Source: a virus
DNA length: 64,000 bases
Virus record (IMG/VR): IMGVR_UViG_3300032245_001860
Coordinates: 248,001 to 312,000 of that record
Strand: one strand, 5' to 3'
Below are positions 1 through 64,000 of the stretch, one piece after another. Every line of letters starts with the position of its first letter. Position 1 is the first letter of the stretch. A program made the translations under genes and the position numbers. Below the pieces are notes generated by a model that was not told where the DNA came from, searched no databases, and saw only the letters and a list, made by a program, of their open reading frames with translations.

Positions 1-5
1 AAATA

Positions 6-236
6 ATGCCTACAGTAGCTTGCTTTTGTGAAAAATGCGGAAAGAGTTTTTATATGAAAGATGAAATGTATCATCCAATGTCTAAAAATCCTTTCCGCAT
101 GTCTAAAAAACAAAAAGAAATTCCTAACACTTGGGAGGATTGGATTTTGCATGTATCTTCAAATTGTGAAGAATGTAGATTGCCTTACACCCCTTCAAGT
201 TGTTATAAGGACTTAGATAGACTAAAAGGGGGCTAA
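6..236 (+). CDS. Small zinc-ribbon-like hypothetical protein
   Basis: This is a 76 aa protein with two CxxC pairs: CEKC near residues 8-11 and CEEC near 54-57. That spacing is typical of a four-cysteine structural zinc site. No catalytic motif is visible, so a DNA- or protein-binding role is only inferred. The ATG lies five bases from the window edge, so the upstream context is unseen and the start could in principle lie further left. It converges with the reverse-strand gene beginning at 517; the two stop regions overlap by four bases. I do not recognise the family. Confidence 0.6.
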   Translation: MPTVACFCEKCGKSFYMKDEMYHPMSKNPFRMSKKQKEIPNTWEDWILHVSSNCEECRLPYTPSSCYKDLDRLKGG

Positions 237-517
237 GACATATCTGGATGAGACAAATTTTCTTCAAAGCTATTTATAATGCTTCTAAGAGTTTCGGCAC
301 TTAAATTGCCTTTATCGTCAAATTTAATATTGTTGTGTTGTGCAAGATCAAATAAAATTCCACCAATAAATTCATTCATTGCTTGATCTGCATTTATGGA
401 AGATTTTGATTCTTCTTTATCTTCAATGGGTATTTCTGATATAATATCATCAGCTTCATTTTCTAAGCCCATTTCTGCCAATTCTTGAGCTATTTTTATC
501 AAAGCATAAGTATTCAT
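233..517 (-). CDS. Hypothetical protein with N-terminal helical module
   Basis: This is a 94 aa acidic protein. Its first ~30 residues (ALIKIAQELAEMGLENEADD) form a predicted amphipathic helical hairpin. They resemble the N-termini of several other proteins in this window (genes at 53864, 54607, 56170 and 58585), in the pattern of a helix with IA or VA, then ELxxxG, then AD. The ATG follows the stop of the upstream gene (520-783) by two bases, with a weak GGGA ribosome site, so the two are co-transcribed. Function is unknown; the shared N-terminus suggests membership of the same virion or head protein set, which is inference. Confidence 0.6.
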   Translation of the reverse strand: MNTYALIKIAQELAEMGLENEADDIISEIPIEDKEESKSSINADQAMNEFIGGILFDLAQHNNIKFDDKGNLSAETLRSIINSFEENLSHPDMS

Positions 518-519
518 AT

Positions 520-783
520 TTATCCCGTTTTGAAAATCTCAGAAAACAATTTGTCAATATAATCTTTGGAAGCTGTTCTGTTATTCCCATTATGCTTGTT
601 ACAAAGATTTTTTCCAATAAAAGAGTTCATCCATGGTTGGTTTTGTGCGTGTTGTAAAATAAATATGGTACCACATTTATTACGGCAGAATAAACCACCA
701 CAAAGAGCACAAGTTGCGGGGTATAGCATAGGCTCTCCGCAAACTTCACACAGAGGAGGAGTTTTCTTTCTATTTCTTGGCAT
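520..783 (-). CDS. Cysteine-rich zinc-binding hypothetical protein
   Basis: The protein is 87 aa from the ATG at 783; an upstream TTG at 819 would give 99 aa. It has CEVCG, CALCG and later CRNKC and CNKH groups, which look like a treble-clef or double zinc-finger fold. The residues before the first zinc knuckle (MPRNRKKTPPL) are basic, as in small nucleic-acid-binding proteins. It lies just upstream of, and on the same transcript as, the gene at 233-517. Neither candidate start has a strong Shine-Dalgarno, so the start is uncertain. No specific function is recognised. Confidence 0.55.
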   Translation of the reverse strand: MPRNRKKTPPLCEVCGEPMLYPATCALCGGLFCRNKCGTIFILQHAQNQPWMNSFIGKNLCNKHNGNNRTASKDYIDKLFSEIFKTG

Positions 784-892
784 ATAGTTGTTAAGATTTG
801 GATTCACGTCATTTACCAACTTTTGATGATATAATCATTAGTTATTAATACATTAAAAATTTCAAGTAATTCCTGCTTGAAACGGAAAGGAT

Positions 893-1528
893 ATGCAAAT
901 GATTAATATTATAAGAATATTAATTGCTTTTATATGCATGCTGATAACAGTAAGTGCAGTAAAAGCTAAAGAAATTAATCAAAACGCTAAGGCATCCGTG
1001 TCAAATAGTGTAAAAAACAAACTTGATAAAAAAGAAAAAATCTTTAAATTTATCAAACTTGTTCAGCCAAAGTATTCAGCGTCTTATATTAAAAAAATTG
1101 TTGATGCAATATTCAAATATAGCGCAAAGTACAAAATTGACCCATATATCATTACAACAACTGCATATATTGAAAGTGAATTCAATATGAAAAGTGGTCC
1201 TTGTGATGGAATTATGCAAATATACAGACCAACATTAAGATGGTTAGATCCCAAGAAAGAATACAATGTCAATACTATTGATGGAAATATTGGACTTGGT
1301 ACTAAAGAACTTTCCAGGCATTACAATTTCAAGTATGTCAGAGGTCGTCAAATGGATCGTTCTTCAAATAATTTCAATGCTTTAAAATTAATGTGGGGCA
1401 AATATAATGGAGCTGGACCAGATAGTAGTTATGTAAAAAAATGTTTTAATGTCTTAAGAAGATTAGGTATTAAAAATGTTTCAGAAATAGAAATAATACT
1501 TCGAAGAAAACAACTTTGGTCTAAGTAA
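893..1528 (+). CDS. Exported lytic transglycosylase (SLT-like lysozyme fold)
   Basis: This is a 211 aa protein with a signal-peptide-like N-terminus: a hydrophobic stretch at about residues 4-22 followed by VKAKE. The middle carries the hallmark of soluble lytic transglycosylases, an ES.F.....G...GIMQI segment around residues 92-110, where the Glu is the catalytic acid. These enzymes cleave the MurNAc-GlcNAc bond of peptidoglycan. In phages they act at DNA entry (virion-bound) or at lysis; the signal peptide favours action in the periplasm. The start is supported by GGAAAGGA just upstream of the ATG. A hairpin terminator follows directly. A separate GH108 endolysin is encoded at 50506. Confidence 0.75.
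   Translation: MQMINIIRILIAFICMLITVSAVKAKEINQNAKASVSNSVKNKLDKKEKIFKFIKLVQPKYSASYIKKIVDAIFKYSAKYKIDPYIITTTAYIESEFNMKSGPCDGIMQIYRPTLRWLDPKKEYNVNTIDGNIGLGTKELSRHYNFKYVRGRQMDRSSNNFNALKLMWGKYNGAGPDSSYVKKCFNVLRRLGIKNVSEIEIILRRKQLWSK
1499..1517. repeat. Direct repeat copy 1 (CTTCGAAGAAAACA)
   Basis: The 14 bases CTTCGAAGAAAACA, followed by A-CTTT, recur at 2216 with one base deleted. Together the two copies bracket the terminator and the gene at 1579-2181. This copy lies in the last codons of the transglycosylase gene. Confidence 0.5.
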
Positions 1529-1531
1529 AAA

Positions 1532-1559
1532 AAAGAGGAGAGCAAATGCTCTCCTCTTT
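1532..1559. terminator. Bidirectional intrinsic terminator
   Basis: A perfect 12-bp stem (AAAGAGGAGAGC at 1532-1543 with GCTCTCCTCTTT at 1548-1559) has a four-base AAAT loop. It is flanked by an A tract on the left and a short T run on the right. It sits between two converging genes, ending at 1528 (+) and 1579 (-), and can stop transcripts in both directions. Confidence 0.85.
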
Positions 1560-1578
1560 CGAATTGTAAACAGAAAAA

Positions 1579-2181
1579 CTATGCACCACCAGCTGTTTGG
1601 GTGTATCTGTTTTGTGAAGATGGGTATCTTGAAATTGCAGTAGTAGCACCACCAGCATAACCGTATGATCCTGGGGTATTTACAATATTTAAGTCACCGA
1701 GCATTCTATTCATTTCATAAGTAACTTTTTGGCACTTGCTTGATAAGTTAGCATATGTGAGCTTTAAGTATGATGAAGCTACAGCCTTTTCAGTTGCTGT
1801 CATACCAGAAACTGCAGTATTGTAGTTTGTAATGGTTGTTGACAAGTTTGACAATATTGTAGCGAAATCACCAAATGAATCAGTGTAGTATGATGAAGCA
1901 ATAACTCCAAGAGGCGCAGTACCAGCTCTTAAGTCAGTCGGGTACTTTGCTGCTGAGTTGAATGTTACAGTTGTGATGTCATTTGCATCAAGAGCTTGGA
2001 AATATTGTTGTCCTGTTGAGATACCAAGACCAACAACTTGGTTCTTAAACTCTTGATAAGAAACTGTATTACTAAAATAGTAAGATCCTGGATCGTTTGT
2101 TGTGGCAACGCCAGATCTTGCAGCGGCTGTTACTACGCCTCCACTTAAGACTGGATACAAACTTGATGGATAGGTTGGCAT
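1579..2181 (-). CDS. Hypothetical protein, probably structural
   Basis: This is a 200 aa protein rich in Ser, Thr, Ala, Gly and Tyr, with few charged residues, a composition usual for phage virion proteins. The middle (about residues 100-165) looks helical; the C-terminus is Gly/Tyr/Ser-rich and ends TAGGA. The ATG has a good Shine-Dalgarno (AAGGAG, nine bases upstream). It is a single-gene unit on the minus strand: transcription starts in the 2182-2540 gap and ends at the bidirectional terminator. I do not recognise a family. A direct repeat lies at each end of the unit. Confidence 0.7.
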   Translation of the reverse strand: MPTYPSSLYPVLSGGVVTAAARSGVATTNDPGSYYFSNTVSYQEFKNQVVGLGISTGQQYFQALDANDITTVTFNSAAKYPTDLRAGTAPLGVIASSYYTDSFGDFATILSNLSTTITNYNTAVSGMTATEKAVASSYLKLTYANLSSKCQKVTYEMNRMLGDLNIVNTPGSYGYAGGATTAISRYPSSQNRYTQTAGGA

Positions 2182-2540
2182 TTTAAAAACTCCTTAAACC
2201 TTTTAAAAAATATTTCTTCGAAGAAAACACTTTAAAACTTTTTTTGTTTTCATATATCCTATTATTGCAATTCCTTTTTTATACCTGCAAAAAGCCCTAT
2301 ATTGGGTTTATTGCTATGTACAAAGTTATTGTAATAAAGTTTATATTTATGATTTTCTGTAAAAGGAAACATTGTCCTTTATATTCTTTCATGGATGTAA
2401 AAACTACTTCACGCACATAGGATAGAAAGAAAAAATAAGAACAACATAGAACAAATAATAAAGATTCTCTTTAATTCCACTTTTGAATTTTATCCTGAGC
2501 AATGTTTGTTTTATGTTTTTATTGGAAGTAAAAAAATAAG
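2182..2540. other. Intergenic region between divergent genes
   Basis: This 359-base AT-rich gap separates a minus-strand gene (starting at 2181) from the plus-strand fibre cassette (starting at 2541), so it should hold promoters for both. I see the AAGGAG ribosome site of the minus gene, a 14-bp palindrome TTTCTTCGAAGAAA at 2213-2226, and a weak six-bp hairpin near 2292-2310. No convincing consensus promoter or protein-coding signal is visible. Confidence 0.5.
2216..2233. repeat. Direct repeat copy 2, overlapping a palindrome
   Basis: This is the second copy of CTTCGAAGAAAACA (compare 1499-1517). Here its left part belongs to the perfect palindrome TTTCTTCGAAGAAA at 2213-2226, which could be a protein-binding site in the leader of the gene at 1579-2181. 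Confidence 0.45.
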
Positions 2541-5537
2541 ATGGCCGATTTTTACATAGTACCCCCCAGATTAACAGTTGGTACATTTGATAGAGCAAAT
2601 GTTGTCAATAGTATCAACTCCTTAAAAGGAGATTTGACATTTATTGCCGATGCTAATTCTGGCATTAGAGTTGTTATATCTGGGAATACTTTTAGATTTG
2701 CCATAACAGAAAATTACTACGTTAAAAAACAAGGTGATATATATCCTAAAAACTTAGTTTTTACTCCTGAAGCTGGTTACTACGGTCTCTCTGTTGGTTC
2801 TGGAGCCGCTGATCCTGGAACTGGTGCAACTGGTGGTTTGTTTTTCAATACCACATCAAGTTTGCTGAAAGTTTATAATGGCTCTTCGTGGGGAGAAATT
2901 ACTGGTTCAGGCATTACTCAAGGTGCAGCTGACTTAAGATATCTTAAATTAGATGGCACTAATACCCCAACTGCGAATATTTCGATGGGGTCTGCATTAC
3001 TCAGGCTTGCAAACCTTACTACTCAAGCTCTTCCTGGTACAACTGGTCAGATGTTTTTCAATACATCTACAGGAAGAATTAATGTTTATAATGGCACCTA
3101 CTGGGATGATGTTGGTTTAGGTGTTACAAGCATTCAAATTGGTTTTGGTTTAACTTCTACTCAAAATCCAATCGTTCAATCTGGTACTGTTTCTGTTGAC
3201 CTTACTGCAAACTATACATGGACAGGAACTCATAATTTTACAAGTCCAGTTACATTTTCTGCAGCTGGTCAGTCATTCAATATATCTAAGTTATTTATAT
3301 CTGGACAATCTGCTGGCGACTTAATTTATTTCAATGGCACAAACTGGACAAGGTTTGGTATTGGTTCAACAAGTCAAGCTTTAGTAGTTGATTCTTCAGG
3401 GTCTGGAATCACATGGGGAGCTGCCTTAAGTACTTCCGCTGGTTTAGGACTATCTACATTAAATGGTATTGGAACAACAGAACAATTCTTTGCTGTTGGA
3501 ACAAGTGGCTCTTTATTCAATATATCTTCTTTTGGATCCACACATACTTTCAACATTCCAATTGCCGGTACAGGAGCTACAGGTTTAGTTTCAACTGGCG
3601 TACAGACATTCACTGGCGCTAAAACTTTTGATACTACCTTAACTGTTAGTGCATTTACTGGTTCTGCATCAACTACTACTGGCGCATTAATTGTAAATGG
3701 TGGAGTTGGTATAGGCGGAAGTATATTTACATCCAGTTCCTATGCAAGCTCTATTTCTGGTGTTGTTCTTAGCAATGGAGTTATAACATCTGGTTCATGG
3801 GCTGGCTCAACAATAACAGGTAGATATGGTGGTACTGGTTACACATCTTACACCAAAGGTGATTTGCTTGTTGGAGCTGGTGGAACATTTGTCAAACTTC
3901 CAGTAGGTTCTGATTCATATGTTTTAGTTTCAAGTTCTTCAACAGATGCTGGAGTAGCTTGGACAACACCTACAAGCATAGGAAGCACAACTATTGGTAC
4001 TCCGACAGATGGTCTGTACACTGATGGATTCTTTACTTCTTGGACAAATTCTACCACAATTGCTAATGCTTTAGATGACATAAATGAATTACTTTCTCAA
4101 ATAGCTCCTGCAAGACCAGGATATTTGACAAGTACAAGTTTGACAGCAACTTCTGTACCAACTTATTACACTGTTGGAATTTCTGCTGGATTAGGCACTG
4201 AATGGTATCAGGCTGGATATGGCACAGGTTCCAGCATCACAAGATATTATTTGTCAGGTGCTCATACATTATCTACAGCAAATACATCAACAGCATTCTC
4301 TGCTGGAACTTTGACAACTTCAACATATGGAACTATCTATTTCAATAGATATAATTATTTGACTCCTGGCGGTGGCGGGGTAGGCACAATTGACTTGACT
4401 ACCAATTATGCTATCAACTACACTAATAACAACCTTAGATTGACAGCTTTAGGTGCATATAATACAATTTGGACCAAAGCTAATGCACAAATAAATGCCT
4501 ACACTCAGCCAAACTCGGGTTATGAGGGTGTTTATATTGCTCATACAGAAAATAGTCAATTTACAAATACATATGAAATGTGGAAAGATTCATGGTCATC
4601 TTCGAATCCAAGTCCATCTTTCTCTCAATCTGCCACAGCTTCTACATATTCACAAACTTTAAGATTTCTTTCTGGTATTGGTTACTATACTACTGGAACT
4701 GGTTTTAGTGTTTATTTTAAGGGAGCAGCTGGAATATTTAGCAGTTGTTATAATACCACTCAAGTTTATGCAATTTCTGCAACAGGTTTAGTTACAGCTA
4801 CTGGCACAACTTCAAACCCACATTATGCAGGAGAACTTGATAAATCAGGCAATAATCACGTTAGAGTTACATTAAACTCTGCAAGTGCATCTTCATTCAA
4901 CAAATATATTACAGCAACAATATACAAAGCGCATGGCACAACTGCTGCATCAAATGCAATTATAGGTAGAGCAATTAATACATATACTACAACTTCCACT
5001 GACACATTTGAAGGATTCCAAGACGAAGCAAGAAGACTTGTAATTGGCACAGGTATCGCATTTACATCAAATATTGATATGGCAAACGGGAATTTGCAGG
5101 TCAGATCTGGAACATTAAGTTATCCTCTTGCTGCAGATTATGATACTGAATATGGTGGAACACACACATTTACAGGTGATCAAGAATACCAAAGATATTT
5201 TTACAAAACATCTGCAAGTACTGGACAGCTTTCTTTAGGTGGTTTTACGGCTTCTAATATTTCAGCGTATGGCACAGGAAGTGTGAATTTACTTCTTTAT
5301 TTAGAAAGCGACAACAAATATTTTGATTTAGGAGTTTTGCAAGGATCTAATGCAAATGACGGTTCTTCAAGAGCTCAAGCTATTTCTGCAAAGGTAGCGA
5401 CATCAGGAAGTGGTGTCTCATGGTCCTTTGGAGTTTATAGCACTGGTGTAAGTGGAGCTGGAAATTCTGGCAGATATCGTGCAATTGTTATTTATAAAAA
5501 TAACACCTATTCAATGACAAGTATAACGAGTTCATAA
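2541..5537 (+). CDS. Tail fibre / adhesin protein, 998 aa
   Basis: This is the first gene of the adhesin cassette. The N-terminal ~120 residues are unique and likely attach to the virion. Residues ~95-200 contain two GxxFFNTxxxxxxVYNGxxW units. Residues ~300-470 hold the repeat types used throughout the cassette: SGSLFNISSxGSTHTFNIPIAG, TGALIVNGGVGIGGSI, and the YGGTGYTSYTKGDLLVGAGG unit. The C-terminal ~500 residues do not resemble the other genes and are rich in Tyr, Thr and Ser, as in receptor-binding tips. Extended beta fibre is expected. It is followed after one base by the next fibre gene. The assignment rests on composition and repeat style known from T4-like cyanophage fibres. Confidence 0.75.
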   Translation: MADFYIVPPRLTVGTFDRANVVNSINSLKGDLTFIADANSGIRVVISGNTFRFAITENYYVKKQGDIYPKNLVFTPEAGYYGLSVGSGAADPGTGATGGLFFNTTSSLLKVYNGSSWGEITGSGITQGAADLRYLKLDGTNTPTANISMGSALLRLANLTTQALPGTTGQMFFNTSTGRINVYNGTYWDDVGLGVTSIQIGFGLTSTQNPIVQSGTVSVDLTANYTWTGTHNFTSPVTFSAAGQSFNISKLFISGQSAGDLIYFNGTNWTRFGIGSTSQALVVDSSGSGITWGAALSTSAGLGLSTLNGIGTTEQFFAVGTSGSLFNISSFGSTHTFNIPIAGTGATGLVSTGVQTFTGAKTFDTTLTVSAFTGSASTTTGALIVNGGVGIGGSIFTSSSYASSISGVVLSNGVITSGSWAGSTITGRYGGTGYTSYTKGDLLVGAGGTFVKLPVGSDSYVLVSSSSTDAGVAWTTPTSIGSTTIGTPTDGLYTDGFFTSWTNSTTIANALDDINELLSQIAPARPGYLTSTSLTATSVPTYYTVGISAGLGTEWYQAGYGTGSSITRYYLSGAHTLSTANTSTAFSAGTLTTSTYGTIYFNRYNYLTPGGGGVGTIDLTTNYAINYTNNNLRLTALGAYNTIWTKANAQINAYTQPNSGYEGVYIAHTENSQFTNTYEMWKDSWSSSNPSPSFSQSATASTYSQTLRFLSGIGYYTTGTGFSVYFKGAAGIFSSCYNTTQVYAISATGLVTATGTTSNPHYAGELDKSGNNHVRVTLNSASASSFNKYITATIYKAHGTTAASNAIIGRAINTYTTTSTDTFEGFQDEARRLVIGTGIAFTSNIDMANGNLQVRSGTLSYPLAADYDTEYGGTHTFTGDQEYQRYFYKTSASTGQLSLGGFTASNISAYGTGSVNLLLYLESDNKYFDLGVLQGSNANDGSSRAQAISAKVATSGSGVSWSFGVYSTGVSGAGNSGRYRAIVIYKNNTYSMTSITSS

Positions 5538-5538
5538 T

Positions 5539-8500
5539 ATGTCCTGGTCACAACAAGATTTAAGTTTCAAAAAGCTATCTAATAAAAGAGTAACCACAAG
5601 CACTGGCAAAGGTTTACCTGAAGAAAAAGGTGCGTCTACTCTTGAACTATATTTACCAGATATAAAAACAGAATTAATACCAGGAACAGGCAACACAGCT
5701 ACTGGTTTGAATGGTGTTTTGTATTATTATGGTCCGACTGCTGCATTTGGGCAAACATTAGTAGTTGATACATCTGTACCTGGAAACTTAACTTGGTTTG
5801 CTTCATCTGGTTATGGAAATACCACTACAGCAAATGATGGTTCTGCTGGATCTGAATCACAAAGATTATTTAATTGGGTTTCAGATAAATATGATGCTTT
5901 TGGCACTGTATCTGGCGCTGGTTATGAAATTAAGCTTTATGATGCTTCTAATAACTTAATTACAAAATCAGATGCTTCTAACTGGTTATTTGACTATCAA
6001 ACTGGCATTCTTATGTTCAATAATGCCACTTTATCAAATGGCAATCCAGTTTCTACATCAGGACCATATAAGATTGTCGGATGGAGATATGTTGGTCAAA
6101 AAGGCATAATTCCAGCGTATTATGGTGGTTCTGGATATACAACATACACAAAGGGTGACCTTTTAGTTGGTGCTGGTGGAACATTTATTAAATTAAATGT
6201 TGGTTCTGATAATTATGTTCTTTCAGCTGACTCAACCACAGCATCTGGTTTGAAATGGGTTGTTAACTCTGGATCTGGTTCTGGCATTTCTGTTCTCAAT
6301 GGACTTTCTGCAACTACCCAATTTTTTGCAGTAGGTACAAGTGGAAGTTTATTTAATATATCTTCATCTGGATCTACTCATACATTCAATATTCCAATTG
6401 CTGGATCAGGTGCAACAGGTTTAGTTTCGACAGGTTCTCAGACTTTTGCTGGTCAAAAAACATTTACTTCTCCAATTTTAGGAGATCTTTCTGGTACTGC
6501 AACGACTGCTGGATTTGCCACAACAGCTGCTACAGCTCAAGGAGTTTTATCATCAATCACTGGACAGGCTGTAGATTTAAGTATTGGTCTTATAAGTGGT
6601 ACAGCGTTATCATACAGTAGTAACCTTTATTATAATCCAGCATCAGGTAGATTGGCAGCTGTAAGTTATACTGGTTCATGGGCCGGTAGTACAATCACAG
6701 GATTTTATGGTGGTACAGGATACACAACATACACCAAGGGTGATATTTTAGTTGGCGCAGGTGGAACATTTATTAAGTTAGGTGTTGGAACTGATACCTA
6801 TGTTTTAACAGCATCATCTTCATCTGCAACAGGTTTGACTTGGTCTCCTACTGCTGCTACTGGTATTACAACTCTTAATTCTCTTACAGCAACTCAACAA
6901 TATTTCTCAACAGGCACATCTGGATCCACATTTAATATTTCATCTTCTGGATCTACACATACATTTAATATACCGATAGCTGGTACTGGTACTACTGGAT
7001 TAGTTTCTACTCTTGCTCAAACATTTGCAGGAGCCAAAACATTTACAGGCGATGTAGTTATAACATCATCGACAGCTTCAACCTACATGGCAAATGGAGC
7101 TTTGACTGTAAATGGTGGAGTTGGAATATCTGGCCAGCTTTCATTCAATCAAGCTGCCATGGGATATACAGGGATTGCAACAAACCCTGTAATGGCATTT
7201 ATAGGAAGCACCAATACAGCTCCTATAACAATGACTGTTCTTTCTGATGGATCTCTTCTCTGGGAAGGCAGCTCAGGAAAACTATTTGGAATCAATAACA
7301 ATCTTTCATCAGGTTGGATTTTCAATGTTGGAGATATTTCAGGTCTTCCAATACTTAGAGCAAATGCAGATGGCACTATTGCTATGGCTGAGTTTGCTGC
7401 AAATGTTGGCATTGGTCTTTCAAATCCATCATACAAACTTCATGTTGTAGGTGATACTAATCTTTCATCTGGTTATGTTTACAGAATTAATGGTACTTCG
7501 GTTTTATCATCTACACAAGTTTTAGGACTCACTGTAAACTCTGGAAATATTACATCAGGAGCTTGGTCAGGAACAGCAATATCAGTTCCTTATGGTGGCA
7601 CTGGTCTTACATCTTACACAGTTGGTGATATTCTTTATGCTTCTGGTTCAGCAACTATTGGTAGATTAGCTGCTGGAACTGCTGGATCTATTCTTATTTC
7701 TGCTGGAGCTGGAGCAACTCCATATTATAGCAGTCCAGCATTATTTGTATCGGGAAATGCCACAACAGCTGCAAACATAAATATAGTTGCAACAACCACT
7801 GGAACTCTTTATCCTTTATTTTCAAATGTCTCTACAACTGCTTCTGGAGTTGGAGTATCTGTTGACTCAGCAATATCTTATAATGCTGCTACAGATACAT
7901 TATCTGCTGGTAAATTTAGTGGTTTAGCATCTGGTACAGCAGCAACATTTACTAATATTTATGGAACATTAACTGGTGTTGCTACAACAGCAACTAACGT
8001 AAACACTGTTTCTGCAACAGGTACAAATGCTTCACATTACTTGTTATTCTCACCAGTAAATGGCGGTTCAGGTGTAGCTTTATCAAGTGGAGCTGGCATC
8101 ACATTCAATCCATCTATTGGTCAATTAGGTTTAGGTAATGGATCAGCTATCATAAATGGTTTGTTGTTGGGCACAAGTTCTAATACCATAACAACAACTT
8201 CAGGAAATCTTACACTTAATGCTGGTGGTGGTACTGTTCTTGTCGCTGGAAATCTAAATGTCCAAGGTACAGCAACTTATATTGATTCTACTACTCAAAC
8301 AATTACAGACCCAGTTGTAGTTCTTGGCTCTGGAGCAGGCGGAACACATACAAATGTAACTGACACACAAGATAGAGGAATTGAATACAGAAGATTCTCA
8401 GGTTCTGCTATCACTGGTTTCTTTGGTCTATCAAATGCTTCAGGTAGATTTACTTTCATACCAAATGCAAATGTAACAGCTAACAATACATACACTGGCT

Positions 8501-11500
8501 CTATTGGTGTCATTGAAGCTAATATAACTGGCTCTGCAATAACAGCCACTAATTTTTATGGAACATTTGTTGGAAATTCTGCAAGTGCTACGACTGCTGG
8601 ACTTGCTACCACTGCTCAAAACCTCAACATTACAACTACAGCAACAGGAACACTTTACCCATTATTTACAAGTGTTTCTACTACAGCTTCTGGTGTTGCT
8701 GTTTCTGTTGACGGTACAGATATTTCTTACGATGCTGCTACAAATACTCTTACAGCTGGAAAGTTTAGTGGTTTAGCATCTGGTAGTGCTGCAACATTTA
8801 CAAATTTCTATGGAACGCTTACTGGAAATGTCACTGGTACATCAACAACTTCACAAAATGTAAATATAGTTTCTGCAACTACTGGAACATTCTACCCATT
8901 ATTTAGTAATATTTCCACTACTGCATCTGGTGTGGCTATTTCTGTTGACAGTGGATTATCATGGAATTCTGCAACAGACACATTGACTGCTGGTACATTC
9001 TCAGGAAATCTTTCAGCCACAGCAGCTACAGCAACAAATTTCTATGGTACTTTTGTTGGTTCTGCTACAACTTCAACAAGTTTGAATGTTGTTTTAGCTG
9101 GTACAAACGCAAGTCATCCTATATTATTCACTCCTACAGCTGGATCTGCATCGGGAGTAGCTGTTTCAACAGAATCTTCATTTGTTTACAACCCTTCTAC
9201 TGATATTCTTTCGGTATCTGGTTTAGCTGTTACATCAACAACCGCCTCTACAAACTCTTCAACTGGCGCTTTGATTGTTACTGGCGGAGTTGGTATTGGT
9301 CAATCAGTAAATATTAGTGGACGAGTTGGAATAGGCACCAATTTACTAAATGCCGCATTAAACATTCAAGTTCCATCTACTACTACATCTGGCATCATTT
9401 TGAGAGGAAATGGTTCTCAAACATCTGATGCTATTACTTATTACAGCTCTACTGGTAGCACCCAATTCGCTGTAGATGCAAATGGACGTGTCAGACTTAC
9501 TGGCATGGATGGTATCTGGAACAATAAAGTCCAGCAAAATATATTTGATGTTTCTGATGGAAGAGTAAACTGGAATCTTACTACTTGGCAATATTCATCT
9601 ATTTTTTGGGTTACGGCAAATGCAAGTATTACACAAGCATCTGGCCAACTACAATTTACCAATAGTGGCACAACATCTGTAACAGGTGTTGGTGTTGTTG
9701 CAACTGGCTGGGATACTGGTGGAGCGAACAGAGTATTTGGAATTGTTTCTCCTTCAGGTAGTGAAAGAACATATTTTAAAGGTTATGGAAACCTTGTAAT
9801 TAATCCTAATAATCCAAACGCATTGCATACTGGTTGGAATACCATGGATTTAATTACCTTGGATATTTCTGGTACGGCAAATACCTACGTAGGAAATATC
9901 ATTTTAGGTAAAGTTGAAGGCACAGAGAGATTTTCAGTTGGTCCATTCGGTAACACAAAGATTACAGTTGGTTCTGCCACCACTGCAACAGGTTTATTAG
10001 TAAAAGCAGTAGCATCACAATCTGGCAATATAATAGAAACTCAAGCTTCCACAGGTGTAACAAACTTCTATGTTTCACCAACAGGAGGCGGCTCATTCTC
10101 TGATAATCTTGAAATAAGATCAGCTAAAGAAGTTAGATTTAACAACTCTGGAAATACATTCTACACAGGTTTTAAAGCTGGATCAAATGCATCTAACACC
10201 ACTTACACTTTACCTATTGCATTCCCAGGATCAGGCACATCAGTATTGCAATCTGATTCTTCTGGTGCTTTATCTTGGGTAGGTGTAGTTGGAAGTGCAT
10301 CTACAGCGCAAAACATAAATATAGTTGCAGCAAATACAAACTCTGCTCATCAATTAGTATTTACTCCAGCAAGTGGTTCAGGTTCAGGTGTTGCAGTTTC
10401 TTCAAGAACAACATTAAACTTCAATCCTTCTACTGATATTCTTTCAGTTTCTGGTTTAGCAGTCACAGCATCCACAGCTTCAACTAACTCTTCTACTGGC
10501 GCTCTGATAGTAACTGGCGGAGTTGGTATTGGCGGAACAATTTACACTGCTACTGATCTTAATGTAGGAAATTCAACTACTGGAAGATTGTATTTTAGCC
10601 AAGCAACATTAGGATCTGCTGGAACTACTGTCATTCCTTCGATGGCGTTTATTGGAACAACAAACTCTCCAATAACTTTATCTGTTCTTACTGATAACTC
10701 ACTTTCATTTGATGGTAGTTCAGGTCAGTTATTTTCTATAAATAACAACCTTTCTACAGGTTGGATATTTGCTGTAAACGATATATCTGGTTTACCATTA
10801 ATCAGAGCAAACGCCGATGGTACTGTTGCCATGGGAGAGTTTGCTGGAAATATTGGTATTGGAATTTCAAATCCATCATACAAGTTACATGTTGTTGGAG
10901 ATACAAATCTTTCTTCTGGATATGTATACAGAATTAATGGTACTTCAGTTTTATCTGCAACTTCATTAGGTACTGGGGTCACTAATTCTTCACTTACTGC
11001 TGTTGGGACAATTACTACTGGTACATGGGCAGGAAGTACAATTACTGGCCTTTATGGCGGTACTGGATACACTAACTATACTGCTGGTGATATTCTTGTT
11101 GGAGCTGGCGGAACCTTCATCAAATTAAATGCTGGCTCTTCCAACTATGTATTGACATCAAATGGATCTGGCACAATACCATCTTGGCAAGCAGTTCCTC
11201 CGTCTGCTGCATCTTCTGTTGCAGTATCACCTACCACAACCAATTCTTCTTTCTCTATTACAGTAGTTAATAGTGCAAGTGGCTCAGGTTTAGGTCTCTC
11301 TACAATTGCATCTTTTGTAATCAATCCATCCACTGGCATACTTTCAGTTTCTGGTTTAGCAGTCACATCATCTACTTCATCTACAAGTTATTCTACTGGT
11401 GCCTTAATTGTCACAGGTGGTGTAGGAATAGGAGGAAGTTTATACACTTCTTCTTCATTCGCAGATTCTATATCAGGTGTAGTCCTAAATAATGGTGTAA

Positions 11501-12861
11501 TAACTTCTGGTTCATGGGCTGGAAGTACAATAACTGGACTTTATGGTGGAACAGGTTATACCACATATACAAAAGGTGACATTTTAGTAGGTGCAGGTGG
11601 AACATTTGTCAAGTTTGCAGTTGGCACTAACAATTATGTTCTTGCAGCTAATTCTGCTTCTGGTTCCGGTCTAACATGGAGAACTGCAAGTTCTGCAACA
11701 GCAACTACTTCTGTTGCACCATCTAATCCGCTTACTGGTGATTTCTGGTACGACACATCAGATGGTAGTTTAAGCGTCTATTATAATGATGGAGACACTT
11801 CGCAATGGGTTGAAGTTGCTGGAGCTTTCACAGGCAATGTAGGTTCTGGTAACATTTACAATATACCTTATTACAATGCTACTGGTATAGCAATTACAGG
11901 TTCAACAAACTTTACAAATGTTGGCACTGGAATTTCAATTCTTTACACAACAGGTTCAACTTCAACATCTACTGGTGCATTAGTAGTTTCAGGTGGTGTT
12001 GGTATTGGTGGAAGTATATACACTTCTTCTTCTTATGCTGCATCAATATCTGGAGTTGTATTAAACAATAGTGTCATCACTTCTGGTACATGGGCTGGAT
12101 CTACAATAACAGCAAGATATGGAGGCACTGGGTATACCACTTATACTACTGGTGACATACTTGTTGGAGCAGGAAGTACATTTATCAAGGTTGGATCAGG
12201 TTCAACCAATTATGTGTTATCTTCCAATCCTATGTATCCTGCAGGTGTTGGTTGGACTTGGGTTTCAGCTGTTGGAGTAGGAACTAATCCTCCATCTACC
12301 ACACACGATTCTGATCTTTGGTGGAATGCTACTGATGGAAGTTTAAATTTCTATTACAATGATGGTGATACCAGTCAATGGGTAGAAATAGCTGGCGGAT
12401 CAGGAATTGATTTGTCACAACCAGTTCATATTACATCAACTGTTGGTTCTACAAATGTTTCCACAGGTGCTTTAATTGTAGATGGTGGAGTTGGTATTCA
12501 AGGACAACTTCATACTGCTTCTCTTGTAATCAATGGAACTTATGATGTTGTTGGATCCAGTGTGACATTGTCTGGAACAGGAGTAAGTCAAGTTATCTAT
12601 CAATTAGACGCATCTATTTATAGATCAGTCAAATATATGATTCAAACTACCCATGGATCAGATTATCAAGTTCAAGAAGCTTTAGTTCTTCAAGATGGTA
12701 CAGATGCTTATTTGACCCAATATGCCCAATTATTATCTCTCAATAACTTAGTCTTGGCCACTTACGATGTGGATTTATCAGGAGGATATATGAGGCTTTT
12801 GGCAAATCCAGTTTACTCCAATACAACTTTCAAAATATACGGAACAGCAGTGAGACTATAA
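5539..12861 (+). CDS. Giant repeat tail fibre, 2440 aa
   Basis: This is the longest gene in the window. The first ~195 residues (KLSNKRVTTSTGKGLPEEKG, then a globular part ending near VGWRYVGQKG) form a distinct virion-attachment type domain. The rest is an array of modules: YGGTGYTxYTKGDILVGAGGTF (at least five), TGALIVTGGVGIG, and GTLYPLF..STTASGVAVS. A NLNVQGTATYIDSTTQTI..PVVVLG unit followed by DRGIEYRRFSGSAI is a block well known in cyanophage structural proteins. A ~110-residue block ending in NPSYKLHVVGDTNLSSGY occurs twice (about 7190-7500 and 10610-10950). Short xxWVEVAG modules occur near 11790 and 12380. The last ~110 residues are a separate tip domain. Confidence 0.75.
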   Translation: MSWSQQDLSFKKLSNKRVTTSTGKGLPEEKGASTLELYLPDIKTELIPGTGNTATGLNGVLYYYGPTAAFGQTLVVDTSVPGNLTWFASSGYGNTTTANDGSAGSESQRLFNWVSDKYDAFGTVSGAGYEIKLYDASNNLITKSDASNWLFDYQTGILMFNNATLSNGNPVSTSGPYKIVGWRYVGQKGIIPAYYGGSGYTTYTKGDLLVGAGGTFIKLNVGSDNYVLSADSTTASGLKWVVNSGSGSGISVLNGLSATTQFFAVGTSGSLFNISSSGSTHTFNIPIAGSGATGLVSTGSQTFAGQKTFTSPILGDLSGTATTAGFATTAATAQGVLSSITGQAVDLSIGLISGTALSYSSNLYYNPASGRLAAVSYTGSWAGSTITGFYGGTGYTTYTKGDILVGAGGTFIKLGVGTDTYVLTASSSSATGLTWSPTAATGITTLNSLTATQQYFSTGTSGSTFNISSSGSTHTFNIPIAGTGTTGLVSTLAQTFAGAKTFTGDVVITSSTASTYMANGALTVNGGVGISGQLSFNQAAMGYTGIATNPVMAFIGSTNTAPITMTVLSDGSLLWEGSSGKLFGINNNLSSGWIFNVGDISGLPILRANADGTIAMAEFAANVGIGLSNPSYKLHVVGDTNLSSGYVYRINGTSVLSSTQVLGLTVNSGNITSGAWSGTAISVPYGGTGLTSYTVGDILYASGSATIGRLAAGTAGSILISAGAGATPYYSSPALFVSGNATTAANINIVATTTGTLYPLFSNVSTTASGVGVSVDSAISYNAATDTLSAGKFSGLASGTAATFTNIYGTLTGVATTATNVNTVSATGTNASHYLLFSPVNGGSGVALSSGAGITFNPSIGQLGLGNGSAIINGLLLGTSSNTITTTSGNLTLNAGGGTVLVAGNLNVQGTATYIDSTTQTITDPVVVLGSGAGGTHTNVTDTQDRGIEYRRFSGSAITGFFGLSNASGRFTFIPNANVTANNTYTGSIGVIEANITGSAITATNFYGTFVGNSASATTAGLATTAQNLNITTTATGTLYPLFTSVSTTASGVAVSVDGTDISYDAATNTLTAGKFSGLASGSAATFTNFYGTLTGNVTGTSTTSQNVNIVSATTGTFYPLFSNISTTASGVAISVDSGLSWNSATDTLTAGTFSGNLSATAATATNFYGTFVGSATTSTSLNVVLAGTNASHPILFTPTAGSASGVAVSTESSFVYNPSTDILSVSGLAVTSTTASTNSSTGALIVTGGVGIGQSVNISGRVGIGTNLLNAALNIQVPSTTTSGIILRGNGSQTSDAITYYSSTGSTQFAVDANGRVRLTGMDGIWNNKVQQNIFDVSDGRVNWNLTTWQYSSIFWVTANASITQASGQLQFTNSGTTSVTGVGVVATGWDTGGANRVFGIVSPSGSERTYFKGYGNLVINPNNPNALHTGWNTMDLITLDISGTANTYVGNIILGKVEGTERFSVGPFGNTKITVGSATTATGLLVKAVASQSGNIIETQASTGVTNFYVSPTGGGSFSDNLEIRSAKEVRFNNSGNTFYTGFKAGSNASNTTYTLPIAFPGSGTSVLQSDSSGALSWVGVVGSASTAQNINIVAANTNSAHQLVFTPASGSGSGVAVSSRTTLNFNPSTDILSVSGLAVTASTASTNSSTGALIVTGGVGIGGTIYTATDLNVGNSTTGRLYFSQATLGSAGTTVIPSMAFIGTTNSPITLSVLTDNSLSFDGSSGQLFSINNNLSTGWIFAVNDISGLPLIRANADGTVAMGEFAGNIGIGISNPSYKLHVVGDTNLSSGYVYRINGTSVLSATSLGTGVTNSSLTAVGTITTGTWAGSTITGLYGGTGYTNYTAGDILVGAGGTFIKLNAGSSNYVLTSNGSGTIPSWQAVPPSAASSVAVSPTTTNSSFSITVVNSASGSGLGLSTIASFVINPSTGILSVSGLAVTSSTSSTSYSTGALIVTGGVGIGGSLYTSSSFADSISGVVLNNGVITSGSWAGSTITGLYGGTGYTTYTKGDILVGAGGTFVKFAVGTNNYVLAANSASGSGLTWRTASSATATTSVAPSNPLTGDFWYDTSDGSLSVYYNDGDTSQWVEVAGAFTGNVGSGNIYNIPYYNATGIAITGSTNFTNVGTGISILYTTGSTSTSTGALVVSGGVGIGGSIYTSSSYAASISGVVLNNSVITSGTWAGSTITARYGGTGYTTYTTGDILVGAGSTFIKVGSGSTNYVLSSNPMYPAGVGWTWVSAVGVGTNPPSTTHDSDLWWNATDGSLNFYYNDGDTSQWVEIAGGSGIDLSQPVHITSTVGSTNVSTGALIVDGGVGIQGQLHTASLVINGTYDVVGSSVTLSGTGVSQVIYQLDASIYRSVKYMIQTTHGSDYQVQEALVLQDGTDAYLTQYAQLLSLNNLVLATYDVDLSGGYMRLLANPVYSNTTFKIYGTAVRL

Positions 12862-12862
12862 A

Positions 12863-13714
12863 ATGGCAGTTATTAGAAACTTTAGGTTACCTGTAGGAAT
12901 TGGTGTTAGCGCTGACTATATTGAAACCTTTGGTGTTATTCAATCAATTAATACAAACACAGGCTCAATTGTAGCTCGTGGTGGTATTGGAGTTAGCGGC
13001 AATATTTATATGGGAGGCAATCTCTCAGTAGGTTCATCTGTCATAGGTGGTACATGGGCTGGAAATACTGTCGCTGGAAGATATGGCGGAACAGGATATA
13101 CAACATATACAAAAGGTGATTTATTAGTAGGGGCAGGTTCCACATTTATCAAAGTTGGAATTGGAGCATCTCATCAAGTACTAAGTTATTCTCCCACAGC
13201 TTCTTCTGGATTAGGTTGGACTGATTTGTCTATAGCTTTTCCAATTTCCACTAATTATGGAACATTTTATAGTACACAAACCCAAACTGTTCATGGTGCC
13301 AATACTATAACCCCTATAACTGTCAATAATACATACGAAGCTGCTAATATTCAAATATATGGTGGAGCTGGAACATCTTCAAGGATACAAATAAATTCAA
13401 CAGGTGTTTATAATATTCAGTTTTCTTTTCAGATGAATTTATCATCTGGAACCCAGCCAGCAGTAGCTGATTTTTGGTTTAGAATTAATGGAGCTGATAT
13501 TCCTTGGTCAAATAGTAAACAAACAATTCAAGGCAAAGATAATCAGCACATTTTAGCATTGAATTTTGTTTCTTCTTTTAATTCAGGACAATATTTTGAA
13601 ATTATGATGAATAGTCCAGACAGTAATTTCACATTAGAAGGTACTGGAGCAACAACTGGACCAACAAGACCAGGAACCCCAAGTGTCATATACACAGTGA
13701 CAAAAGTATTATAA
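12863..13714 (+). CDS. Short tail fibre with C1q/TNF-like tip, 283 aa
   Basis: The N-terminal ~110 residues carry one GGIGVSGNI unit and one YGGTGYTTYTKGDLLVGAG unit, copies of the repeats in the neighbouring giant fibres. The C-terminal ~160 residues (from about STNYGTFYSTQTQTV) look like a jelly-roll of the C1q/TNF type seen at phage fibre tips: GVYNIQFSFQM, then DFWFRINGADIPWS. It lies between the 2440 and 1562 aa fibres with one- and thirteen-base gaps, so it is probably co-translated with them. Its role as an alternative or accessory fibre is inferred. Confidence 0.65.
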   Translation: MAVIRNFRLPVGIGVSADYIETFGVIQSINTNTGSIVARGGIGVSGNIYMGGNLSVGSSVIGGTWAGNTVAGRYGGTGYTTYTKGDLLVGAGSTFIKVGIGASHQVLSYSPTASSGLGWTDLSIAFPISTNYGTFYSTQTQTVHGANTITPITVNNTYEAANIQIYGGAGTSSRIQINSTGVYNIQFSFQMNLSSGTQPAVADFWFRINGADIPWSNSKQTIQGKDNQHILALNFVSSFNSGQYFEIMMNSPDSNFTLEGTGATTGPTRPGTPSVIYTVTKVL

Positions 13715-13720
13715 ATAGAG
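13710..13720 (+). promoter_or_regulatory. Candidate late-promoter-like TATAAATAGAG
   Basis: TATAAATA followed by GAG lies between fibre genes, eight bases before an ATG. It matches the T4 late promoter consensus TATAAATA, but the short distance to the start codon and the AT-rich background make it a weak call. Confidence 0.25.
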
Positions 13721-13727
13721 AGAAAAA

Positions 13728-16700
13728 ATGGCAGACTTAAATTTTCCCTTAAATCCACAAGTAAATGACTACTATACCTTGAATGGTAAAACATTTAGGT
13801 ATGATGGCTCAAAATGGCGCTTTGCTACACAGAGTATAGTTACAGTAAATTCTGGAAGTGCATTGACATCATTAAATAGTCTAACAAATTCTGCCCAAGA
13901 TTTTTCTGTTGGTGTTTCTGGTTCTTTATTTAATATTTCTTCTGCTGGTAACACTCATACATTTAATATCCCAATTGCTGGTTCTGGTTCCACTGGTTTA
14001 ATTTCTACTGGCGTTCAAACAATATCTGGCGCAAAAACATTTACTTCTTCAATTGTTGGAGATTTGACTGGTACTGCTACTACTGCAATAAATTTAAATA
14101 CAGTTTCAGCAGCTTCAAATGCTACACACTATGTTTTGTTTTCTCCAGCAAATGGTGGAAGTGGCGTTGCTGTTTCTTCTGATACAGGACTTACGTTCAA
14201 TCCATCATCAAATACTGTTTCACTTTCTACACTGTCAGCCACAACTGTCAACACATCTACAGCAAGTGTATCAGGTTCTACTGCCTCAACAAATACATCT
14301 ACTGGTGCATTAGTAGTTACTGGTGGAGTTGGCATAGGCCAATCTATTTCTATTGGTGGAAGATTGCAGTTGTTCAATGGTTCTAACTATACAGCTTTCG
14401 TTTCATCTGCATCAGGAAATACAGTTTATACTTTACCAGCAACAACCCCAGCTACAGGTACTTCTGTTTTGCAATCAGACACAACAGGAACTTTGTCATG
14501 GGTAGCTATGACTGCTACAGGTGGTGCATCAGGTAATACTGCAGCAAATGTAAATGTTAATTCTGCTTCAACAAATGCAAGTCATTTTTTAATTTTTAGT
14601 CCAACAGCAACTGGATCTGGAGTAGCATTATCATCAGAATCAGCTTTAGTTTACAATCCATCTACGGACATATTGTCAGTATCTGGATTAGCAGTAACAT
14701 CAGGAACTTCTTCTACTTCTTCTTCAACTGGTTCGCTTATTGTTTCAGGTGGCGTTGGAATTGGTGGCACACTTTTTGTAGGAAACACTATAGGTGTAAA
14801 CTCTGGCGCTTCTGGATTGTTGTTGCAAAAATTAGTTGGGGGCAATTATGGTGCAATTTACTCTGCGGGTGTAACTCCAAGCGCAACAAACTACACAATG
14901 ATTACTGATGGTACTTCAGTTAACTTTAATGGTACTGGTGGAGTTTATTTTAATATCAGTAATTCAAATAAAATTCAAGTTACCACTAATAACATTAATA
15001 TTGTTCCTACAGCAGGTTCTTCATCTACTTCTACTGGATCTTTGACAGTGGCAGGTGGTGTTGGTATTGGAGGTAGTTTATTTGTTACTTCTGCTACTAA
15101 TATATCAGGAGTAATAATAAATTCAGGAGTTATTACTGGTTCTTTAACAGGAACTGCAACATCAGCTGGTTTTGCAACAACTGCTGGGTTAGCCACGACC
15201 GCAGGACTTGCTACAACTGCTGGATTTGCTACAACAGCAACAAATATCAATGTTGTTTTAGCTTCATCTAATGCAAGTCATCCAGTTTTATTTACTCCAA
15301 CTTCAGGTTCAGCATCTGGTTTAGCAGTATCTTCAAACAGCACACTCGTATACAATCCGTCAACAGACTTGTTGTCAGTATCTGGTGTAGCAATAACTGT
15401 TTCTACCGCTTCTACATCAACTTCCACTGGTGCATTAGTTGTTACAGGTGGTGTTGGCATAGGGCAATCTGTATCTGTCGGTGGTAGATTACAGATGTTT
15501 AATGGAGCAAATTACACAGCATTTGTTTCATCTGCATCTGGCAATACTGTATATACTTTACCTGCAACTTCCCCAGCTACAGGTACTTCAGTATTACAGT
15601 CAACTTCTGCTGGTGTATTAAGTTGGGTTGCTATGACGAGTAGTTCTTCTGGAAATACTGCTCAAAATATTGCTATTAATACTGCTGGAAATGTTAATGT
15701 TTTCCATCCAATTCTATTTACACCATCTTCTTTATCTGCTGGTTCTGCTGTTTCAAGTGATACAACTATAACTTTTAACCCTTCTACTGAAACATTAAAT
15801 GTTTCTGGTTTAGCAATTACTTCTGGTACTGCTTCTACAAATACAACAACTGGAGCATTGGTAGTAAGAGGAGGTCTTGGTGTAACTGGTCAATTAACTT
15901 TTGCTACAGCGTCACTTGGATTTACTGGTATCACATCAAACCCATCCATGTCATTTATTGGAAATACTTCAAGTGCTCCAATCACTATGACTGTCCTAAC
16001 TGACAATTCACTCAACTGGGAAGGTTCACAAGGATCAGTATTTTCTATTGATAGCAATTTATCTTCTGGTGAAATTTTCTCTGTCAGTGATATATCTGGT
16101 TTACCTATAATTTCTGCTTCTGCTGGTCAAACTGTAAATATCAATGAATTTGGTGGATATACACAAATTGGTAATGGGTCAATAAACTCATCTTCTACAT
16201 CTACTGGTTCTCTTGTTATTGCTGGCGGTTTAGGATTCACTGGAAATGCTTTTATAGGCGGCACTACCACTATTGTAAATGGAGCGAACAGCACTTCTAC
16301 TGGTTCTGGATCTTTAGTTGTCAGAGGTGGAATTGGAATTACTGGCAACGCTTTTATAGGCGGTACTACTTCTGTAACAAGCACATCAGCTTCTATAAAT
16401 ACTGGCTCCGGCGCATTAGTAGTTTCGGGAGGTGTAGGTATTGGACAGTCTGCTTCAGTTGGTGGCAGATTACAAATGTTCAACGGTGCGAATTATACTG
16501 CTTTTGTTTCATCTGCATCTGGTAATACAGTTTATACTTTACCAGCTACATCTCCCGCAACAGGATCTTCAGTATTAATTTCTTCTTCTGCTGGTGTATT
16601 GAGTTGGGCATCACTTACTGCTGTTGGTTATACTGCTTCTGGAACAGCTGATGGAACAGTCCAATTTAAATCTGGAAGTGGTTTTGCTGGTACAAATAGT

Positions 16701-18416
16701 TTATTCTTTGATACAAACTTACTTGGATTAAGAGTTTCAGGTTTCCCCGGAGGCAATACACCTTCGTCAACAGATGCTGTGTTGAAACTTGAAGCAACTG
16801 TAGGCTCATTCAATGGAAGTGTGAATGGTACTTATATTGCAGTAAATGCTCCTACTGGATTTGCTGGAGATTTAATGAATCTTCAAGTCAACGCAATCTC
16901 AAGGTTCAGGATTGATAATACAGGTGCTGCCACTGCTGGTACGTTTAATTTTAGTGGTACATCTTCAATCACAAATGGATTGAATAGTTCTTCTACAACT
17001 ACAGGAACATTAACTGTTGCTGGTGGTGTTGGATTTACTGGTAATGCCTTTATTGGTGGAACTGTTAATATTACAAATACAACATTGCCTGGATATGGAT
17101 CTACTACTTCTGGTGCATTAGTTGTTGCTGGTGGAGTTGGCATTGGTGGAAGTGTTTATATTGGTGGTCAGATTGGTGTAGGTGGAACTCTTGACTATAA
17201 TGCGCCTGGCAATGTTGCATATTTTGCTGGCAATTCTAATTCATACACTCAAGTTATAGTTCATAATCATAATGCTGGTAATAATGCATCATCTGACTAT
17301 ATTGTAAGTAATGATAGCACAACAGATACCACTTTCTTTGGCGACTTTGGCATGAACTCTTCTGGCTGGGCTGCTACAACATCTGCTTACAATACAGCAA
17401 ATGCGGTTTATTTAGCATCCAACTCTGGTGATCTTGCTATCGGAACTCTTACAACTAATCCAATCAGATTTTTCTATAATAATGGTACTTCTGATGCTGT
17501 AGTTTTTGGTGCAACAGCTGCAACCGTAAACTATGGCACAAACTCTACATCAACAACTTCTGGTGCATTGCAAGTCAAGGGTGGTTTGGGTATCACTGGA
17601 AACGCATTCATTGGTGGTACTACTTCAATTACAAATACAACTGCTTCAACTTCAATTGCTTCAGGTGCTTTGGTTGTATCTGGTGGTGCTGGTATTGCTC
17701 AAACATTATTTGTTGGTGGAAGCATATCAAATGCAAATTATTTCTATTCTGGTGGAAATAATTTTGCTAAATCAGGTCAGGCTCAAGGCGATATTCTTCT
17801 CGATAATAACGCAAATGACACTCCTGGTGTTTTGTATTATTACAGAAATAATACTAACTTTGGTACTGATGTATTCGCAACTGGTATTGGGTCAACAAGA
17901 TATAGAATTGTCAAAGACTTAAATGAATCTGGTGGATCTGAACTTTGGAGCATTGACAGAACTGGTGTTGTAACTCAAACTGCTTGGGCTCCTGGTGAAA
18001 TTATCAAAATGACAGTGCTTGTAGGCGCTGACCTGACAGGAGGTAGTACAACAACAATTAGTACCACATCTGATACTGATGTTGCATCATATTCGTATAC
18101 ACCAGTTTCTTCAAACTCATATTTAGTGATCGAATTTACAACAAGATATTCTGTAGCTGGTGCAGCAGCAGACGATTTTGTTTCAAGAATAGCTGTTGAT
18201 GGAGCAGAACAAAGTTACAATGTTCAAGTTTGGATCAATGGTGCTGGTGGTGGCACAAGATCTGGCACCTTATTCCCATTGATGGCAAGATACACGAATT
18301 CCAATACTACTGCCAAAACAATTTCAGTAACTGTCAGAAGAGGCACTTCTGACGATAATGCAACAGTTTACAAAGATACAACCACTGTAATGAAAATCAC
18401 GGAAATTGGCAGATAA
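13728..18416 (+). CDS. Giant repeat tail fibre, 1562 aa
   Basis: The N-terminus (LNFPLNPQVNDYYTLNGKTF, then YDGSKWRFA) is an anchor module also present in the gene at 25335. The shaft repeats TGALVVTGGVGIGQS, with GGRLQMFNGANYTAFVSSAS and TVYTLPATSPATG blocks occurring three times. It also has FTGNAFIGGTT units and a TMTVLTDNSLNWEGS block related to those at 7200 and 36650. The last ~140 residues (from about IKMTVLVGADLTGG) form a beta-rich tip that resembles a jelly-roll. Its stop overlaps the next start as TAATG. Role as a host-binding fibre is inferred from architecture. Confidence 0.75.
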   Translation: MADLNFPLNPQVNDYYTLNGKTFRYDGSKWRFATQSIVTVNSGSALTSLNSLTNSAQDFSVGVSGSLFNISSAGNTHTFNIPIAGSGSTGLISTGVQTISGAKTFTSSIVGDLTGTATTAINLNTVSAASNATHYVLFSPANGGSGVAVSSDTGLTFNPSSNTVSLSTLSATTVNTSTASVSGSTASTNTSTGALVVTGGVGIGQSISIGGRLQLFNGSNYTAFVSSASGNTVYTLPATTPATGTSVLQSDTTGTLSWVAMTATGGASGNTAANVNVNSASTNASHFLIFSPTATGSGVALSSESALVYNPSTDILSVSGLAVTSGTSSTSSSTGSLIVSGGVGIGGTLFVGNTIGVNSGASGLLLQKLVGGNYGAIYSAGVTPSATNYTMITDGTSVNFNGTGGVYFNISNSNKIQVTTNNINIVPTAGSSSTSTGSLTVAGGVGIGGSLFVTSATNISGVIINSGVITGSLTGTATSAGFATTAGLATTAGLATTAGFATTATNINVVLASSNASHPVLFTPTSGSASGLAVSSNSTLVYNPSTDLLSVSGVAITVSTASTSTSTGALVVTGGVGIGQSVSVGGRLQMFNGANYTAFVSSASGNTVYTLPATSPATGTSVLQSTSAGVLSWVAMTSSSSGNTAQNIAINTAGNVNVFHPILFTPSSLSAGSAVSSDTTITFNPSTETLNVSGLAITSGTASTNTTTGALVVRGGLGVTGQLTFATASLGFTGITSNPSMSFIGNTSSAPITMTVLTDNSLNWEGSQGSVFSIDSNLSSGEIFSVSDISGLPIISASAGQTVNINEFGGYTQIGNGSINSSSTSTGSLVIAGGLGFTGNAFIGGTTTIVNGANSTSTGSGSLVVRGGIGITGNAFIGGTTSVTSTSASINTGSGALVVSGGVGIGQSASVGGRLQMFNGANYTAFVSSASGNTVYTLPATSPATGSSVLISSSAGVLSWASLTAVGYTASGTADGTVQFKSGSGFAGTNSLFFDTNLLGLRVSGFPGGNTPSSTDAVLKLEATVGSFNGSVNGTYIAVNAPTGFAGDLMNLQVNAISRFRIDNTGAATAGTFNFSGTSSITNGLNSSSTTTGTLTVAGGVGFTGNAFIGGTVNITNTTLPGYGSTTSGALVVAGGVGIGGSVYIGGQIGVGGTLDYNAPGNVAYFAGNSNSYTQVIVHNHNAGNNASSDYIVSNDSTTDTTFFGDFGMNSSGWAATTSAYNTANAVYLASNSGDLAIGTLTTNPIRFFYNNGTSDAVVFGATAATVNYGTNSTSTTSGALQVKGGLGITGNAFIGGTTSITNTTASTSIASGALVVSGGAGIAQTLFVGGSISNANYFYSGGNNFAKSGQAQGDILLDNNANDTPGVLYYYRNNTNFGTDVFATGIGSTRYRIVKDLNESGGSELWSIDRTGVVTQTAWAPGEIIKMTVLVGADLTGGSTTTISTTSDTDVASYSYTPVSSNSYLVIEFTTRYSVAGAAADDFVSRIAVDGAEQSYNVQVWINGAGGGTRSGTLFPLMARYTNSNTTAKTISVTVRRGTSDDNATVYKDTTTVMKITEIGR

Positions 18417-19108
18417 TGGGAACGAAATATAATCCAAGTATTGTGAGAAATGGATTAGTATATTATATTGATGCTGCAAACTCCAGAAGTTATAGTGGGT
18501 CTGGAATTACTGCTTATGAACTCAAATTAAGTGGAATTGGTGGAACTTTAGTAAATGGAGTTGGATTCAGTAGTGCAAACAATGGAAGTTTTATTTTTGA
18601 TGGTACAAATGACTATATCCAAATTCCAGTGAGTTATATTCCTTCAGGTAATGAAGTTTCAGTTTGCTTATGGAATTTTGGAACTACAGCGCAAACTTCT
18701 TCAGTGTTTTCAGCGCATTCAGCTGATGAATTTAGAACAATTAACATACACCTGCCTTGGAACGACAATGTAGTTTATTGGGATGCTGGATTTTCTGCCG
18801 GAACATATGACAGAATAAATACTGCAACTTTGACAAATACTCAATGGCAGGGTTGGCATCATTGGGCATTTATAAAAAATGCAACGACTGGTGTCATGGA
18901 ATTGTATTTAGATGGTGTCTTAAATGTTTCTGGAACATCAAAAACACGCACTATGCCTACCCCATCTCAAGCTTTCATTGGTAGATTTCAAATATCATCA
19001 CCACTATATCATATAGGAAGAGTATCACTTCTTCATCTTTACAATCGTGCATTGACAGCTCAAGAAGTATTGCAAAATTATAATGCCACAAAGAAGAGGT
19101 ACATTTAA
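18416..19108 (+). CDS. LamG/concanavalin-like adhesin 1
   Basis: This 230 aa protein is one LamG-like (Laminin_G_3) jelly-roll. It shows the marks of the family: LVYYIDAANSRSYSGSG at the start, FIFDGTNDYIQIP near residue 60, W..HHWAFIKN and MELYLDGVL in the second half, and the closing YNRALTAQEVLQNYNATKKRY. Such domains bind sugars and are common in phage tail adhesins. It begins at TAATG, overlapping the stop of the 1562 aa fibre by one base. Its own AAG AGG codons near the end form the ribosome site for the next gene. Confidence 0.8.
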   Translation: MGTKYNPSIVRNGLVYYIDAANSRSYSGSGITAYELKLSGIGGTLVNGVGFSSANNGSFIFDGTNDYIQIPVSYIPSGNEVSVCLWNFGTTAQTSSVFSAHSADEFRTINIHLPWNDNVVYWDAGFSAGTYDRINTATLTNTQWQGWHHWAFIKNATTGVMELYLDGVLNVSGTSKTRTMPTPSQAFIGRFQISSPLYHIGRVSLLHLYNRALTAQEVLQNYNATKKRYI

Positions 19109-19740
19109 TGGGCCTCAAACATCATCCAAGAATAGTAACAAATGGAATGTTTCTTTACTATGATGCTGCTAATACAAGAAGTTATAGCGGTAGTGGTGTA
19201 ACTATCAACAATTTGTTTTCAGGTTTTGGATGTACTCTTGTTAATGGCCCCACATACTCATCAAATAATGCTGGTTATTTTTCTTTTGATGGTACTAATG
19301 ATTATGCTCAACTCACTCTACCAGCACTTACAAATTGGAGTTTTTCATTCTGGATCTATAACCATACAGTTCCTGTCTCTGAAAAACAATTATTATCTAC
19401 ATCTGGCGATGTTGTTGGCTTGAGTATGATAAGCACCAAATATAATATATGGAATGGTGCTACTAACGTCACTGGTGCATCTGTAGCGCAAAGTACTTGG
19501 TCTAATGTTGTTTTTATTAATGTAAGTGGTATAGCAAGTACTATTTACATTGATGGAGCTCTTGATAGAAGATTTTCCACAAGCAACAGTATAAGCGCTG
19601 GTTCTGCTCAACTTATGGCTATTCTTTCAACTTTAAGAAACACTCAAGCTTATTTAGGCAGTTTTTTAGGATACAACAGAGCTTTGTCATCTCAAGAAGT
19701 TTTACAAAATTATAATGCCACTAAAAAGAGGTATCAATAA
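19108..19740 (+). CDS. LamG-like adhesin 2
   Basis: This is a 210 aa single LamG domain: FLYYDAANTRSYSGSG, YFSFDGTNDYAQL, STIYIDGAL, and a closing YNRALSSQEVLQNYNATKKRY. The middle is diverged from its neighbours, as expected if ligand specificity differs. The ATG overlaps the previous stop by one base and is preceded by AGAGG, eight bases upstream and inside the previous coding sequence. It is shorter than the other members of the chain. Confidence 0.8.
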   Translation: MGLKHHPRIVTNGMFLYYDAANTRSYSGSGVTINNLFSGFGCTLVNGPTYSSNNAGYFSFDGTNDYAQLTLPALTNWSFSFWIYNHTVPVSEKQLLSTSGDVVGLSMISTKYNIWNGATNVTGASVAQSTWSNVVFINVSGIASTIYIDGALDRRFSTSNSISAGSAQLMAILSTLRNTQAYLGSFLGYNRALSSQEVLQNYNATKKRYQ

Positions 19741-20471
19741 TGGGCGTAAAATCTGGACCAAGAATTATAAAGGATTCATTGATAATTCATCTTGATGCTT
19801 CAGTGTCCAGAGCTTATAGTGGCTCTGGCAACACTTGGTATGATATAAGTGGAAATAATAATCATGGATATTTAGTTAATACTCCGACATTTAACTCGTC
19901 AGGCGCAGCAAGTAATTTTTCATTTAATGGAACTGACGAATACGTTGATATCACCACGTCACCAAATACATTTTCATATAACAGATCGAGTTTTACAGTA
20001 TTGGGATGGGTAAGATTCACTTCATTGCCAAATCCTTTTTATGCTGGGACTATAATTGGAAAATGGAATATTGGTTCTGATCAATTCAATGAATTTATAT
20101 TAAATACACAAGATGAAACAAGAACATTTGTCTTAGGTGTTGATTTTGATGATTCGCTGTCTCCAAATAATGCTGTTAGCGATATTGTTACAACAAATAC
20201 AACTTACACTACAAATATTTGGTATCATGTTTGTGGTACTTTTAATAATGGTGTCTCCTCAATTTATCTTAATGGTATATTAGAAAATTCTGCAACAAGT
20301 GCATACACAACAATAAGAACAGATAACACAGCTTATTTAAGATCTGCACTATTTTACACTAATTTATATTCTGTAGGTCAAAGATCAATAATACAGATGT
20401 ACAATCGTGCGTTAACAGCTCAAGAAGTATTGCAAAATTACAATGCTACAAAGAGGAGGTATGGTCTCTAA
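19740..20471 (+). CDS. LamG-like adhesin 3
   Basis: This is a 243 aa single LamG domain. LIIHLDASVSRAYSGSGNTW is followed by YDISGNNNHGYL, FSFNGTDEYVDI, FTVLGWVRF, ISSIYLNGIL-type and RALTAQEVLQNYNATKRRYG segments. It includes the full WYDISGNNNHG strand that some neighbours lack. It starts one base into the previous stop (TAATG). The end codes for KRRYGL, where GAGGAGG serves as a strong ribosome site for the following gene. Confidence 0.8.
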   Translation: MGVKSGPRIIKDSLIIHLDASVSRAYSGSGNTWYDISGNNNHGYLVNTPTFNSSGAASNFSFNGTDEYVDITTSPNTFSYNRSSFTVLGWVRFTSLPNPFYAGTIIGKWNIGSDQFNEFILNTQDETRTFVLGVDFDDSLSPNNAVSDIVTTNTTYTTNIWYHVCGTFNNGVSSIYLNGILENSATSAYTTIRTDNTAYLRSALFYTNLYSVGQRSIIQMYNRALTAQEVLQNYNATKRRYGL

Positions 20472-21178
20472 TGGGCATTGATGTTGGACCTATTGAAGTA
20501 GTAGATGGATTAGTATTTCATATAGATGCTGGAAATACAAGAAGCTATTCTGGTTCTGGTATTACTGTTAATGCTTTGGTAGGTATTGGGGCCACTTTAG
20601 TAAATGGAACAGGATTCAGTACTTCAAACTCTGGGTATTTTTCGCTTGATGGTACAAATGATTATATTAATGTACCAAGTGGATTTACCAATTATTTCAA
20701 AAGTAATGATAATTGGACTGTAGATTTATGGGTCAAGCTTCTTTCGCAAACAGCAGGTGAGCCAGTGTTGGTTTCAGCAGGACCTTCAATAGGTTACTTT
20801 GATTTGTTTTTAGAAGTTGGAGATAATCAAATATATTTTGCTGCAGGACGTGGTTCAAATTCTGGATATATTCAAAATCAAAATGTATCAAGTACTTTAG
20901 GATACAATTTGACTACTGGTTTTTTCAATATAGTATTTATAAAAAACGGCACTTCATCTGGCAGTGTTTATGTTAATTCAATAAATATTCCAATGTCAGT
21001 AAGTGGCTCAGGTCTTTCAAGTATGCCAAGTATCAATGAAGACTTAAGAATTGGAACATTTAAACAGTCAGGTTTTGAATTGCATGGATTTATTCCTCAA
21101 GTCCAAATATATAACAAAGCTTTATCAGCCTCAGAAGTTATTCAAAATTATAATGCCACAAAAGGGAGATATAAATAA
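20471..21178 (+). CDS. LamG-like adhesin 4
   Basis: This is a 235 aa single LamG domain: LVFHIDAGNTRSYSGSG, YFSLDGTNDYINVPSG, WTVDLWVKL, FNIVFIKNG, SGSVYVNSI and YNKALSASEVIQNYNATKGRY. The central region differs markedly from the other copies. Start overlaps the preceding stop (CTAATG). The GGGAG within its last codons is placed to act as ribosome site for the next gene. Confidence 0.8.
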   Translation: MGIDVGPIEVVDGLVFHIDAGNTRSYSGSGITVNALVGIGATLVNGTGFSTSNSGYFSLDGTNDYINVPSGFTNYFKSNDNWTVDLWVKLLSQTAGEPVLVSAGPSIGYFDLFLEVGDNQIYFAAGRGSNSGYIQNQNVSSTLGYNLTTGFFNIVFIKNGTSSGSVYVNSINIPMSVSGSGLSSMPSINEDLRIGTFKQSGFELHGFIPQVQIYNKALSASEVIQNYNATKGRYK

Positions 21179-21840
21179 TGGGACTTGATCATTCTCCCTT
21201 AATTGTGACTGATGGATTGTCAGTATATCTTGATGCCGGAAACACAAGAAGCTATTCTGGATCTGGCACAACAGTATATGACTTGAGTGGATCTGGAAAC
21301 ACATCTGCGCTAACAAATGGGCCAACATATTCTTCTTCAAATTTAGGTTATTTTGTGTTAGATGGAACAAATGATTATATAAATGTAAATTCTCTCTCAA
21401 ATATTTTATCAAAGACAGCGTACACTAAAATTGCTTATTTTTATGTAACAAGTTTTTCTACTGCCAATAATATTGTTAGTGGTGGAGTTTCAGGCGAACA
21501 TGCATTTTGGTTAGCAGCTTCAAATAGATTGTATGGCGGTCACAATGGTGCATGGACCACTGTAACAGGAGGTACAATTCTTTCTTTGAATACATGGTAT
21601 TTTGGCGCAATATCATATAGTAGTTCAACTGGATGGAAGCTTTACTTAAATGGAAGAGAAGATGCTTCAAGTGCAAATACAACTACTTTCAATGGCAATC
21701 AAGAAATATTGATTGGTGCTTACGGTGCTGGAAATTACTTTACTGGAAGAATATCCAATGTTCAAGTTTACAACAGAGTATTATCCGCTACAGAAATAGT
21801 ACAAAATTACAATGCTACTAAAAAAAGGTATGGGCTTTAA
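21178..21840 (+). CDS. LamG-like adhesin 5
   Basis: This is a 220 aa single LamG domain: LSVYLDAGNTRSYSGSGTT, VYDLSGSGNTSAL, YFVLDGTNDYINV, NTWYFGAISYSS, WKLYLNGRED, and YNRVLSATEIVQNYNATKKRYG. It is similar in build to the first domain of the 442 aa fusion at 22520. TAATG overlap with the previous gene is retained. Confidence 0.8.
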   Translation: MGLDHSPLIVTDGLSVYLDAGNTRSYSGSGTTVYDLSGSGNTSALTNGPTYSSSNLGYFVLDGTNDYINVNSLSNILSKTAYTKIAYFYVTSFSTANNIVSGGVSGEHAFWLAASNRLYGGHNGAWTTVTGGTILSLNTWYFGAISYSSSTGWKLYLNGREDASSANTTTFNGNQEILIGAYGAGNYFTGRISNVQVYNRVLSATEIVQNYNATKKRYGL

Positions 21841-22520
21841 TGGGCATTGATTATAATAATGTTATCGTCACTGATGGATTAGCTGTTTATTTAGATGCAG
21901 CAAATTCAAGAAGCTATTCAGGCTCTGGAAATACTTGGTACAATTTAATTTCCGGGGCTATTGGTGGAACTATTGTAGGAGTAGGTTATTCTACTTTAAG
22001 TGGTGGGTATTTTAATTTTACAGGAAGTCAATATATGACTTTTGCTTCTACTCCACCAATAGGACAGTCAACTTTGTCTTCTACTGTTGAAATTATATCT
22101 TACAGGAATTCAGCTGGTCCATTTGAAGTTATGTTAGGAGGTGGCCCATATAGCTTGAATCAAAGTTACTGGTTTGGTCATCGTGCAAATAACAATAATT
22201 TTATGATGGCTCATTGGGCTAATGACTCTGATAGTGCTACCCCAACAACAAATATAGCTTGGAATCAATATGTTGCTGTTTTTGATAATAGTATAGGAAG
22301 AAGAGCTACATATTATAACAGTGCAATCTTGAATAATGAAGCATCTGGTGTGAACAATACATCTAATTCAAGTTATTTTTTAGGAGCATATAGAGAATCA
22401 GGTGGATCTCCTCAATATCATTATAGTGGGAGAATAGCTTCATTGAAAATTTACAATAGAGTTTTATCACAAGCAGAAATCACACAAAATTATAATGCCA
22501 TGAAAGCAAGGTTTAGATAA
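21840..22520 (+). CDS. LamG-like adhesin 6
   Basis: This is a 226 aa single LamG domain: LAVYLDAANSRSYSGSGNTW, YFNFTGSQYMTF, WNQYVAVFDN and YNRVLSQAEITQNYNAMKARF. The usual FDGTNDYI core reads FTGSQYMTF here, so this copy has changed at the segment that is otherwise most constant. It starts one base into the previous stop. Confidence 0.78.
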   Translation: MGIDYNNVIVTDGLAVYLDAANSRSYSGSGNTWYNLISGAIGGTIVGVGYSTLSGGYFNFTGSQYMTFASTPPIGQSTLSSTVEIISYRNSAGPFEVMLGGGPYSLNQSYWFGHRANNNNFMMAHWANDSDSATPTTNIAWNQYVAVFDNSIGRRATYYNSAILNNEASGVNNTSNSSYFLGAYRESGGSPQYHYSGRIASLKIYNRVLSQAEITQNYNAMKARFR

Positions 22521-23848
22521 TGGGAATATCTGCTGGACCCAATTCTATTTCTGATACTCTGGCATTTCATATTGATCCAGCTAACCCAAGATCGTATCCA
22601 GGCTCAGGAAATACAATTTATGATTTATCAGGCAATGGAAATACAAGTTTCTTTACCAATGGTGCATTTTACCAGAACTATTCAAAAGGTGCAGTAAATG
22701 TAGATGGAAATGATGACTATATTTCAACTCCTTTGTTCAATCTTACATCTCCAGTCACTGTTTCTGTATGGGTGAAGAATGTAATTAATGATTCTCCTGT
22801 TTTTAGTGCTTCTGGTCCTGGAGTTACCTACGGAAACAATGAGGTTATTCATTATTTTAGTGGTAAAAGCATTCTAATCGCTGGAAATCCTGCTGCTGGA
22901 AAATATTTTCAATTTCCGCAATTGAATTTGAACCAATGGTCTAATTTAGTGATGACCAGAGACGCCAGCAACAATATGTCAGTATATCTAAATGGAATAG
23001 GTTCTACATCAAACACACAATCATATTCTAACACCTTACAAATGAACCAGATAGGAAGATATTCTGCATTTACCAATATATATAATGCAAAAGGCTCAAT
23101 TGGTGAAGTAAAGATTTATAATCGTGCTTTATCAGCTTCAGAAGTTTTGCAAAATTATAATGCTTCCATAAAAAGATATTCACCAGAAGAAAATATTGTT
23201 ACTAATGGGTTAGTACTTAATTTAGACGCTGCAAATTATCTTTCTTATGCTGGTTCTGGAAATACAGCATTTGATTTGAGTGGTTTTGGAAATACTGCAA
23301 CTCTGGTTAATGGCACTGGATTTACTGGAACAAATGGTGGAACGTTTCTTTTCGATGCTACTAATGATTATATTAGTATAGGCACTGCTTCTTCTGTAAA
23401 ACCAACACAATTAACTTTTGCATGTTTATTTAAAATAAATGCAATAACATCGGTCAATGTAATAGCTGGAAAGCAAGGTGTTGGTAATGGTGCTGCATCT
23501 TACGCTTTAGTAGTACAAAATGGACAATTACATTTCAGGATAAGTAATTCAAGTGGCACAGAATACAATGCGTCAACTGCTTTTTCAAATACATCAAGTT
23601 ATAATTATGCAGTTGGGGCTTATGATGGTTCAAATTTAATACTTTATCTCAATGGGGCATCTGTAGGTGGTTCTTCCGTAGCTATTTCAATTGCATATTC
23701 TGACTCATATCCTTTGTTAATGGGTTATTATGCCAACTCGATTGCTACTAATATGAGTATTGGTTCTTTAAAACTATACAATCGAGTTTTATCTGCCCAA
23801 GAAATTCAACAAAACTTTAATGCTTTACGTGAGCGGTATAACATTTAA
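22520..23848 (+). CDS. Double LamG-like adhesin (two domains fused)
   Basis: This 442 aa protein is two complete LamG domains in one reading frame. Domain 1 (about 1-213) runs from LAFHIDPANPRSYPGSG to YNRALSASEVLQNYNASIKRY. Domain 2 (about 222-442) runs from LVLNLDAANYLSYAGSGNT to YNRVLSAQEIQQNFNALRERY. They are joined by about nine residues (SPEENIVTN) at the place where other members of the chain have stop plus start. This suggests loss of a stop/start junction, or conversely the ancestral state from which the chain was broken up. Confidence 0.8.
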   Translation: MGISAGPNSISDTLAFHIDPANPRSYPGSGNTIYDLSGNGNTSFFTNGAFYQNYSKGAVNVDGNDDYISTPLFNLTSPVTVSVWVKNVINDSPVFSASGPGVTYGNNEVIHYFSGKSILIAGNPAAGKYFQFPQLNLNQWSNLVMTRDASNNMSVYLNGIGSTSNTQSYSNTLQMNQIGRYSAFTNIYNAKGSIGEVKIYNRALSASEVLQNYNASIKRYSPEENIVTNGLVLNLDAANYLSYAGSGNTAFDLSGFGNTATLVNGTGFTGTNGGTFLFDATNDYISIGTASSVKPTQLTFACLFKINAITSVNVIAGKQGVGNGAASYALVVQNGQLHFRISNSSGTEYNASTAFSNTSSYNYAVGAYDGSNLILYLNGASVGGSSVAISIAYSDSYPLLMGYYANSIATNMSIGSLKLYNRVLSAQEIQQNFNALRERYNI

Positions 23849-23850
23849 TT

Positions 23851-24537
23851 ATGGGACTTGCACATTCTCCAGCTGTAATTGTCGATGGTTTAGTATTGTA
23901 TCTTGATGCATCCAATTCAAGGAGCTACTCTGGATCTGGACTTACTGTAAATGGGTTGGTTAGCGGTATTGGTGGATCTCTTATAAATGGGGTTGGATTT
24001 ACAAGCTCAAATAGTGGAAGTTTTGTTTTTGATGGCACTAATGATGGTATGTATTTCTCTACATATAATTTTTCAACTGGTGATTTTACTATGGAAGTTT
24101 GGTTGAAATTGAATGCATATCCACCTACTGCCAATTCAGCTATTATAGCTAATAGAAACGGCACAACTGACGATGGATGGCTTTTTGATATAAATAGTAA
24201 CCAAAAAGCCAGATTAGTTTTTCAAAATAATGCTGGCACTGTTTACACTATTGAAACTTTAGATATTATAAATTTGAATCAATGGACAAATCTCACTGCT
24301 ATAAGATCAAATACTTCCTTATCATTTTACAGAAATAGTATATTTCAAGCAAGTACATCCTTTCCGTCAAACTACAATATTAATTCGCCAATATCAAATG
24401 ATTATGTAGGTAGATATCAAAGTTCAAGTGGTTTTTTGAGTGGAAATATATCGAAAATACAATACTACAACAGAGCCTTATCATCCACAGAAGTCCTCCA
24501 AAATTATAACACTACAAGAAAGAGATTTGGATTGTAA
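23851..24537 (+). CDS. LamG-like adhesin 8
   Basis: This is a 228 aa single LamG domain: LVLYLDASNSRSYSGSG, SFVFDGTNDGMYFS, FTMEVWLKL, NQWTNLTAIRSN, LSFYRNSIF and YNRALSSTEVLQNYNTTRKRFG. It starts two bases after the previous stop rather than by overlap, the only break of the one-base overlap pattern within the nine-gene chain. Confidence 0.8.
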   Translation: MGLAHSPAVIVDGLVLYLDASNSRSYSGSGLTVNGLVSGIGGSLINGVGFTSSNSGSFVFDGTNDGMYFSTYNFSTGDFTMEVWLKLNAYPPTANSAIIANRNGTTDDGWLFDINSNQKARLVFQNNAGTVYTIETLDIINLNQWTNLTAIRSNTSLSFYRNSIFQASTSFPSNYNINSPISNDYVGRYQSSSGFLSGNISKIQYYNRALSSTEVLQNYNTTRKRFGL

Positions 24538-25250
24538 TGGCAGTAGGATATAACCCAAGCATTGTATCAGATGGATTAGCTTTGTATATAGATGCTGCTA
24601 ATCAAAGAAGTTATTCTGGATCTGGAAATACTTGGTACGACCTTTCTGCAAATTTAAACCATGCACAAAAAATTAATTCTCCAAATTACATAAATAATGC
24701 TGGAATTGGTTTTACATTTGATGGAAATGGAACTAATTATTTTGATCTTGATAGTAAGTCATCCTTAGTAAATGGCAATGCAGGAACTGTTGGTGGATGG
24801 GTTAGATTTAATTCTGCCCCAAATAATGCCAACTATGTTTTTGTCAGTTATGGTGGAAATGCATATGGCGGAGGTTTTTTGCTTATATATACAGGATTAG
24901 ATGGTGCAAATAGAGGACTTACATTTCAAGCTTTTGGTGGAAGTATAAGTCCTTCGGTTGATTGCGGTATTAGCTATGCTGCATCATCAATATACGCTGG
25001 ACAAGACATTCATATGGTTGCAACTTGGACCACATCTGAAGTCAAACTTTATTTAAACGGACAGCTCAAAGCTACAGCTGCAAACAATGCTGCAATTCCT
25101 TCAAAATCTACATTGAGAATAAGTAGTGAAGGCGGTAGATCAAGAGGTGTTAATGGCAACGTATACACTTGCTCAATCTACAATCGTGCCCTTTCACAAC
25201 AAGAAATTCTCCAAAATTTCAATGCTACAAGATTTAGATATGGAATATAA
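24537..25250 (+). CDS. LamG-like adhesin 9
   Basis: This is a 237 aa single LamG domain that ends the main chain: LALYIDAANQRSYSGSGNTW, YDLSANLNHAQKI, FTFDGNGTNYFDL, GTVGGWVRF, VKLYLNGQL and YNRALSQQEILQNFNATRFRYG. It overlaps the previous stop by one base. An 84-base gap with a possible promoter follows, so the transcript may end or restart here. Confidence 0.8.
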   Translation: MAVGYNPSIVSDGLALYIDAANQRSYSGSGNTWYDLSANLNHAQKINSPNYINNAGIGFTFDGNGTNYFDLDSKSSLVNGNAGTVGGWVRFNSAPNNANYVFVSYGGNAYGGGFLLIYTGLDGANRGLTFQAFGGSISPSVDCGISYAASSIYAGQDIHMVATWTTSEVKLYLNGQLKATAANNAAIPSKSTLRISSEGGRSRGVNGNVYTCSIYNRALSQQEILQNFNATRFRYGI

Positions 25251-25295
25251 GACATTTTACATTCCATGAAGAAATATTTTATAACACAAATAGCG

Positions 25296-25307
25296 AATAA
25301 ATAAGAG
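25296..25307 (+). promoter_or_regulatory. Candidate promoter-like AATAAATAAGAG
   Basis: AATAAATAAGAG lies in the 84-base gap before the fibre gene at 25335. It shares the ATAAGAG ending with motifs upstream of 36554 and 45496. AT-rich sequence makes chance matches likely. Confidence 0.25.
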
Positions 25308-25334
25308 AAAAGAAAAAATTCTTTAGGTTTCTTT

Positions 25335-26093
25335 ATGGCAGCACTTAATTTCCCAACATCCCCAGTAACAAATCAGATTTACACAGCTAATGGTAAATCT
25401 TGGAGATGGGACGGCACTGCATGGAAAACCTATAATACCCTAAGCATTTCAGGAGGAGGAACTGGACTAACATCTATAACCACCGGAAATGCTTTTTTAT
25501 CCTCTAATTCAGCAGGTACAGCTCTTACATATAGAACATTTACAGCTGGATCTGGAATGCAAATTACTATATCTGCTAATGATGTTACTTTTGCAGCAAC
25601 AGGAGTAACAGCAGGAACAGTAACAGGAACAGGTACCTCAGGATATGTACCTGTTTGGACAGCTTCAGGAACAGCACTTACTAATTCGCTTATAAATCAA
25701 GTTGGATCTGTCGTTAATGTAAATGGATCTATTAAAGCAGTAACTAAAAGCTTTAAGATTGATCACCCATTAGACCCAAAAAATAAATATCTGGAGCATG
25801 GATCCCTTGAAGGACCAGAACATGGAGTTTATCAAAGGGGAACAGCATCAGGCTACAAAGAAGTGGAAGTTCTAATGCCTGATTACTTCGTTGCACTATG
25901 CGAAGACAATTATTCAATCCAAATCACATCAAGAATCAATGCACACCTTTACGTTTCTCAAAGTAACAAAAATGGTTTTAAAGTGAAAAGGATTGGAGGG
26001 TTAATTTTCAGTAATCAATATATTGAGTTCGATTATTTTATTGTTGGAGAAAGAAAAGACGTAAAAATTGAACTAATACAATCTAAAAAGTAG
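25335..26093 (+). CDS. Short tail fibre with SLEGPEHGVY C-terminal domain
   Basis: The protein has 252 aa. Residues 1-35 (LNFPTSPVTNQIYTANGKSW) are the same anchor module as the gene at 13728. The middle is a short repeat region. The last ~115 residues form a conserved domain beginning KSFKIDHPLDPKNKYLEHG and SLEGPEHGVYQRG, also found at the ends of the 1555 and 1131 aa fibres. That domain is common at the C-terminus of cyanophage-type fibres; whether it is a tip or a trimerisation or maturation domain is not certain. This gene is thus a minimal anchor-plus-tip version of the larger fibres. Confidence 0.7.
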   Translation: MAALNFPTSPVTNQIYTANGKSWRWDGTAWKTYNTLSISGGGTGLTSITTGNAFLSSNSAGTALTYRTFTAGSGMQITISANDVTFAATGVTAGTVTGTGTSGYVPVWTASGTALTNSLINQVGSVVNVNGSIKAVTKSFKIDHPLDPKNKYLEHGSLEGPEHGVYQRGTASGYKEVEVLMPDYFVALCEDNYSIQITSRINAHLYVSQSNKNGFKVKRIGGLIFSNQYIEFDYFIVGERKDVKIELIQSKK

Positions 26094-26108
26094 TTTAGGG
26101 GCAAAGTT

Positions 26109-29100
26109 ATGGCAAACGAACCGGAAAATTTCGCAGATAAAGTTATCAATTCATTGATAAAACAATCAAAAGCAGTAGATTTAACTGCTGAAGAAGTGGC
26201 TGCTCAATCAGCAGATCCAGTACCTTCTGGAGATTTTGTTGCTTATGGAGCCCCGTCTGGAGGCGGTACAGGCCCAGGTGCAGGTGGTAATAAAGATATT
26301 GTTATCATTCCAGGCTATACTGGAACTGCTGCAACTTCTGTATCTCAAATTAACTTTTATTGGTCTGCTCCCAATACACCAGATGCCACTGGTGTTGATA
26401 ACAATATCCGTGCTACTATCTATAACTTTGCCACTAACCCTGGATCAGGTGTAACAAGATCTGTATTAGCATTTGGTGGATACGACGGAGCAAATCAATA
26501 TAAACCAACACCTACGTATGGTGGTGGTACTGGTATCACATCTAAAATCTTTATTGATCCATTTTTAGGTAAAATTGATACTGATTTTATTGGATTCAAT
26601 AGCACTGGTGTAGCATCAACAACTGATGTAGGTACCATGTCTTACGATACCACTCAAAATAGAATTAGAGTTGGTACTGGAGCTGGATCTGCAAAAACAG
26701 TTGCTTACACAGATGATGTGTCATCAGTAGCTGGTTTAGCTACTACAGCTCAAAATGTAAATATTGTCACTACTAATACTGGCACATTCTATCCACTATT
26801 TACAAGTTCTTCGACAACTGCTTCGGGAGCAGCAGTCTCTATAGATGGTACTGATATTTCCTATAACGCTGCAACTAATGTACTTACTGCTGGTCAATTC
26901 AGTGGACTTCACACTGGTGCTGCTGCTACATTTACAAATATTTATGGTCCATTAACTGGTACCGCAACAACTGCACAAAATGTTTTTGTAACTAACCAAA
27001 CTACTGGTACCTTCTATCCTGCATTATCAGTTTCTTCTGCCACAGCTAACGGCATAGCATTAGGTGTTGACGCAAATCTTTCTTTTGATGCTGCCACTAA
27101 TGTTCTTACTGCAGGTCAATTTAGTGGCTTAGCTACAGGAGCTGCTGCTACATTTACAAATATTTATGGTGCATTGACTGGTATAGCTACAACTGCTGGT
27201 TTGGCTACAACATCACAAAACGTAAATATTGTTACTGCTGCTACTGGTACATTCTATCCTTTATTTACCAGTGCATCCACAACTGCATCTGGTGTTGCAG
27301 TATCTATCGATGGTACTGATGTTTCTTATAACTTTGCAACTAACACATTTACTGCTGGTACTTTCTCTGGAAACTTATCTGCTACTGCTGCTACCGCTAC
27401 AAACTTCTTTGGCACACTAACAGGGAACGTTACTGGTACAGCAACAACAGCTCAAAATGTCAATGTAGTATCTGGTGCAACTGGTACATTCTATCCATTA
27501 TTTACAAGTGCTTCAGCAACTGCATCAGGTGTAGCAGTATCGATCAACAGTACAAATATATCTTACAATTTTGCTACAAATACACTTACAGCTGGTACTT
27601 TCTCTGGAAACTTGTCAGCAACAGCTGCAACCGCTACTAACTTCTATGGTACTCTCACAGGCAATGTAACAGGTACAGCTACAACATCACAAAATGTATA
27701 TGTTACAGCACAAACTACTGGAACATTCTATCCAACATTCTCTGTATCTTCATCAACAGCAAATGGAATTGCTCTTGGAGTAGATGCTCAACTTTCATTT
27801 GATGCTGCTACAAATACCTTAACATCTGGCAAATTTGATGGTTTGCATTCAGGTTCTGCTGCAACATTCACAAATATTTATGGAACTCTCACAGGAAATG
27901 TAACTGGTACTGCTACTACTGCACTTAATTTATCTTTACAATCCACTTCACAAAATGCAAGCCATTTAGTGCCATTTACCTTAAACTCAGCTACATCAGG
28001 AAGTGCGTTATCTACAAACGCTGGTTTCTCTTATAACCCAAATACTGGAGTATTAACTGTTGGAACTGTCACTGGTACTATCTCTGGTATTGCTTCAACT
28101 TCTGCAAGTGCATTAGTTGCAGCTGCAGCGTCTAATAGTACTCATGCAGTTATATTTAGCACTCCTACAACATCAACTGGTCAAGCTGGTGTAGCTTTAT
28201 CATCAAGCTCTAATATAACTTACAATCCTTCTGGCAATGGAACTTTCTCATTAGGTTCAGGTCAGGCCACAATTAATGGTCTTACATTAGGCGCAACATC
28301 TAATACAATAACTACTTCTTCAGGCAACTTGACTCTTAATGCAAGTGGTGGGACTGTCGTTATTGCTGCTAACTTAAATGTCCAAGGTACTGCAACATAT
28401 ATTGATTCAACAACTCAAACCATAACTGATCCTGTTATAGTACTTGGTTCTGGTGCAGGTGGTACTCATACCAATGTAACAGATACTGTAGATAGAGGTG
28501 TTGAGTTTAGAAGATTCTCAGGATCCGCAATCACTGGATTCTTTGGTCAATCTAATGCTTCTGGTAGATTTACATTCATTCCGAATGCAAATGTGACAGC
28601 TGCAAATACATACACTGGTTCTGTTGGTGTAATAGAAGCCAACTTAACTGGTACTGCTGTTACTGCGACTAACTTCTTTGGTCCTTTAGTTGGAAATGCA
28701 GCTTCTGCTACAACTGCAGGTTTAGCTACAACAGCTCAAAATCTTAATATCGTAGCAACTACAACTGGAACACTTTATCCTTTATTTGCAAGTGTTTCAA
28801 CTACTGCATCTGGTGTAGCAGTTTCTGTAGATGGAACTGATATTTCCTATAACGCAGCCACCAATACTCTTACAGCTGGTCAGTTCAGTGGACTTCATAC
28901 TGGTACTGCAGCTACGTTCACTAATATCTATGGTCCTTTGACAGGAACTGCAACTACAGCTCAAAATGCTTATGTAACAGCTCAAACAACAGGTACATAC
29001 TACCCTGTATTTACCAACACTTCTTCAACCACCAATGGTGTTGTATTAAGTGTTGAATCAACACTTACATGGGATGCAGCTACCAATACTCTTACTTCTG

Positions 29101-30776
29101 GCAAGTTCAGCGGATTGGCATCTGGTACTGCTGCAACATTTACAAACTTCTACGGAACACTTAATGGTAGCATGACAGGTACAGCTACCACTTCACAAAA
29201 TGTAAATATAGTAACTACCAACACTGGTACATTCTATCCATTATTTACAAGTTCTTCAACCACTGCATCCGGCGTTGCGGTATCTATAGATGGTACTGAT
29301 ATTTCCTACAATGCAGCTACTAACGTACTTACAGCTGGACAATTTAGTGGATTAGCTACTGGTACTGCAGCTACGTTTACAAATATTTATGGCACTCTCA
29401 CAGGTAATGTCACTGGTACTTCTACAACTTCCCAAAATGTAAATATAGTAACTGCTGCTACTGGTACATTCTACCCATTGTTTACAAGCGCATCAACAAC
29501 AGCTTCTGGTGTTGCTGTGTCTATCGATGGTACTGATGTTTCCTACAACTTTGCTACCAATACATTTACTGCAGGTACTTTCTCTGGAAACTTATCTGCT
29601 ACTGCAGCAACTGCTACTAACTTCTTTGGAACATTTAATGGAAGTTTAGCAGGATCAGCTACTACATCCCAAAATGTAAATATTGTCACTACAAACACTG
29701 GTACTTTCTATCCGTTGTTTACAAGTGCATCTACCACTGCATCTGGTGTAGCTGTATCTATTGATGGTACTGATATTTCCTATAATGCAGCAACCAACGT
29801 TCTTACAGCTGGTCAATTTAGTGGATTACATACAGGTACTGCGTTCACAGCTACTACATCTTTCTACGGACCATTGGCAGGTACTGCAACAACAGCACAA
29901 AATGTATTTGTAACTAACCAAACAACTGGTACCTTCTACCCAACCTTGTCTGTATCTTCTGCTACAGCAAATGGTATAGCCCTTGGAGTAGATGCTAACC
30001 TTTCATTTGATGCAGCTACTAATGTACTTACTGCTGGTCAGTTCAGTGGTTTAGCTACAGGAACTGCTGCAACATTTACTAATATTTATGGAACATTGGT
30101 AGGTACAGCAACAAGTGCAGCTAACTTGAATGTTGTAGCTGCTGCATCTGCTGGTGCACATTACCTTCTTATGTCACCAACAGCATCAGGTTCTGGTATT
30201 GCAGTATCTACTGATGCACAATTATCTTACGTTCCAAGTACAGATACTCTTACAGTTTCAAATATCAACAATACAACTGTTACTGCAGCTGCTGATTTAT
30301 CAGCAGGAACATATTTGACAATCAAAACTACTTCTGGTGATGACAACTCAACTACAGACTTCTTTATCAGAGGTATAACATCTGGATCTGTATCCAAGTT
30401 CTCTGTTGATGCAAATGGTAACTTGAGAGCTACAACCAAAAGCTTTGATATTGAGCACCCAACTAAGCCAGGCATGAGACTTGTATATGGTGTTCTTGAA
30501 GGCCCAGAGCATGGCGTATATCATAGAGGTACTGTTGAAGGTAAGGGTGAATTAAAGGTTATGCTCCCAGAATATTGGAGCAAGCTTGTTTGCCCAGATT
30601 ATTCAGTCCAACTTACTCCATGGGGCAACTATAGTGTTCATATCGTTGAAAAGTCAACAGAATACTTTACAATTAAGCTTAATGGCAATGCTATAGCAAG
30701 AGCTATTAAGAATATCAAGGTTGACTATATAGTACATGGTTCGAGATTGGATGCACCATTAGAAACAGAACAATAA
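26109..30776 (+). CDS. Giant repeat tail fibre, 1555 aa
   Basis: After a ~60-residue N-terminus (including a helical stretch and a Gly-rich linker) the protein is a regular array. A ~70-residue unit repeats about eleven times: AQNVNIVxxxTGTFYPLF, STTASGVAVSIDGTDISYN, AATNVLTAGQFSG and AATFTNIYGTLTG. One NLNVQGTATYIDSTTQTI / DRGVEFRRFSGSAI block interrupts it near 28370-28700, nearly identical in protein to that at 8250-8560. It ends with KSFDIEHPTKPGMRL and the SLEGPEHGVY-type domain (here VLEGPEHGVYHRG). A GGGG ribosome site precedes the ATG. Its stop overlaps the next start (TAATG). Extended trimeric fibre is inferred. Confidence 0.75.
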   Translation: MANEPENFADKVINSLIKQSKAVDLTAEEVAAQSADPVPSGDFVAYGAPSGGGTGPGAGGNKDIVIIPGYTGTAATSVSQINFYWSAPNTPDATGVDNNIRATIYNFATNPGSGVTRSVLAFGGYDGANQYKPTPTYGGGTGITSKIFIDPFLGKIDTDFIGFNSTGVASTTDVGTMSYDTTQNRIRVGTGAGSAKTVAYTDDVSSVAGLATTAQNVNIVTTNTGTFYPLFTSSSTTASGAAVSIDGTDISYNAATNVLTAGQFSGLHTGAAATFTNIYGPLTGTATTAQNVFVTNQTTGTFYPALSVSSATANGIALGVDANLSFDAATNVLTAGQFSGLATGAAATFTNIYGALTGIATTAGLATTSQNVNIVTAATGTFYPLFTSASTTASGVAVSIDGTDVSYNFATNTFTAGTFSGNLSATAATATNFFGTLTGNVTGTATTAQNVNVVSGATGTFYPLFTSASATASGVAVSINSTNISYNFATNTLTAGTFSGNLSATAATATNFYGTLTGNVTGTATTSQNVYVTAQTTGTFYPTFSVSSSTANGIALGVDAQLSFDAATNTLTSGKFDGLHSGSAATFTNIYGTLTGNVTGTATTALNLSLQSTSQNASHLVPFTLNSATSGSALSTNAGFSYNPNTGVLTVGTVTGTISGIASTSASALVAAAASNSTHAVIFSTPTTSTGQAGVALSSSSNITYNPSGNGTFSLGSGQATINGLTLGATSNTITTSSGNLTLNASGGTVVIAANLNVQGTATYIDSTTQTITDPVIVLGSGAGGTHTNVTDTVDRGVEFRRFSGSAITGFFGQSNASGRFTFIPNANVTAANTYTGSVGVIEANLTGTAVTATNFFGPLVGNAASATTAGLATTAQNLNIVATTTGTLYPLFASVSTTASGVAVSVDGTDISYNAATNTLTAGQFSGLHTGTAATFTNIYGPLTGTATTAQNAYVTAQTTGTYYPVFTNTSSTTNGVVLSVESTLTWDAATNTLTSGKFSGLASGTAATFTNFYGTLNGSMTGTATTSQNVNIVTTNTGTFYPLFTSSSTTASGVAVSIDGTDISYNAATNVLTAGQFSGLATGTAATFTNIYGTLTGNVTGTSTTSQNVNIVTAATGTFYPLFTSASTTASGVAVSIDGTDVSYNFATNTFTAGTFSGNLSATAATATNFFGTFNGSLAGSATTSQNVNIVTTNTGTFYPLFTSASTTASGVAVSIDGTDISYNAATNVLTAGQFSGLHTGTAFTATTSFYGPLAGTATTAQNVFVTNQTTGTFYPTLSVSSATANGIALGVDANLSFDAATNVLTAGQFSGLATGTAATFTNIYGTLVGTATSAANLNVVAAASAGAHYLLMSPTASGSGIAVSTDAQLSYVPSTDTLTVSNINNTTVTAAADLSAGTYLTIKTTSGDDNSTTDFFIRGITSGSVSKFSVDANGNLRATTKSFDIEHPTKPGMRLVYGVLEGPEHGVYHRGTVEGKGELKVMLPEYWSKLVCPDYSVQLTPWGNYSVHIVEKSTEYFTIKLNGNAIARAIKNIKVDYIVHGSRLDAPLETEQ

Positions 30777-31033
30777 TGCATAAATTCAGAATTTATTTGC
30801 CAACAAATAAAAATGCAGCTTGGCTTGTAATTGAGGAAGGAAATATAAATATTGAAGCTGGAATCAGATTCATATACAACTTCCTCGATTACAACGAGCA
30901 AACTCTTGACCGAAATTTATTTATAATTAACGGTGATGATTTTGCAGCAATAGGACGAAGTGGTAAAGATACAAGAATTGCAATATTAGAGTTATTGATG
31001 GAAACCACTGGTGCAATTTTAGTGAAGGAATAA
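30776..31033 (+). CDS. Small protein between two fibre genes
   Basis: This 85 aa mixed alpha/beta protein has no repeats and no low-complexity sequence, in sharp contrast to its neighbours. It overlaps the 1555 aa fibre gene by one base (TAATG) and precedes the 1131 aa fibre gene by six bases, so its output is tied to theirs. By position it could be a fibre-assembly chaperone, since such small genes often follow fibre genes in phages. No sequence motif confirms this. Confidence 0.6.
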   Translation: MHKFRIYLPTNKNAAWLVIEEGNINIEAGIRFIYNFLDYNEQTLDRNLFIINGDDFAAIGRSGKDTRIAILELLMETTGAILVKE

Positions 31034-31039
31034 TATTAG

Positions 31040-34000
31040 ATGGCAACAGATGTCATTATTGACCCAGCCAATGGTCAGATATATTGGAATGATGGCACTG
31101 GATCACCTCAATCTATTTCTATCGGTGGTAATGCTCAAGATGTAATTAATGTTACAGGCTATAGTGCTGCCTTTTCACCTGGATCTACACCTGCAGCATC
31201 TGTAGCAGGAGTTCTTGTAAAATTTACTGATGCAGCAACTGGAACCCTAACTCCTGGCACTAATGCTTACGAGTTAGGGTCTGGTTCTTTAAGATGGAAA
31301 ATATTTGGCACTACCACAAATATTTCCGATAATGCTTCTGCTTTAGGTACTAACACCTTTTCATTAACTACTGGTTTAGTGCAAGTCAATGGCGGAATTG
31401 CAATCTCAGGCAATGTTGGCATTGGACGAACACTATTTTATTATAATCCAAACGACCCAAGATATTTTGTAGGCTTTAGATCTTCTGCTTCTTTAGCGAG
31501 TACACAGGATTATATATTGCCACTCGCCTATCCAGCTACAGGATCTTCTGTTTTACAATCTGACACTGCTGGTACTTTGACATGGGTTCCTATGACAACC
31601 AGTGGAGCAGCATCTGGTGTTACTGCACAAAATATAAATATTGTAAGTGCAACTACTGGAACATTTTTTCCTTTATTCACTAATACATCATCTACAGCTA
31701 ATGGTATTTCGGGTGTAGCAGTTTCTGTCGATAGTAATTTCTCTTTTGATGCTGCAAGTAATGTATTAGTTGTTGATGGTGCTACTTTAGGAGGCTTGGG
31801 ATTAACTACCACTCTTGCTTCTTTTGATATTGGCAACACATCATCAATAGCTCAAACTTTAAACTTTTCAAATACAACTACTGGACAAGTTCAATATAAT
31901 TTTGGCACTGCTTCTGCAAGTGCTTCTACAGCTACATTCTTTGGATCAGTCAACTCCAATAGAATGATCTTAAATGTAAACTCTGCTGGTAACTTATATA
32001 TCCAAACAAACCAAGTTAACGCAAGAGTCAGATTATTTCAAAACAATACAACTGGTAACGTATCTATATTTGGCACTGGTGGTGGAACCTTATACTTAGG
32101 TGAAGATACCATCACAAATAATGCTGATATTTCTATCAGAGGATCAGTTCTTAATGGTGGTGGTGGAAATGTTAGAGCTGCTATATTCACACTTTCTACA
32201 GCAACCTCAAATGGGTCAGGTATTGGCGGAACTTTAGTTTTTCAAACAAGTACATCAGGCAATGCTACAGCTAATTTGCCTAATGCTCTCAGAACAAGAT
32301 TGAGAATTGAAGGTGCTGCAACTGGTACTTCAAACCTTGAAAGTATTATAATTTTAGGTGATGCCACTTCTGGCACTGCTTGGTCATCATATTTAAGAGG
32401 GGTTGATGCTTCTGGTACTGATGTTGAAGCTGGCGAAATTCAAATTCAAGCAGGTAGATCAACAGGTACAGGAGCTGCAAGAGGAATAAGCTTTTATGTT
32501 TCTCCTTCTGGTACAACTTCCTCTACCATAAATGCTGCAAGTCAAATAGCAAGATTTTCCTCAACTGGTTTTACTATTTACTCAACTACTAATGCTACAT
32601 CTACCACTTCAGGAGCATTGATTGTTACTGGTGGTGTTGGTATTGGTGGCTCTATATTCTTAGGGAGCCAATTAACTCAAACTTATACTCCTGTAACAGG
32701 TGCAGGATTAGATCATTCTGTGTTTTTGCAGAGTAACCCATTTCCTACCAATGTCGGTGCAGTAATTCAAGTTGGATTTGGAACTGCTTGGGATGGGTCT
32801 ACTGCTGGATTTTTTAATGGATCTCCTAATGGTACATGGTTAGGAATTAGTGCTGCAACAGCAAACACAGCTGATTTCTTAAGTTTTCAAGAAAATGGAA
32901 CATCGAGATTTACTGTAGGTGCTGGCGGAACAACAAGAATTGCAGCTACAAATACAGCAACATCCACTACTTCTGGAGCTTTAATTGTTTCTGGTGGTGT
33001 GGGTATTAATGGAAATGCATTTATTGGCGGAACTACTACGATAACAAACACCACCTCTTCAACTGGTAATTCAACTGGTGCGTTTGTTGTATATGGTGGC
33101 ACAAATATTGGCGGTAATGCATTCATCGGTGGCACCACTGTAGTTCTCAATACGACAACTTCAACAAGTACAGGTACTGGCGCTTTAGTTGTTAGAGGTG
33201 GCGCAGGAGTAGCTGGTACATTAAATGTTGGGACTAACGTAGTTGTAGGAGCTCTCAATTATGCAGCAACAAATGTTTTGGGAGCATTCCAATCAAGTGT
33301 CAATAGCTTTAATCAGTTTATTGTCCAAAATACGAATAATGGTTCGTCTGCTTCCGCTGACTTTGTTTTAAATAATGATTTATCTTCTGACGCAGCATAT
33401 TATGCAAATTTGGGAATGAATTCCAGTGGCTGGGCAACTACAACATCGCCTTTCAATACAGCTAATGCAACTTATTTAACTGCAACTACTGGAGATCTTG
33501 TTTTAGGTACAACTACTGCTAATGCTATTAGAATTGGTACTGGCGGGACAATATTTGATACAATTAATATCAATGCTGCTGGTACTGCTGTATCTATAAC
33601 ACCAGCTACAGCGTCTGGAACCACATCTACTGGTGCATTAACAATAGTTGGTGGTGTAGGTATTGGCGGAAGTGTCAATATTGGCAAAACTCTCAATTTA
33701 TGGAATCCTGCTTACACATTCTCAACCAATTTAGCATCTGGCGCAGTTACAGCAACTACAACTTATATTTTACCAACTGCATACCCCTCTGGTACTGGAA
33801 CTTCATATCTTTCAGCAAGTACAACAGGTGTAATGGCTTGGGTAGCAGCTCCTACAAGTGGAGGCGGTACTCCTGGTGGTTCTACAAGACAAATTCAGTA
33901 CAACAATGCTTCATCTTTTGCTGGCGCTGGTGGATTTGAATTTACAACAGGTGGTATAGCAAATACTGTTTCAATATTTTCAACTTCTGGAACAGGATAT

Positions 34001-34435
34001 ACAGGTGGACTGTGGATCAATACAATAAATGGTTCAACTACAAGGGTTGGTATTGGACTTTCAAACCCACAATTTGAACTTGAAATTAATGGTGAAATAT
34101 CAGCTACCAATAAAAGCTTTGTAATTGATCATCCTACTAAGCCTGACATGAAACTCCGATATGGCTCATTAGAAGGCCCTGAAAATGGAGTTTATGTCAG
34201 AGGAATATTAATTGGCAATAATATCATAGAGACACCTGATTATTGGGTTGGTTTAGTTGATCCTAACACATTTACTGTGAATCTTACTCCAATAGGAAAA
34301 TTTGCTCATTTATATGTTGAAAAAATAGAAGATTATAAAGTTTATGTTGGCAATAGTAGCGCAACTAATATCCATTGTTTTTATACTATCTGGGCTGAAA
34401 GAAAAGATATTCCTAAACTTGTGACGGAGTATTAG
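31040..34435 (+). CDS. Giant repeat tail fibre, 1131 aa
   Basis: The N-terminus (MATDVIIDPANGQIYWNDGTG) differs from the other fibres. The shaft mixes a non-repetitive middle (about 280-520) with TSGALIVTGGVGIGGSIFLG, GNAFIGGTT and SGALxxxGGxGIGG units. A block near 33290-33540 (NSSGWATTTSPFNTANATYL) parallels one at 17280-17480 in the 1562 aa fibre. It ends with the KSFVIDHPTKPDMKLRYG / SLEGPENGVYVRG domain. AAGGA precedes the start. It is followed one base after its stop by a LamG gene. Confidence 0.75.
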   Translation: MATDVIIDPANGQIYWNDGTGSPQSISIGGNAQDVINVTGYSAAFSPGSTPAASVAGVLVKFTDAATGTLTPGTNAYELGSGSLRWKIFGTTTNISDNASALGTNTFSLTTGLVQVNGGIAISGNVGIGRTLFYYNPNDPRYFVGFRSSASLASTQDYILPLAYPATGSSVLQSDTAGTLTWVPMTTSGAASGVTAQNINIVSATTGTFFPLFTNTSSTANGISGVAVSVDSNFSFDAASNVLVVDGATLGGLGLTTTLASFDIGNTSSIAQTLNFSNTTTGQVQYNFGTASASASTATFFGSVNSNRMILNVNSAGNLYIQTNQVNARVRLFQNNTTGNVSIFGTGGGTLYLGEDTITNNADISIRGSVLNGGGGNVRAAIFTLSTATSNGSGIGGTLVFQTSTSGNATANLPNALRTRLRIEGAATGTSNLESIIILGDATSGTAWSSYLRGVDASGTDVEAGEIQIQAGRSTGTGAARGISFYVSPSGTTSSTINAASQIARFSSTGFTIYSTTNATSTTSGALIVTGGVGIGGSIFLGSQLTQTYTPVTGAGLDHSVFLQSNPFPTNVGAVIQVGFGTAWDGSTAGFFNGSPNGTWLGISAATANTADFLSFQENGTSRFTVGAGGTTRIAATNTATSTTSGALIVSGGVGINGNAFIGGTTTITNTTSSTGNSTGAFVVYGGTNIGGNAFIGGTTVVLNTTTSTSTGTGALVVRGGAGVAGTLNVGTNVVVGALNYAATNVLGAFQSSVNSFNQFIVQNTNNGSSASADFVLNNDLSSDAAYYANLGMNSSGWATTTSPFNTANATYLTATTGDLVLGTTTANAIRIGTGGTIFDTININAAGTAVSITPATASGTTSTGALTIVGGVGIGGSVNIGKTLNLWNPAYTFSTNLASGAVTATTTYILPTAYPSGTGTSYLSASTTGVMAWVAAPTSGGGTPGGSTRQIQYNNASSFAGAGGFEFTTGGIANTVSIFSTSGTGYTGGLWINTINGSTTRVGIGLSNPQFELEINGEISATNKSFVIDHPTKPDMKLRYGSLEGPENGVYVRGILIGNNIIETPDYWVGLVDPNTFTVNLTPIGKFAHLYVEKIEDYKVYVGNSSATNIHCFYTIWAERKDIPKLVTEY

Positions 34436-34436
34436 T

Positions 34437-35168
34437 ATGGGTCACTATTTTAACCCCAATATTCCAAAAGAAAATTTTCATTGGGCAGTTGATGCAGCAA
34501 ATATTCGTTCTTATAATGGAACTGGAACTGTCTGGTTTGATGTTGTTGATGCTAACAATTTAACTTTGACTAATACTCCAACATTCTCATCTTTAGGAGC
34601 AACTTCTAATTTTGCTTTCAATGGCTCAACGCAATATGCAGTAAATTCTTCTTTGATTAGTCCAGCTTTAATTCAAGGACCAATTACTGTCAATGTAATT
34701 TTTTCTCCAAATACTCTTACTGGCACCCAAAATGTATTTTCTTTATTTGACAATGTAAACAGGGCATTGCAAATTGGTTACAACGGAACAACAGGAGCTG
34801 TTTGGAAGTTTGGCGGAACATCATTAGTAACTTACAATTATGCTGGTGTTGGAACAGTATGGCATGTTACATACACATGTGATGGATCTAATAATTCCAA
34901 AGTTTATGTAAATGGTCAATTAAATAACTCTGGTGTTGTCGCTACTGATACAGGTACACCAGTTTATTACACTGTTGGTACTTATGGCGCTGGTGTAGGC
35001 CAGTTTTTTAATGGCAAAGTATATTATGCTTCTATACATAAAAAAGTATTTACAGATAGAGAAGTGGCTTCTATGTGGCATGCGCTAAGAAGAAGATATG
35101 GTTATGCAGGAATTGGTATTACGCCTGTTGGTGATGCTGTCGTTGGCGGACTCCAAGGAGGCCAATAA
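34437..35168 (+). CDS. LamG-like adhesin 10 with C-terminal extension
   Basis: This is a 243 aa LamG-type protein, more diverged than those at 18-25 kb: WAVDAANIRSYNGTGTVW, FAFNGSTQYAVN, VWHVTYTCDG, KVYVNGQL and FTDREVASMWHALRRRYG. About 23 Gly/Val-rich residues follow the domain, encoding a strong AAGGAGG ribosome site for the next gene. It begins a second, three-gene LamG group. Confidence 0.7.
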   Translation: MGHYFNPNIPKENFHWAVDAANIRSYNGTGTVWFDVVDANNLTLTNTPTFSSLGATSNFAFNGSTQYAVNSSLISPALIQGPITVNVIFSPNTLTGTQNVFSLFDNVNRALQIGYNGTTGAVWKFGGTSLVTYNYAGVGTVWHVTYTCDGSNNSKVYVNGQLNNSGVVATDTGTPVYYTVGTYGAGVGQFFNGKVYYASIHKKVFTDREVASMWHALRRRYGYAGIGITPVGDAVVGGLQGGQ

Positions 35169-35836
35169 TGGGTGGTGGTGTTGGTCCAGTAGGACAAGCA
35201 TTAGAAAATGTTGTTGTGAGAATTGATGCTGTTAACGCCAATTCATATTCAGGATCGGGAACAACTATTAACTCTTTACTTAATTCACAAACATTAAGCT
35301 CAAGTGGTGTGACTTTCATATCGGCAAAAGGCGAAAGCGTGTTTGTTTTTGGTGGCTCAGGATATGTTACATCATCTAATAATACTGGAGTATCAGGAAC
35401 TCAAAACAAAACCATGGCAGCATGGGTTAGATTTGGAACTAAAGGCACTCAAGGAAGTATGTCAACAGGTGCAAATGGTGCAGGTACAGGGATGGCATTG
35501 GCAACTTCAAGCAGTGTCATATTGTTAGGTTATGGCAATTCTGGCACATTAACTACATATTCTTATAATGCTCATCAATGGTATTACTTGGTATATACAA
35601 GTAGCTTAGTTTCTGGCTCAACCCATAATATTCAGTTGTATGTAAATGGTGGTTTAGCTCATTCTGCATTAGTTCCAAATATCAACTTGACAAATAATTC
35701 TCTACGAATTGGTTGTGACAATAGTGGTTTTGGCATGAGTGGTTTCATCTCAAGAGCAAATTTTTACAATAAAAGTTTATCGCCAAGAGAAATACAAAAG
35801 AACTATCAAAATTATAAAAATAGGTTTGGATTATAA
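35168..35836 (+). CDS. LamG-like adhesin 11
   Basis: This is a 222 aa LamG-type protein: VVRIDAVNANSYSGSGTT, SVFVFGGSGYVTSS in place of the FDGTNDYI core, MAAWVRFG, QWYYLVYTSS, IQLYVNGGL and YNKSLSPREIQKNYQNYKNRFG. It overlaps the previous stop by one base and has AAGGAGG eight bases upstream. Confidence 0.72.
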   Translation: MGGGVGPVGQALENVVVRIDAVNANSYSGSGTTINSLLNSQTLSSSGVTFISAKGESVFVFGGSGYVTSSNNTGVSGTQNKTMAAWVRFGTKGTQGSMSTGANGAGTGMALATSSSVILLGYGNSGTLTTYSYNAHQWYYLVYTSSLVSGSTHNIQLYVNGGLAHSALVPNINLTNNSLRIGCDNSGFGMSGFISRANFYNKSLSPREIQKNYQNYKNRFGL

Positions 35837-35837
35837 A

Positions 35838-36524
35838 ATGGGACAAAAAGGCGGACCTAACATACCATTTGAAAATTTACAATTTGTCTTTGATCCAAGA
35901 CACCCAAGCTCGTTGTCAGGAAATTATATAACTTTAATTGATTCAATAATAGGAAGCGCTACAGGAGCTACTCTTTCTGGAAGTGGAACAACTTTAGGAA
36001 TAAATTTCTCAGCAATTTCTGATACTTTAAATTTTGGAAATATATCAAAAATTAACCTGACTGCAAACCTTACAGTTATGGGATGGATTTATCCTAAAAG
36101 TTTTGGAGGTGGAAGCAGTGGAAGGATATTTGATAAGTTCAAGACTACCGTTCCTCAATCAGGATTTGCTTTATGGATTGATAATGCTATAGGAACAAAT
36201 GCAATTGTTTATGGTACTGGGTGGACTGTTAGTACTACAGTGGCAAGATTGAGTAACCAAGTAAATTTAAATACTTGGCAACACTTTGCTGCTGTGCACA
36301 GCGGAACAACTGTTACATTTTATAAAAATGGCTCTTCTATAGGTTCAAGTTCAAGTATTACAGCTCCTACATCAGGAAGTGTTAATGCATGTATTGGAAA
36401 TAACGCTGGTGGAACAAATAATTTTGATGGAATTTTAGGTGCAGTGAGAATTTACAGTCGTGCACTGTCTGCAACAGAAATATTGCAAACCTACAATTCT
36501 ACAAAATCAAAATTTGGTTTATAA
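35838..36524 (+). CDS. LamG-like adhesin 12
   Basis: The protein is 228 aa from the ATG at 35838, one base after the previous stop. The frame is open further upstream, but that would overlap the preceding gene and lacks the family start; MGxKxGPxI is the usual beginning in this group. LamG marks: LQFVFDPRHPSSLSG, LTVMGWIYPKS, NTWQHFAAVHSG, VTFYKNGSSI and YSRALSATEILQTYNSTKSKFG. Confidence 0.72.
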   Translation: MGQKGGPNIPFENLQFVFDPRHPSSLSGNYITLIDSIIGSATGATLSGSGTTLGINFSAISDTLNFGNISKINLTANLTVMGWIYPKSFGGGSSGRIFDKFKTTVPQSGFALWIDNAIGTNAIVYGTGWTVSTTVARLSNQVNLNTWQHFAAVHSGTTVTFYKNGSSIGSSSSITAPTSGSVNACIGNNAGGTNNFDGILGAVRIYSRALSATEILQTYNSTKSKFGL

Positions 36525-36531
36525 AATTATT

Positions 36532-36544
36532 TATAATATAAGAG
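36532..36544 (+). promoter_or_regulatory. Candidate promoter motif TATAATATAAGAG
   Basis: TATAATATAAGAG lies ten bases before the ATG at 36554, in the only sizeable gap of this part of the cassette. The ATATAAGAG part recurs as TATATAAGAG at 45466 and TATATAAGTA at 53290. It could be a phage late promoter element; chance in AT-rich DNA is possible. Confidence 0.3.
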
Positions 36545-36553
36545 TACAAACAA

Positions 36554-37822
36554 ATGGCAGATTCAGATAAAAATATAAGAATTACAACCAACAAAAATAA
36601 GGCAGATCCGGCAAAACCTACAATAGTTTTTAGTGGATCTTCTGCTGGTTCGTCTGTCATCACTTTAGAAGTATTAAATGATAATACTTTATCATTTGTG
36701 TCAAATGAAGGTCAAATCTTTTCATTAGACTCAAATCTTACAGTTGGAACTATTTGGTCTGTTAATGATGTCTCAGGTGTTCCTTTAATTAGAGCCAGCG
36801 CTGGGGGCACTATTAACATGGCTGAGTATGGTGCAAATGTTGGCGTTGGTGAATCTAATCCTCTTCATAAATTAAGTGTAAAGGGTGCTTTAGCAATTGG
36901 AAGCACCAATACCAACAACTACACTATCTTTAGATTTCCAGCTGCAGGTACTGGACAAACTTATATTCTTCCAAGTAATTATCCTGGCACTGGTGTTTCA
37001 GTTTTGCAATCTGACACTGCGGGAAACCTTTTGTGGGTAGCAGCTGCAACAGGTGGTGGTTCTGGAAGTGTAAACTCTGGTACTGCTGGAAGTGTTGCGT
37101 TTTACCCAGCTAACGGAACTGCTGTTAGTGGCACAAGTTTGATACAACTTGCAAGTACTGGCACAGCTGTATCTATTTATGCAAACTTAGATTTGTATGC
37201 ACAAAACGACCTTAGATTGTGGAATTCAGGAAGTTCAAACTTCACTGGACTACAAGCTGGAGCAAACCCAACCAGTTACACATTAACTTTCCCGGCATCA
37301 GCACCAGGAGCTGGCGCTGGCTTTTCAATGCTTATGACTGATTCTACTGGGAACATGTCATTTGGTGGATTTATTCAAGGTACAGGCACTTCGCTTCTTG
37401 TTTCAGGAACTGGTGTTACAATAAGAAACAGAAGACCATTATTATTGACTTTTGCTTCTGGTTATACTCCTGCTACTGGTACAACCGCTGATGATGTAGT
37501 TCTAAGATTGCCTGAATCTTTTACAGATGGAACAACATCAGTGACGTGGGTGCCAAGAAGAGCATTTATTAGAACTGAAACTTTTTCAGCTGGTTCAACT
37601 TTGATCAATTTGCAATATTCGACGGGTACTGGTGTATTTACGTCTGTCAACCTTATAGGAGGAGCTGGTTTATCAGTTGGTGGTGCTGGTATTGCTGAAT
37701 CAAGCACAACAAACTTTACAGCTTCAACTTTAACATCAGGTACTAAGTTAAGAGTCAACTTTAGCTCTATCAACGCTGCTCACTCTGACTTTTTGATATA
37801 TCTGCAATTAGAAGAATTATAA
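36554..37822 (+). CDS. Tail fibre / structural protein, 422 aa
   Basis: The N-terminal ~115 residues match the block used inside the giant fibres (TLEVLNDNTLSFVSNEGQIF, then DVSGVPLIRA, VGVGESNPLHKLSV). Here it stands at the protein start rather than internally. Then come a TYILPSNYPGTGVSVLQSDT segment, a middle part, and a beta-rich C-terminal ~130 residues (from about NRRPLLLTFASGYTP) likely to be the tip. Its stop overlaps the next start by one base. Confidence 0.65.
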   Translation: MADSDKNIRITTNKNKADPAKPTIVFSGSSAGSSVITLEVLNDNTLSFVSNEGQIFSLDSNLTVGTIWSVNDVSGVPLIRASAGGTINMAEYGANVGVGESNPLHKLSVKGALAIGSTNTNNYTIFRFPAAGTGQTYILPSNYPGTGVSVLQSDTAGNLLWVAAATGGGSGSVNSGTAGSVAFYPANGTAVSGTSLIQLASTGTAVSIYANLDLYAQNDLRLWNSGSSNFTGLQAGANPTSYTLTFPASAPGAGAGFSMLMTDSTGNMSFGGFIQGTGTSLLVSGTGVTIRNRRPLLLTFASGYTPATGTTADDVVLRLPESFTDGTTSVTWVPRRAFIRTETFSAGSTLINLQYSTGTGVFTSVNLIGGAGLSVGGAGIAESSTTNFTASTLTSGTKLRVNFSSINAAHSDFLIYLQLEEL

Positions 37823-39357
37823 TGAAAGTACATTTACAAAGATATAGAATACCACAAACTTTTGGTGGAGCTTTGAGATTTCTAACTGATCCGGGTTTTG
37901 GACCAGTGCAATGTGTATTAGGTTTCCATGTAAATACTGGAACAGTTTTGAACACAGGTGATGCATCAAGCAATTCTAAAGGATTTATGATTGGTCATGC
38001 AGGAACTTCCGGATCTTCTGCAGCTCCAACTACTCTAATGTGCTCATCTGGTATAGCGCATAGTAATAATTTGGCTTCAACCCAAACTACATTAAGTACA
38101 AGAAATTCTGACTGGCTTACTCAAGATAGTAATAGAACTACAAGAGTCAGATTTACAAATATTGTGTTGGGTACAGATGAAATTACCCTGGCCAATTCTG
38201 GTAAGGCTGCAGTAGGTACAACTTTTGATGACTTAATTCTCGTTATGTTTGGCGGGACTGGTTTATCTTCTGCTACAAATTACAATACTCTAAACCAAAC
38301 ATTAAATGCACTTAGAAACCAAACAGGACTTACATTTCGTCCGGATGTTGTGATTGGTTCTTGGTGTATGGATACAGCAGGTAATACAAGTGTAGCAGGA
38401 CAATCAAAATTTGGGTTTGGAGCAGTTGGTCGCACTAACAATTCTGATTCTGTATATATCGTCTACAGTGGAAACAATGCAGTAACACCAGTAGCTTGTA
38501 AAGCTGGAATTGGAACTGACATGTTATGGAAAAGAATATCAGCTTTCGGTACTGCTACAAACACTGCTTCAGCCGCATCTGGAGGCGGAGTTACAGCCTT
38601 TAATGCTGATGGTTTTGATGTTCAAACTTATAATTCTGCACAAGCGGCAGCTACTTATCAATATAACTTCACAGCCTTGAAATGTGATGAGAGAATAAAA
38701 ACAGGTTATTTTTTTACTCCAACAGGAACTGGCAGTACTTTTGTCAACTTAGGATTTGTACCTCAGTTTGTAATGGGAGCTTCTTGTGGTTCAAGTATAA
38801 TGCAATCTCAACCTGAAACAAACTTAGAAGCTCCATCATTAAGTTTATGGTTTGCACAAGGCAGTACATCTTCAAAATTTATTGAGGGCAAGGGCACAAT
38901 TACAACATCGACTGCTAACGTGACTGGAACTGGTACAGGCTCTTCATTCTTAGCTCAAATTTCTCAAGGCGATAGTATATATAATATTAATTACCAATTA
39001 GTGGGCACAGTGGCAAGTGTTGCATCTACTACTTCATTAGCTTTTACAGCCAATGCAGCCTTAACTTTATCCTCTCAAAACTATTTTATTACAAGAACAA
39101 CCAATTACACATTATACTTTGGTGATCAAATTGGTAATGCAGTACAAAAAGCATTTTGCGGTATTGCAACGTCAGCTCCAGCATTGGCAATATCATCAGG
39201 TACAGCTGTTTCAACAATTACAGCTGGACAAGTTGTTACATTTCAAGGCGATAATGGTTTTACTATAAACTACACAAATCAATATAGATTTCCACAATTA
39301 AATTGGTACATGGCAATAGAAGCTGAGCCAAGACAAAAAAGAAGACAGTCAGGATAA
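37822..39357 (+). CDS. Probable tail structural protein, 511 aa
   Basis: The protein lacks the GGVGIGG-type repeats of its neighbours. It is Ser/Thr/Gly/Ala-rich with scattered Cys and aromatic residues, as in globular virion proteins. The ending EAEPRQKRRQSG is basic. It overlaps the upstream gene (TAATG) and is followed after one base by the nitrilase-like gene, so it belongs to the same operon. I do not recognise a family; a receptor-binding or baseplate-peripheral role is inferred from position only. Confidence 0.6.
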   Translation: MKVHLQRYRIPQTFGGALRFLTDPGFGPVQCVLGFHVNTGTVLNTGDASSNSKGFMIGHAGTSGSSAAPTTLMCSSGIAHSNNLASTQTTLSTRNSDWLTQDSNRTTRVRFTNIVLGTDEITLANSGKAAVGTTFDDLILVMFGGTGLSSATNYNTLNQTLNALRNQTGLTFRPDVVIGSWCMDTAGNTSVAGQSKFGFGAVGRTNNSDSVYIVYSGNNAVTPVACKAGIGTDMLWKRISAFGTATNTASAASGGGVTAFNADGFDVQTYNSAQAAATYQYNFTALKCDERIKTGYFFTPTGTGSTFVNLGFVPQFVMGASCGSSIMQSQPETNLEAPSLSLWFAQGSTSSKFIEGKGTITTSTANVTGTGTGSSFLAQISQGDSIYNINYQLVGTVASVASTTSLAFTANAALTLSSQNYFITRTTNYTLYFGDQIGNAVQKAFCGIATSAPALAISSGTAVSTITAGQVVTFQGDNGFTINYTNQYRFPQLNWYMAIEAEPRQKRRQSG

Positions 39358-39358
39358 T

Positions 39359-40171
39359 ATGAGAATAGTAGCAGTTCAATTAAATCTTAAAAATTGTGAG
39401 AGCTACAAAGTTTTTTATGATTTTTTAGAAAATGATGTATTCAAAAATCTGCCTGAAAATTGCGATTTATTAGTTTTTCCCGAAAATATAAACTTATCAT
39501 TGTTCTTCTTAAAAAATGACCTAAAATCACTTAATCTGAGGTCATTTTATGAAAGATTTATTGATAGGATTCTTTCAATGTTAAATCTTTCATTGATTTT
39601 GAAATATGAAGATCTTGATTATCAAAAATCTGTAATATTATCTGCATTTCAAGATTTGGCAAAAAAATATAATGTAAATGAAATTACCGGAAGTTTTTAT
39701 AACAAAACTCTAAGTGGTATATACAATTCAATTTATGCAATAGATAGAAATGGCTATCTTTTAGGCTCTGGATCTAAAAAAGATTTAGTGGGATTAGAAA
39801 AAGCACTTAAAATAAAATCAGAAAATCAAAATAAAGTAATAAACTTTGATTTTGGCAGAGTAGGTTTATCTGTTTGTTTTGATTTAAACGACAAAGATTA
39901 TATTTCGCAATATAAATGTGATGTTCTTGTAGCTCCTTCAAATGGTTGGAGATTATTCCCAGGATATCCATTTGATCCTTTAATTGAAACTCCACAAATT
40001 GAAAGAGCTAAAGAAAACAATTTTGCAATTATTAGACCTTATTGCGCAGGGTGGTTAGGTCCATTATATTTTGCTGGAAGAAGTATGATTGTTGATAAAA
40101 TGGGCAATATTGTCAATCAATCAAAAACAAGAACTCAAACAGAATTATTGGTCTCTGACATCGACATTTGA
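39359..40171 (+). CDS. Carbon-nitrogen hydrolase (nitrilase superfamily)
   Basis: This 270 aa protein is about the usual length for a single-domain nitrilase-superfamily enzyme. The catalytic Glu-Lys-Cys triad is visible: Glu42 in LLVFPEN, Lys140 or Lys141 in GSKKDL, and Cys173 in GLSVCFDLND. The C-terminal GRSMIVDKMGNIVNQSK strand also fits. The family hydrolyses amides and nitriles by a Cys nucleophile; substrates range from glutamine (as an NAD synthetase domain) to omega-amides and N-carbamoyl compounds, and I cannot tell which applies. It starts one base after the last adhesin gene, so it is expressed with tail genes. Its end overlaps a convergent operon by 27 bases. I know of few such enzymes in phages. 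Confidence 0.8.
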   Translation: MRIVAVQLNLKNCESYKVFYDFLENDVFKNLPENCDLLVFPENINLSLFFLKNDLKSLNLRSFYERFIDRILSMLNLSLILKYEDLDYQKSVILSAFQDLAKKYNVNEITGSFYNKTLSGIYNSIYAIDRNGYLLGSGSKKDLVGLEKALKIKSENQNKVINFDFGRVGLSVCFDLNDKDYISQYKCDVLVAPSNGWRLFPGYPFDPLIETPQIERAKENNFAIIRPYCAGWLGPLYFAGRSMIVDKMGNIVNQSKTRTQTELLVSDIDI

Positions 40172-40357
40172 TTGAATTTCTACACTTGTATTTCTTTTCA
40201 TGCCTTCATTAGGTGTTGTTTCTTTCACTGTAAATCCAGGAATTTTATCTAAGAATTTCATAAGATCCAGGCATTCTTTACCACTTGTTCCTTTGGGGAC
40301 AACTTCTACTTTTCCATTACTGCTAATCTTAATTTCTAATTCCACTTCTTTTGACAT
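40145..40357 (-). CDS. DUF2997-family protein
   Basis: The protein has 70 aa. The pattern IKISSNGKVEVVPKGTSGKEC followed by LMKFLDKIPG matches the small DUF2997 family (beta strand, G.SG..C, helix). In bacteria this family is usually encoded next to a DUF1257 (Ycf35-like) protein, exactly as here. Function is unknown. Its start overlaps the stop of the DUF1257 gene by one base (TAATG). Its end overlaps the nitrilase gene on the other strand. Confidence 0.75.
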   Translation of the reverse strand: MSKEVELEIKISSNGKVEVVPKGTSGKECLDLMKFLDKIPGFTVKETTPNEGMKRNTSVEIQSNVDVRDQ

Positions 40358-40782
40358 TAGATTATTTTCCTTGCAACAATATTTAAGTCTGTTATCCTTC
40401 TTTGCAATAAAGCTTCATCTTCAACATTAACTTTAATTTTAAAGCCATTTTTTGCAAGTGCTTCTTCTAATACAACTTTGACATAAGACTGGATGATGCG
40501 ATCATGCATTTTATGAGCTTGATCATAATCAGAAACGATCATTTCATATTTTTTATTTTCAGCATCCCATAAAAAACCAATATCATTTGATGCGCCAGTA
40601 AAATGATTAACTTGCTCTTTAGGAATTACGATATTTGCTTTTTCATTTCTTTTATCGCCTTTATATCCTGTTAATTGCTCTGGTTCTGAATAGCAAACAG
40701 GATTGAATCCCAAAGAATTTAAGGCATCCAAAAGAGATTTCTTATCAACAATTTCACATTCAATCTTCTTGTAAGCAGACAT
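40357..40782 (-). CDS. DUF1257 / Ycf35-like protein
   Basis: This 141 aa protein fits the DUF1257 pattern: MSxxKKIECEI.D...L..AL..LGF, then YKGDKRNEKANIVI, GASNDIGFLWD, YEMIVSDYD, and a C-terminal helical part. Ycf35 is conserved in cyanobacteria and some plastids, and related proteins occur in other bacteria and phages; its role is not established. The pairing with DUF2997 repeats the arrangement known from bacterial genomes. It is the middle gene of a three-gene operon with one-base overlaps. Confidence 0.75.
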   Translation of the reverse strand: MSAYKKIECEIVDKKSLLDALNSLGFNPVCYSEPEQLTGYKGDKRNEKANIVIPKEQVNHFTGASNDIGFLWDAENKKYEMIVSDYDQAHKMHDRIIQSYVKVVLEEALAKNGFKIKVNVEDEALLQRRITDLNIVARKII

Positions 40783-41084
40783 TATAATTCGTCACTTTCT
40801 TCTTCATCTTCTTCATCAACTTCAAGAATCTGATAGTTTAGCCATTCAAGAGTGTCGCTAATAGTTTCTCTAAGTTTGATGATTCCAGCCACAGCAATTC
40901 CATGGCCTTCGTTGATGTTAGTAACTAAATTATAACCTTCTAAAATAACTTCAGTAGCTTCTAATGATTTTGCCAGTCTTTCAGTAAGTTCTTCTGGGTC
41001 TAAATTTCTGATATTTTCAAGATGTTTTTTATATTCTTCTTGAAGTTGTAATTCTTTTTCAGTGTCCATATTGATAGATTCCAT
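40782..41084 (-). CDS. Acidic helical hypothetical protein
   Basis: The protein is 100 aa, nearly all predicted helix, with a very acidic tail (DEEDEEESDEL). I chose the ATG at 41084 because GAGG lies nine bases upstream; a TTG at 41099 is in frame but would place that ribosome site inside the gene. It is first in the operon with the DUF1257 and DUF2997 genes, overlapping the next by one base. The divergent STN-protein gene starts 54 bases away. Confidence 0.6.
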   Translation of the reverse strand: MESINMDTEKELQLQEEYKKHLENIRNLDPEELTERLAKSLEATEVILEGYNLVTNINEGHGIAVAGIIKLRETISDTLEWLNYQILEVDEEDEEESDEL

Positions 41085-41138
41085 AAGTTGTGTCCTCAAA
41101 GTAAATTGTACAAGCTTAATGAATATAGAGGTATGAAT

Positions 41139-41504
41139 ATGAATAATTATTTTGTTGTTTTAAGTTGTTTGTGTTTACTGTCTGCTCCGGTTAAGGCTTT
41201 TTCACAACCAATTCAACCAATTGTCCAAGTAGATGAAAAGCCAAAGAAAGAAATATTAATTAGCATTCGCAGCAAGTTTTACAGAAATCCAGTTCAAGTG
41301 ATTGAGGGGTTTTTCAAACAAGCTGGAATTTATGATTTTTCTATCGAAGATGATGAAAAGTTAGAAAAGATGGATGTTGGAAATTTTCAATTCAAAAATA
41401 AAACAGTTGATCAAGCTATCAAAAGATTATCTTCTGAATACAAAATAGTTTTTGAAATTGAAGAAGTGGGAAAAGATAAAGTTTACAAAGTCAAAATGAG
41501 GTAA
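41139..41504 (+). CDS. Exported small protein with secretin N-domain-like (STN) fold
   Basis: The protein is 121 aa from the ATG at 41139, chosen because GAGG lies seven bases upstream. It has a signal peptide (NNYFVVLSCLCLLSAPVKAFS) with a likely signal-peptidase site after KAFS or nearby. The mature part resembles the short N-terminal domain of secretins and TonB receptors (STN): RNPVQVIEGFFKQAGIYDFSI, then VGNFQFKNKTVDQAIKRLSS. The beta-barrel secretin domain is absent. It precedes a second STN protein by five bases. A role in touching or blocking a host secretin is inferred. Confidence 0.6.
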   Translation: MNNYFVVLSCLCLLSAPVKAFSQPIQPIVQVDEKPKKEILISIRSKFYRNPVQVIEGFFKQAGIYDFSIEDDEKLEKMDVGNFQFKNKTVDQAIKRLSSEYKIVFEIEEVGKDKVYKVKMR

Positions 41505-41509
41505 GTTAA

Positions 41510-42139
41510 ATGAAAAAATTGTTAGCTCTTTTGGTTGTTTTATGTGCATGTAATATTTCTTATGCACAAAACATTAAAGTTGATTTGAAAGATGCTCCAG
41601 TAAGAACAACACTTGAAGCTATGTTTAAAGACGCTGGAATTAAAAATTATGTCATTGATAATTCTGTATCTGGATTTATCACAATGACTTTAGAAGATAT
41701 ACCTTTTGAAAACGCACTCAAAATTGTAATGAGAAATTCTTTTCCTCCACTTACATATACTAAAGAAAATGATGTATGGATTGTTAAAGAAAGAAAGATT
41801 ACAGAATACAAACAACCAGCTCCAGCTATTACGGTTGAAGAGCCAAGAGGAGCAATATTTGAAAGAATACCATTAACATTTATTGATCCTTTAGATTTAA
41901 TGAGCGCTTTTGGTAACATTCTGTACATAAGACAATTTGGAAGATCGGATGGCATGTATGGAAGTGGTATGGGTGGCCTTGGCGGTGGCAATAATAACAG
42001 CTTTCTCGGAAGCAATGGAGGCCTTGGATTGGGCAGTGGTAATGGAATGGGCGGAGGAGCAATGGGAGGCCTTGGCGGTGCTTTCGGTGGAGGAATGAAT
42101 GGTGGAATAGGTGGATTTGGTGGCGGAAGGAATTTCTAA
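41510..42139 (+). CDS. Exported STN-domain protein with Gly-rich tail
   Basis: The protein has 209 aa. A signal peptide (KKLLALLVVLCACNISYA) is followed by a clear STN domain at about 22-100: VDLKDAPVRTTLEAMFKDAG, NYVIDNSVSGFITMTL, IPFENALKIVMRN, YTKENDVWIVKE. A linker and a PLTFIDPLDLMSAFG helix follow. The last ~65 residues are almost all Gly with Met, Asn and Ser. STN plus Gly/Met-rich sequence occurs in bacterial secretin-related proteins, but here no secretin barrel follows. It may be a periplasmic or outer-membrane partner of a host secretion or pilus channel; that is inference. Its stop overlaps the next start by one base. Confidence 0.7.
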   Translation: MKKLLALLVVLCACNISYAQNIKVDLKDAPVRTTLEAMFKDAGIKNYVIDNSVSGFITMTLEDIPFENALKIVMRNSFPPLTYTKENDVWIVKERKITEYKQPAPAITVEEPRGAIFERIPLTFIDPLDLMSAFGNILYIRQFGRSDGMYGSGMGGLGGGNNNSFLGSNGGLGLGSGNGMGGGAMGGLGGAFGGGMNGGIGGFGGGRNF

Positions 42140-42408
42140 TGTCACATTTTTATTTAAGAAAATCATACACTTTTTCAGAAACAGATGAAATGATGCTTGA
42201 TATTAGAAAAGAAATGTCAAATTTCCTCACCAAAGAAGAAGCTGAATTCATTTTAAATAGAAGATATGCTCTTATAGATCCACCTCCTTTTAAAAACAAT
42301 GAATTAGATATGCTGCAAGATAAAGTTTATGATTTAGAAAGAAAATTGCAAATCGCATTAATTGAAATTGAAAAACTCAAGAATGTAAAAAAACATTCGA
42401 GTCCATAA
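42139..42408 (+). CDS. Hypothetical protein with C-terminal coiled coil
   Basis: The protein has 89 aa. Residues ~20-50 contain LTKEEAEFILNRRYALIDPPP; residues ~55-85 (LQDKVYDLERKLQIALIEIE) form a heptad-like coiled coil. It overlaps both neighbours by one base (TAATG), so it is translated with the STN gene upstream and the 180 aa protein downstream. No family recognised. Confidence 0.6.
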   Translation: MSHFYLRKSYTFSETDEMMLDIRKEMSNFLTKEEAEFILNRRYALIDPPPFKNNELDMLQDKVYDLERKLQIALIEIEKLKNVKKHSSP

Positions 42409-42950
42409 TGAATAACTATATAATCTTTTATCCAAAAGATATTGACAATAATGACGAACCAAAAGAAACTGTTTTATGGGAAGTAAAATATCACTTGCAT
42501 AGCAGTATGATAGATTTGCCTGATTATTTGTTAAGTTTATTGGAAGCAGATCAAAAACAAGCATATCCTATTAGTAAATGGCACTACGAATTTGCTAATT
42601 TAGGTATGCAGTTAATTTATGACTACGTGTATGCAAAAGAATATGCATATTTTTTAGATAACATTCCATTTTTTACTGCAACATTGTCAGCTTTGGATTT
42701 AAATAGATTCAACAACCAGATAGTGGTCAAACAAAAAGTTGGAAAAAAGCTTCTCAAAGAAATGAAGCTTAGAAACCAAGGAGTTATGCATCCTGAAAAG
42801 TTTCACAAAAAAATGATTGAATTAACAGATATATCAGATGAAAAATTCTTGATACATGAAGAAATATGTGACACTTTATTGAATTTAGAAAATTTATGTG
42901 AAAAATGTGTGCAGTACGAAAGTCTGATTGAATGGAAATCTATATGTTAG
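42408..42950 (+). CDS. Hypothetical protein, 180 aa
   Basis: This is a soluble mixed alpha/beta protein with a Tyr-rich first half and helical second half, including LLNLENLCEKCVQYESLI near the end. No signal peptide or membrane segment. It overlaps the upstream gene by one base. No family recognised. Confidence 0.6.
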   Translation: MNNYIIFYPKDIDNNDEPKETVLWEVKYHLHSSMIDLPDYLLSLLEADQKQAYPISKWHYEFANLGMQLIYDYVYAKEYAYFLDNIPFFTATLSALDLNRFNNQIVVKQKVGKKLLKEMKLRNQGVMHPEKFHKKMIELTDISDEKFLIHEEICDTLLNLENLCEKCVQYESLIEWKSIC

Positions 42951-42961
42951 AGGTGATTTAA

Positions 42962-43414
42962 ATGAGTTGGTATAGATTAGCACAGCAACCAGACAATTGG
43001 TCTAATATCTTAAAAGGCAATCAGCCAGGTACAGCATCGAACCCAAAAGGAATTCTTGTGAGTTATGCTGATTATCAAAAATTAAAATCTTTTGGTACTG
43101 GTAGTGGACCTATTAGTGTTTTAGATAAAGATACAAATCAATATGTAACTGTTATACATGGTGGCTTAACTCCTGACAATAAATTTGGTTTTGCAGATGG
43201 CAAGGGTGGATTTGTTTTTCCTAATGAAGAAGATGACTGGGCTACTAAATTAGGCGTAAATCCATCAAACTTCATAGTTTCTTGTTATGAAGGGTCTGCA
43301 AATGCTGGAGACTTTAAAGCTGCTACAAACTACCAAGGCAAACTTGAAATGTCAATGCCTCAGACAGTAACAGACACTACTCAAGATGTTAGAATTAACG
43401 TTTCAGGTGCATAA
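42962..43414 (+). CDS. Hypothetical protein beginning MSWYRLAQQ
   Basis: The protein has 150 aa, rich in Gly, Asn and Asp, with no membrane segment. A strong ribosome site (AGAGGTGA) precedes the ATG. The N-terminal WYRLAQQ is a short aromatic-basic-LA motif; it recalls the K-x-A motifs near the N-termini of several proteins at 53-62 kb. Composition suggests a virion protein. No family recognised. Confidence 0.6.
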   Translation: MSWYRLAQQPDNWSNILKGNQPGTASNPKGILVSYADYQKLKSFGTGSGPISVLDKDTNQYVTVIHGGLTPDNKFGFADGKGGFVFPNEEDDWATKLGVNPSNFIVSCYEGSANAGDFKAATNYQGKLEMSMPQTVTDTTQDVRINVSGA

Positions 43415-43434
43415 AATACCTGTACAATTCTAAA

Positions 43435-44055
43435 ATGATTTCTTTATGTATTACTCATCGAGTTGACGAGGATATATCTTGGGTTGAAGATATTTATGGT
43501 GATTTATTAATTTATAATAAAGGAGACGAATGGGATCTTCCATATCCTTGTCATGAGTCTCCCAAGATACCTAATGAAGTTGATACTTTTTTAAGGGGCA
43601 TTATTGAAGCTTATGATATTATGCCAAATTATAGATTTGTTTACCTTCTAAGACCTAATTGCAGACACTTTGATGAAGATGTTACATCTTATATAAGCAT
43701 AAATCAATACAATCAAGTTAATGATAATGAGATAGTTCCACTTGCTGATAAATTTTTTGATTTCAATTTAGATCAAGCTAAAAAAACTCTTAATGAGAAT
43801 CAAATATTAGTATTAGATTCTGTATTAGATATTATGAGTAAGTTAGGGATTAATTTGAATGATAAGACCTATTCATGCTCATATGGTTCTCAGTATTTTT
43901 TTAGTAGCCAGTTTGTAATCAATAAACCCAAAGAATGGTGGATTGCTGTGCATAGTATAGCTAATCAAATATATGAAAGTTTTGGAAATGATGTTTCTTA
44001 TATATTTGAAATTTTGTGGCCAATGATTCTAAGACATTCTTTAATTCAAGAATAA
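43435..44055 (+). CDS. DUF3431-like protein, copy 1
   Basis: This 206 aa protein belongs to a family with six members in this window. Shared marks: a first strand followed by xDEDISWVEDI (usually ARYNEDIxW), IYNKGDEWDLP, an Arg-Gly-Ile-Ile-Glu helix (FLRGIIEAYD), and the C-terminal KEWWIAVHSI...EILWPMIL. This is the most diverged copy: it lacks the GRE.ET and QGNPFDH motifs, having LRPNCRHFDED instead. The pattern resembles DUF3431, whose function is unknown. It precedes the superoxide dismutase gene by 11 bases. Confidence 0.65.
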   Translation: MISLCITHRVDEDISWVEDIYGDLLIYNKGDEWDLPYPCHESPKIPNEVDTFLRGIIEAYDIMPNYRFVYLLRPNCRHFDEDVTSYISINQYNQVNDNEIVPLADKFFDFNLDQAKKTLNENQILVLDSVLDIMSKLGINLNDKTYSCSYGSQYFFSSQFVINKPKEWWIAVHSIANQIYESFGNDVSYIFEILWPMILRHSLIQE

Positions 44056-44066
44056 TGTGAGTAATT

Positions 44067-44771
44067 ATGAATAATATTTTTGTTCCAAATAATTATATAA
44101 AATTAAGTTCTATAAAAGTTTCTAAAGACATAGAAGAAGCTTACAAGGAAAATAAAGGTTTTGAAGTTAAGTTAGAATTTAATGATTTACCATATGGTGA
44201 AAATGCCTTGTCTAAATCAATAGATGAAGAAACTATGAATCTACACCATGACAAACATCATAAGAAATATTTTGATAATTTAATGGAAGCCCTGTCAGAT
44301 CAAAACATAGACAATTTGAATGTGAATGATGTATTGTCTAATCTTGAAAAATATCCCAAGTCAATAAGAGAAAAGATTAGAAATAATGGTGGTGGTCACT
44401 TTAACCATGAGTTTTTTTGGAATCTAATGTCTCCAACACCTAAAACAAAACCTGAAGGTAAATTACTTCAAATGATTGAGAATCAATTTCAATCATTTGA
44501 AAATTTTAAAGAAGAATTTATTCAAACTGGCTTAGATAGATTCGGATCAGGCTGGGTATGGCTTTGCGTAAACAATGGAAAATTAAAATTGTCATCTATG
44601 CCAAATCAAGATAATCCAATAATTGAGAAATGCGGAGTGCCTTTGGTTGGATGTGATGTTTGGGAACATGCATATTACTTAAAATATAAGAATGACAGAG
44701 AGGCATACTTAAAAGCCTGGTTTGATGTTTTAAACTGGGATTTTCCTGAAAAAATTATATCAAAATTGTAA
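44067..44771 (+). CDS. Fe/Mn superoxide dismutase
   Basis: The protein has 234 aa. The iron/manganese superoxide dismutase pattern is complete: LPYGENALSKSIDEETMNLHHDKHH near residues 48-70 (first metal His), GGHFNHEFFWNLMSP (second His), GSGWVWLCV, and the DVWEHAYYLKYKNDR signature with the last Asp and His ligands. It converts superoxide to oxygen and hydrogen peroxide. An extra ~40 N-terminal residues precede the usual enzyme start. They are not an obvious signal peptide. It sits between two DUF3431-like genes and near ferritin-like and Fe-S genes. Fe versus Mn preference cannot be read off. Such enzymes are rare in phages. Confidence 0.9.
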   Translation: MNNIFVPNNYIKLSSIKVSKDIEEAYKENKGFEVKLEFNDLPYGENALSKSIDEETMNLHHDKHHKKYFDNLMEALSDQNIDNLNVNDVLSNLEKYPKSIREKIRNNGGGHFNHEFFWNLMSPTPKTKPEGKLLQMIENQFQSFENFKEEFIQTGLDRFGSGWVWLCVNNGKLKLSSMPNQDNPIIEKCGVPLVGCDVWEHAYYLKYKNDREAYLKAWFDVLNWDFPEKIISKL

Positions 44772-44789
44772 ATTTGTATAATTTTTTTT

Positions 44790-45452
44790 ATGAAAGACAG
44801 ATTGGTTGTAATTGCAAGATATAATGAAAATTTAGATTGGTTAAAAAATCTAAATAATCCTTTTATGGTCTACAATAAAGGCCAAGAATTTCCATATGAA
44901 ATAATTAGAAAAGACATTCCTAATAAGGGTAGAGAAGCAGAGACATATATTAGATCAATCATTGAAAATTATTCTGTGCTGAGTCAATATAAATATATGG
45001 TTTTCTTGCAAGGAAATCCATTTGATCATTGCCAGGATTTATACAACAAAATAAATTCATATGATAATGAAAATACTTTTGATTACTTATCTGAATTAAA
45101 TGGCGAAGTGCAATTTGATAAAATTTTATACTTAAGAGATCATTCTGTTTCTTTAATTGATTGTTTATTGAATCAAAGTTATGTAAATCAATCAGGTGCA
45201 GTAAAAACACTTTTATTGTTAAATCTAATCGGTATCAAATTACAATCTTGTCAATGGAGTTATGCATGTGGTGCTCAATATATAGTTCCAACCAAAATAA
45301 TTCTAAATAAATCTATAGAATGGTGGATGCATTTTTATAGAATTTTTCAATGCTATTCTACTTCAGCCCCTAATGACTTTGCTTACATATTGGAATTGAC
45401 TTGGCCGATTATATGGAATTTTTCTGACAATACAAAGGAAGAATCATATTAA
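44790..45452 (+). CDS. DUF3431-like protein, copy 2
   Basis: The protein has 220 aa. All family motifs are present: VIARYNENLDWLKNL, FMVYNKGQEFPYE, KGREAETYIRSIIENYSVL, MVFLQGNPFDHCQDL, SYACGAQYIVPTKIIL, and IEWWMHFYRIF...ELTWPIIW. The regular order of a strand/loop with conserved N-E, a GREAET helix and an aromatic C-terminus suggests an enzyme-like fold, but no catalytic role is known for DUF3431. It lies 18 bases after the superoxide dismutase gene. Confidence 0.72.
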   Translation: MKDRLVVIARYNENLDWLKNLNNPFMVYNKGQEFPYEIIRKDIPNKGREAETYIRSIIENYSVLSQYKYMVFLQGNPFDHCQDLYNKINSYDNENTFDYLSELNGEVQFDKILYLRDHSVSLIDCLLNQSYVNQSGAVKTLLLLNLIGIKLQSCQWSYACGAQYIVPTKIILNKSIEWWMHFYRIFQCYSTSAPNDFAYILELTWPIIWNFSDNTKEESY

Positions 45453-45465
45453 TGCAAATAATAAG

Positions 45466-45475
45466 TATATAAGAG
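45466..45475 (+). promoter_or_regulatory. Candidate promoter motif TATATAAGAG
   Basis: TATATAAGAG lies about 20 bases before the ATG of the ferritin-like gene at 45496, in a 43-base gap that also holds the GGAG ribosome site. It shares its core with sites at 36532 and 53290. Confidence 0.35.
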
Positions 45476-45495
45476 ATTTTCGGAGATCAAAAAAA

Positions 45496-45870
45496 ATGAA
45501 TTTTGTTACTAATTTACTTACAATGCATAATCAATTCAAAGTTTATCATTGGCAAACACAAAGAAAAGTCGGAAGTTTTGCTCAACATAATGCTTTTGGC
45601 ACAGCATATGATGATTTAACTGATCACATTGATGATTTTATTGAGATATATCAAGGTAAACGTGGTGCAATAATTGGTAAAAATGGCTTTACAATTAATC
45701 TACAAAATCTTGATGATAATCCTGTTGCTTTTGTTGATGAATTCATTAGCTATTTAACTCAACATGTAACAGAAGCGCTTGATCCTGTTGCTGACACTGA
45801 TTTATTAAATATTAGAGATGAAATGCTTGGTATTTTGAACCAGACAAAGTACCGTTTAAATATGAAGTAG
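45496..45870 (+). CDS. Ferritin-like / Dps-like small protein (DUF5856 type)
   Basis: This 124 aa helical protein has HNQFKVYHWQTQ near residues 11-22 and FAQHNAFGTAYDDLTDHIDDF at 28-48, the layout of the first two helices of a ferritin-like fold. His, Glu and Asp residues could bind metal. It resembles the phage family DUF5856. Iron binding is suggested by the fold and by neighbouring superoxide dismutase and permease-like genes, but is not shown. The start has GGAG upstream; the next gene begins directly after its stop. Confidence 0.7.
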   Translation: MNFVTNLLTMHNQFKVYHWQTQRKVGSFAQHNAFGTAYDDLTDHIDDFIEIYQGKRGAIIGKNGFTINLQNLDDNPVAFVDEFISYLTQHVTEALDPVADTDLLNIRDEMLGILNQTKYRLNMK

Positions 45871-46245
45871 ATGAATCAACTTAATGAAAAAATTGCCATC
45901 ATTTTTACTAAATGTTTTGGCAATATGTTTACATTCTGGGCATTTTGTGGCTGGGCATTTTTACCATTGATTCCAGTTTTATCTAATTACAAAGAAACAA
46001 TTTTATACATAAGCAGCGGGTTTATACAACTCGCTGCTCTTCCTTTAATAATGGTTGGTCAAGAAGTTTTAGGTCGTGATTCTGAAAAAAGATCTTTAAA
46101 AGACCATGAAATGATACAAACTCAATTTTATAGAATGGAAGATGCAATGGATAAATTAGGCTTGATATTAGAAGAAATAAGAGAATTGCATTTACATACA
46201 CATAAAATGCTCAAGAAAGATAATGATGTCCCAGAAGACTTATAA
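45871..46245 (+). CDS. Two-helix membrane protein, low-affinity iron permease-like
   Basis: The protein has 124 aa. Two hydrophobic segments, about residues 16-37 (FGNMFTFWAFCGWAFLPLIP) and 44-63, are followed by QEVLGRDSEKRSLKDHEMI and a helical tail with LHLHTHKML. The FWAF...W....GQ....RD.....D order matches small bacterial proteins of the low-affinity iron permease type (PF04120-like). Transport by a two-helix protein is unproven; it may be a membrane adaptor. It begins immediately after the ferritin-like gene's stop, so the two are likely co-expressed. Confidence 0.55.
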   Translation: MNQLNEKIAIIFTKCFGNMFTFWAFCGWAFLPLIPVLSNYKETILYISSGFIQLAALPLIMVGQEVLGRDSEKRSLKDHEMIQTQFYRMEDAMDKLGLILEEIRELHLHTHKMLKKDNDVPEDL

Positions 46246-46468
46246 TAGTTATTATGATTCTGATGGTGTAAAAGCAATGGTCGCTAAAAAATTAGCAACT
46301 TTAGAACTTTCCAATGGTGAGATGAAAAAAAGCTTAGAGTTTTCTCTCAATCTTGATACAGAGCAATTAAAAAATATATATAAAAACCTGTCCAAAAATC
46401 AGCAAAAAACCAAATTTGGACAGGCTATAAAAATGATCATAGAAATCAAAGAAGAGTTTTATTTATAA
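46223..46468 (+). CDS. Small helical hypothetical protein
   Basis: This is an 81 aa charged, mostly helical protein. It overlaps the end of the membrane-protein gene by 23 bases, and begins with two adjacent ATGs (46223 and 46226), so the start is uncertain by one codon. It ends convergently with the Fe-S carrier gene, overlapping it by 10 bases. A 10-bp inverted repeat (46387-46396 with 46415-46424) lies inside. No family recognised. Confidence 0.5.
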   Translation: MMSQKTYNSYYDSDGVKAMVAKKLATLELSNGEMKKSLEFSLNLDTEQLKNIYKNLSKNQQKTKFGQAIKMIIEIKEEFYL

Positions 46469-46839
46469 CCACAACCCCCGCAAGTGTCGTACTCTTCTCC
46501 TTCTATAGAGAAACTTTTGTTACATCCACAAGTTTTTGCAGCGTTTGGATTTTCTACCTTAAATCCAGATTGCATTCCATTTTCTTGATAATCTATAACA
46601 CATCCATTGACATATTTTGCTGAACTATATTCTACTGCAATTTTTATATCTTTATCATAAACTATAATGTCATCGATTTCAGGCTCACCTTCTGCTAAAG
46701 CAAGTCCATATTGTAATCCTGAACATCCTCCACCAGACACATAAAAAGCAAGATAAGCATCAGAAACAGATTGATCTTCTATAGTGTTCAAAATAATTTT
46801 AGCTGCAGTTTCAGTTAAAGAAATATTTAAATCATTCAT
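46459..46839 (-). CDS. A-type iron-sulfur carrier (IscA/HesB family)
   Basis: This 126 aa protein has the three conserved cysteines of A-type Fe-S carriers: GGGCSGLQYGL (about residues 32-42) and CGCNKSF (about 108-114), with NPNAAKTCGC before the pair. These proteins hold and hand over iron-sulfur clusters. An unusual tail adds YDTCGGCGYK, giving two more cysteines than the family usually has. GAGGT lies five bases before the ATG and overlaps the stop of the upstream gene (46842-47717), so the two are coupled. Related carriers are known in some T4-like cyanophages. Confidence 0.85.
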   Translation of the reverse strand: MNDLNISLTETAAKIILNTIEDQSVSDAYLAFYVSGGGCSGLQYGLALAEGEPEIDDIIVYDKDIKIAVEYSSAKYVNGCVIDYQENGMQSGFKVENPNAAKTCGCNKSFSIEGEEYDTCGGCGYK

Positions 46840-46841
46840 AT

Positions 46842-47717
46842 TTACCTCAAAATTTCAAACCTTGTTGCATGTATTACTGGTCTCACTAAAACTAAATCAA
46901 GTGCTGTGTCAACTAAAACTTGAGCAGTAATATCAGTTTCAGGCTCTACAGAATCAGTATGCACTATTAAACCCTTTTTATGTTCTCCAACCACAATCTT
47001 TTGAGCAAAATATAACAGTGAAGCTTCTTTACTCTCAGCAATCTGAAATTTTTTCAACCAAGAGCTGACCCAATCTTGCTCAACAATGCTATTATTCTTT
47101 TTAACAACCCAGTTTTCTGGGTGTAATAATGCTAAATCATATCTTGTCGAAAGTGATTTTACATCTTCCATGTCATCAGCATTTGTAGCTTTTATGCAAA
47201 GTTCACCATCAAAGTTATCAATTAAAGTCTTTGTAACTTTTAATGGTTCTTCAATTTTAACATGGTAATCATGAAGCATTTCATTGAGTAATGTTTCAGC
47301 TTTGCCATAATTTTCATTTTGCAAAGCATCATCAAGCTCATAATGAATATCTAAAGTGGAAGCTAATTTCTTTAGATAATCTATAACTTCTTCTTCAGAA
47401 AGTAAAATTATATCTGTATCTTGAGTTCTTGCTAATTTTGGTTCTATAATTCTAAATTTGAATAAATCTTCAATGATAATTTTATAATAGCCCCAAGCTT
47501 GATGGTTGATATTTAGGAAACATTCATGTATGAGATTTCCATTTGACCCAAAAACATCTGTTGGTATAATTTGCATAAATGAATTTTGTTCTGGATCTAC
47601 TAAGCCAAGAGAAGTTGTTTCAGTTCCTAATCTCATAGCACATCGAACAATATCTTGATTATCTTCAACCCAAATGGCAATTCCTGCTTCTAAGGCATAT
47701 TCTGGTGTTTTTTCCAT
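46842..47717 (-). CDS. Hypothetical protein, 291 aa
   Basis: This is an acidic soluble protein with mixed predicted alpha and beta structure. A helical, Glu-rich middle (about residues 105-150, LSEEEVIDYLKKLASTL, LNEMLHDYHV) separates two beta-richer parts. There is no signal peptide, membrane segment or recognisable catalytic motif. It lies two bases upstream of the Fe-S carrier on the same strand, so a joint role is possible but unsupported by motif. Confidence 0.6.
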   Translation of the reverse strand: MEKTPEYALEAGIAIWVEDNQDIVRCAMRLGTETTSLGLVDPEQNSFMQIIPTDVFGSNGNLIHECFLNINHQAWGYYKIIIEDLFKFRIIEPKLARTQDTDIILLSEEEVIDYLKKLASTLDIHYELDDALQNENYGKAETLLNEMLHDYHVKIEEPLKVTKTLIDNFDGELCIKATNADDMEDVKSLSTRYDLALLHPENWVVKKNNSIVEQDWVSSWLKKFQIAESKEASLLYFAQKIVVGEHKKGLIVHTDSVEPETDITAQVLVDTALDLVLVRPVIHATRFEILR

Positions 47718-47743
47718 AAAACTATTATACGTTAGAACTCATT

Positions 47744-48463
47744 TTAAATATCTTTGTGTTCAATGTGCAATTCTTCTATTTTTTTAAGAAATTTGTCTAT
47801 GGTTCTGATAGATGGGTTTTCAATGGTAATCTCATGTAGATTGGGTTTGTTAGCTTCTTTATTTAAAACTATAATACTATCGTAATAAACAATCGATTCT
47901 AAATTTTTAGTGAAATAAGTATGATCAATTTCTATAGAGTTTCGGGAATTTAATTGATCAATAATATTTTTAGTATGTTCAATGAAGCTTTTTGGATTTT
48001 TATAACCACCATCATCATAAAATTTAAAATAAGATGTATGGCAATCCTCTACAAGATATATTCCATTATCAGATAGTAAATGTTCAAAAGCAAAATTTAA
48101 AGTTTGGATTTGATGATTGTTTTTATGACTTCCATCATCAAGAATTACATCAAATTTGCCATATTTAGCAGCAATTTTTTCAAGAAAATCAATGTCTGAT
48201 TGATCTCCTATTTCAATTTTGATATTATTTTTTTCAAGATTTTTGCACTCAGGTTCAATATCTATTCCAAGAATTTGTGAGTTTTCTCCAAAGCAATAAG
48301 CCCACATATCTAAAGACCCGCCTTTCCAAACACCAATTTCAAGAAATTTGATATCTTTGTCTACAAATTTTCCAAAGTGTTTATTGTAGATATCTAAGTA
48401 ATGGGTCCACTTATGAATGCTTCTATGAGTTCTGTTGTAAAAAAAATCTTCAAACTTATTCAT
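47744..48463 (-). CDS. Class I SAM-dependent methyltransferase
   Basis: The protein is 239 aa from the ATG at 48463. It contains a Rossmann SAM site: KFLEIGVWKGGSLDMW (motif I), GIDIEPE (acidic residue after strand 2), IGDQSDI, and FDVILDDGSHKNNHQI (motif IV region), then GIYLVEDCHTSYF. This arrangement is shared with the CmcI/macrocin O-methyltransferase type, which often modify sugars or glycan-like substrates. The target is unknown. An upstream in-frame GTG would extend it by 44 residues into the ncRNA region and its terminator, so I reject that start. Confidence 0.75.
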   Translation of the reverse strand: MNKFEDFFYNRTHRSIHKWTHYLDIYNKHFGKFVDKDIKFLEIGVWKGGSLDMWAYCFGENSQILGIDIEPECKNLEKNNIKIEIGDQSDIDFLEKIAAKYGKFDVILDDGSHKNNHQIQTLNFAFEHLLSDNGIYLVEDCHTSYFKFYDDGGYKNPKSFIEHTKNIIDQLNSRNSIEIDHTYFTKNLESIVYYDSIIVLNKEANKPNLHEITIENPSIRTIDKFLKKIEELHIEHKDI

Positions 48464-48491
48464 GAAAATAATTATACTGTTAAATGAAAAG

Positions 48492-48516
48492 GGACAGGAT
48501 GAGATCAATCCTGTCC
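48492..48516 (-). terminator. Intrinsic terminator of the large ncRNA
   Basis: On the minus strand GGACAGGAT and ATCCTGTCC form a perfect 9-bp stem with a seven-base loop, followed by CTTTTCATTT. It lies 28 bases before the methyltransferase ATG, so read-through could still supply that gene. Confidence 0.75.
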
Positions 48517-49048
48517 AAGCAGTTTCGTTTACAGGATTACGATACTCGCAACTTATATCTTGCCTGTTGATCCACTTAAAAAAGTCAAACTGCACAACCG
48601 CCTTATTATACTGGTGGCATTTCCAGTCTTATATTAGGTCTTTTACTGAAATTACATAATAAATCGTTAAAATAATAGGTAACAATTTATTTTTTTTACT
48701 TGTTGCAAAAGTGTATTTTCATAAGCCAGGTTGTTTATTCCTAATACGAGATATGTCTATTTCTTGGGTAGATAAAGCCGTCAAATCTTCATCTTAACAC
48801 GCCAGTTGCGCTTGCTTTCGTCATAAGCTATACCCGCTCTCTACAGAAGTGTGCATATCTTGTTGCTCCTGAATAAGGAATACAACTCACTTCAATGTCT
48901 ACTGCATCACGAAGCAAGTAGACCTGATTTCAAGATTCTATTAGTTTTGAAATTTATAGAAACTAATAAACCTTTAATCATGCTATACAGCCCTTGACCG
49001 TGACTTCTCGGACCATATAACTACCTTTATTTTCTTAGACTTTAATGC

Positions 49049-49084
49049 CGCTGATTGATACATATATTCAGCGTTTATATGTAT
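49049..49084 (-). other. Possible H-type pseudoknot inside the ncRNA
   Basis: On the minus strand ATACATATA (49084-49076), AA, CGCTGA (49073-49068), A, TATATGTAT (49066-49058), CAA, and TCAGCG (49054-49049) interleave two perfect helices of 9 and 6 bp. Either helix alone is also possible. The three-base last loop is tight for a full 9-bp helix, so a shorter first helix is likelier if the pseudoknot forms. Confidence 0.5.
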
Positions 49085-49253
49085 GTTTTCATCTCCATCA
49101 TAGTTCCAGGTTTCGGGCCTGAAACTCACAGAAAACAGGCTTGCTTGAACGACCATTACTGGCGGGAGCAGTAGAGAATTGCTTTATCCCTTTTTTATAT
49201 CTCACGATGTCAAGCCACCGAAATTGTTATTCAATTGTTAAAATACAAATATT

Positions 49254-49281
49254 ATTATATTGTTATTGATATTTTTGTCAA
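49254..49281 (-). promoter_or_regulatory. Consensus sigma-70 promoter for the ncRNA
   Basis: The minus strand reads TTGACA (49281-49276), 16 bases, TATAAT (49259-49254). Both hexamers are perfect. Transcription would start near 49247. The -35 box overlaps the stop codon of the upstream DUF3431-like gene. This host-type promoter differs from the TATAAG-like sites elsewhere and suggests expression by host polymerase, perhaps early. Confidence 0.8.
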
Positions 49282-49997
49282 TCACCTTTTGAAGGGTCAT
49301 ATTCAAAAATCAATGGCCATAAATTTTCAAATGTTCCTGACATTCTGATACCTGTCCCAATTGGATTATTAGCAATCACAATCAATTTATATAAACATGC
49401 CCACCATTCGTAAGGCTTATTTATAATCTTTGAAACTGGTACAATATGTTGAGCTCCAGAACCCCATTGATACGATCTTCCTTTATATGGGATATCCATC
49501 ATTTTGCAAACAAAAGAAACTAAAGCGAGATCAGTTGCTACAATTTCAGATTCTTCAATATGATCGTCATAAATTAATGGGCATGTTATTTTTTCTTCTG
49601 GGCAAAATATTTTTCTGATTAAAATATTATAAAAACCATTTATGTAAAAATCATCATCATTTGCAAATTCAAAAGGATTACAATGTGTGGTTAGAGGCAT
49701 ATAAGTGTCTTTATTAGCATTATTTATTATATCAATTGTATTTGCACAATGGTCAAATGGGTGTCCTTGTAAAAAAATTACAGTTTCTAATAAATGCAAT
49801 TGATCATAATTTTCTAAAATACCACGAAGAAATGCTTCTGCTTCTCGCCCAATATTAGGAGAATCTATTTTATGAATTTCAGGCCAAAGCCAGTCCTCTC
49901 CATGATTATATATAATATAATATGTCTTGAGATTTTTTATCCATTGAATGTCTTCATCATATCTGCATACTATAGTTAGCTTTTTGTAGTCTTGCAT
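49278..49997 (-). CDS. DUF3431-like protein, copy 3
   Basis: The protein is 239 aa from the ATG at 49997; an in-frame TTG at 50015 would add six residues. Motifs: TIVCRYDEDIQWIKNL, YIIYNHGEDWLWPEI, NIGREAEAFLRGILENYDQL, VIFLQGHPFDHCANT, QWGSGAQHIVPVSKII, and YEWWACLYKLI...ENLWPLIF. It keeps all family motifs with small changes (CRYDED, NHGED). It is a solitary copy, just upstream of the ncRNA promoter. Function unknown. Confidence 0.7.
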   Translation of the reverse strand: MQDYKKLTIVCRYDEDIQWIKNLKTYYIIYNHGEDWLWPEIHKIDSPNIGREAEAFLRGILENYDQLHLLETVIFLQGHPFDHCANTIDIINNANKDTYMPLTTHCNPFEFANDDDFYINGFYNILIRKIFCPEEKITCPLIYDDHIEESEIVATDLALVSFVCKMMDIPYKGRSYQWGSGAQHIVPVSKIINKPYEWWACLYKLIVIANNPIGTGIRMSGTFENLWPLIFEYDPSKGD

Positions 49998-50043
49998 ATA
50001 TTTTTTATAAAACAATTGGCATTTGTATTTTGGATATATGAAA

Positions 50044-50457
50044 TTAATTTGCTTTCCATTTATCCGGAATATATATTTTTACAATATCTGATGACCACTT
50101 TTTTCCTTCATCACCACCATATAATCGCCATTCCCAGTAAGTAGGATTTTCATCATTTTTAGAGTGGTTGAATCGTTTTTCAAAAGTATATTTATGAATC
50201 TTCAATACATCTTTTAATTCAAGGTATGATCTATTTGATAAGTCTCTTGCTATATCATAATCTTTTTGAGACCCAAAATTAATCTTTCCTAAGCGTTTTT
50301 TGTAAGCTTCTTCTGCTATTTTTCTTATTTCATAAGGAATAAAAATTTTCTTATCCATTATTGATTCTTTTGAAGCAAATTTGTTAAAAACTGTATCAGA
50401 TAATTTAAATAGCTGTTTTGAATCAAGAATTTTGCAGAGGTTTATAATTTTGTTCAT
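50044..50457 (-). CDS. Hypothetical protein, 137 aa
   Basis: This basic protein has a helical first two-thirds (KLSDTVFNKFASKES, then IRKIAEEAYKKRLGKI) and a C-terminus with YWEWRLYGGDEGKKW and IYIPDKWKAN, which looks like a small beta domain. It lies 46 bases upstream of the DUF3431-like copy 3 and divergent from the endolysin gene. No family recognised. Confidence 0.55.
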   Translation of the reverse strand: MNKIINLCKILDSKQLFKLSDTVFNKFASKESIMDKKIFIPYEIRKIAEEAYKKRLGKINFGSQKDYDIARDLSNRSYLELKDVLKIHKYTFEKRFNHSKNDENPTYWEWRLYGGDEGKKWSSDIVKIYIPDKWKAN

Positions 50458-50505
50458 ACAGTATATATATATAATAAAATAAAAAAATACCTTCGGAGGT
50501 ACAAA

Positions 50506-51138
50506 ATGCCGATAACACTTTCAGATGCTCTCATATTTACTCTTGCTTGGGAAGGAGGATTTACTAATCACCCTCTTGACCCTGGTGGAGCTACAAATTT
50601 TGGTATCATTCAAACAAGATATGATGAATATCGCAAATTCAAAAAACTGAAAACCCAAACAGTAAAGCTTATTACCAAAGAAGAATACACAGAAATTTAT
50701 GATAAATATTATTGGGATCCAGTAAGAGCTCAATATTTGTTGGGACCTTTAGGGCTTGCATTATTTGATACAGCAGTAAATTTGGGTGTAGGTGGAGCTC
50801 TAAGCAGATTGCAGTCTTCCATGAAATTGCCTGTCACTGGTAAATGGACCCAAAACATAAGTGACAAAATACATGATGCTAATCAATTGGATATAGCAAT
50901 CAATATTTGTAAGCTAAGAATAGCAAAAAGATATGCAAGGGTCAAACAAAGACCAGATCAAGTTGTCTTCTTAAAAGGATGGCTCAATAGAGATAATGCT
51001 TTATTGAGAAAAGTCAAATCTTTAGGTGGAATTTCTGTTTTGTCTATTGAGCCAGGTTACGATTTTGATTTAGAAGAGATTACTAATGAGTTTAATACAG
51101 ATCTTCTGAAGGAACTGGAAGCTTTTGATTTGGATTAG
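50506..51138 (+). CDS. Endolysin, GH108-type muramidase with peptidoglycan-binding part
   Basis: The protein has 210 aa. The N-terminus carries the GH108 hallmark WEGGFTNHPLDPGGATNFGI at residues 15-34, with Glu16 as the catalytic acid. A second conserved part, LALFDTAVNLGVGGALSRLQ followed by LPVTGKWT (about 85-120), fits the PG_binding_3 region that accompanies this family. It cleaves glycan strands of peptidoglycan for lysis. There is no signal peptide, so a holin is expected, but none is evident nearby. A strong GGAGGT precedes the ATG. Its last 47 bases overlap a convergent DUF3431-like gene. Confidence 0.85.
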   Translation: MPITLSDALIFTLAWEGGFTNHPLDPGGATNFGIIQTRYDEYRKFKKLKTQTVKLITKEEYTEIYDKYYWDPVRAQYLLGPLGLALFDTAVNLGVGGALSRLQSSMKLPVTGKWTQNISDKIHDANQLDIAINICKLRIAKRYARVKQRPDQVVFLKGWLNRDNALLRKVKSLGGISVLSIEPGYDFDLEEITNEFNTDLLKELEAFDLD

Positions 51139-51826
51139 GTTGGTGATTCCAAATAGATAGCCACACTCTTTCGCAATATGCAGCTATTTCATCACCTGGA
51201 TTTATAGACTTCCAATCTTTAATCAATGTGTAAAATTCAGTCCACCATTCAAAATTTTTAGATTTGATATATGATGTGGGCACTATATATTGCGCTCCAG
51301 CAGAATAGGTAATTTCCTTAGAAGATAAATCTAATCCTAACATTTGGGCAAAAAATACAGAAGTGCTAATTTCTAAACCTCTGTCATCATTTAAGTCTAT
51401 GTCTCCAGACAATTTTGTAAATGTTGCTGAAGGGGCAAATTGCTTTCTGAAAAGTTTACATATTGTTGCAGCTTCAAAATTAAAGTACGCTCTGTCACTT
51501 GGAAGTTTGTAAGTGACCATTGAATTTGCTAAAAATACAATTTCATTTGAATTGTATTCGTTTATGGATTCGACTGGGTCATCATCATGGTCAAAAGGAT
51601 TCCCTTGAATGAAAATAACACAATCATAATCATCCAGCATTTCATAGCATTCGACAATAGCTCTTGCGTAAGTTTCACACTCTCTGCCATAATTTTCAAT
51701 ATCAACTCTTGGAATATCTTCCCAAGGCCAATTTTCGCCTTTATTATAGATTAATATATCTCCATCTAATTCTTTAGACCATTCAATGTCCTCATTGTAT
51801 CTTGCTATAATTGTTAATTTTTTCAT
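51092..51826 (-). CDS. DUF3431-like protein, copy 4
   Basis: The protein is 244 aa from the ATG at 51826, which overlaps the previous copy's stop as ATGA. The open frame runs 18 codons further upstream, but that would overlap the neighbour. Motifs: TIIARYNEDIEWSKEL, ILIYNKGENWPWEDIPRVD, NYGRECETYARAIVECYEML, VIFIQGNPFDHDDD, TYSAGAQYIVPTSYI, and FEWWTEFYTLI...ERVWLSIWNH. Its 3' end runs 47 bases into the endolysin gene on the other strand. It is last of a three-copy tandem array. Confidence 0.72.
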   Translation of the reverse strand: MKKLTIIARYNEDIEWSKELDGDILIYNKGENWPWEDIPRVDIENYGRECETYARAIVECYEMLDDYDCVIFIQGNPFDHDDDPVESINEYNSNEIVFLANSMVTYKLPSDRAYFNFEAATICKLFRKQFAPSATFTKLSGDIDLNDDRGLEISTSVFFAQMLGLDLSSKEITYSAGAQYIVPTSYIKSKNFEWWTEFYTLIKDWKSINPGDEIAAYCERVWLSIWNHQPNPNQKLPVPSEDLY

Positions 51827-52536
51827 AAGTCTGAGTGTTGCCAAATTAATGGCCAAATCCTTTCTAAAATATATGTCCAAGCAATTTCATTCTTTTCTTT
51901 GCACAAATAATAAAATAAGTAATGAAGATTTTTCCACCATTCTAATGATTTGTTGGTAATTAAAAACGAGGGAACTGTGTATTGTGCCCCAACAGCCCAA
52001 TAATTATCTTTATCTTGATGATCTAATCCCAAGATTGTACACATTGTCACATTGTCTAAAAACCAATTTTTATTTGGTTCTTGATTTGTCACAGTGTTAG
52101 TATTCAAATCTAATTTTTGATATTTAGGAATAAATTCTTCATTCAAGTGATCTAAGTTCAGCATGCAATTTATTATGGAAGGATGAATATTGAATATTCT
52201 TCTATTGTCATTGTAAATATCTCTATTAATTGAATTAGACAAAGCAAGTATTTCATTTTTTTCATTATTGTTGATCATTTGAATAATATCTGGGCAATGA
52301 TCAAAAGGATTTCCTTGCACAAAAGATATCAAATCATAATCTTTGAAAACTTCATAAAATTCAATAACGGCTCTGACAAAAGTTTCACCTTCTCTGCCAT
52401 AATTTTCAATGTTTATTCTGGGAATATTTTCATAAGGCCAATCATCACCTTTATTATAAATAACAATATCTCCAGACAATTCTTTAGACCATTCAATGTT
52501 TTCATTGAATCTTGCAATAATTGTTAGCTTTTTCAT
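51823..52536 (-). CDS. DUF3431-like protein, copy 5
   Basis: The protein is 237 aa from the ATG at 52536 (ATGA overlap with the previous stop). Motifs: TIIARFNENIEWSKEL, IVIYNKGDDWPYENIPRIN, NYGREGETFVRAVIEFYEV, ISFVQGNPFDHCPDI, YWAVGAQYTVPSFLI, and LEWWKNLHYLF...ERIWPLIWQH. N-terminal thirds of copies 4, 5 and 6 are close to each other, while the middle parts (about residues 95-165) differ strongly. Confidence 0.72.
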   Translation of the reverse strand: MKKLTIIARFNENIEWSKELSGDIVIYNKGDDWPYENIPRINIENYGREGETFVRAVIEFYEVFKDYDLISFVQGNPFDHCPDIIQMINNNEKNEILALSNSINRDIYNDNRRIFNIHPSIINCMLNLDHLNEEFIPKYQKLDLNTNTVTNQEPNKNWFLDNVTMCTILGLDHQDKDNYWAVGAQYTVPSFLITNKSLEWWKNLHYLFYYLCKEKNEIAWTYILERIWPLIWQHSDL

Positions 52537-53246
52537 AAGTCTTTGTGATCCAAAATTAGAGGCCAAATACGTTCTAATGCATATGTCCAAGATTCAATTT
52601 GTTTATATTTGGAAATATATTCGAAAATCATATGCAAATTTTCCCACCATTGTTTACTTTTATACTTAATATTTTTTATTGGTACTATATATTGACCACC
52701 ATTAGCCCATTCAACAATCTTATTTTGATAATCTATATCTAATATAGAGCACAATCCCATGGTTTCTTCAAATAAAAAGAAATCTGTGTTTGATTGATTT
52801 CTACTTAATTCATTTGGATTGCAGTAATCAATCTTTGATTTGAATGACTTATCTTCAATTTGAAGTAAAATATTTATGATTGAAAAATGTTTACCATTGA
52901 TGAAGTCATCTGACGGGTATTGGTCTTTAGAAACAAAATCAGATATTTTTACAATAGAGTTCTTGAATGAAAAATTTATAACTTTTTTGAAATCTTTGCA
53001 ATGCTCTTGTGGATTACCTTGCAAAAAAACTACATTGTCATAATGGTCTAAATTTTCATAAAATTCTATGATAGCCCTGACAAAAGTTTCACCTTCTCGG
53101 CCATAGTTTTCAGTATCTATTCTTGGTATATCTTTCCATGGCCAATCTGTGCCTTTATTATAGATGACAATATCTCCATCTAAATCTCTTGCCCATTTAA
53201 TATCTTCATTATATCTGGCAACTATAATCAAGTTTTTGGGACTCAT
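52533..53246 (-). CDS. DUF3431-like protein, copy 6
   Basis: This is a 237 aa protein, first of the tandem trio. Motifs: IIVARYNEDIKWARDL, IVIYNKGTDWPWKDIPRID, NYGREGETFVRAIIEFYENL, VVFLQGNPQEHCKDF, EWANGGQYIVPIKNI, and KQWWENLHMIF...ERIWPLILDH. QGNPQEH replaces QGNPFDH here. No strong ribosome site precedes the ATG. The divergent gene at 53321 begins 74 bases away. Confidence 0.72.
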   Translation of the reverse strand: MSPKNLIIVARYNEDIKWARDLDGDIVIYNKGTDWPWKDIPRIDTENYGREGETFVRAIIEFYENLDHYDNVVFLQGNPQEHCKDFKKVINFSFKNSIVKISDFVSKDQYPSDDFINGKHFSIINILLQIEDKSFKSKIDYCNPNELSRNQSNTDFFLFEETMGLCSILDIDYQNKIVEWANGGQYIVPIKNIKYKSKQWWENLHMIFEYISKYKQIESWTYALERIWPLILDHKDL

Positions 53247-53289
53247 GAAATTATTTTACAAGAAAGGTGACTGTCAATTTATCTGTAAA

Positions 53290-53299
53290 TATATAAGTA
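53290..53299 (+). promoter_or_regulatory. Candidate promoter motif TATATAAGTA
   Basis: TATATAAGTA lies about 20 bases before the ATG at 53321, with CAGGAG between them. It resembles TATATAAGAG at 45466 in sequence and spacing and would start the 53-55 kb operon. Confidence 0.35.
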
Positions 53300-53320
53300 A
53301 CAGTACTCAGGAGTTTTATA

Positions 53321-53854
53321 ATGTCAGAAAAAAGAATTATATTATGCTCACAATTGATTGAACAAGCTAATAGTTTTGATTCAAAAGGTGATCATGAAAA
53401 AGCAGATCAACTTACAAAAGTAGCCAAACAATTATCTAATAAAGAAATATCAGTTCGTGAAGCTCTGAATTTTGGAAGAATGTTAGGCGGTCTTACTGGT
53501 GGACTTGCTGGGTATGCTTTGGCTCCAATGTTTGCAAGACAAAAGGGTGGATTGCAATATTCAATGCAAATTCTTCAAAAGAAATACCCACAATTATATA
53601 CCCAACTATTACCTGAGTTTACAGCAATACAAAATATTGAAAATTCTATACAGCCAAGAAAAAATGCTCTTACTACAAAGGTAATGCAAGCAATTCAATC
53701 AGGTTCATATACAAACACACCTGTTGCAACTCCTCCTCCTGTACAAGCAACCACAACTCCAGCTGCAACCACAACTCCTGCACCAGTAGCAGCTTCTGCT
53801 GTAAAAGTCAATCCAGTTGTCACTCCTGCTAATATTGCTGTAACAAAAGGTTAA
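53321..53854 (+). CDS. Probable virion protein with N-terminal helical module
   Basis: The protein has 177 aa. The first ~45 residues are helical and fit the module seen in its neighbours (LIEQANSFDSKGDHEKADQL, then KVAKQLS). A Gly-rich hydrophobic stretch follows (FGRMLGGLTGGLAGYALAPM, about 56-75), possibly membrane-active. A helical middle and a Pro/Thr/Ala-rich C-terminal tail complete it. CAGGAG lies upstream of the ATG. A role as an internal head or ejection protein would fit the small amphipathic and Pro/Thr-rich segments, but is inference. Confidence 0.6.
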   Translation: MSEKRIILCSQLIEQANSFDSKGDHEKADQLTKVAKQLSNKEISVREALNFGRMLGGLTGGLAGYALAPMFARQKGGLQYSMQILQKKYPQLYTQLLPEFTAIQNIENSIQPRKNALTTKVMQAIQSGSYTNTPVATPPPVQATTTPAATTTPAPVAASAVKVNPVVTPANIAVTKG

Positions 53855-53863
53855 GGTAAATTA

Positions 53864-54607
53864 ATGGATAAAGTCGCATTTTGTAAAAATCTTGAAGAAG
53901 TTGCAAACAAACTTGATGATTTAGGTCTTCATAAACAAGCAGATATATGTACTGAAGACATCAAGAGAGTTGCATCTGGAGAAATGTCAACAAGAGAAGC
54001 TTTCATTAAATTAAAACTTCCTAATGTTGGCAAAATGCTTGGTTTAGGAAATTTTGAAAAATCTTTTTTGAGACCATTTTACAAACCATTCCTATTGGCA
54101 GCTGCTGTTTATTATGGTGGACCTCAATTATTGAAAGCTTTGAAACTTGATCCAAAAATATTAACAAATCGCCAGCTATTCAATCAGAAATTAACTCAAA
54201 TGTTTGGCAAGCAAGGGGCTGCAATAGCTGCAAATATAGCCAAAGATGTTCAAACTAAGATGCAACAAAAAGCTGTTCAATTGGGTGCACAGGCAGTTTC
54301 TGGTGTGGCAGGTCAACAATCTGGTGCTGTAGACCCTTCAAGAGCAGCACAACAACCTGGACAACAAGCTCAACAACCATCATACACTAACATGCAGATG
54401 GATGTTCAACAAGTTTATCAACAATATCTTACAAATAAGAGTCAAACAGCTCCACAAATGCAAGCGGTTATAAATAATAAGAAAACTGCAATTTACAATT
54501 ATATGACTGGAACTATGAAAGCTACTCCGCAAGTTGCACAACAACAAGCTACTACATTTGAAAAATTAGTAAAATCCTATTTAAATAACGCAGGTTTAAA
54601 AATATAA
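53864..54607 (+). CDS. Probable virion protein with N-terminal helical module, Gln/Ala-rich
   Basis: This 247 aa protein starts with CKNLEEVANKLDDLGLHKQA, DICTEDIKRVASGE, the shared module. Residues ~65-90 contain FLRPFYKPFLLAAAVYYGGP, a hydrophobic stretch. The second half is Gln- and Ala-rich (VDPSRAAQQPGQQAQQP) with helical ends. Its N-terminus parallels the preceding gene (REALNFG against REAFIKLK after the module), so the two may be distant paralogues. The stop overlaps the next start by one base. Confidence 0.6.
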   Translation: MDKVAFCKNLEEVANKLDDLGLHKQADICTEDIKRVASGEMSTREAFIKLKLPNVGKMLGLGNFEKSFLRPFYKPFLLAAAVYYGGPQLLKALKLDPKILTNRQLFNQKLTQMFGKQGAAIAANIAKDVQTKMQQKAVQLGAQAVSGVAGQQSGAVDPSRAAQQPGQQAQQPSYTNMQMDVQQVYQQYLTNKSQTAPQMQAVINNKKTAIYNYMTGTMKATPQVAQQQATTFEKLVKSYLNNAGLKI

Positions 54608-55173
54608 TGGAAAAAGCATTAGAATATTTAGCAGATTTAGCTAATGAATTAGATTCACAAAACGCACATAGATTAGCAGATAGCATTACAGCTCAATTAA
54701 AACAAGCATCAAAAGATTGGGACCATGAATACGATATGGTCAGAAATCAAATGGAAACAGCTGAAAGAGCTATTGATGGTATTGAAGATGTTATTGGTGA
54801 AGATGGTGAAGGCAATTTGATGGCTTGGGTACAGTCAAAGATTACTAACGCTGTCGAAATGTTAGATGGAGTTTCTGACTATTTACAAAGCCAACATAAA
54901 ACAGCTTCAGACAAAAATAAAGGTAAGAAATTAGGTAAACCTTTCCGTACTCCTGGTGGTCCTAAGAAATTTTCTGTTTATGTTAAAAATGACAAAGGCA
55001 ATGTAGTCAAGGTTAACTTTGGAGATCCTAATATGGAGATCAAGAGAGATGACCCAAAAAGAAGAAAAAACTTTAGAGCAAGACACAATTGCGATAATCC
55101 AGGACCTCGCACCAAAGCAAAATATTGGTCATGCAAGATGTGGTCAAAAAAGAATGTATCTGATTTGACTTAG
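54607..55173 (+). CDS. Phage protein with module N-terminus and Cys-containing C-terminal motif
   Basis: This 188 aa protein has three parts. Residues 1-37 are the shared helical module (LEYLADLANELDSQNAHRLA). Residues ~40-100 are an acidic helical region. From about residue 107, GKPFRTPGGPKKFSVYVKN leads into FGDPNMEIKRDDPKRRKNFR and ARHNCDNPGPRTKAKYWSCK. That C-terminal motif, with its two cysteines and a conserved MEIxRDDPxRRxxFRARHxC, recurs in many T4-like phage proteins, sometimes next to prohead protease or core proteins. A head-maturation link is inferred. A terminator follows directly. Confidence 0.7.
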   Translation: MEKALEYLADLANELDSQNAHRLADSITAQLKQASKDWDHEYDMVRNQMETAERAIDGIEDVIGEDGEGNLMAWVQSKITNAVEMLDGVSDYLQSQHKTASDKNKGKKLGKPFRTPGGPKKFSVYVKNDKGNVVKVNFGDPNMEIKRDDPKRRKNFRARHNCDNPGPRTKAKYWSCKMWSKKNVSDLT

Positions 55174-55176
55174 AAA

Positions 55177-55204
55177 AAAAAGAGGACTGTAAAGTCCTCT
55201 TTTT
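55177..55204. terminator. Bidirectional intrinsic terminator
   Basis: A 12-bp stem (AAAAAGAGGACT at 55177-55188 with AGTCCTCTTTTT at 55193-55204) has a GTAA loop, with A and T runs as part of the stem. It lies between the converging genes ending at 55173 (+) and 55208 (-). Confidence 0.85.
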
Positions 55205-55207
55205 AGT

Positions 55208-55714
55208 TTAAACTATATAAAAATCCCATTCATCGTAATCATTTTTTGCAAAATTGTTCATCATTGCATGAAAACTATATTTTGGACATCTTGGCTTAGA
55301 AAGTAATTTCATATTAGCTTGATCTAATGTTTTCCAAGCTTTATGTCCATTGCATCTTTTGCAGCAAGTAACTAAGTTTTCCCAAGTATGAGTTCCACCT
55401 AAATGTCTTGGATAAACGTGGTCTAATGTAAGTTCGTTATTTCTAACACCGCAATATTGACATGTGTAATTGTCTCTGTTATAAATGCCTAATCTTGAAA
55501 CTTTATATTCTCTTGTGAATTTTCTTTTTACTTGATAATTTAGTCTAAGAACTGTAGGTCTTTGGATGAATTCACCACTGATTGTTAATAAAAAATCATC
55601 TTCTAAAATATGTAAAGGTTCAGCTTTACCTTTTAGCATCATATTCACTGCTTTTCTCATTGTGCAAATAGACAATGGTTCATAATCAGCATTGAGCAAT
55701 AAGACTCGATTCAT
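55208..55714 (-). CDS. HNH endonuclease
   Basis: The protein has 168 aa. A zinc-bound HNH nuclease domain occupies about residues 85-130: CQYCG, then LTLDHVYPRHLGGTHTWENL and CCKRCNGHKAW. The Asp-His, Asn and His of the motif and four zinc cysteines are all present. The N-terminal 80 residues (VLLLNADYEPLSICTMRKAV) match the stand-alone HNH proteins common in cyanobacteria and their phages. It cuts or nicks DNA; whether it homes, packages or degrades host DNA is unknown. GGAGG lies upstream of the ATG. It is a single-gene unit ended by the shared terminator. Confidence 0.85.
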   Translation of the reverse strand: MNRVLLLNADYEPLSICTMRKAVNMMLKGKAEPLHILEDDFLLTISGEFIQRPTVLRLNYQVKRKFTREYKVSRLGIYNRDNYTCQYCGVRNNELTLDHVYPRHLGGTHTWENLVTCCKRCNGHKAWKTLDQANMKLLSKPRCPKYSFHAMMNNFAKNDYDEWDFYIV

Positions 55715-55800
55715 AATTCAATTATACCTCCAATGTTTTCTGCAAGCTTATTTGTAGGTACTAAAATCATAATTATGTAAAATTATTTTTGAGGTAAATT

Positions 55801-56109
55801 ATGAACTTAGATACATTTAATTTCAACGACACAATAGAGTCAGAAACCAGACCCGTACTTGTTAAATTTTGGGCATCTTGGTGTGGTCCCTGCAAAGCTT
55901 ATGCCCCAACCTTTGAAAAATTTGCAGAAGAAAATCCTGATGTTGCTTGTTTCTCTGTAGATTGTGAAGAAAGTAAAGATTTAGTAGAAGAGTTTCACAT
56001 TATGTCTATACCTGTAACTTTACTTTTTAAAAATGGTGAAAATGTAACTCAAAAACAAGGCAAATTGACAGCAAATGATCTAAGCCAATTAGTAGCTGAG
56101 CACAAATAA
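55801..56109 (+). CDS. Thioredoxin
   Basis: This 102 aa protein has the standard thioredoxin length and order: VKFWASWCGPCKAYAP with the WCGPC redox site at about residues 27-31, then VDCEE, and the cis-proline loop SIPVTLLFKNG. It is a cytoplasmic dithiol reductant; in phages it may serve ribonucleotide reductase or other thiol enzymes. GAGG lies seven bases upstream. It immediately precedes the intein-bearing gene. Confidence 0.9.
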   Translation: MNLDTFNFNDTIESETRPVLVKFWASWCGPCKAYAPTFEKFAEENPDVACFSVDCEESKDLVEEFHIMSIPVTLLFKNGENVTQKQGKLTANDLSQLVAEHK

Positions 56110-56169
56110 TAATAGGTTTTATAACCCTATATTTGTAATATATTTAGTATTACTCCCAAGGATTGTCAA

Positions 56170-57702
56170 ATGGATAAAAAAATATTAGATAACTTGAATG
56201 AAATTTCAATGGTTTTTGAAGATTTAGGTATGGATAAGCAAGCAGATATTGTTAATGAAATTTTTCTTAAAGTCGCTAAAAAGAAAGCTAAAAAGAAGAA
56301 TGTCCCAACCAATCCTTCTTTGTGGTCAGAATGTAAAGCTTGGGCTAAAAGAACATTTGATGTATATCCTTGCGTACCATTAGATTCTATGGCACTAACT
56401 AAAAAAGGTTGGGCTGAATATTCTGATTTGAATATTGGGGATGAAATTCTTACTTACAATCAAAAGATAGATAAACTTGAATGGAAACCTATTATTGATC
56501 TACATTTCTACGAAGATGCTCCTACTTTAAGCTTAAAAAAATTGCAAACAAATTTTAAAGTAAGGTGTACTCCTGATCACAAGTGGGTTTTGAAAACATA
56601 TAATTCAAAATATCCTGACAGTTTAGTACAAGCAAAAAATATTACAAAAAGAATGAGTCTAAAAACAGCTGCTGAAATAGTTGATGACGTAAACGAAAAT
56701 TTAAATTTATCTAATTGGAGAAAAGGTGACGATTGGGTTGAAAATGTCTTAAAAATGTCAAAAACTCAATTAGAAGCTTTTTTTGCAGCTGGTATTGTTT
56801 ATGATGGCAATGATAAAGGTTTGTCATCATTGAATAGAAGCACTTATGGTTTTTCTCAGAAAAATATAAATCATGGTGAAGCTATGGAAATTGCTGCTGT
56901 ACTTTTAGGATACAGAGTTTCGTTTGTTCAGAAAATGCACAATATGGAAATGAAATCATGGACATTTATCAAACGTGATTCTGAAAGCACTGGCAATCTT
57001 ATTATTGAAGAAGATTTAAATTGTGATGTTTGGTGCCCTCAAACTGAAAACAATACTTGGGTCATGAAACAAGGAAGAATTATTACCATTACTGGAAATA
57101 GTGCCTACGCCAATGGTGCTGCAGCCAAAAGATATAAATCAAAGGGCGGCGGATGGAAAAAAGCAAGCTCTGATTCTAACATGAGATTAGCTCAGGAAGT
57201 TACAGAAACACCAATCACTTCTTTTAATCTTCCTGGTGGCGAATCTGATCAAGCTTTTGAAAAAAATCCACAATCAATATATCAACAAGCTATCAATCAA
57301 ATTAAGAATTTAATTGTTTCAAATAAAAGAAAAGATGCTAATGATGTGTTTTCATATTATTTTAATGGCACAGATTTAAGTCCAGCTCAAAAAACAGCAT
57401 TGCAAAATCAATACAATTCTATTTTGGATAGATTTACAAGCAAAGACAAAGACTTTAATTTATCTAATCCTATGGCTCAACAATACCTATTAGAAGAAGA
57501 CACAAAAGCAAATACTTATGTAGCTAATTTTATCAAGAGATTAGGAATACCCAAGGCTCAAATAACTAATAATTCAAAAGCATTCAGTGATATCTCAAAA
57601 TTGATATCAACGATTAAGGATATTAATATCAGATACAAAGCTATTGATGTCCTTAAGGGTATTGTAAATATGAATTCTCAAACCTCAAGAGTAAAACCAT
57701 AA
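56170..57702 (+). CDS. Phage protein with SAYAN motif, interrupted by an intein
   Basis: This is a 510 aa precursor. The host protein is residues 1-67 plus 311-510 (267 aa after splicing). Its N-terminus is the shared helical module (ILDNLNEISMVFEDLGMDKQ, FLKVAKK). Residues 50-67 joined to 311 onward would read LWSECKAWAKRTFDVYP-SAYANGAAAKRYK followed by KGGGW. That VYPSAYAN...YK..GGGW motif is common in phage proteins and normally uninterrupted. The remaining ~170 residues are helical and unrecognised. The intein is described separately. The stop overlaps the next start by one base. Role in head or virion is inferred from the shared N-terminus and neighbours. Confidence 0.75.
   Translation: MDKKILDNLNEISMVFEDLGMDKQADIVNEIFLKVAKKKAKKKNVPTNPSLWSECKAWAKRTFDVYPCVPLDSMALTKKGWAEYSDLNIGDEILTYNQKIDKLEWKPIIDLHFYEDAPTLSLKKLQTNFKVRCTPDHKWVLKTYNSKYPDSLVQAKNITKRMSLKTAAEIVDDVNENLNLSNWRKGDDWVENVLKMSKTQLEAFFAAGIVYDGNDKGLSSLNRSTYGFSQKNINHGEAMEIAAVLLGYRVSFVQKMHNMEMKSWTFIKRDSESTGNLIIEEDLNCDVWCPQTENNTWVMKQGRIITITGNSAYANGAAAKRYKSKGGGWKKASSDSNMRLAQEVTETPITSFNLPGGESDQAFEKNPQSIYQQAINQIKNLIVSNKRKDANDVFSYYFNGTDLSPAQKTALQNQYNSILDRFTSKDKDFNLSNPMAQQYLLEEDTKANTYVANFIKRLGIPKAQITNNSKAFSDISKLISTIKDINIRYKAIDVLKGIVNMNSQTSRVKP
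56371..57099 (+). mobile_element. Intein (243 aa) within the SAYAN-motif gene
   Basis: It begins with Cys68 (CVPLDSMALTKKGW, splicing block A), has block B as VRCTPDHKWVL (Thr134, His137) and ends ITGN, with Ser311 as the first downstream residue. DVWCPQTENNTWVMKQGRII before the end fits block F. The penultimate residue is Gly instead of the usual His, a known variation. Between B and F, about residues 198-250 (LEAFFAAGIVYDGNDKG, then GFSQKNINHGEAMEIAAVLL) look like a single degenerate LAGLIDADG-type part, so homing activity is doubtful. Splicing is predicted from the intact Cys, Thr/His, Asn and Ser positions. Confidence 0.88.
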
Positions 57703-58001
57703 TGGCATTTCAAAAAGATCAAGAGTTAGACAGTGGATTTACTGGAAACTATTGGAGATTGTCTGCTGTAAATGTTTACTGTGAAGGCGATCCAGCAGTT
57801 TCTATCAGTATGTTTTTATATAAAGATAGAAATGCCAGATTGCAAGGAAAATCATCAATATCAGATATGTTGATTCAAATTCCACTATCATCTATTGATT
57901 CGACATTCTCATATGATTTTAGAGCTTGTATCTATAACAGATTGAAACAATTGGAATATTGGCAAGATGCAATAGATGTTATTGAAGAAGATGGTTCATA
58001 A
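57702..58001 (+). CDS. Small structural-type protein, paralogue of the next gene
   Basis: The protein has 99 aa. MAFQKDQELDSGFTGNYWRLS, SMFLYKDRNARLQGKSS, FSYDFRACIYNRLKQL align along their whole length with the first ~100 residues of the next gene. Compact beta-rich proteins of this kind are common in phage heads or baseplates. It overlaps the intein gene by one base. No family name is assigned. Confidence 0.65.
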   Translation: MAFQKDQELDSGFTGNYWRLSAVNVYCEGDPAVSISMFLYKDRNARLQGKSSISDMLIQIPLSSIDSTFSYDFRACIYNRLKQLEYWQDAIDVIEEDGS

Positions 58002-58013
58002 GGAAATAAAAAA

Positions 58014-58583
58014 ATGGCTTTTGAATTAAATAGAGATTTACCCTCAGGTGTATCAGGAAATTATTGGAAGATTAGCTCTGCATTAGTTGCTTGTAGTACA
58101 GATTATCCAACTTGTGATGTTTATTTAGAATTGTTTTTGACAAGACAAGCAAGATTAGATGGGAAATCATCATTGCTGACACAAGTTGTAGGAGTTCCAT
58201 TAGCAATAGTAGATATGTCATTCTCATATGATTTCAGAGCTTGTTTATATAATACTATAAAGTCATTTCCTGAATGGACATCCGCTGTAGATATATTTGA
58301 TGACCCTAATCACGTTCCTGTTGCTAATAATGTAAATTTGGTCACCGATTTTGAAACTGCTAAAAATATTACTTTTTCAGCATATGACAATTTCAATGCT
58401 CCTATTACAATCAGCGTTGTAGATCAGCCAACTAATGGAGTAATCACAGAAAGCAATGGAGTATTTACTTACACTCCTAATGCTGGTTACTCAGGTTCTG
58501 ATCTTGCTACATACAAGGCATCAAATAGTCAATTTGATAGTACTCCGGCAAATATTAATATCACAGTAAATCCAGGTGCATAA
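58014..58583 (+). CDS. Structural-type protein with C-terminal bacterial Ig-like domain
   Basis: The protein has 189 aa. Residues 1-100 are paralogous to the previous gene (LPSGVSGNYWKIS, LTRQARLDGKSSL, FSYDFRACLYN). Residues ~103-188 add an Ig-like/cadherin-like domain: ITFSAYDNFNAPITISVVDQ, PTNGVITE, FTYTPNAGYSGSDLATYKAS, NINITVNPGA. Such domains decorate phage virions and can bind carbohydrate surfaces. The pair thus shows duplication plus domain gain. AAGGA precedes the ATG. Confidence 0.72.
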   Translation: MAFELNRDLPSGVSGNYWKISSALVACSTDYPTCDVYLELFLTRQARLDGKSSLLTQVVGVPLAIVDMSFSYDFRACLYNTIKSFPEWTSAVDIFDDPNHVPVANNVNLVTDFETAKNITFSAYDNFNAPITISVVDQPTNGVITESNGVFTYTPNAGYSGSDLATYKASNSQFDSTPANINITVNPGA

Positions 58584-58584
58584 T

Positions 58585-59121
58585 ATGGAAAAAGAATCAA
58601 AGTGGACACAAAAATATAAAGATTCTATCGATTGCAGCAAACCACAAAAAGGCTTCAGTCAAAGAGCCCATTGCCAAGGAAAAAAGAAAAAGAAAAAATC
58701 TAAGGCATCTGTTTTGGAAACCTTGAATAAGATAGCAATTCAGCTTGAAAATTCTGGTAAGTTTTCATTAGCATCAGAAGTCAATGACGTTTTTATTAAG
58801 GTAGCAAATAAATTCAAACCAGAATATAAAGTTCCTTTTCCTATGAATCTTGATGACGCTTTAAACAATTATGATTCAAGCAATTATGAAGTTGATGTTG
58901 AAGGCGATTGGGAAGAAACTGAGCCTATTTCAGATTTTAGAGAAGAAGCTTCGGATGATTTACTTCATTCACCAGCAGCAGTCGATGATAATCACTTAAT
59001 TTTCTATAACGAAGATGAAGATCATGTTGAAGTAATGAATATGGTTCCTAAACATCATTTAGATAGTTTACATAAAAATCCAAGCAAACAAACTAAATTC
59101 ATAAAAAGAGCCGAAGACTAA
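58585..59121 (+). CDS. Phage protein with SIDC...GFSQRAHC motif and helical module
   Basis: The protein is 178 aa from the ATG at 58585; an in-frame GTG at 58576 would overlap the previous gene. The start WTQKYKDSIDCSKPQKGFSQ RAHCQGKKKKK is a short Cys-containing motif found in many T4-like phage proteins. The helical module follows at about residues 45-72 (VLETLNKIAIQLENSGKFSL, then FIKVANKF), here not at the extreme N-terminus. The rest is acidic. A hairpin terminator follows. Role unknown; head association is suspected. Confidence 0.7.
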   Translation: MEKESKWTQKYKDSIDCSKPQKGFSQRAHCQGKKKKKKSKASVLETLNKIAIQLENSGKFSLASEVNDVFIKVANKFKPEYKVPFPMNLDDALNNYDSSNYEVDVEGDWEETEPISDFREEASDDLLHSPAAVDDNHLIFYNEDEDHVEVMNMVPKHHLDSLHKNPSKQTKFIKRAED

Positions 59122-59122
59122 A

Positions 59123-59143
59123 AAGGGGAGCAATGCTCCCCTT
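59123..59143. terminator. Bidirectional intrinsic terminator
   Basis: AAGGGGAGC (59123-59131) pairs with GCTCCCCTT (59135-59143) across a three-base loop, with A and T runs around. It lies between the converging gene ends at 59121 (+) and 59145 (-). Confidence 0.8.
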
Positions 59144-59144
59144 G

Positions 59145-59993
59145 TTATTTATTTCTAATCAATAGTTCAGTTGCTGGTTTTGCTTCATAACCATCATCTG
59201 TCTTCTTTCTTCTTCCTGCTGTGTAAGTAACAGGGAATTTATCCACTAAAAGACCAGTATTATCAAAGAAACCATCTTCTATATCTCTGTTGCATAAAAA
59301 CACGTCAGATTGCTTATTTGACCTTACAAAATTCAGTAGTTTATTTTGATCATCATCTGAAAACTCTTGACCGTAAGAAGTAAACGATCCTCTGTATGGT
59401 GGATCTAAAAATATAAAATGTTCAGGCTCATCTACAGCATAACTTACTGCATCAGACCAATCACCAGAAAGCACTGATGCAGTTTGCAATTTGTCATGCC
59501 ACCATTCAACTACTTCTTTTTCATACACTTTATCTTTTTGATTTAGTAAACCAGATGGCGTTCCGTATCTATTGTTTGTATTGATATTAAGTTGATAGAT
59601 ACCATTAAAACCTGTTTTCATTAAAAAATAAAGTACAGCTGCTTCTTTGACAGTATCCCAAGCTGCATAATCATAAGCATGTTGATGTCTTAAAGAATAA
59701 TAGTAATCTTTTCTACCAGCTTTATCTAATGGTAAATATTCTTTTGACATTTCATCCATAAAATTAATGAAATCTTCGTGATTATCTCTGATCGTTTTGT
59801 ATATACGAACAATATCACTGTTGACATCATTGATGATAAGATGCTTTGGATTATAATGTTCAACTACATGAATGAACATTGCTCCACCGCCAAAAAATGG
59901 TTCTATATAAGTTTTGACCGATTTTGGCATGAATGGCTTATAATGCTTAAGCATTTTATTCTTACCGCCAGCCCAAATAAATAAAGGTTTCAT
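59145..59993 (-). CDS. Dam-type DNA adenine methyltransferase (D12 class)
   Basis: This is a 282 aa protein, standard length for the family. The SAM-binding motif is FIWAGGKNKML plus YIEPFFGGGAMF (about residues 5-38); the catalytic motif is DPPY within FIFLDPPYRGSF (about 195-205). NDVNSDIVRIYKTIR, and GFNGIYQLN also fit Dam/DpnM-like enzymes, which methylate N6 of adenine, often at GATC. The exact site cannot be read from sequence. Its start overlaps the stop of an EcoRI-like nuclease gene by one base (TAATG), so the two form a restriction-modification pair in layout. Confidence 0.9.
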   Translation of the reverse strand: MKPLFIWAGGKNKMLKHYKPFMPKSVKTYIEPFFGGGAMFIHVVEHYNPKHLIINDVNSDIVRIYKTIRDNHEDFINFMDEMSKEYLPLDKAGRKDYYYSLRHQHAYDYAAWDTVKEAAVLYFLMKTGFNGIYQLNINTNNRYGTPSGLLNQKDKVYEKEVVEWWHDKLQTASVLSGDWSDAVSYAVDEPEHFIFLDPPYRGSFTSYGQEFSDDDQNKLLNFVRSNKQSDVFLCNRDIEDGFFDNTGLLVDKFPVTYTAGRRKKTDDGYEAKPATELLIRNK

Positions 59994-60517
59994 TAATTTT
60001 CCTTACCCAAATACGCCATCATTATACTTTCAATTTCTTGTTCTGTAAATCCATTCTCATTCAGAAAAAATACACAGCTTAATGGATCTAACTTTTTCAT
60101 TGTCTCTGAAAACTTATGTAATATTTTTCCTTCACAACATCCACTTCCAGATAAAAATGTAATATATTTTACTTGTGGATTTAACATTTTGCAAAGTATA
60201 TAGTTTTTGCCCCATCTTTCTATTGCATTCCCATCTTGGCCTTGATGCTTGCTTTCAAATACATAACAAAGATTTCTCTGCTTGCCTCTTGGTTGATCAA
60301 ACCAAAATCCGCCATCAGGTACACAACCTAAACTAACATCAAGATTGACAAATTCTGGAAGTTTTCTTTTGCCATTTTTATCGTTGTAATGTTCTTTTTC
60401 AAAATAATATTTGCTGCGTAGAGATGATGCAATTTTGTTCATTGCTTTTTTAGTGTTATCATCTAAGCTTTTTGATTCACGGGTAGTTGCGATATCACCC
60501 CTGCCACCTTTACTCAT
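59993..60517 (-). CDS. EcoRI-like PD-(D/E)XK restriction endonuclease
   Basis: The protein has 174 aa. The active site pattern is CVPDGGFWF (Asp68), then YVFESKHQGQD (Glu88, Lys90), followed at once by GNAIERWGKN. EcoRI has the same order, PDGG, EAKHQGKD and GNAIERSHKN, with the last segment carrying its base-contacting Asn, Glu and Arg; here the spacer between the last two is missing, and the protein is shorter than EcoRI (about 277 aa). It should cut double-stranded DNA at a short palindrome, possibly AATT-centred; this is inference. Upstream gene of a translationally coupled pair with an adenine methylase. Confidence 0.75.
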   Translation of the reverse strand: MSKGGRGDIATTRESKSLDDNTKKAMNKIASSLRSKYYFEKEHYNDKNGKRKLPEFVNLDVSLGCVPDGGFWFDQPRGKQRNLCYVFESKHQGQDGNAIERWGKNYILCKMLNPQVKYITFLSGSGCCEGKILHKFSETMKKLDPLSCVFFLNENGFTEQEIESIMMAYLGKEN

Positions 60518-60595
60518 AAAAAATACCTCAAAGTAGGTGAAAAATATACACCCCTGTAAAAGTATATCATAAGTTTAAATATAAAGGCAATACTT

Positions 60596-61399
60596 ATGGA
60601 TAAATGGCGAATAATTGAAGCTAAAAATCATGGTGGATTGGATGATTGGTTTAACAAAGAAAAATGGGTAGATGTCTCTCGTCCTAAAAAGAAAGGCAAA
60701 GGATATGAGCCTTGTGGACGTGGCGATACTTCAAAAGGAAAAAAACCAGTTTGCACTCCTGCTAATAAAGCTAAGAATCTTACCGAAAAAGAACGCAAAA
60801 ACAGAATTCGCCAAAAAAGAAAAAAAGAAAAAGAACCAAATCCGGACAAGAAGCCAAATAATACAACATATTCTCCTGGCGCTGGTGGAAAATCAAATGT
60901 TTCTGAAACCAACAATATAAGATTTGTTGGAAGTATAATTCCATTATCGGAATTACGTCCAAAACAACCTAAATTTGTTAAAATTGCAATCTTAGGCGAA
61001 GAAGATGAAATCCCATCTACTGAAATATCTGGAATGTTTTCAGAACAAGATGATAAAATATCAGCTATGGCAGAACAAATTCAAGAAGAAGCATTTACAA
61101 AACTTGCTGAAATACTATCTCATCAAATGGGTTTAAGTGGTCCTGACGCTCCTTCAATAAGCTCTATAAAGTATTATGAAAATCCAGTTCAAGAAGAAAT
61201 GACTGAACAAGAATACCTTAGATTTATACGTCATAAAAGTGCTGTAATTCGTAGCATGCATAAACAAGCTAAAGAAAATTCAGATTCTAAAATGTATGAA
61301 ATTACATACAAAATGGCAGTCAATGGTTCTAATCCTTTTAATTATTCGGATATTGTAAAAGTAGTTAGGGAAGTTTTAGAAAATTCAAATTCCAATTAA
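60596..61399 (+). CDS. Phage protein with KWVDVSR...CGRG...C.P motif
   Basis: The protein has 267 aa. Residues ~1-60 contain DDWFNKEKWVDVSRPKKKGK, YEPCGRGDTSKGKKPVCTP, a Cys-pair motif common in T4-like phage proteins. A very basic Lys/Arg/Glu segment follows (about 62-90). Residues ~118-130 read RPKQPKFVKIAIL, matching the F-x-K-x-A motif at the end of the helical modules elsewhere. The remainder is helical. It resembles the other motif proteins of this region and may act in head assembly or DNA packing; unproven. Confidence 0.65.
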   Translation: MDKWRIIEAKNHGGLDDWFNKEKWVDVSRPKKKGKGYEPCGRGDTSKGKKPVCTPANKAKNLTEKERKNRIRQKRKKEKEPNPDKKPNNTTYSPGAGGKSNVSETNNIRFVGSIIPLSELRPKQPKFVKIAILGEEDEIPSTEISGMFSEQDDKISAMAEQIQEEAFTKLAEILSHQMGLSGPDAPSISSIKYYENPVQEEMTEQEYLRFIRHKSAVIRSMHKQAKENSDSKMYEITYKMAVNGSNPFNYSDIVKVVREVLENSNSN

Positions 61400-61418
61400 A
61401 ACGAATAAAAAGGATTAC

Positions 61419-62090
61419 ATGGAAACTATTTTTATTATTAAGAATTTTAAAAGAACAAAAGATTGTGTCTTGACTATTAAGAGTATTAGGCATTTTTGTG
61501 ATAATGAAATACATATTCTACATTTATTTAATGAAAGTATTGACGAATACAAAACATCAGAACTTTCATATAATGAAGAATTAATGAGTATGGGTGTAAT
61601 CCAATTTTTTGGTAAAACAAAGTATAATTGTGGTCCAGGTTGTTTAAGTCCAGTGAATGGTTTGTATTATTCTGAGGGATTGAATTATTGTTCTGAAATT
61701 TTTAAGGGTCAAAACAAAAAAGTAATATTTTTAGATGAAAATCATTTTTTCACTACAGGTGAAACAATTAAATTTTTATTAGATAATGATTATGATTTTG
61801 CTTATGGAACTTGGGGCGATCCTACACTTAGTGGTGAAGATGAAAATACGTTGCCTAATTGCTCATTATTAGGTTTTAATTTTTTTAATTTAAAACATTT
61901 ATTTCCTATCCAAGAAGTCATAATGTTTTGTGAACCTCTAATCAGTCAAGAAATTCTTGCTAAAATCACAGACAAATCTCGTATTTATAAAATACCAACC
62001 AGAATAAGAGACAATTATTGTGGAGATGGTTTTTGGACTAATGATTATGATCAAATGTATGATGCTTTGCAAAAAAGTGGAATCGTATAA
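61419..62090 (+). CDS. Hypothetical protein, possibly glycosyltransferase-like
   Basis: The 223 aa protein begins with a beta strand and helix (IFIIKNFKRTKDCVLTIKSI) and has a VIFLDENHFF segment in the middle, in the place where GT-A fold enzymes carry their Asp-x-Asp strand. The DEN is not a canonical DXD, so a glycosyltransferase role is only a possibility. A cluster NCGPGCLSPVNGLYYSEGL is distinctive. AAGGA precedes the ATG. Confidence 0.5.
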   Translation: METIFIIKNFKRTKDCVLTIKSIRHFCDNEIHILHLFNESIDEYKTSELSYNEELMSMGVIQFFGKTKYNCGPGCLSPVNGLYYSEGLNYCSEIFKGQNKKVIFLDENHFFTTGETIKFLLDNDYDFAYGTWGDPTLSGEDENTLPNCSLLGFNFFNLKHLFPIQEVIMFCEPLISQEILAKITDKSRIYKIPTRIRDNYCGDGFWTNDYDQMYDALQKSGIV

Positions 62091-62117
62091 AAAAATATTA
62101 TTATAAGGAAAAATAAA

Positions 62118-62699
62118 ATGATCAAGTTTGCATCACATGTTATTGAAGTAGGAAAATTATTTCCTAAATCTGGCAAACAACAAAAGTTTGTCAAAGTTGC
62201 TATGGGGCCTGGATTATCTATGCTTGCTGGTGGTTTAGAAAAAGCTGTTGAACAGTTGGCTTCTAAACTTCATGAAAAATGGGCAGAAGGTTTTAGAGCT
62301 GGTGAAATGGCTAAGGGCAATGAAAACCCTACCAGAATGAAAGATGATGGTATGGGCGGACAGGTAGATATTCTTAATACATCCTATGCAGAATTACCAG
62401 CAAAATGGCAAGCAGAAAATAAAGCACAAGCAGAATCAGCCATTGGATTAGTAGCAAAAGATATGCCTGGAGCAATGGATAATCTTGAAAATTTAGCAGC
62501 TCAAGTTCACGAGCAATGGTTGTCAAGAAACTCCTGGGCTAAAGATGGTCCTTTAGGTGTTGCTTATTCTGAATTACCTGAAGAAGAGAAGCAAAAAGAT
62601 AGGGATGTTATTACTTCAGCTCATGAAATTCTTAGCCAAATGATGGGCGGAGAAGAAGATGTAATGCCTGAAGAAACTGAAGAACCAAGTGAATTTTAA
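62118..62699 (+). CDS. RyR-like domain protein with two repeats
   Basis: The protein has 193 aa. After an N-terminus with KSGKQQKFVKVAMGPG, two copies of a repeat follow. Copy 1 (about 43-117): LASKLHEKWAEGF, then YAELPAKWQAENKAQAES. Copy 2 (about 124-180): LAAQVHEQWLSRNSW, then YSELPEEEKQKDRDVITSAH. The H..W...R, then YxxLPxxxKxxDR pattern is that of the RyR domain found in ryanodine receptors and in many bacterial and phage proteins, where its role is unknown. Copy 1 has lost the DR. The tail is acidic. AAGGA precedes the ATG. Confidence 0.68.
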   Translation: MIKFASHVIEVGKLFPKSGKQQKFVKVAMGPGLSMLAGGLEKAVEQLASKLHEKWAEGFRAGEMAKGNENPTRMKDDGMGGQVDILNTSYAELPAKWQAENKAQAESAIGLVAKDMPGAMDNLENLAAQVHEQWLSRNSWAKDGPLGVAYSELPEEEKQKDRDVITSAHEILSQMMGGEEDVMPEETEEPSEF

Positions 62700-63124
62700 T
62701 ATTTAGAAATAAATATCTTTTTATTCAACAATAAATCCCAAACCAGTGCAAGTCGTCCTTTTAAAGATAATTGCACTGGTTTTTCTATGTAATCTTCCAA
62801 AATATTTTCTAAAAGTTCTTCAGCACTATTGACAGCGTTTGGGTTATAATCATTGGTAGCAGAGTCAATTACAAACTCATAATATTTAATGGCTTTTTTA
62901 TCAGAAGGAGAATATGCTTCTAAAAATTGTTCCATGGTAAAAGTATAGATGTTGTTAAAAACATCAAAAGCAACCCATATATTTGGATCTATTTCCAAAA
63001 AGGCTTCAGTGTTAGGTATTTTTACTAATTCTGGCTCAAAACAATATCTCGCTTCAATTTGCTGAGGTTGTTTTGATGATAAATTATTATGAAAACTGAA
63101 ATAATGCTGGCTATAAGAGTTCAT
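62696..63124 (-). CDS. Hypothetical protein, 142 aa
   Basis: This soluble acidic protein has aromatic residues in the first third (YSQHYFSFHN) and helices in the second half (AEELLENILEDYIEKP). Its stop overlaps the RyR-like gene on the other strand by four bases. It follows the sigma-factor gene by 22 bases on the same strand. No family recognised. Confidence 0.55.
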   Translation of the reverse strand: MNSYSQHYFSFHNNLSSKQPQQIEARYCFEPELVKIPNTEAFLEIDPNIWVAFDVFNNIYTFTMEQFLEAYSPSDKKAIKYYEFVIDSATNDYNPNAVNSAEELLENILEDYIEKPVQLSLKGRLALVWDLLLNKKIFISKY

Positions 63125-63146
63125 AGATATATTAATTGTACATAAA

Positions 63147-63722
63147 TCAAACTGTGTTTTGAAATTTTTCTTTTATTTTAATCAAGGCTTTATTAGCTGT
63201 CATGTTTGCAAATTGCCTTGATACACCATAAATATTTGCTACTTCTTTGAATGTATATCCTTCAATGTAAATCAAAGAAAGTATATTTTTTTCTTTATCT
63301 GACAATATGGATAAATATTCTTCTGTCAATATTTTGTTAATCACTAAAGAATCTGTGATAGAAGATGTTTTACATTTTTCATTTATGTAGTTTTCTTGAA
63401 ATATTTCAGAATCTACAATTTCAGGTATTTTGCTTAAATCTGAAAATGCAGCATTAGGTATTTTTATTAAACCAGTGTCGTATCTTGTGTAATGACTAAG
63501 ATAAAAATTTATATAGTTGTAAATGTGAGTAATAAGCTTGACATTCTTTGCAGGATCAAAAGTCCTGAATGCCTTAATTGCTCCAAGTTTAGCCTCTTGA
63601 ACTAAATCTTCTAAAGCATATTTGCCATGATATCTTTTATGGACAAAATGAGCATGTTTCATTATCAGTTTGTTGTATTGTAAGAGCATTTTTTCTTCAG
63701 CTTTATCTTGCTTAGTTTTCAA
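63147..63722 (-). CDS. Sigma-70 family RNA polymerase sigma factor
   Basis: The protein has 191 aa. Region 2 spans about residues 15-80: KHAHFVHKRYHGKYALEDLV, QEAKLGAIKAFRTFDPAKN, LITHIYNYINFYLSHY, matching the core-binding and -10-recognition helices. Region 4 is at about 135-185: LSDKEKNILSLIYIEGYTFK, EVANIYGVSRQFANMTANKA, a helix-turn-helix of the -35-binding type. The length and missing regions 1 and 3 suit a compact phage or alternative sigma. It probably redirects host RNA polymerase to phage promoters, perhaps the TATATAAG-like sites in this window. It overlaps the upstream DNA-glycosylase gene by 11 bases. Confidence 0.85.
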   Translation of the reverse strand: MKTKQDKAEEKMLLQYNKLIMKHAHFVHKRYHGKYALEDLVQEAKLGAIKAFRTFDPAKNVKLITHIYNYINFYLSHYTRYDTGLIKIPNAAFSDLSKIPEIVDSEIFQENYINEKCKTSSITDSLVINKILTEEYLSILSDKEKNILSLIYIEGYTFKEVANIYGVSRQFANMTANKALIKIKEKFQNTV

Positions 63723-64000
63723 TTTTTGCTACCCTTGCATATGATTTCCAAACTTCTAAATCAAAATCAGCTACATTCTTTTCATTAAGTTTACACCAAA
63801 ATAAAAACTTATCTTCCCAAAATCTGTAAGTCAAAGGAATTACGGGTGTAGATTTTGGCGCACGATCATCTATATTTTCTTTTATAAACTTGAGAATATG
63901 TGTATCTAATATTGCAATTTTATCTTTGTAAAATGTGTCAGAATGTAAAAGAAAAAATCTACTTGTTTTCATTCCAACACCAGGAATTTCTTCTAATATT
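63712..64000 (-). CDS. HhH-type DNA glycosylase, C-terminal part (cut by window edge)
   Basis: The frame stays open to the edge of the window, so this is the end of a longer gene; an internal ATG at 63972 is unlikely to be the true start. The first residues in frame, LEEIPGVGMKTSRFFLLHS, form a helix-hairpin-helix with the conserved GVGxK. They are followed by AILDTHILKFI, where the Asp matches the catalytic Asp of EndoIII/OGG-type enzymes (VDTHV). Such enzymes remove damaged bases. Which lesion it acts on cannot be judged from this part. Confidence 0.7.
   Translation of the reverse strand, partial: ILEEIPGVGMKTSRFFLLHSDTFYKDKIAILDTHILKFIKENIDDRAPKSTPVIPLTYRFWEDKFLFWCKLNEKNVADFDLEVWKSYARVAKIEN

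Follow-up and report, generated by a model that had tools for sequence, protein, structure and literature searches.

We have identified a giant RNA in a virus record of 315,852 bases. On sequence grounds it is a full-length GOLLD-type RNA of ~740 nt, encoded on the minus strand at about positions 48,482-49,247 of the window, i.e. the 64,000-base stretch analyzed here (bases 248,001-312,000 of the record). Comparison with ordinary GOLLDs indicates that in this RNA and its two homologues the P18-P21 block is lost, with ~100 nt of A/U-rich sequence in its place. The explanation that we hold with considerable confidence is that a phage GOLLD-type RNA is transcribed from its own promoter, ends at hairpin P27 and would self-assemble with altered contacts.

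Background

The GOLLD RNA env-38, as resolved by cryo-EM, is a closed, protein-free, hollow 14-mer in which 5' domains form the caps, 3' domains form the rings and the variable linker lies inside (PMC12286853). Intermolecular bridges and induction in lysis have been reported for GOLLD, and the RNA is reported to bind ribosomes in pull-downs (PMC12286853). Among the bridges, B7, which lies within a half-shell, is made by L20, and the half-shells are bridged to each other by self-kissing of loops L21a and L21b (PMC12286853). ROOL, another giant RNA associated with phages, likewise builds hollow homo-oligomers (PMC12286853, PMC12191101). ROOL RNAs of different origin assemble as tetramers, hexamers or octamers on a conserved architecture (PMC12191101). 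An earlier note on the present DNA had proposed a large structured noncoding RNA, read from the minus strand under its own promoter and terminator, and had left GOLLD among the options for its identity.

Methods

Rfam models were run at gathering scores and at lax thresholds; the GOLLD (RF02032) gathering cut-off of 150 bits is a curatorial value. Because the window RNA scored only 38.3 bits with the Rfam GOLLD model and L118, one of its homologues, gave no match, three covariance models were made from other viral GOLLDs: R1 for the 3' tip (25 sequences), R2 for a 5'-domain hairpin (6 sequences) and R3 for the 5' end (14 sequences). All training sequences came from viral GOLLDs with Rfam scores of 112-323 bits, except for L131, which was accepted as a GOLLD on account of its 3' tip, its layout and the tRNA embedded in it. 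L118 was retrieved in a scan with a pattern built on the GOLLD-like end, and the second homologue, L225, in a scan with a pattern for the 5'-domain motif. Half of a set of 29 viral GOLLDs served to train a sequence profile of the ordinary P17 block. The window RNA and L118 were given a common written-out fold of 135 pairs, pseudoknots included, and every pair can form in both. Since this structure was derived from the same sequences, re-folding of column-shuffled alignments was added. Helices were numbered from topology rather than from the env-38 sequence.

Results

Locus, promoter and terminator

The upstream neighbor of the RNA is a minus-strand gene with a Pfam DUF3431 match (49,278-50,015), and its downstream neighbor is a methyltransferase-like gene, also on the minus strand, with a likelier ATG start at 48,461; a GTG start called mechanically at 48,595 would extend the latter ORF into the RNA. 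The interval between them had been described as free of any credible gene, which is borne out by 11-20 stops in every frame between 48,501 and 49,215 (longest open run, 66 codons) and by indels among the window RNA, L118 and L225 that are mostly non-multiples of three and break the reading frames. The codon-like pattern of change that had been named as grounds for refutation is absent. A lower AT content than the surroundings had also been claimed; this is true relative to the neighboring genes (29-31% GC), but the interval (34.8% GC; RNA, 36.9%) is equal to the whole-window mean of 34.8%.

A sigma-70-type promoter, TTGACA-N16-TATAAT, lies on the minus strand at 49,281-49,254, its -35 element overlapping the stop codon of the upstream gene. 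As previously described, it is perfect (12/12), and it is the sole perfect N16 match in 64 kb, where 0.08 would be expected by chance. The -10 element is kept at the same place in the homologues (TATAAT in L118, TATAAG in L225); the -35 is not conserved. Transcription would begin at ~49,247, and conservation extends from CGGUGG (49,220) to the terminator, where the RNA presumably ends. The 9-bp terminator hairpin (GGACAGGAUUGAUCUCAUCCUGUCC) was correctly recognized in the earlier note, although the tail (CUUUUCAUUU), which had been called T-rich, is only moderately U-rich; hairpin end and tail occupy 48,492-48,482. The same hairpin doubles as P27, the last structural hairpin of the RNA.

No tRNA was found in the linker of the RNA or elsewhere in the 64-kb window, the record's five tRNAs sitting at 5-9 kb of 316 kb, and ARAGORN detected no tmRNA. 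Six ORFs around the RNA look alike by eye (43,435-44,055; 44,790-45,452; 49,278-50,015, the DUF3431 gene; 51,092-53,246) and apparently represent an expanded family of unknown function. An Fe/Mn superoxide dismutase, a ferritin-like DUF5856 protein and an A-type Fe-S carrier are encoded nearby at 44,067-46,839. Two further observations, made by eye only, concern a small phage protein ORF at 56,170-57,702 with an intein-like middle (starting CVPLDSMALTKKGW, then SAYANG), and serial similar ORFs of ~210-260 residues (one of 442) at 18,416-25,250 and 34,437-36,524, which resemble tandem lectin-like (LamG-type) proteins and lie beside very long repetitive tail-type proteins.

Homologues

Two homologues were recovered. 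L118, from a 358,269-base virus contig, is 72% identical to the window RNA over 798 columns; L225 (positions 1,639-2,367 of a phage-like, 5,807-base contig binned in a Rickettsiaceae MAG) is 70% identical to it over 766 columns and 80% identical to L118. The bin of L225 may be a host hint or a binning error, and the 263 genomes of that MAG's order held no second copy of the RNA. By eye, the RNA is placed between the same two genes in L118 and L225, and the window homologue of the gene upstream of it there (45% identity) is one gene away. Both also share, judged by eye from similarity to the window proteins at 44,067-46,839, an Fe-S carrier, a ferritin-like protein and a superoxide dismutase near the RNA.

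No further clade member was found in viral scans, a genome scan or two annotated collections, and blastn against phage and plasmid records returned no homologue. Relatives sought through flanking proteins were limited to L118's record and contig L121, the latter without the RNA. Class-specific patterns retrieved L118 alone, or L118 with four chance matches that lacked GOLLD features, and an initial wide pattern had yielded a mixture of true GOLLDs and chance matches.

Folding and covariation

The minus strand folds more stably than shuffled sequence (MFE z = -4.6, versus -2.9 for the plus strand), and folding of the three-sequence alignment likewise favors it, at -153.6 kcal/mol compared with -125.2 kcal/mol for the plus strand and -77.5 +/- 7.1 kcal/mol for column-shuffled minus-strand alignments. 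Both measures agree with the orientation first proposed. In the written-out fold, 32 of the 135 pairs have changed on both sides between the window RNA and L118, a count that falls to 0-3 if the pairing partners are displaced by one to three columns. Re-folding of this two-sequence alignment gave 35 compensatory pairs (10.0 +/- 3.0 in re-folded shuffles) at -137.7 kcal/mol (-68.0 +/- 5.9). With L225 included, compensatory changes occur in 46 base pairs, against 12.9 +/- 4.4 in re-folded shuffles, so that the covariation whose absence had been put forward as a refutation is present. Together, the covarying fold, the promoter and the terminator uphold the claim of a large structured noncoding RNA with its own signals on the minus strand.

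Architecture of the RNA

All parts are described 5' to 3' on the minus strand. The 5' domain (48,896-49,220), by analogy the 'cap' of the GOLLD cage, contains P1 and helices with compensatory changes. P1 is the hairpin CGGUG-GCUUGA-CAUCG (49,205-49,220); downstream of it, at 49,190-49,182, comes the GOLLD motif GGGAUAAAG. A second hairpin, GUAGU..GGUCCGAG..GUCAAGGGCU..GC (48,971-49,027), is common to ordinary GOLLDs and is the subject of model R2. The helix GAAGUG/CACUUC around hairpin GUUGUAUUCCUUAUUCAGGAGCAAC (48,846-48,893) probably corresponds to P13, a name given by topological match to GOLLD. A linker-closing helix, with 5' strand AGAUAUG at 48,854-48,860 and partner CAUAUCU at 48,755-48,749, forms a pseudoknot with P13 and shows a compensatory U-A to C-G change in L118. 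The variable linker (48,767-48,827) is 49% identical between the window RNA and L118 and, unlike that of many GOLLDs, carries no tRNA.

P17 pairs UAUUAGG (48,746-48,740) with CCUAAUA (48,638-48,632) and has two compensatory pairs between the window RNA and L118. Its interior (48,639-48,739) consists of ~100 nt of A/U-rich sequence that includes a hairpin with the conserved loop GCAACAA and a variable stem-loop. The P22 hairpin, ACUGG-AAAUGCCA-CCAGU (48,598-48,627), has a compensatory pair in its stem, and its loop AAAUGCCA also occurs in the GOLLD L131. The L22 loop appears to form a pseudoknot with a downstream partner (UGCC:GGCG), which can be drawn in both the window RNA and L118 with invariant pairs. 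Helices P23, P24 and P26 (48,519-48,593) hold the invariant GOLLD letters GUGGAUNA, GCAA and UAAUC and are covered by model R1. The terminal hairpin P27 (48,492-48,516) has the GOLLD loop UGAUCUCA (ordinarily UAAUCUCA) and is extended into the terminator stem, with the tail running to 48,482.

Invariant columns among the three homologues make up 58% of the 5' domain, 88% of the P13 block (48,895-48,827) and 75% of P22-P27; the P17 interior (35%) and the linker (31%) are the least conserved parts. Two candidate contacts were discarded. One, suggested by alifold, was a long-range pairing of the linker with J22/23; a single pair in it has changed on both sides, but it is incompatible with the putative L22 pseudoknot. 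The other was a self-kissing contact through the palindromic UGCA loop that the window RNA and L118 have inside P17; in L225 the loop reads AGCA.

Relationship to GOLLD

Rfam called no family in the window at gathering scores. The Rfam search of the interval that had been suggested earlier gave a GOLLD match below the cut-off at a lax threshold (38.3 bits, against 150, over 48,712-48,496 and partly on A/U-rich sequence) and no match at all, even at E<=10, to ROOL, OLE, HEARO, tmRNA or group I intron. The GOLLD model found nothing in L118 at E<=1 or in a search of the whole record, where the match was presumably lost in speed filters, and L225 was not among its calls.

The purpose-built models gave a different result, with E-values that are somewhat optimistic because the blocks were picked after the similarity to the window RNA had been noticed: R1 had its sole window match (E<=10) at 48,602-48,494 (E=1.3e-5; top rank in the 316-kb record), and L118 also ranked top in its 358-kb record (E=2.8e-8); R2 had its sole window match (E<=10) at 49,027-48,971 (40.1 bits, E=7.7e-10; L118, E=1.5e-7); and R3 was best in the window at 49,223-49,176, weakly on its own (E=0.048; L118, E=7.3e-5). 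The three matches are collinear, in 5'-to-3' order. A GOLLD-type 5' domain is thus recognized by R2, and the conserved GOLLD 3' tip (P23-P27, with GUGGAUNA, UAAUC and the UAAUCUCA loop) by R1, which decides in favor of a GOLLD-type RNA the identity that had been left open. An indirect check, less exposed to the choice of blocks, is the retrieval of GOLLDs by a degenerate pattern of the R2 motif. Run through IMG/VR, it returned 77 viral stretches; a GOLLD 3' tip was present at 48 of the 72 new loci, and of 16 pattern-found loci run on Rfam, all except L172 and L225 were called GOLLD.

R1 scores 36 bits in the window RNA and 45 bits in both L118 and L225. The 14 members called by Rfam reach comparable values (26-50 bits), so the tip does not account for the missing Rfam score. 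Ordinary GOLLDs have several stem-loops in the block between the P17 strands. The profile of this block found 13 of 14 held-out GOLLDs (E<=0.0027), missing L037, and matched none of the window RNA, L118 and L225. The 3' domain is accordingly incomplete by comparison with GOLLD: the stretch from P17 to P22, where the published numbering would place L20, L21a and L21b, is not recognizable as the ordinary block. The rebuilt P17 interior is the main reason that Rfam misses the window RNA at the cut-off, and with 38.3 bits against 150 we file it as a GOLLD-type variant rather than an Rfam-grade GOLLD.

Shared with GOLLD are the 5'-end motif, the 5'-domain hairpin, P13 and the linker-closing helix, P17, P22 with a putative loop pseudoknot, the P23/P24/P26 letters, the P27 loop, a phage-borne location and size (~730-740 nt, compared with 692-838 nt estimated in other viral GOLLDs). 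The window RNA differs in a P17 interior that is roughly 40-60 nt shorter (the anchors are only approximately equivalent), in the extension of P27 into the terminator, in the absence of a linker tRNA and in scoring 38 bits with Rfam where bona fide viral GOLLDs score 112-323. Its R2 hairpin recurs in L054, L077, L080, L131 and the loci retrieved by the R2 pattern. Those among them that were read by eye also have a P22 hairpin with a downstream loop pseudoknot. Unlike the window RNA, these GOLLDs retain an ordinary interior in P17 and score 188-229 bits with Rfam, and many have a tRNA in the linker. The resemblance to ROOL lies in size, phage association and an assembly that is only predicted here; the Rfam search at E<=10 gave no ROOL match.

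As a separate observation, L172 (5,677-6,320 of a 478,840-base virus contig) is a GOLLD-type RNA with 34.8 bits for R1 and no Rfam call at gathering score, in which the ordinary P17 block seems, by eye, to be present.

Discussion

In the explanation that we favor, the RNA would be transcribed from its own promoter and end at the hairpin that is also P27. Several copies would then come together in a protein-free assembly held by the 5' domain and the P22-P27 region, as in env-38 GOLLD, with the variable linker inside. Because the parts that form cap and core are kept, self-assembly is likely by analogy; because the P17-P22 block is rebuilt, contacts between neighboring 3' domains and between half-shells would have to differ. 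The resulting assembly might be a modified cage or an open half-shell, and its role is probably GOLLD's general one late in infection, as presumed for the family. A changed stoichiometry would have a precedent in the varied stoichiometry of ROOL. More tentatively, and short of an even chance, the three RNAs could constitute a giant-phage GOLLD clade with a different quaternary structure, such as an open half-shell or another subunit number, arising from replacement of the loops that would join 3' domains and half-shells.

It is conceivable, though rather unlikely, that this GOLLD-derived RNA no longer forms a cage and that its 5' and 3'-tip folds serve another job as a monomer or small oligomer, e.g. 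binding ribosomes or a phage protein. The block expected to carry the subunit- and half-shell-joining loops is unrecognizable in all three members, and GOLLD is reported to bind ribosomes in pull-downs (PMC12286853), both of which would fit. However, the constraint on the 5' domain (58% invariant columns) and P22-P27 (75%) is strong, and ROOL varies its stoichiometry while retaining its architecture (PMC12191101), so that altered contacts do not necessarily imply a loss of contacts. We give very little credence to an unrelated new class of giant RNA whose GOLLD-like 3' tip arose by convergence: although Rfam makes no call at gathering score and the central part of the 3' region does not resemble GOLLD, two RNAs match at sequence level, in order, at the 5'-domain hairpin, the 3' tip and, more weakly, the 5' end, the 5'-motif pattern brings up Rfam GOLLDs, and details such as GGAUAAAG, GUGGAUNA, UAAUC and the P27 loop are held in common. 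Nothing was found in favor of a protein-coding region, or of a decayed one, that has no function as RNA; the covariation refutes this reading, and stops in all frames, frame-breaking indels, promoter and terminator further oppose it.

The RNA described here shows that GOLLDs of giant phages escape database searches at curated cut-offs. GOLLD is among the few natural RNAs shown to form a hollow cage free of protein. The clade described here amounts to a natural experiment in which cap and 3' core are kept while the block at the expected joining loops is different. Set beside that of env-38, its assembly would tell which contacts are indispensable and whether function depends on a closed cage.
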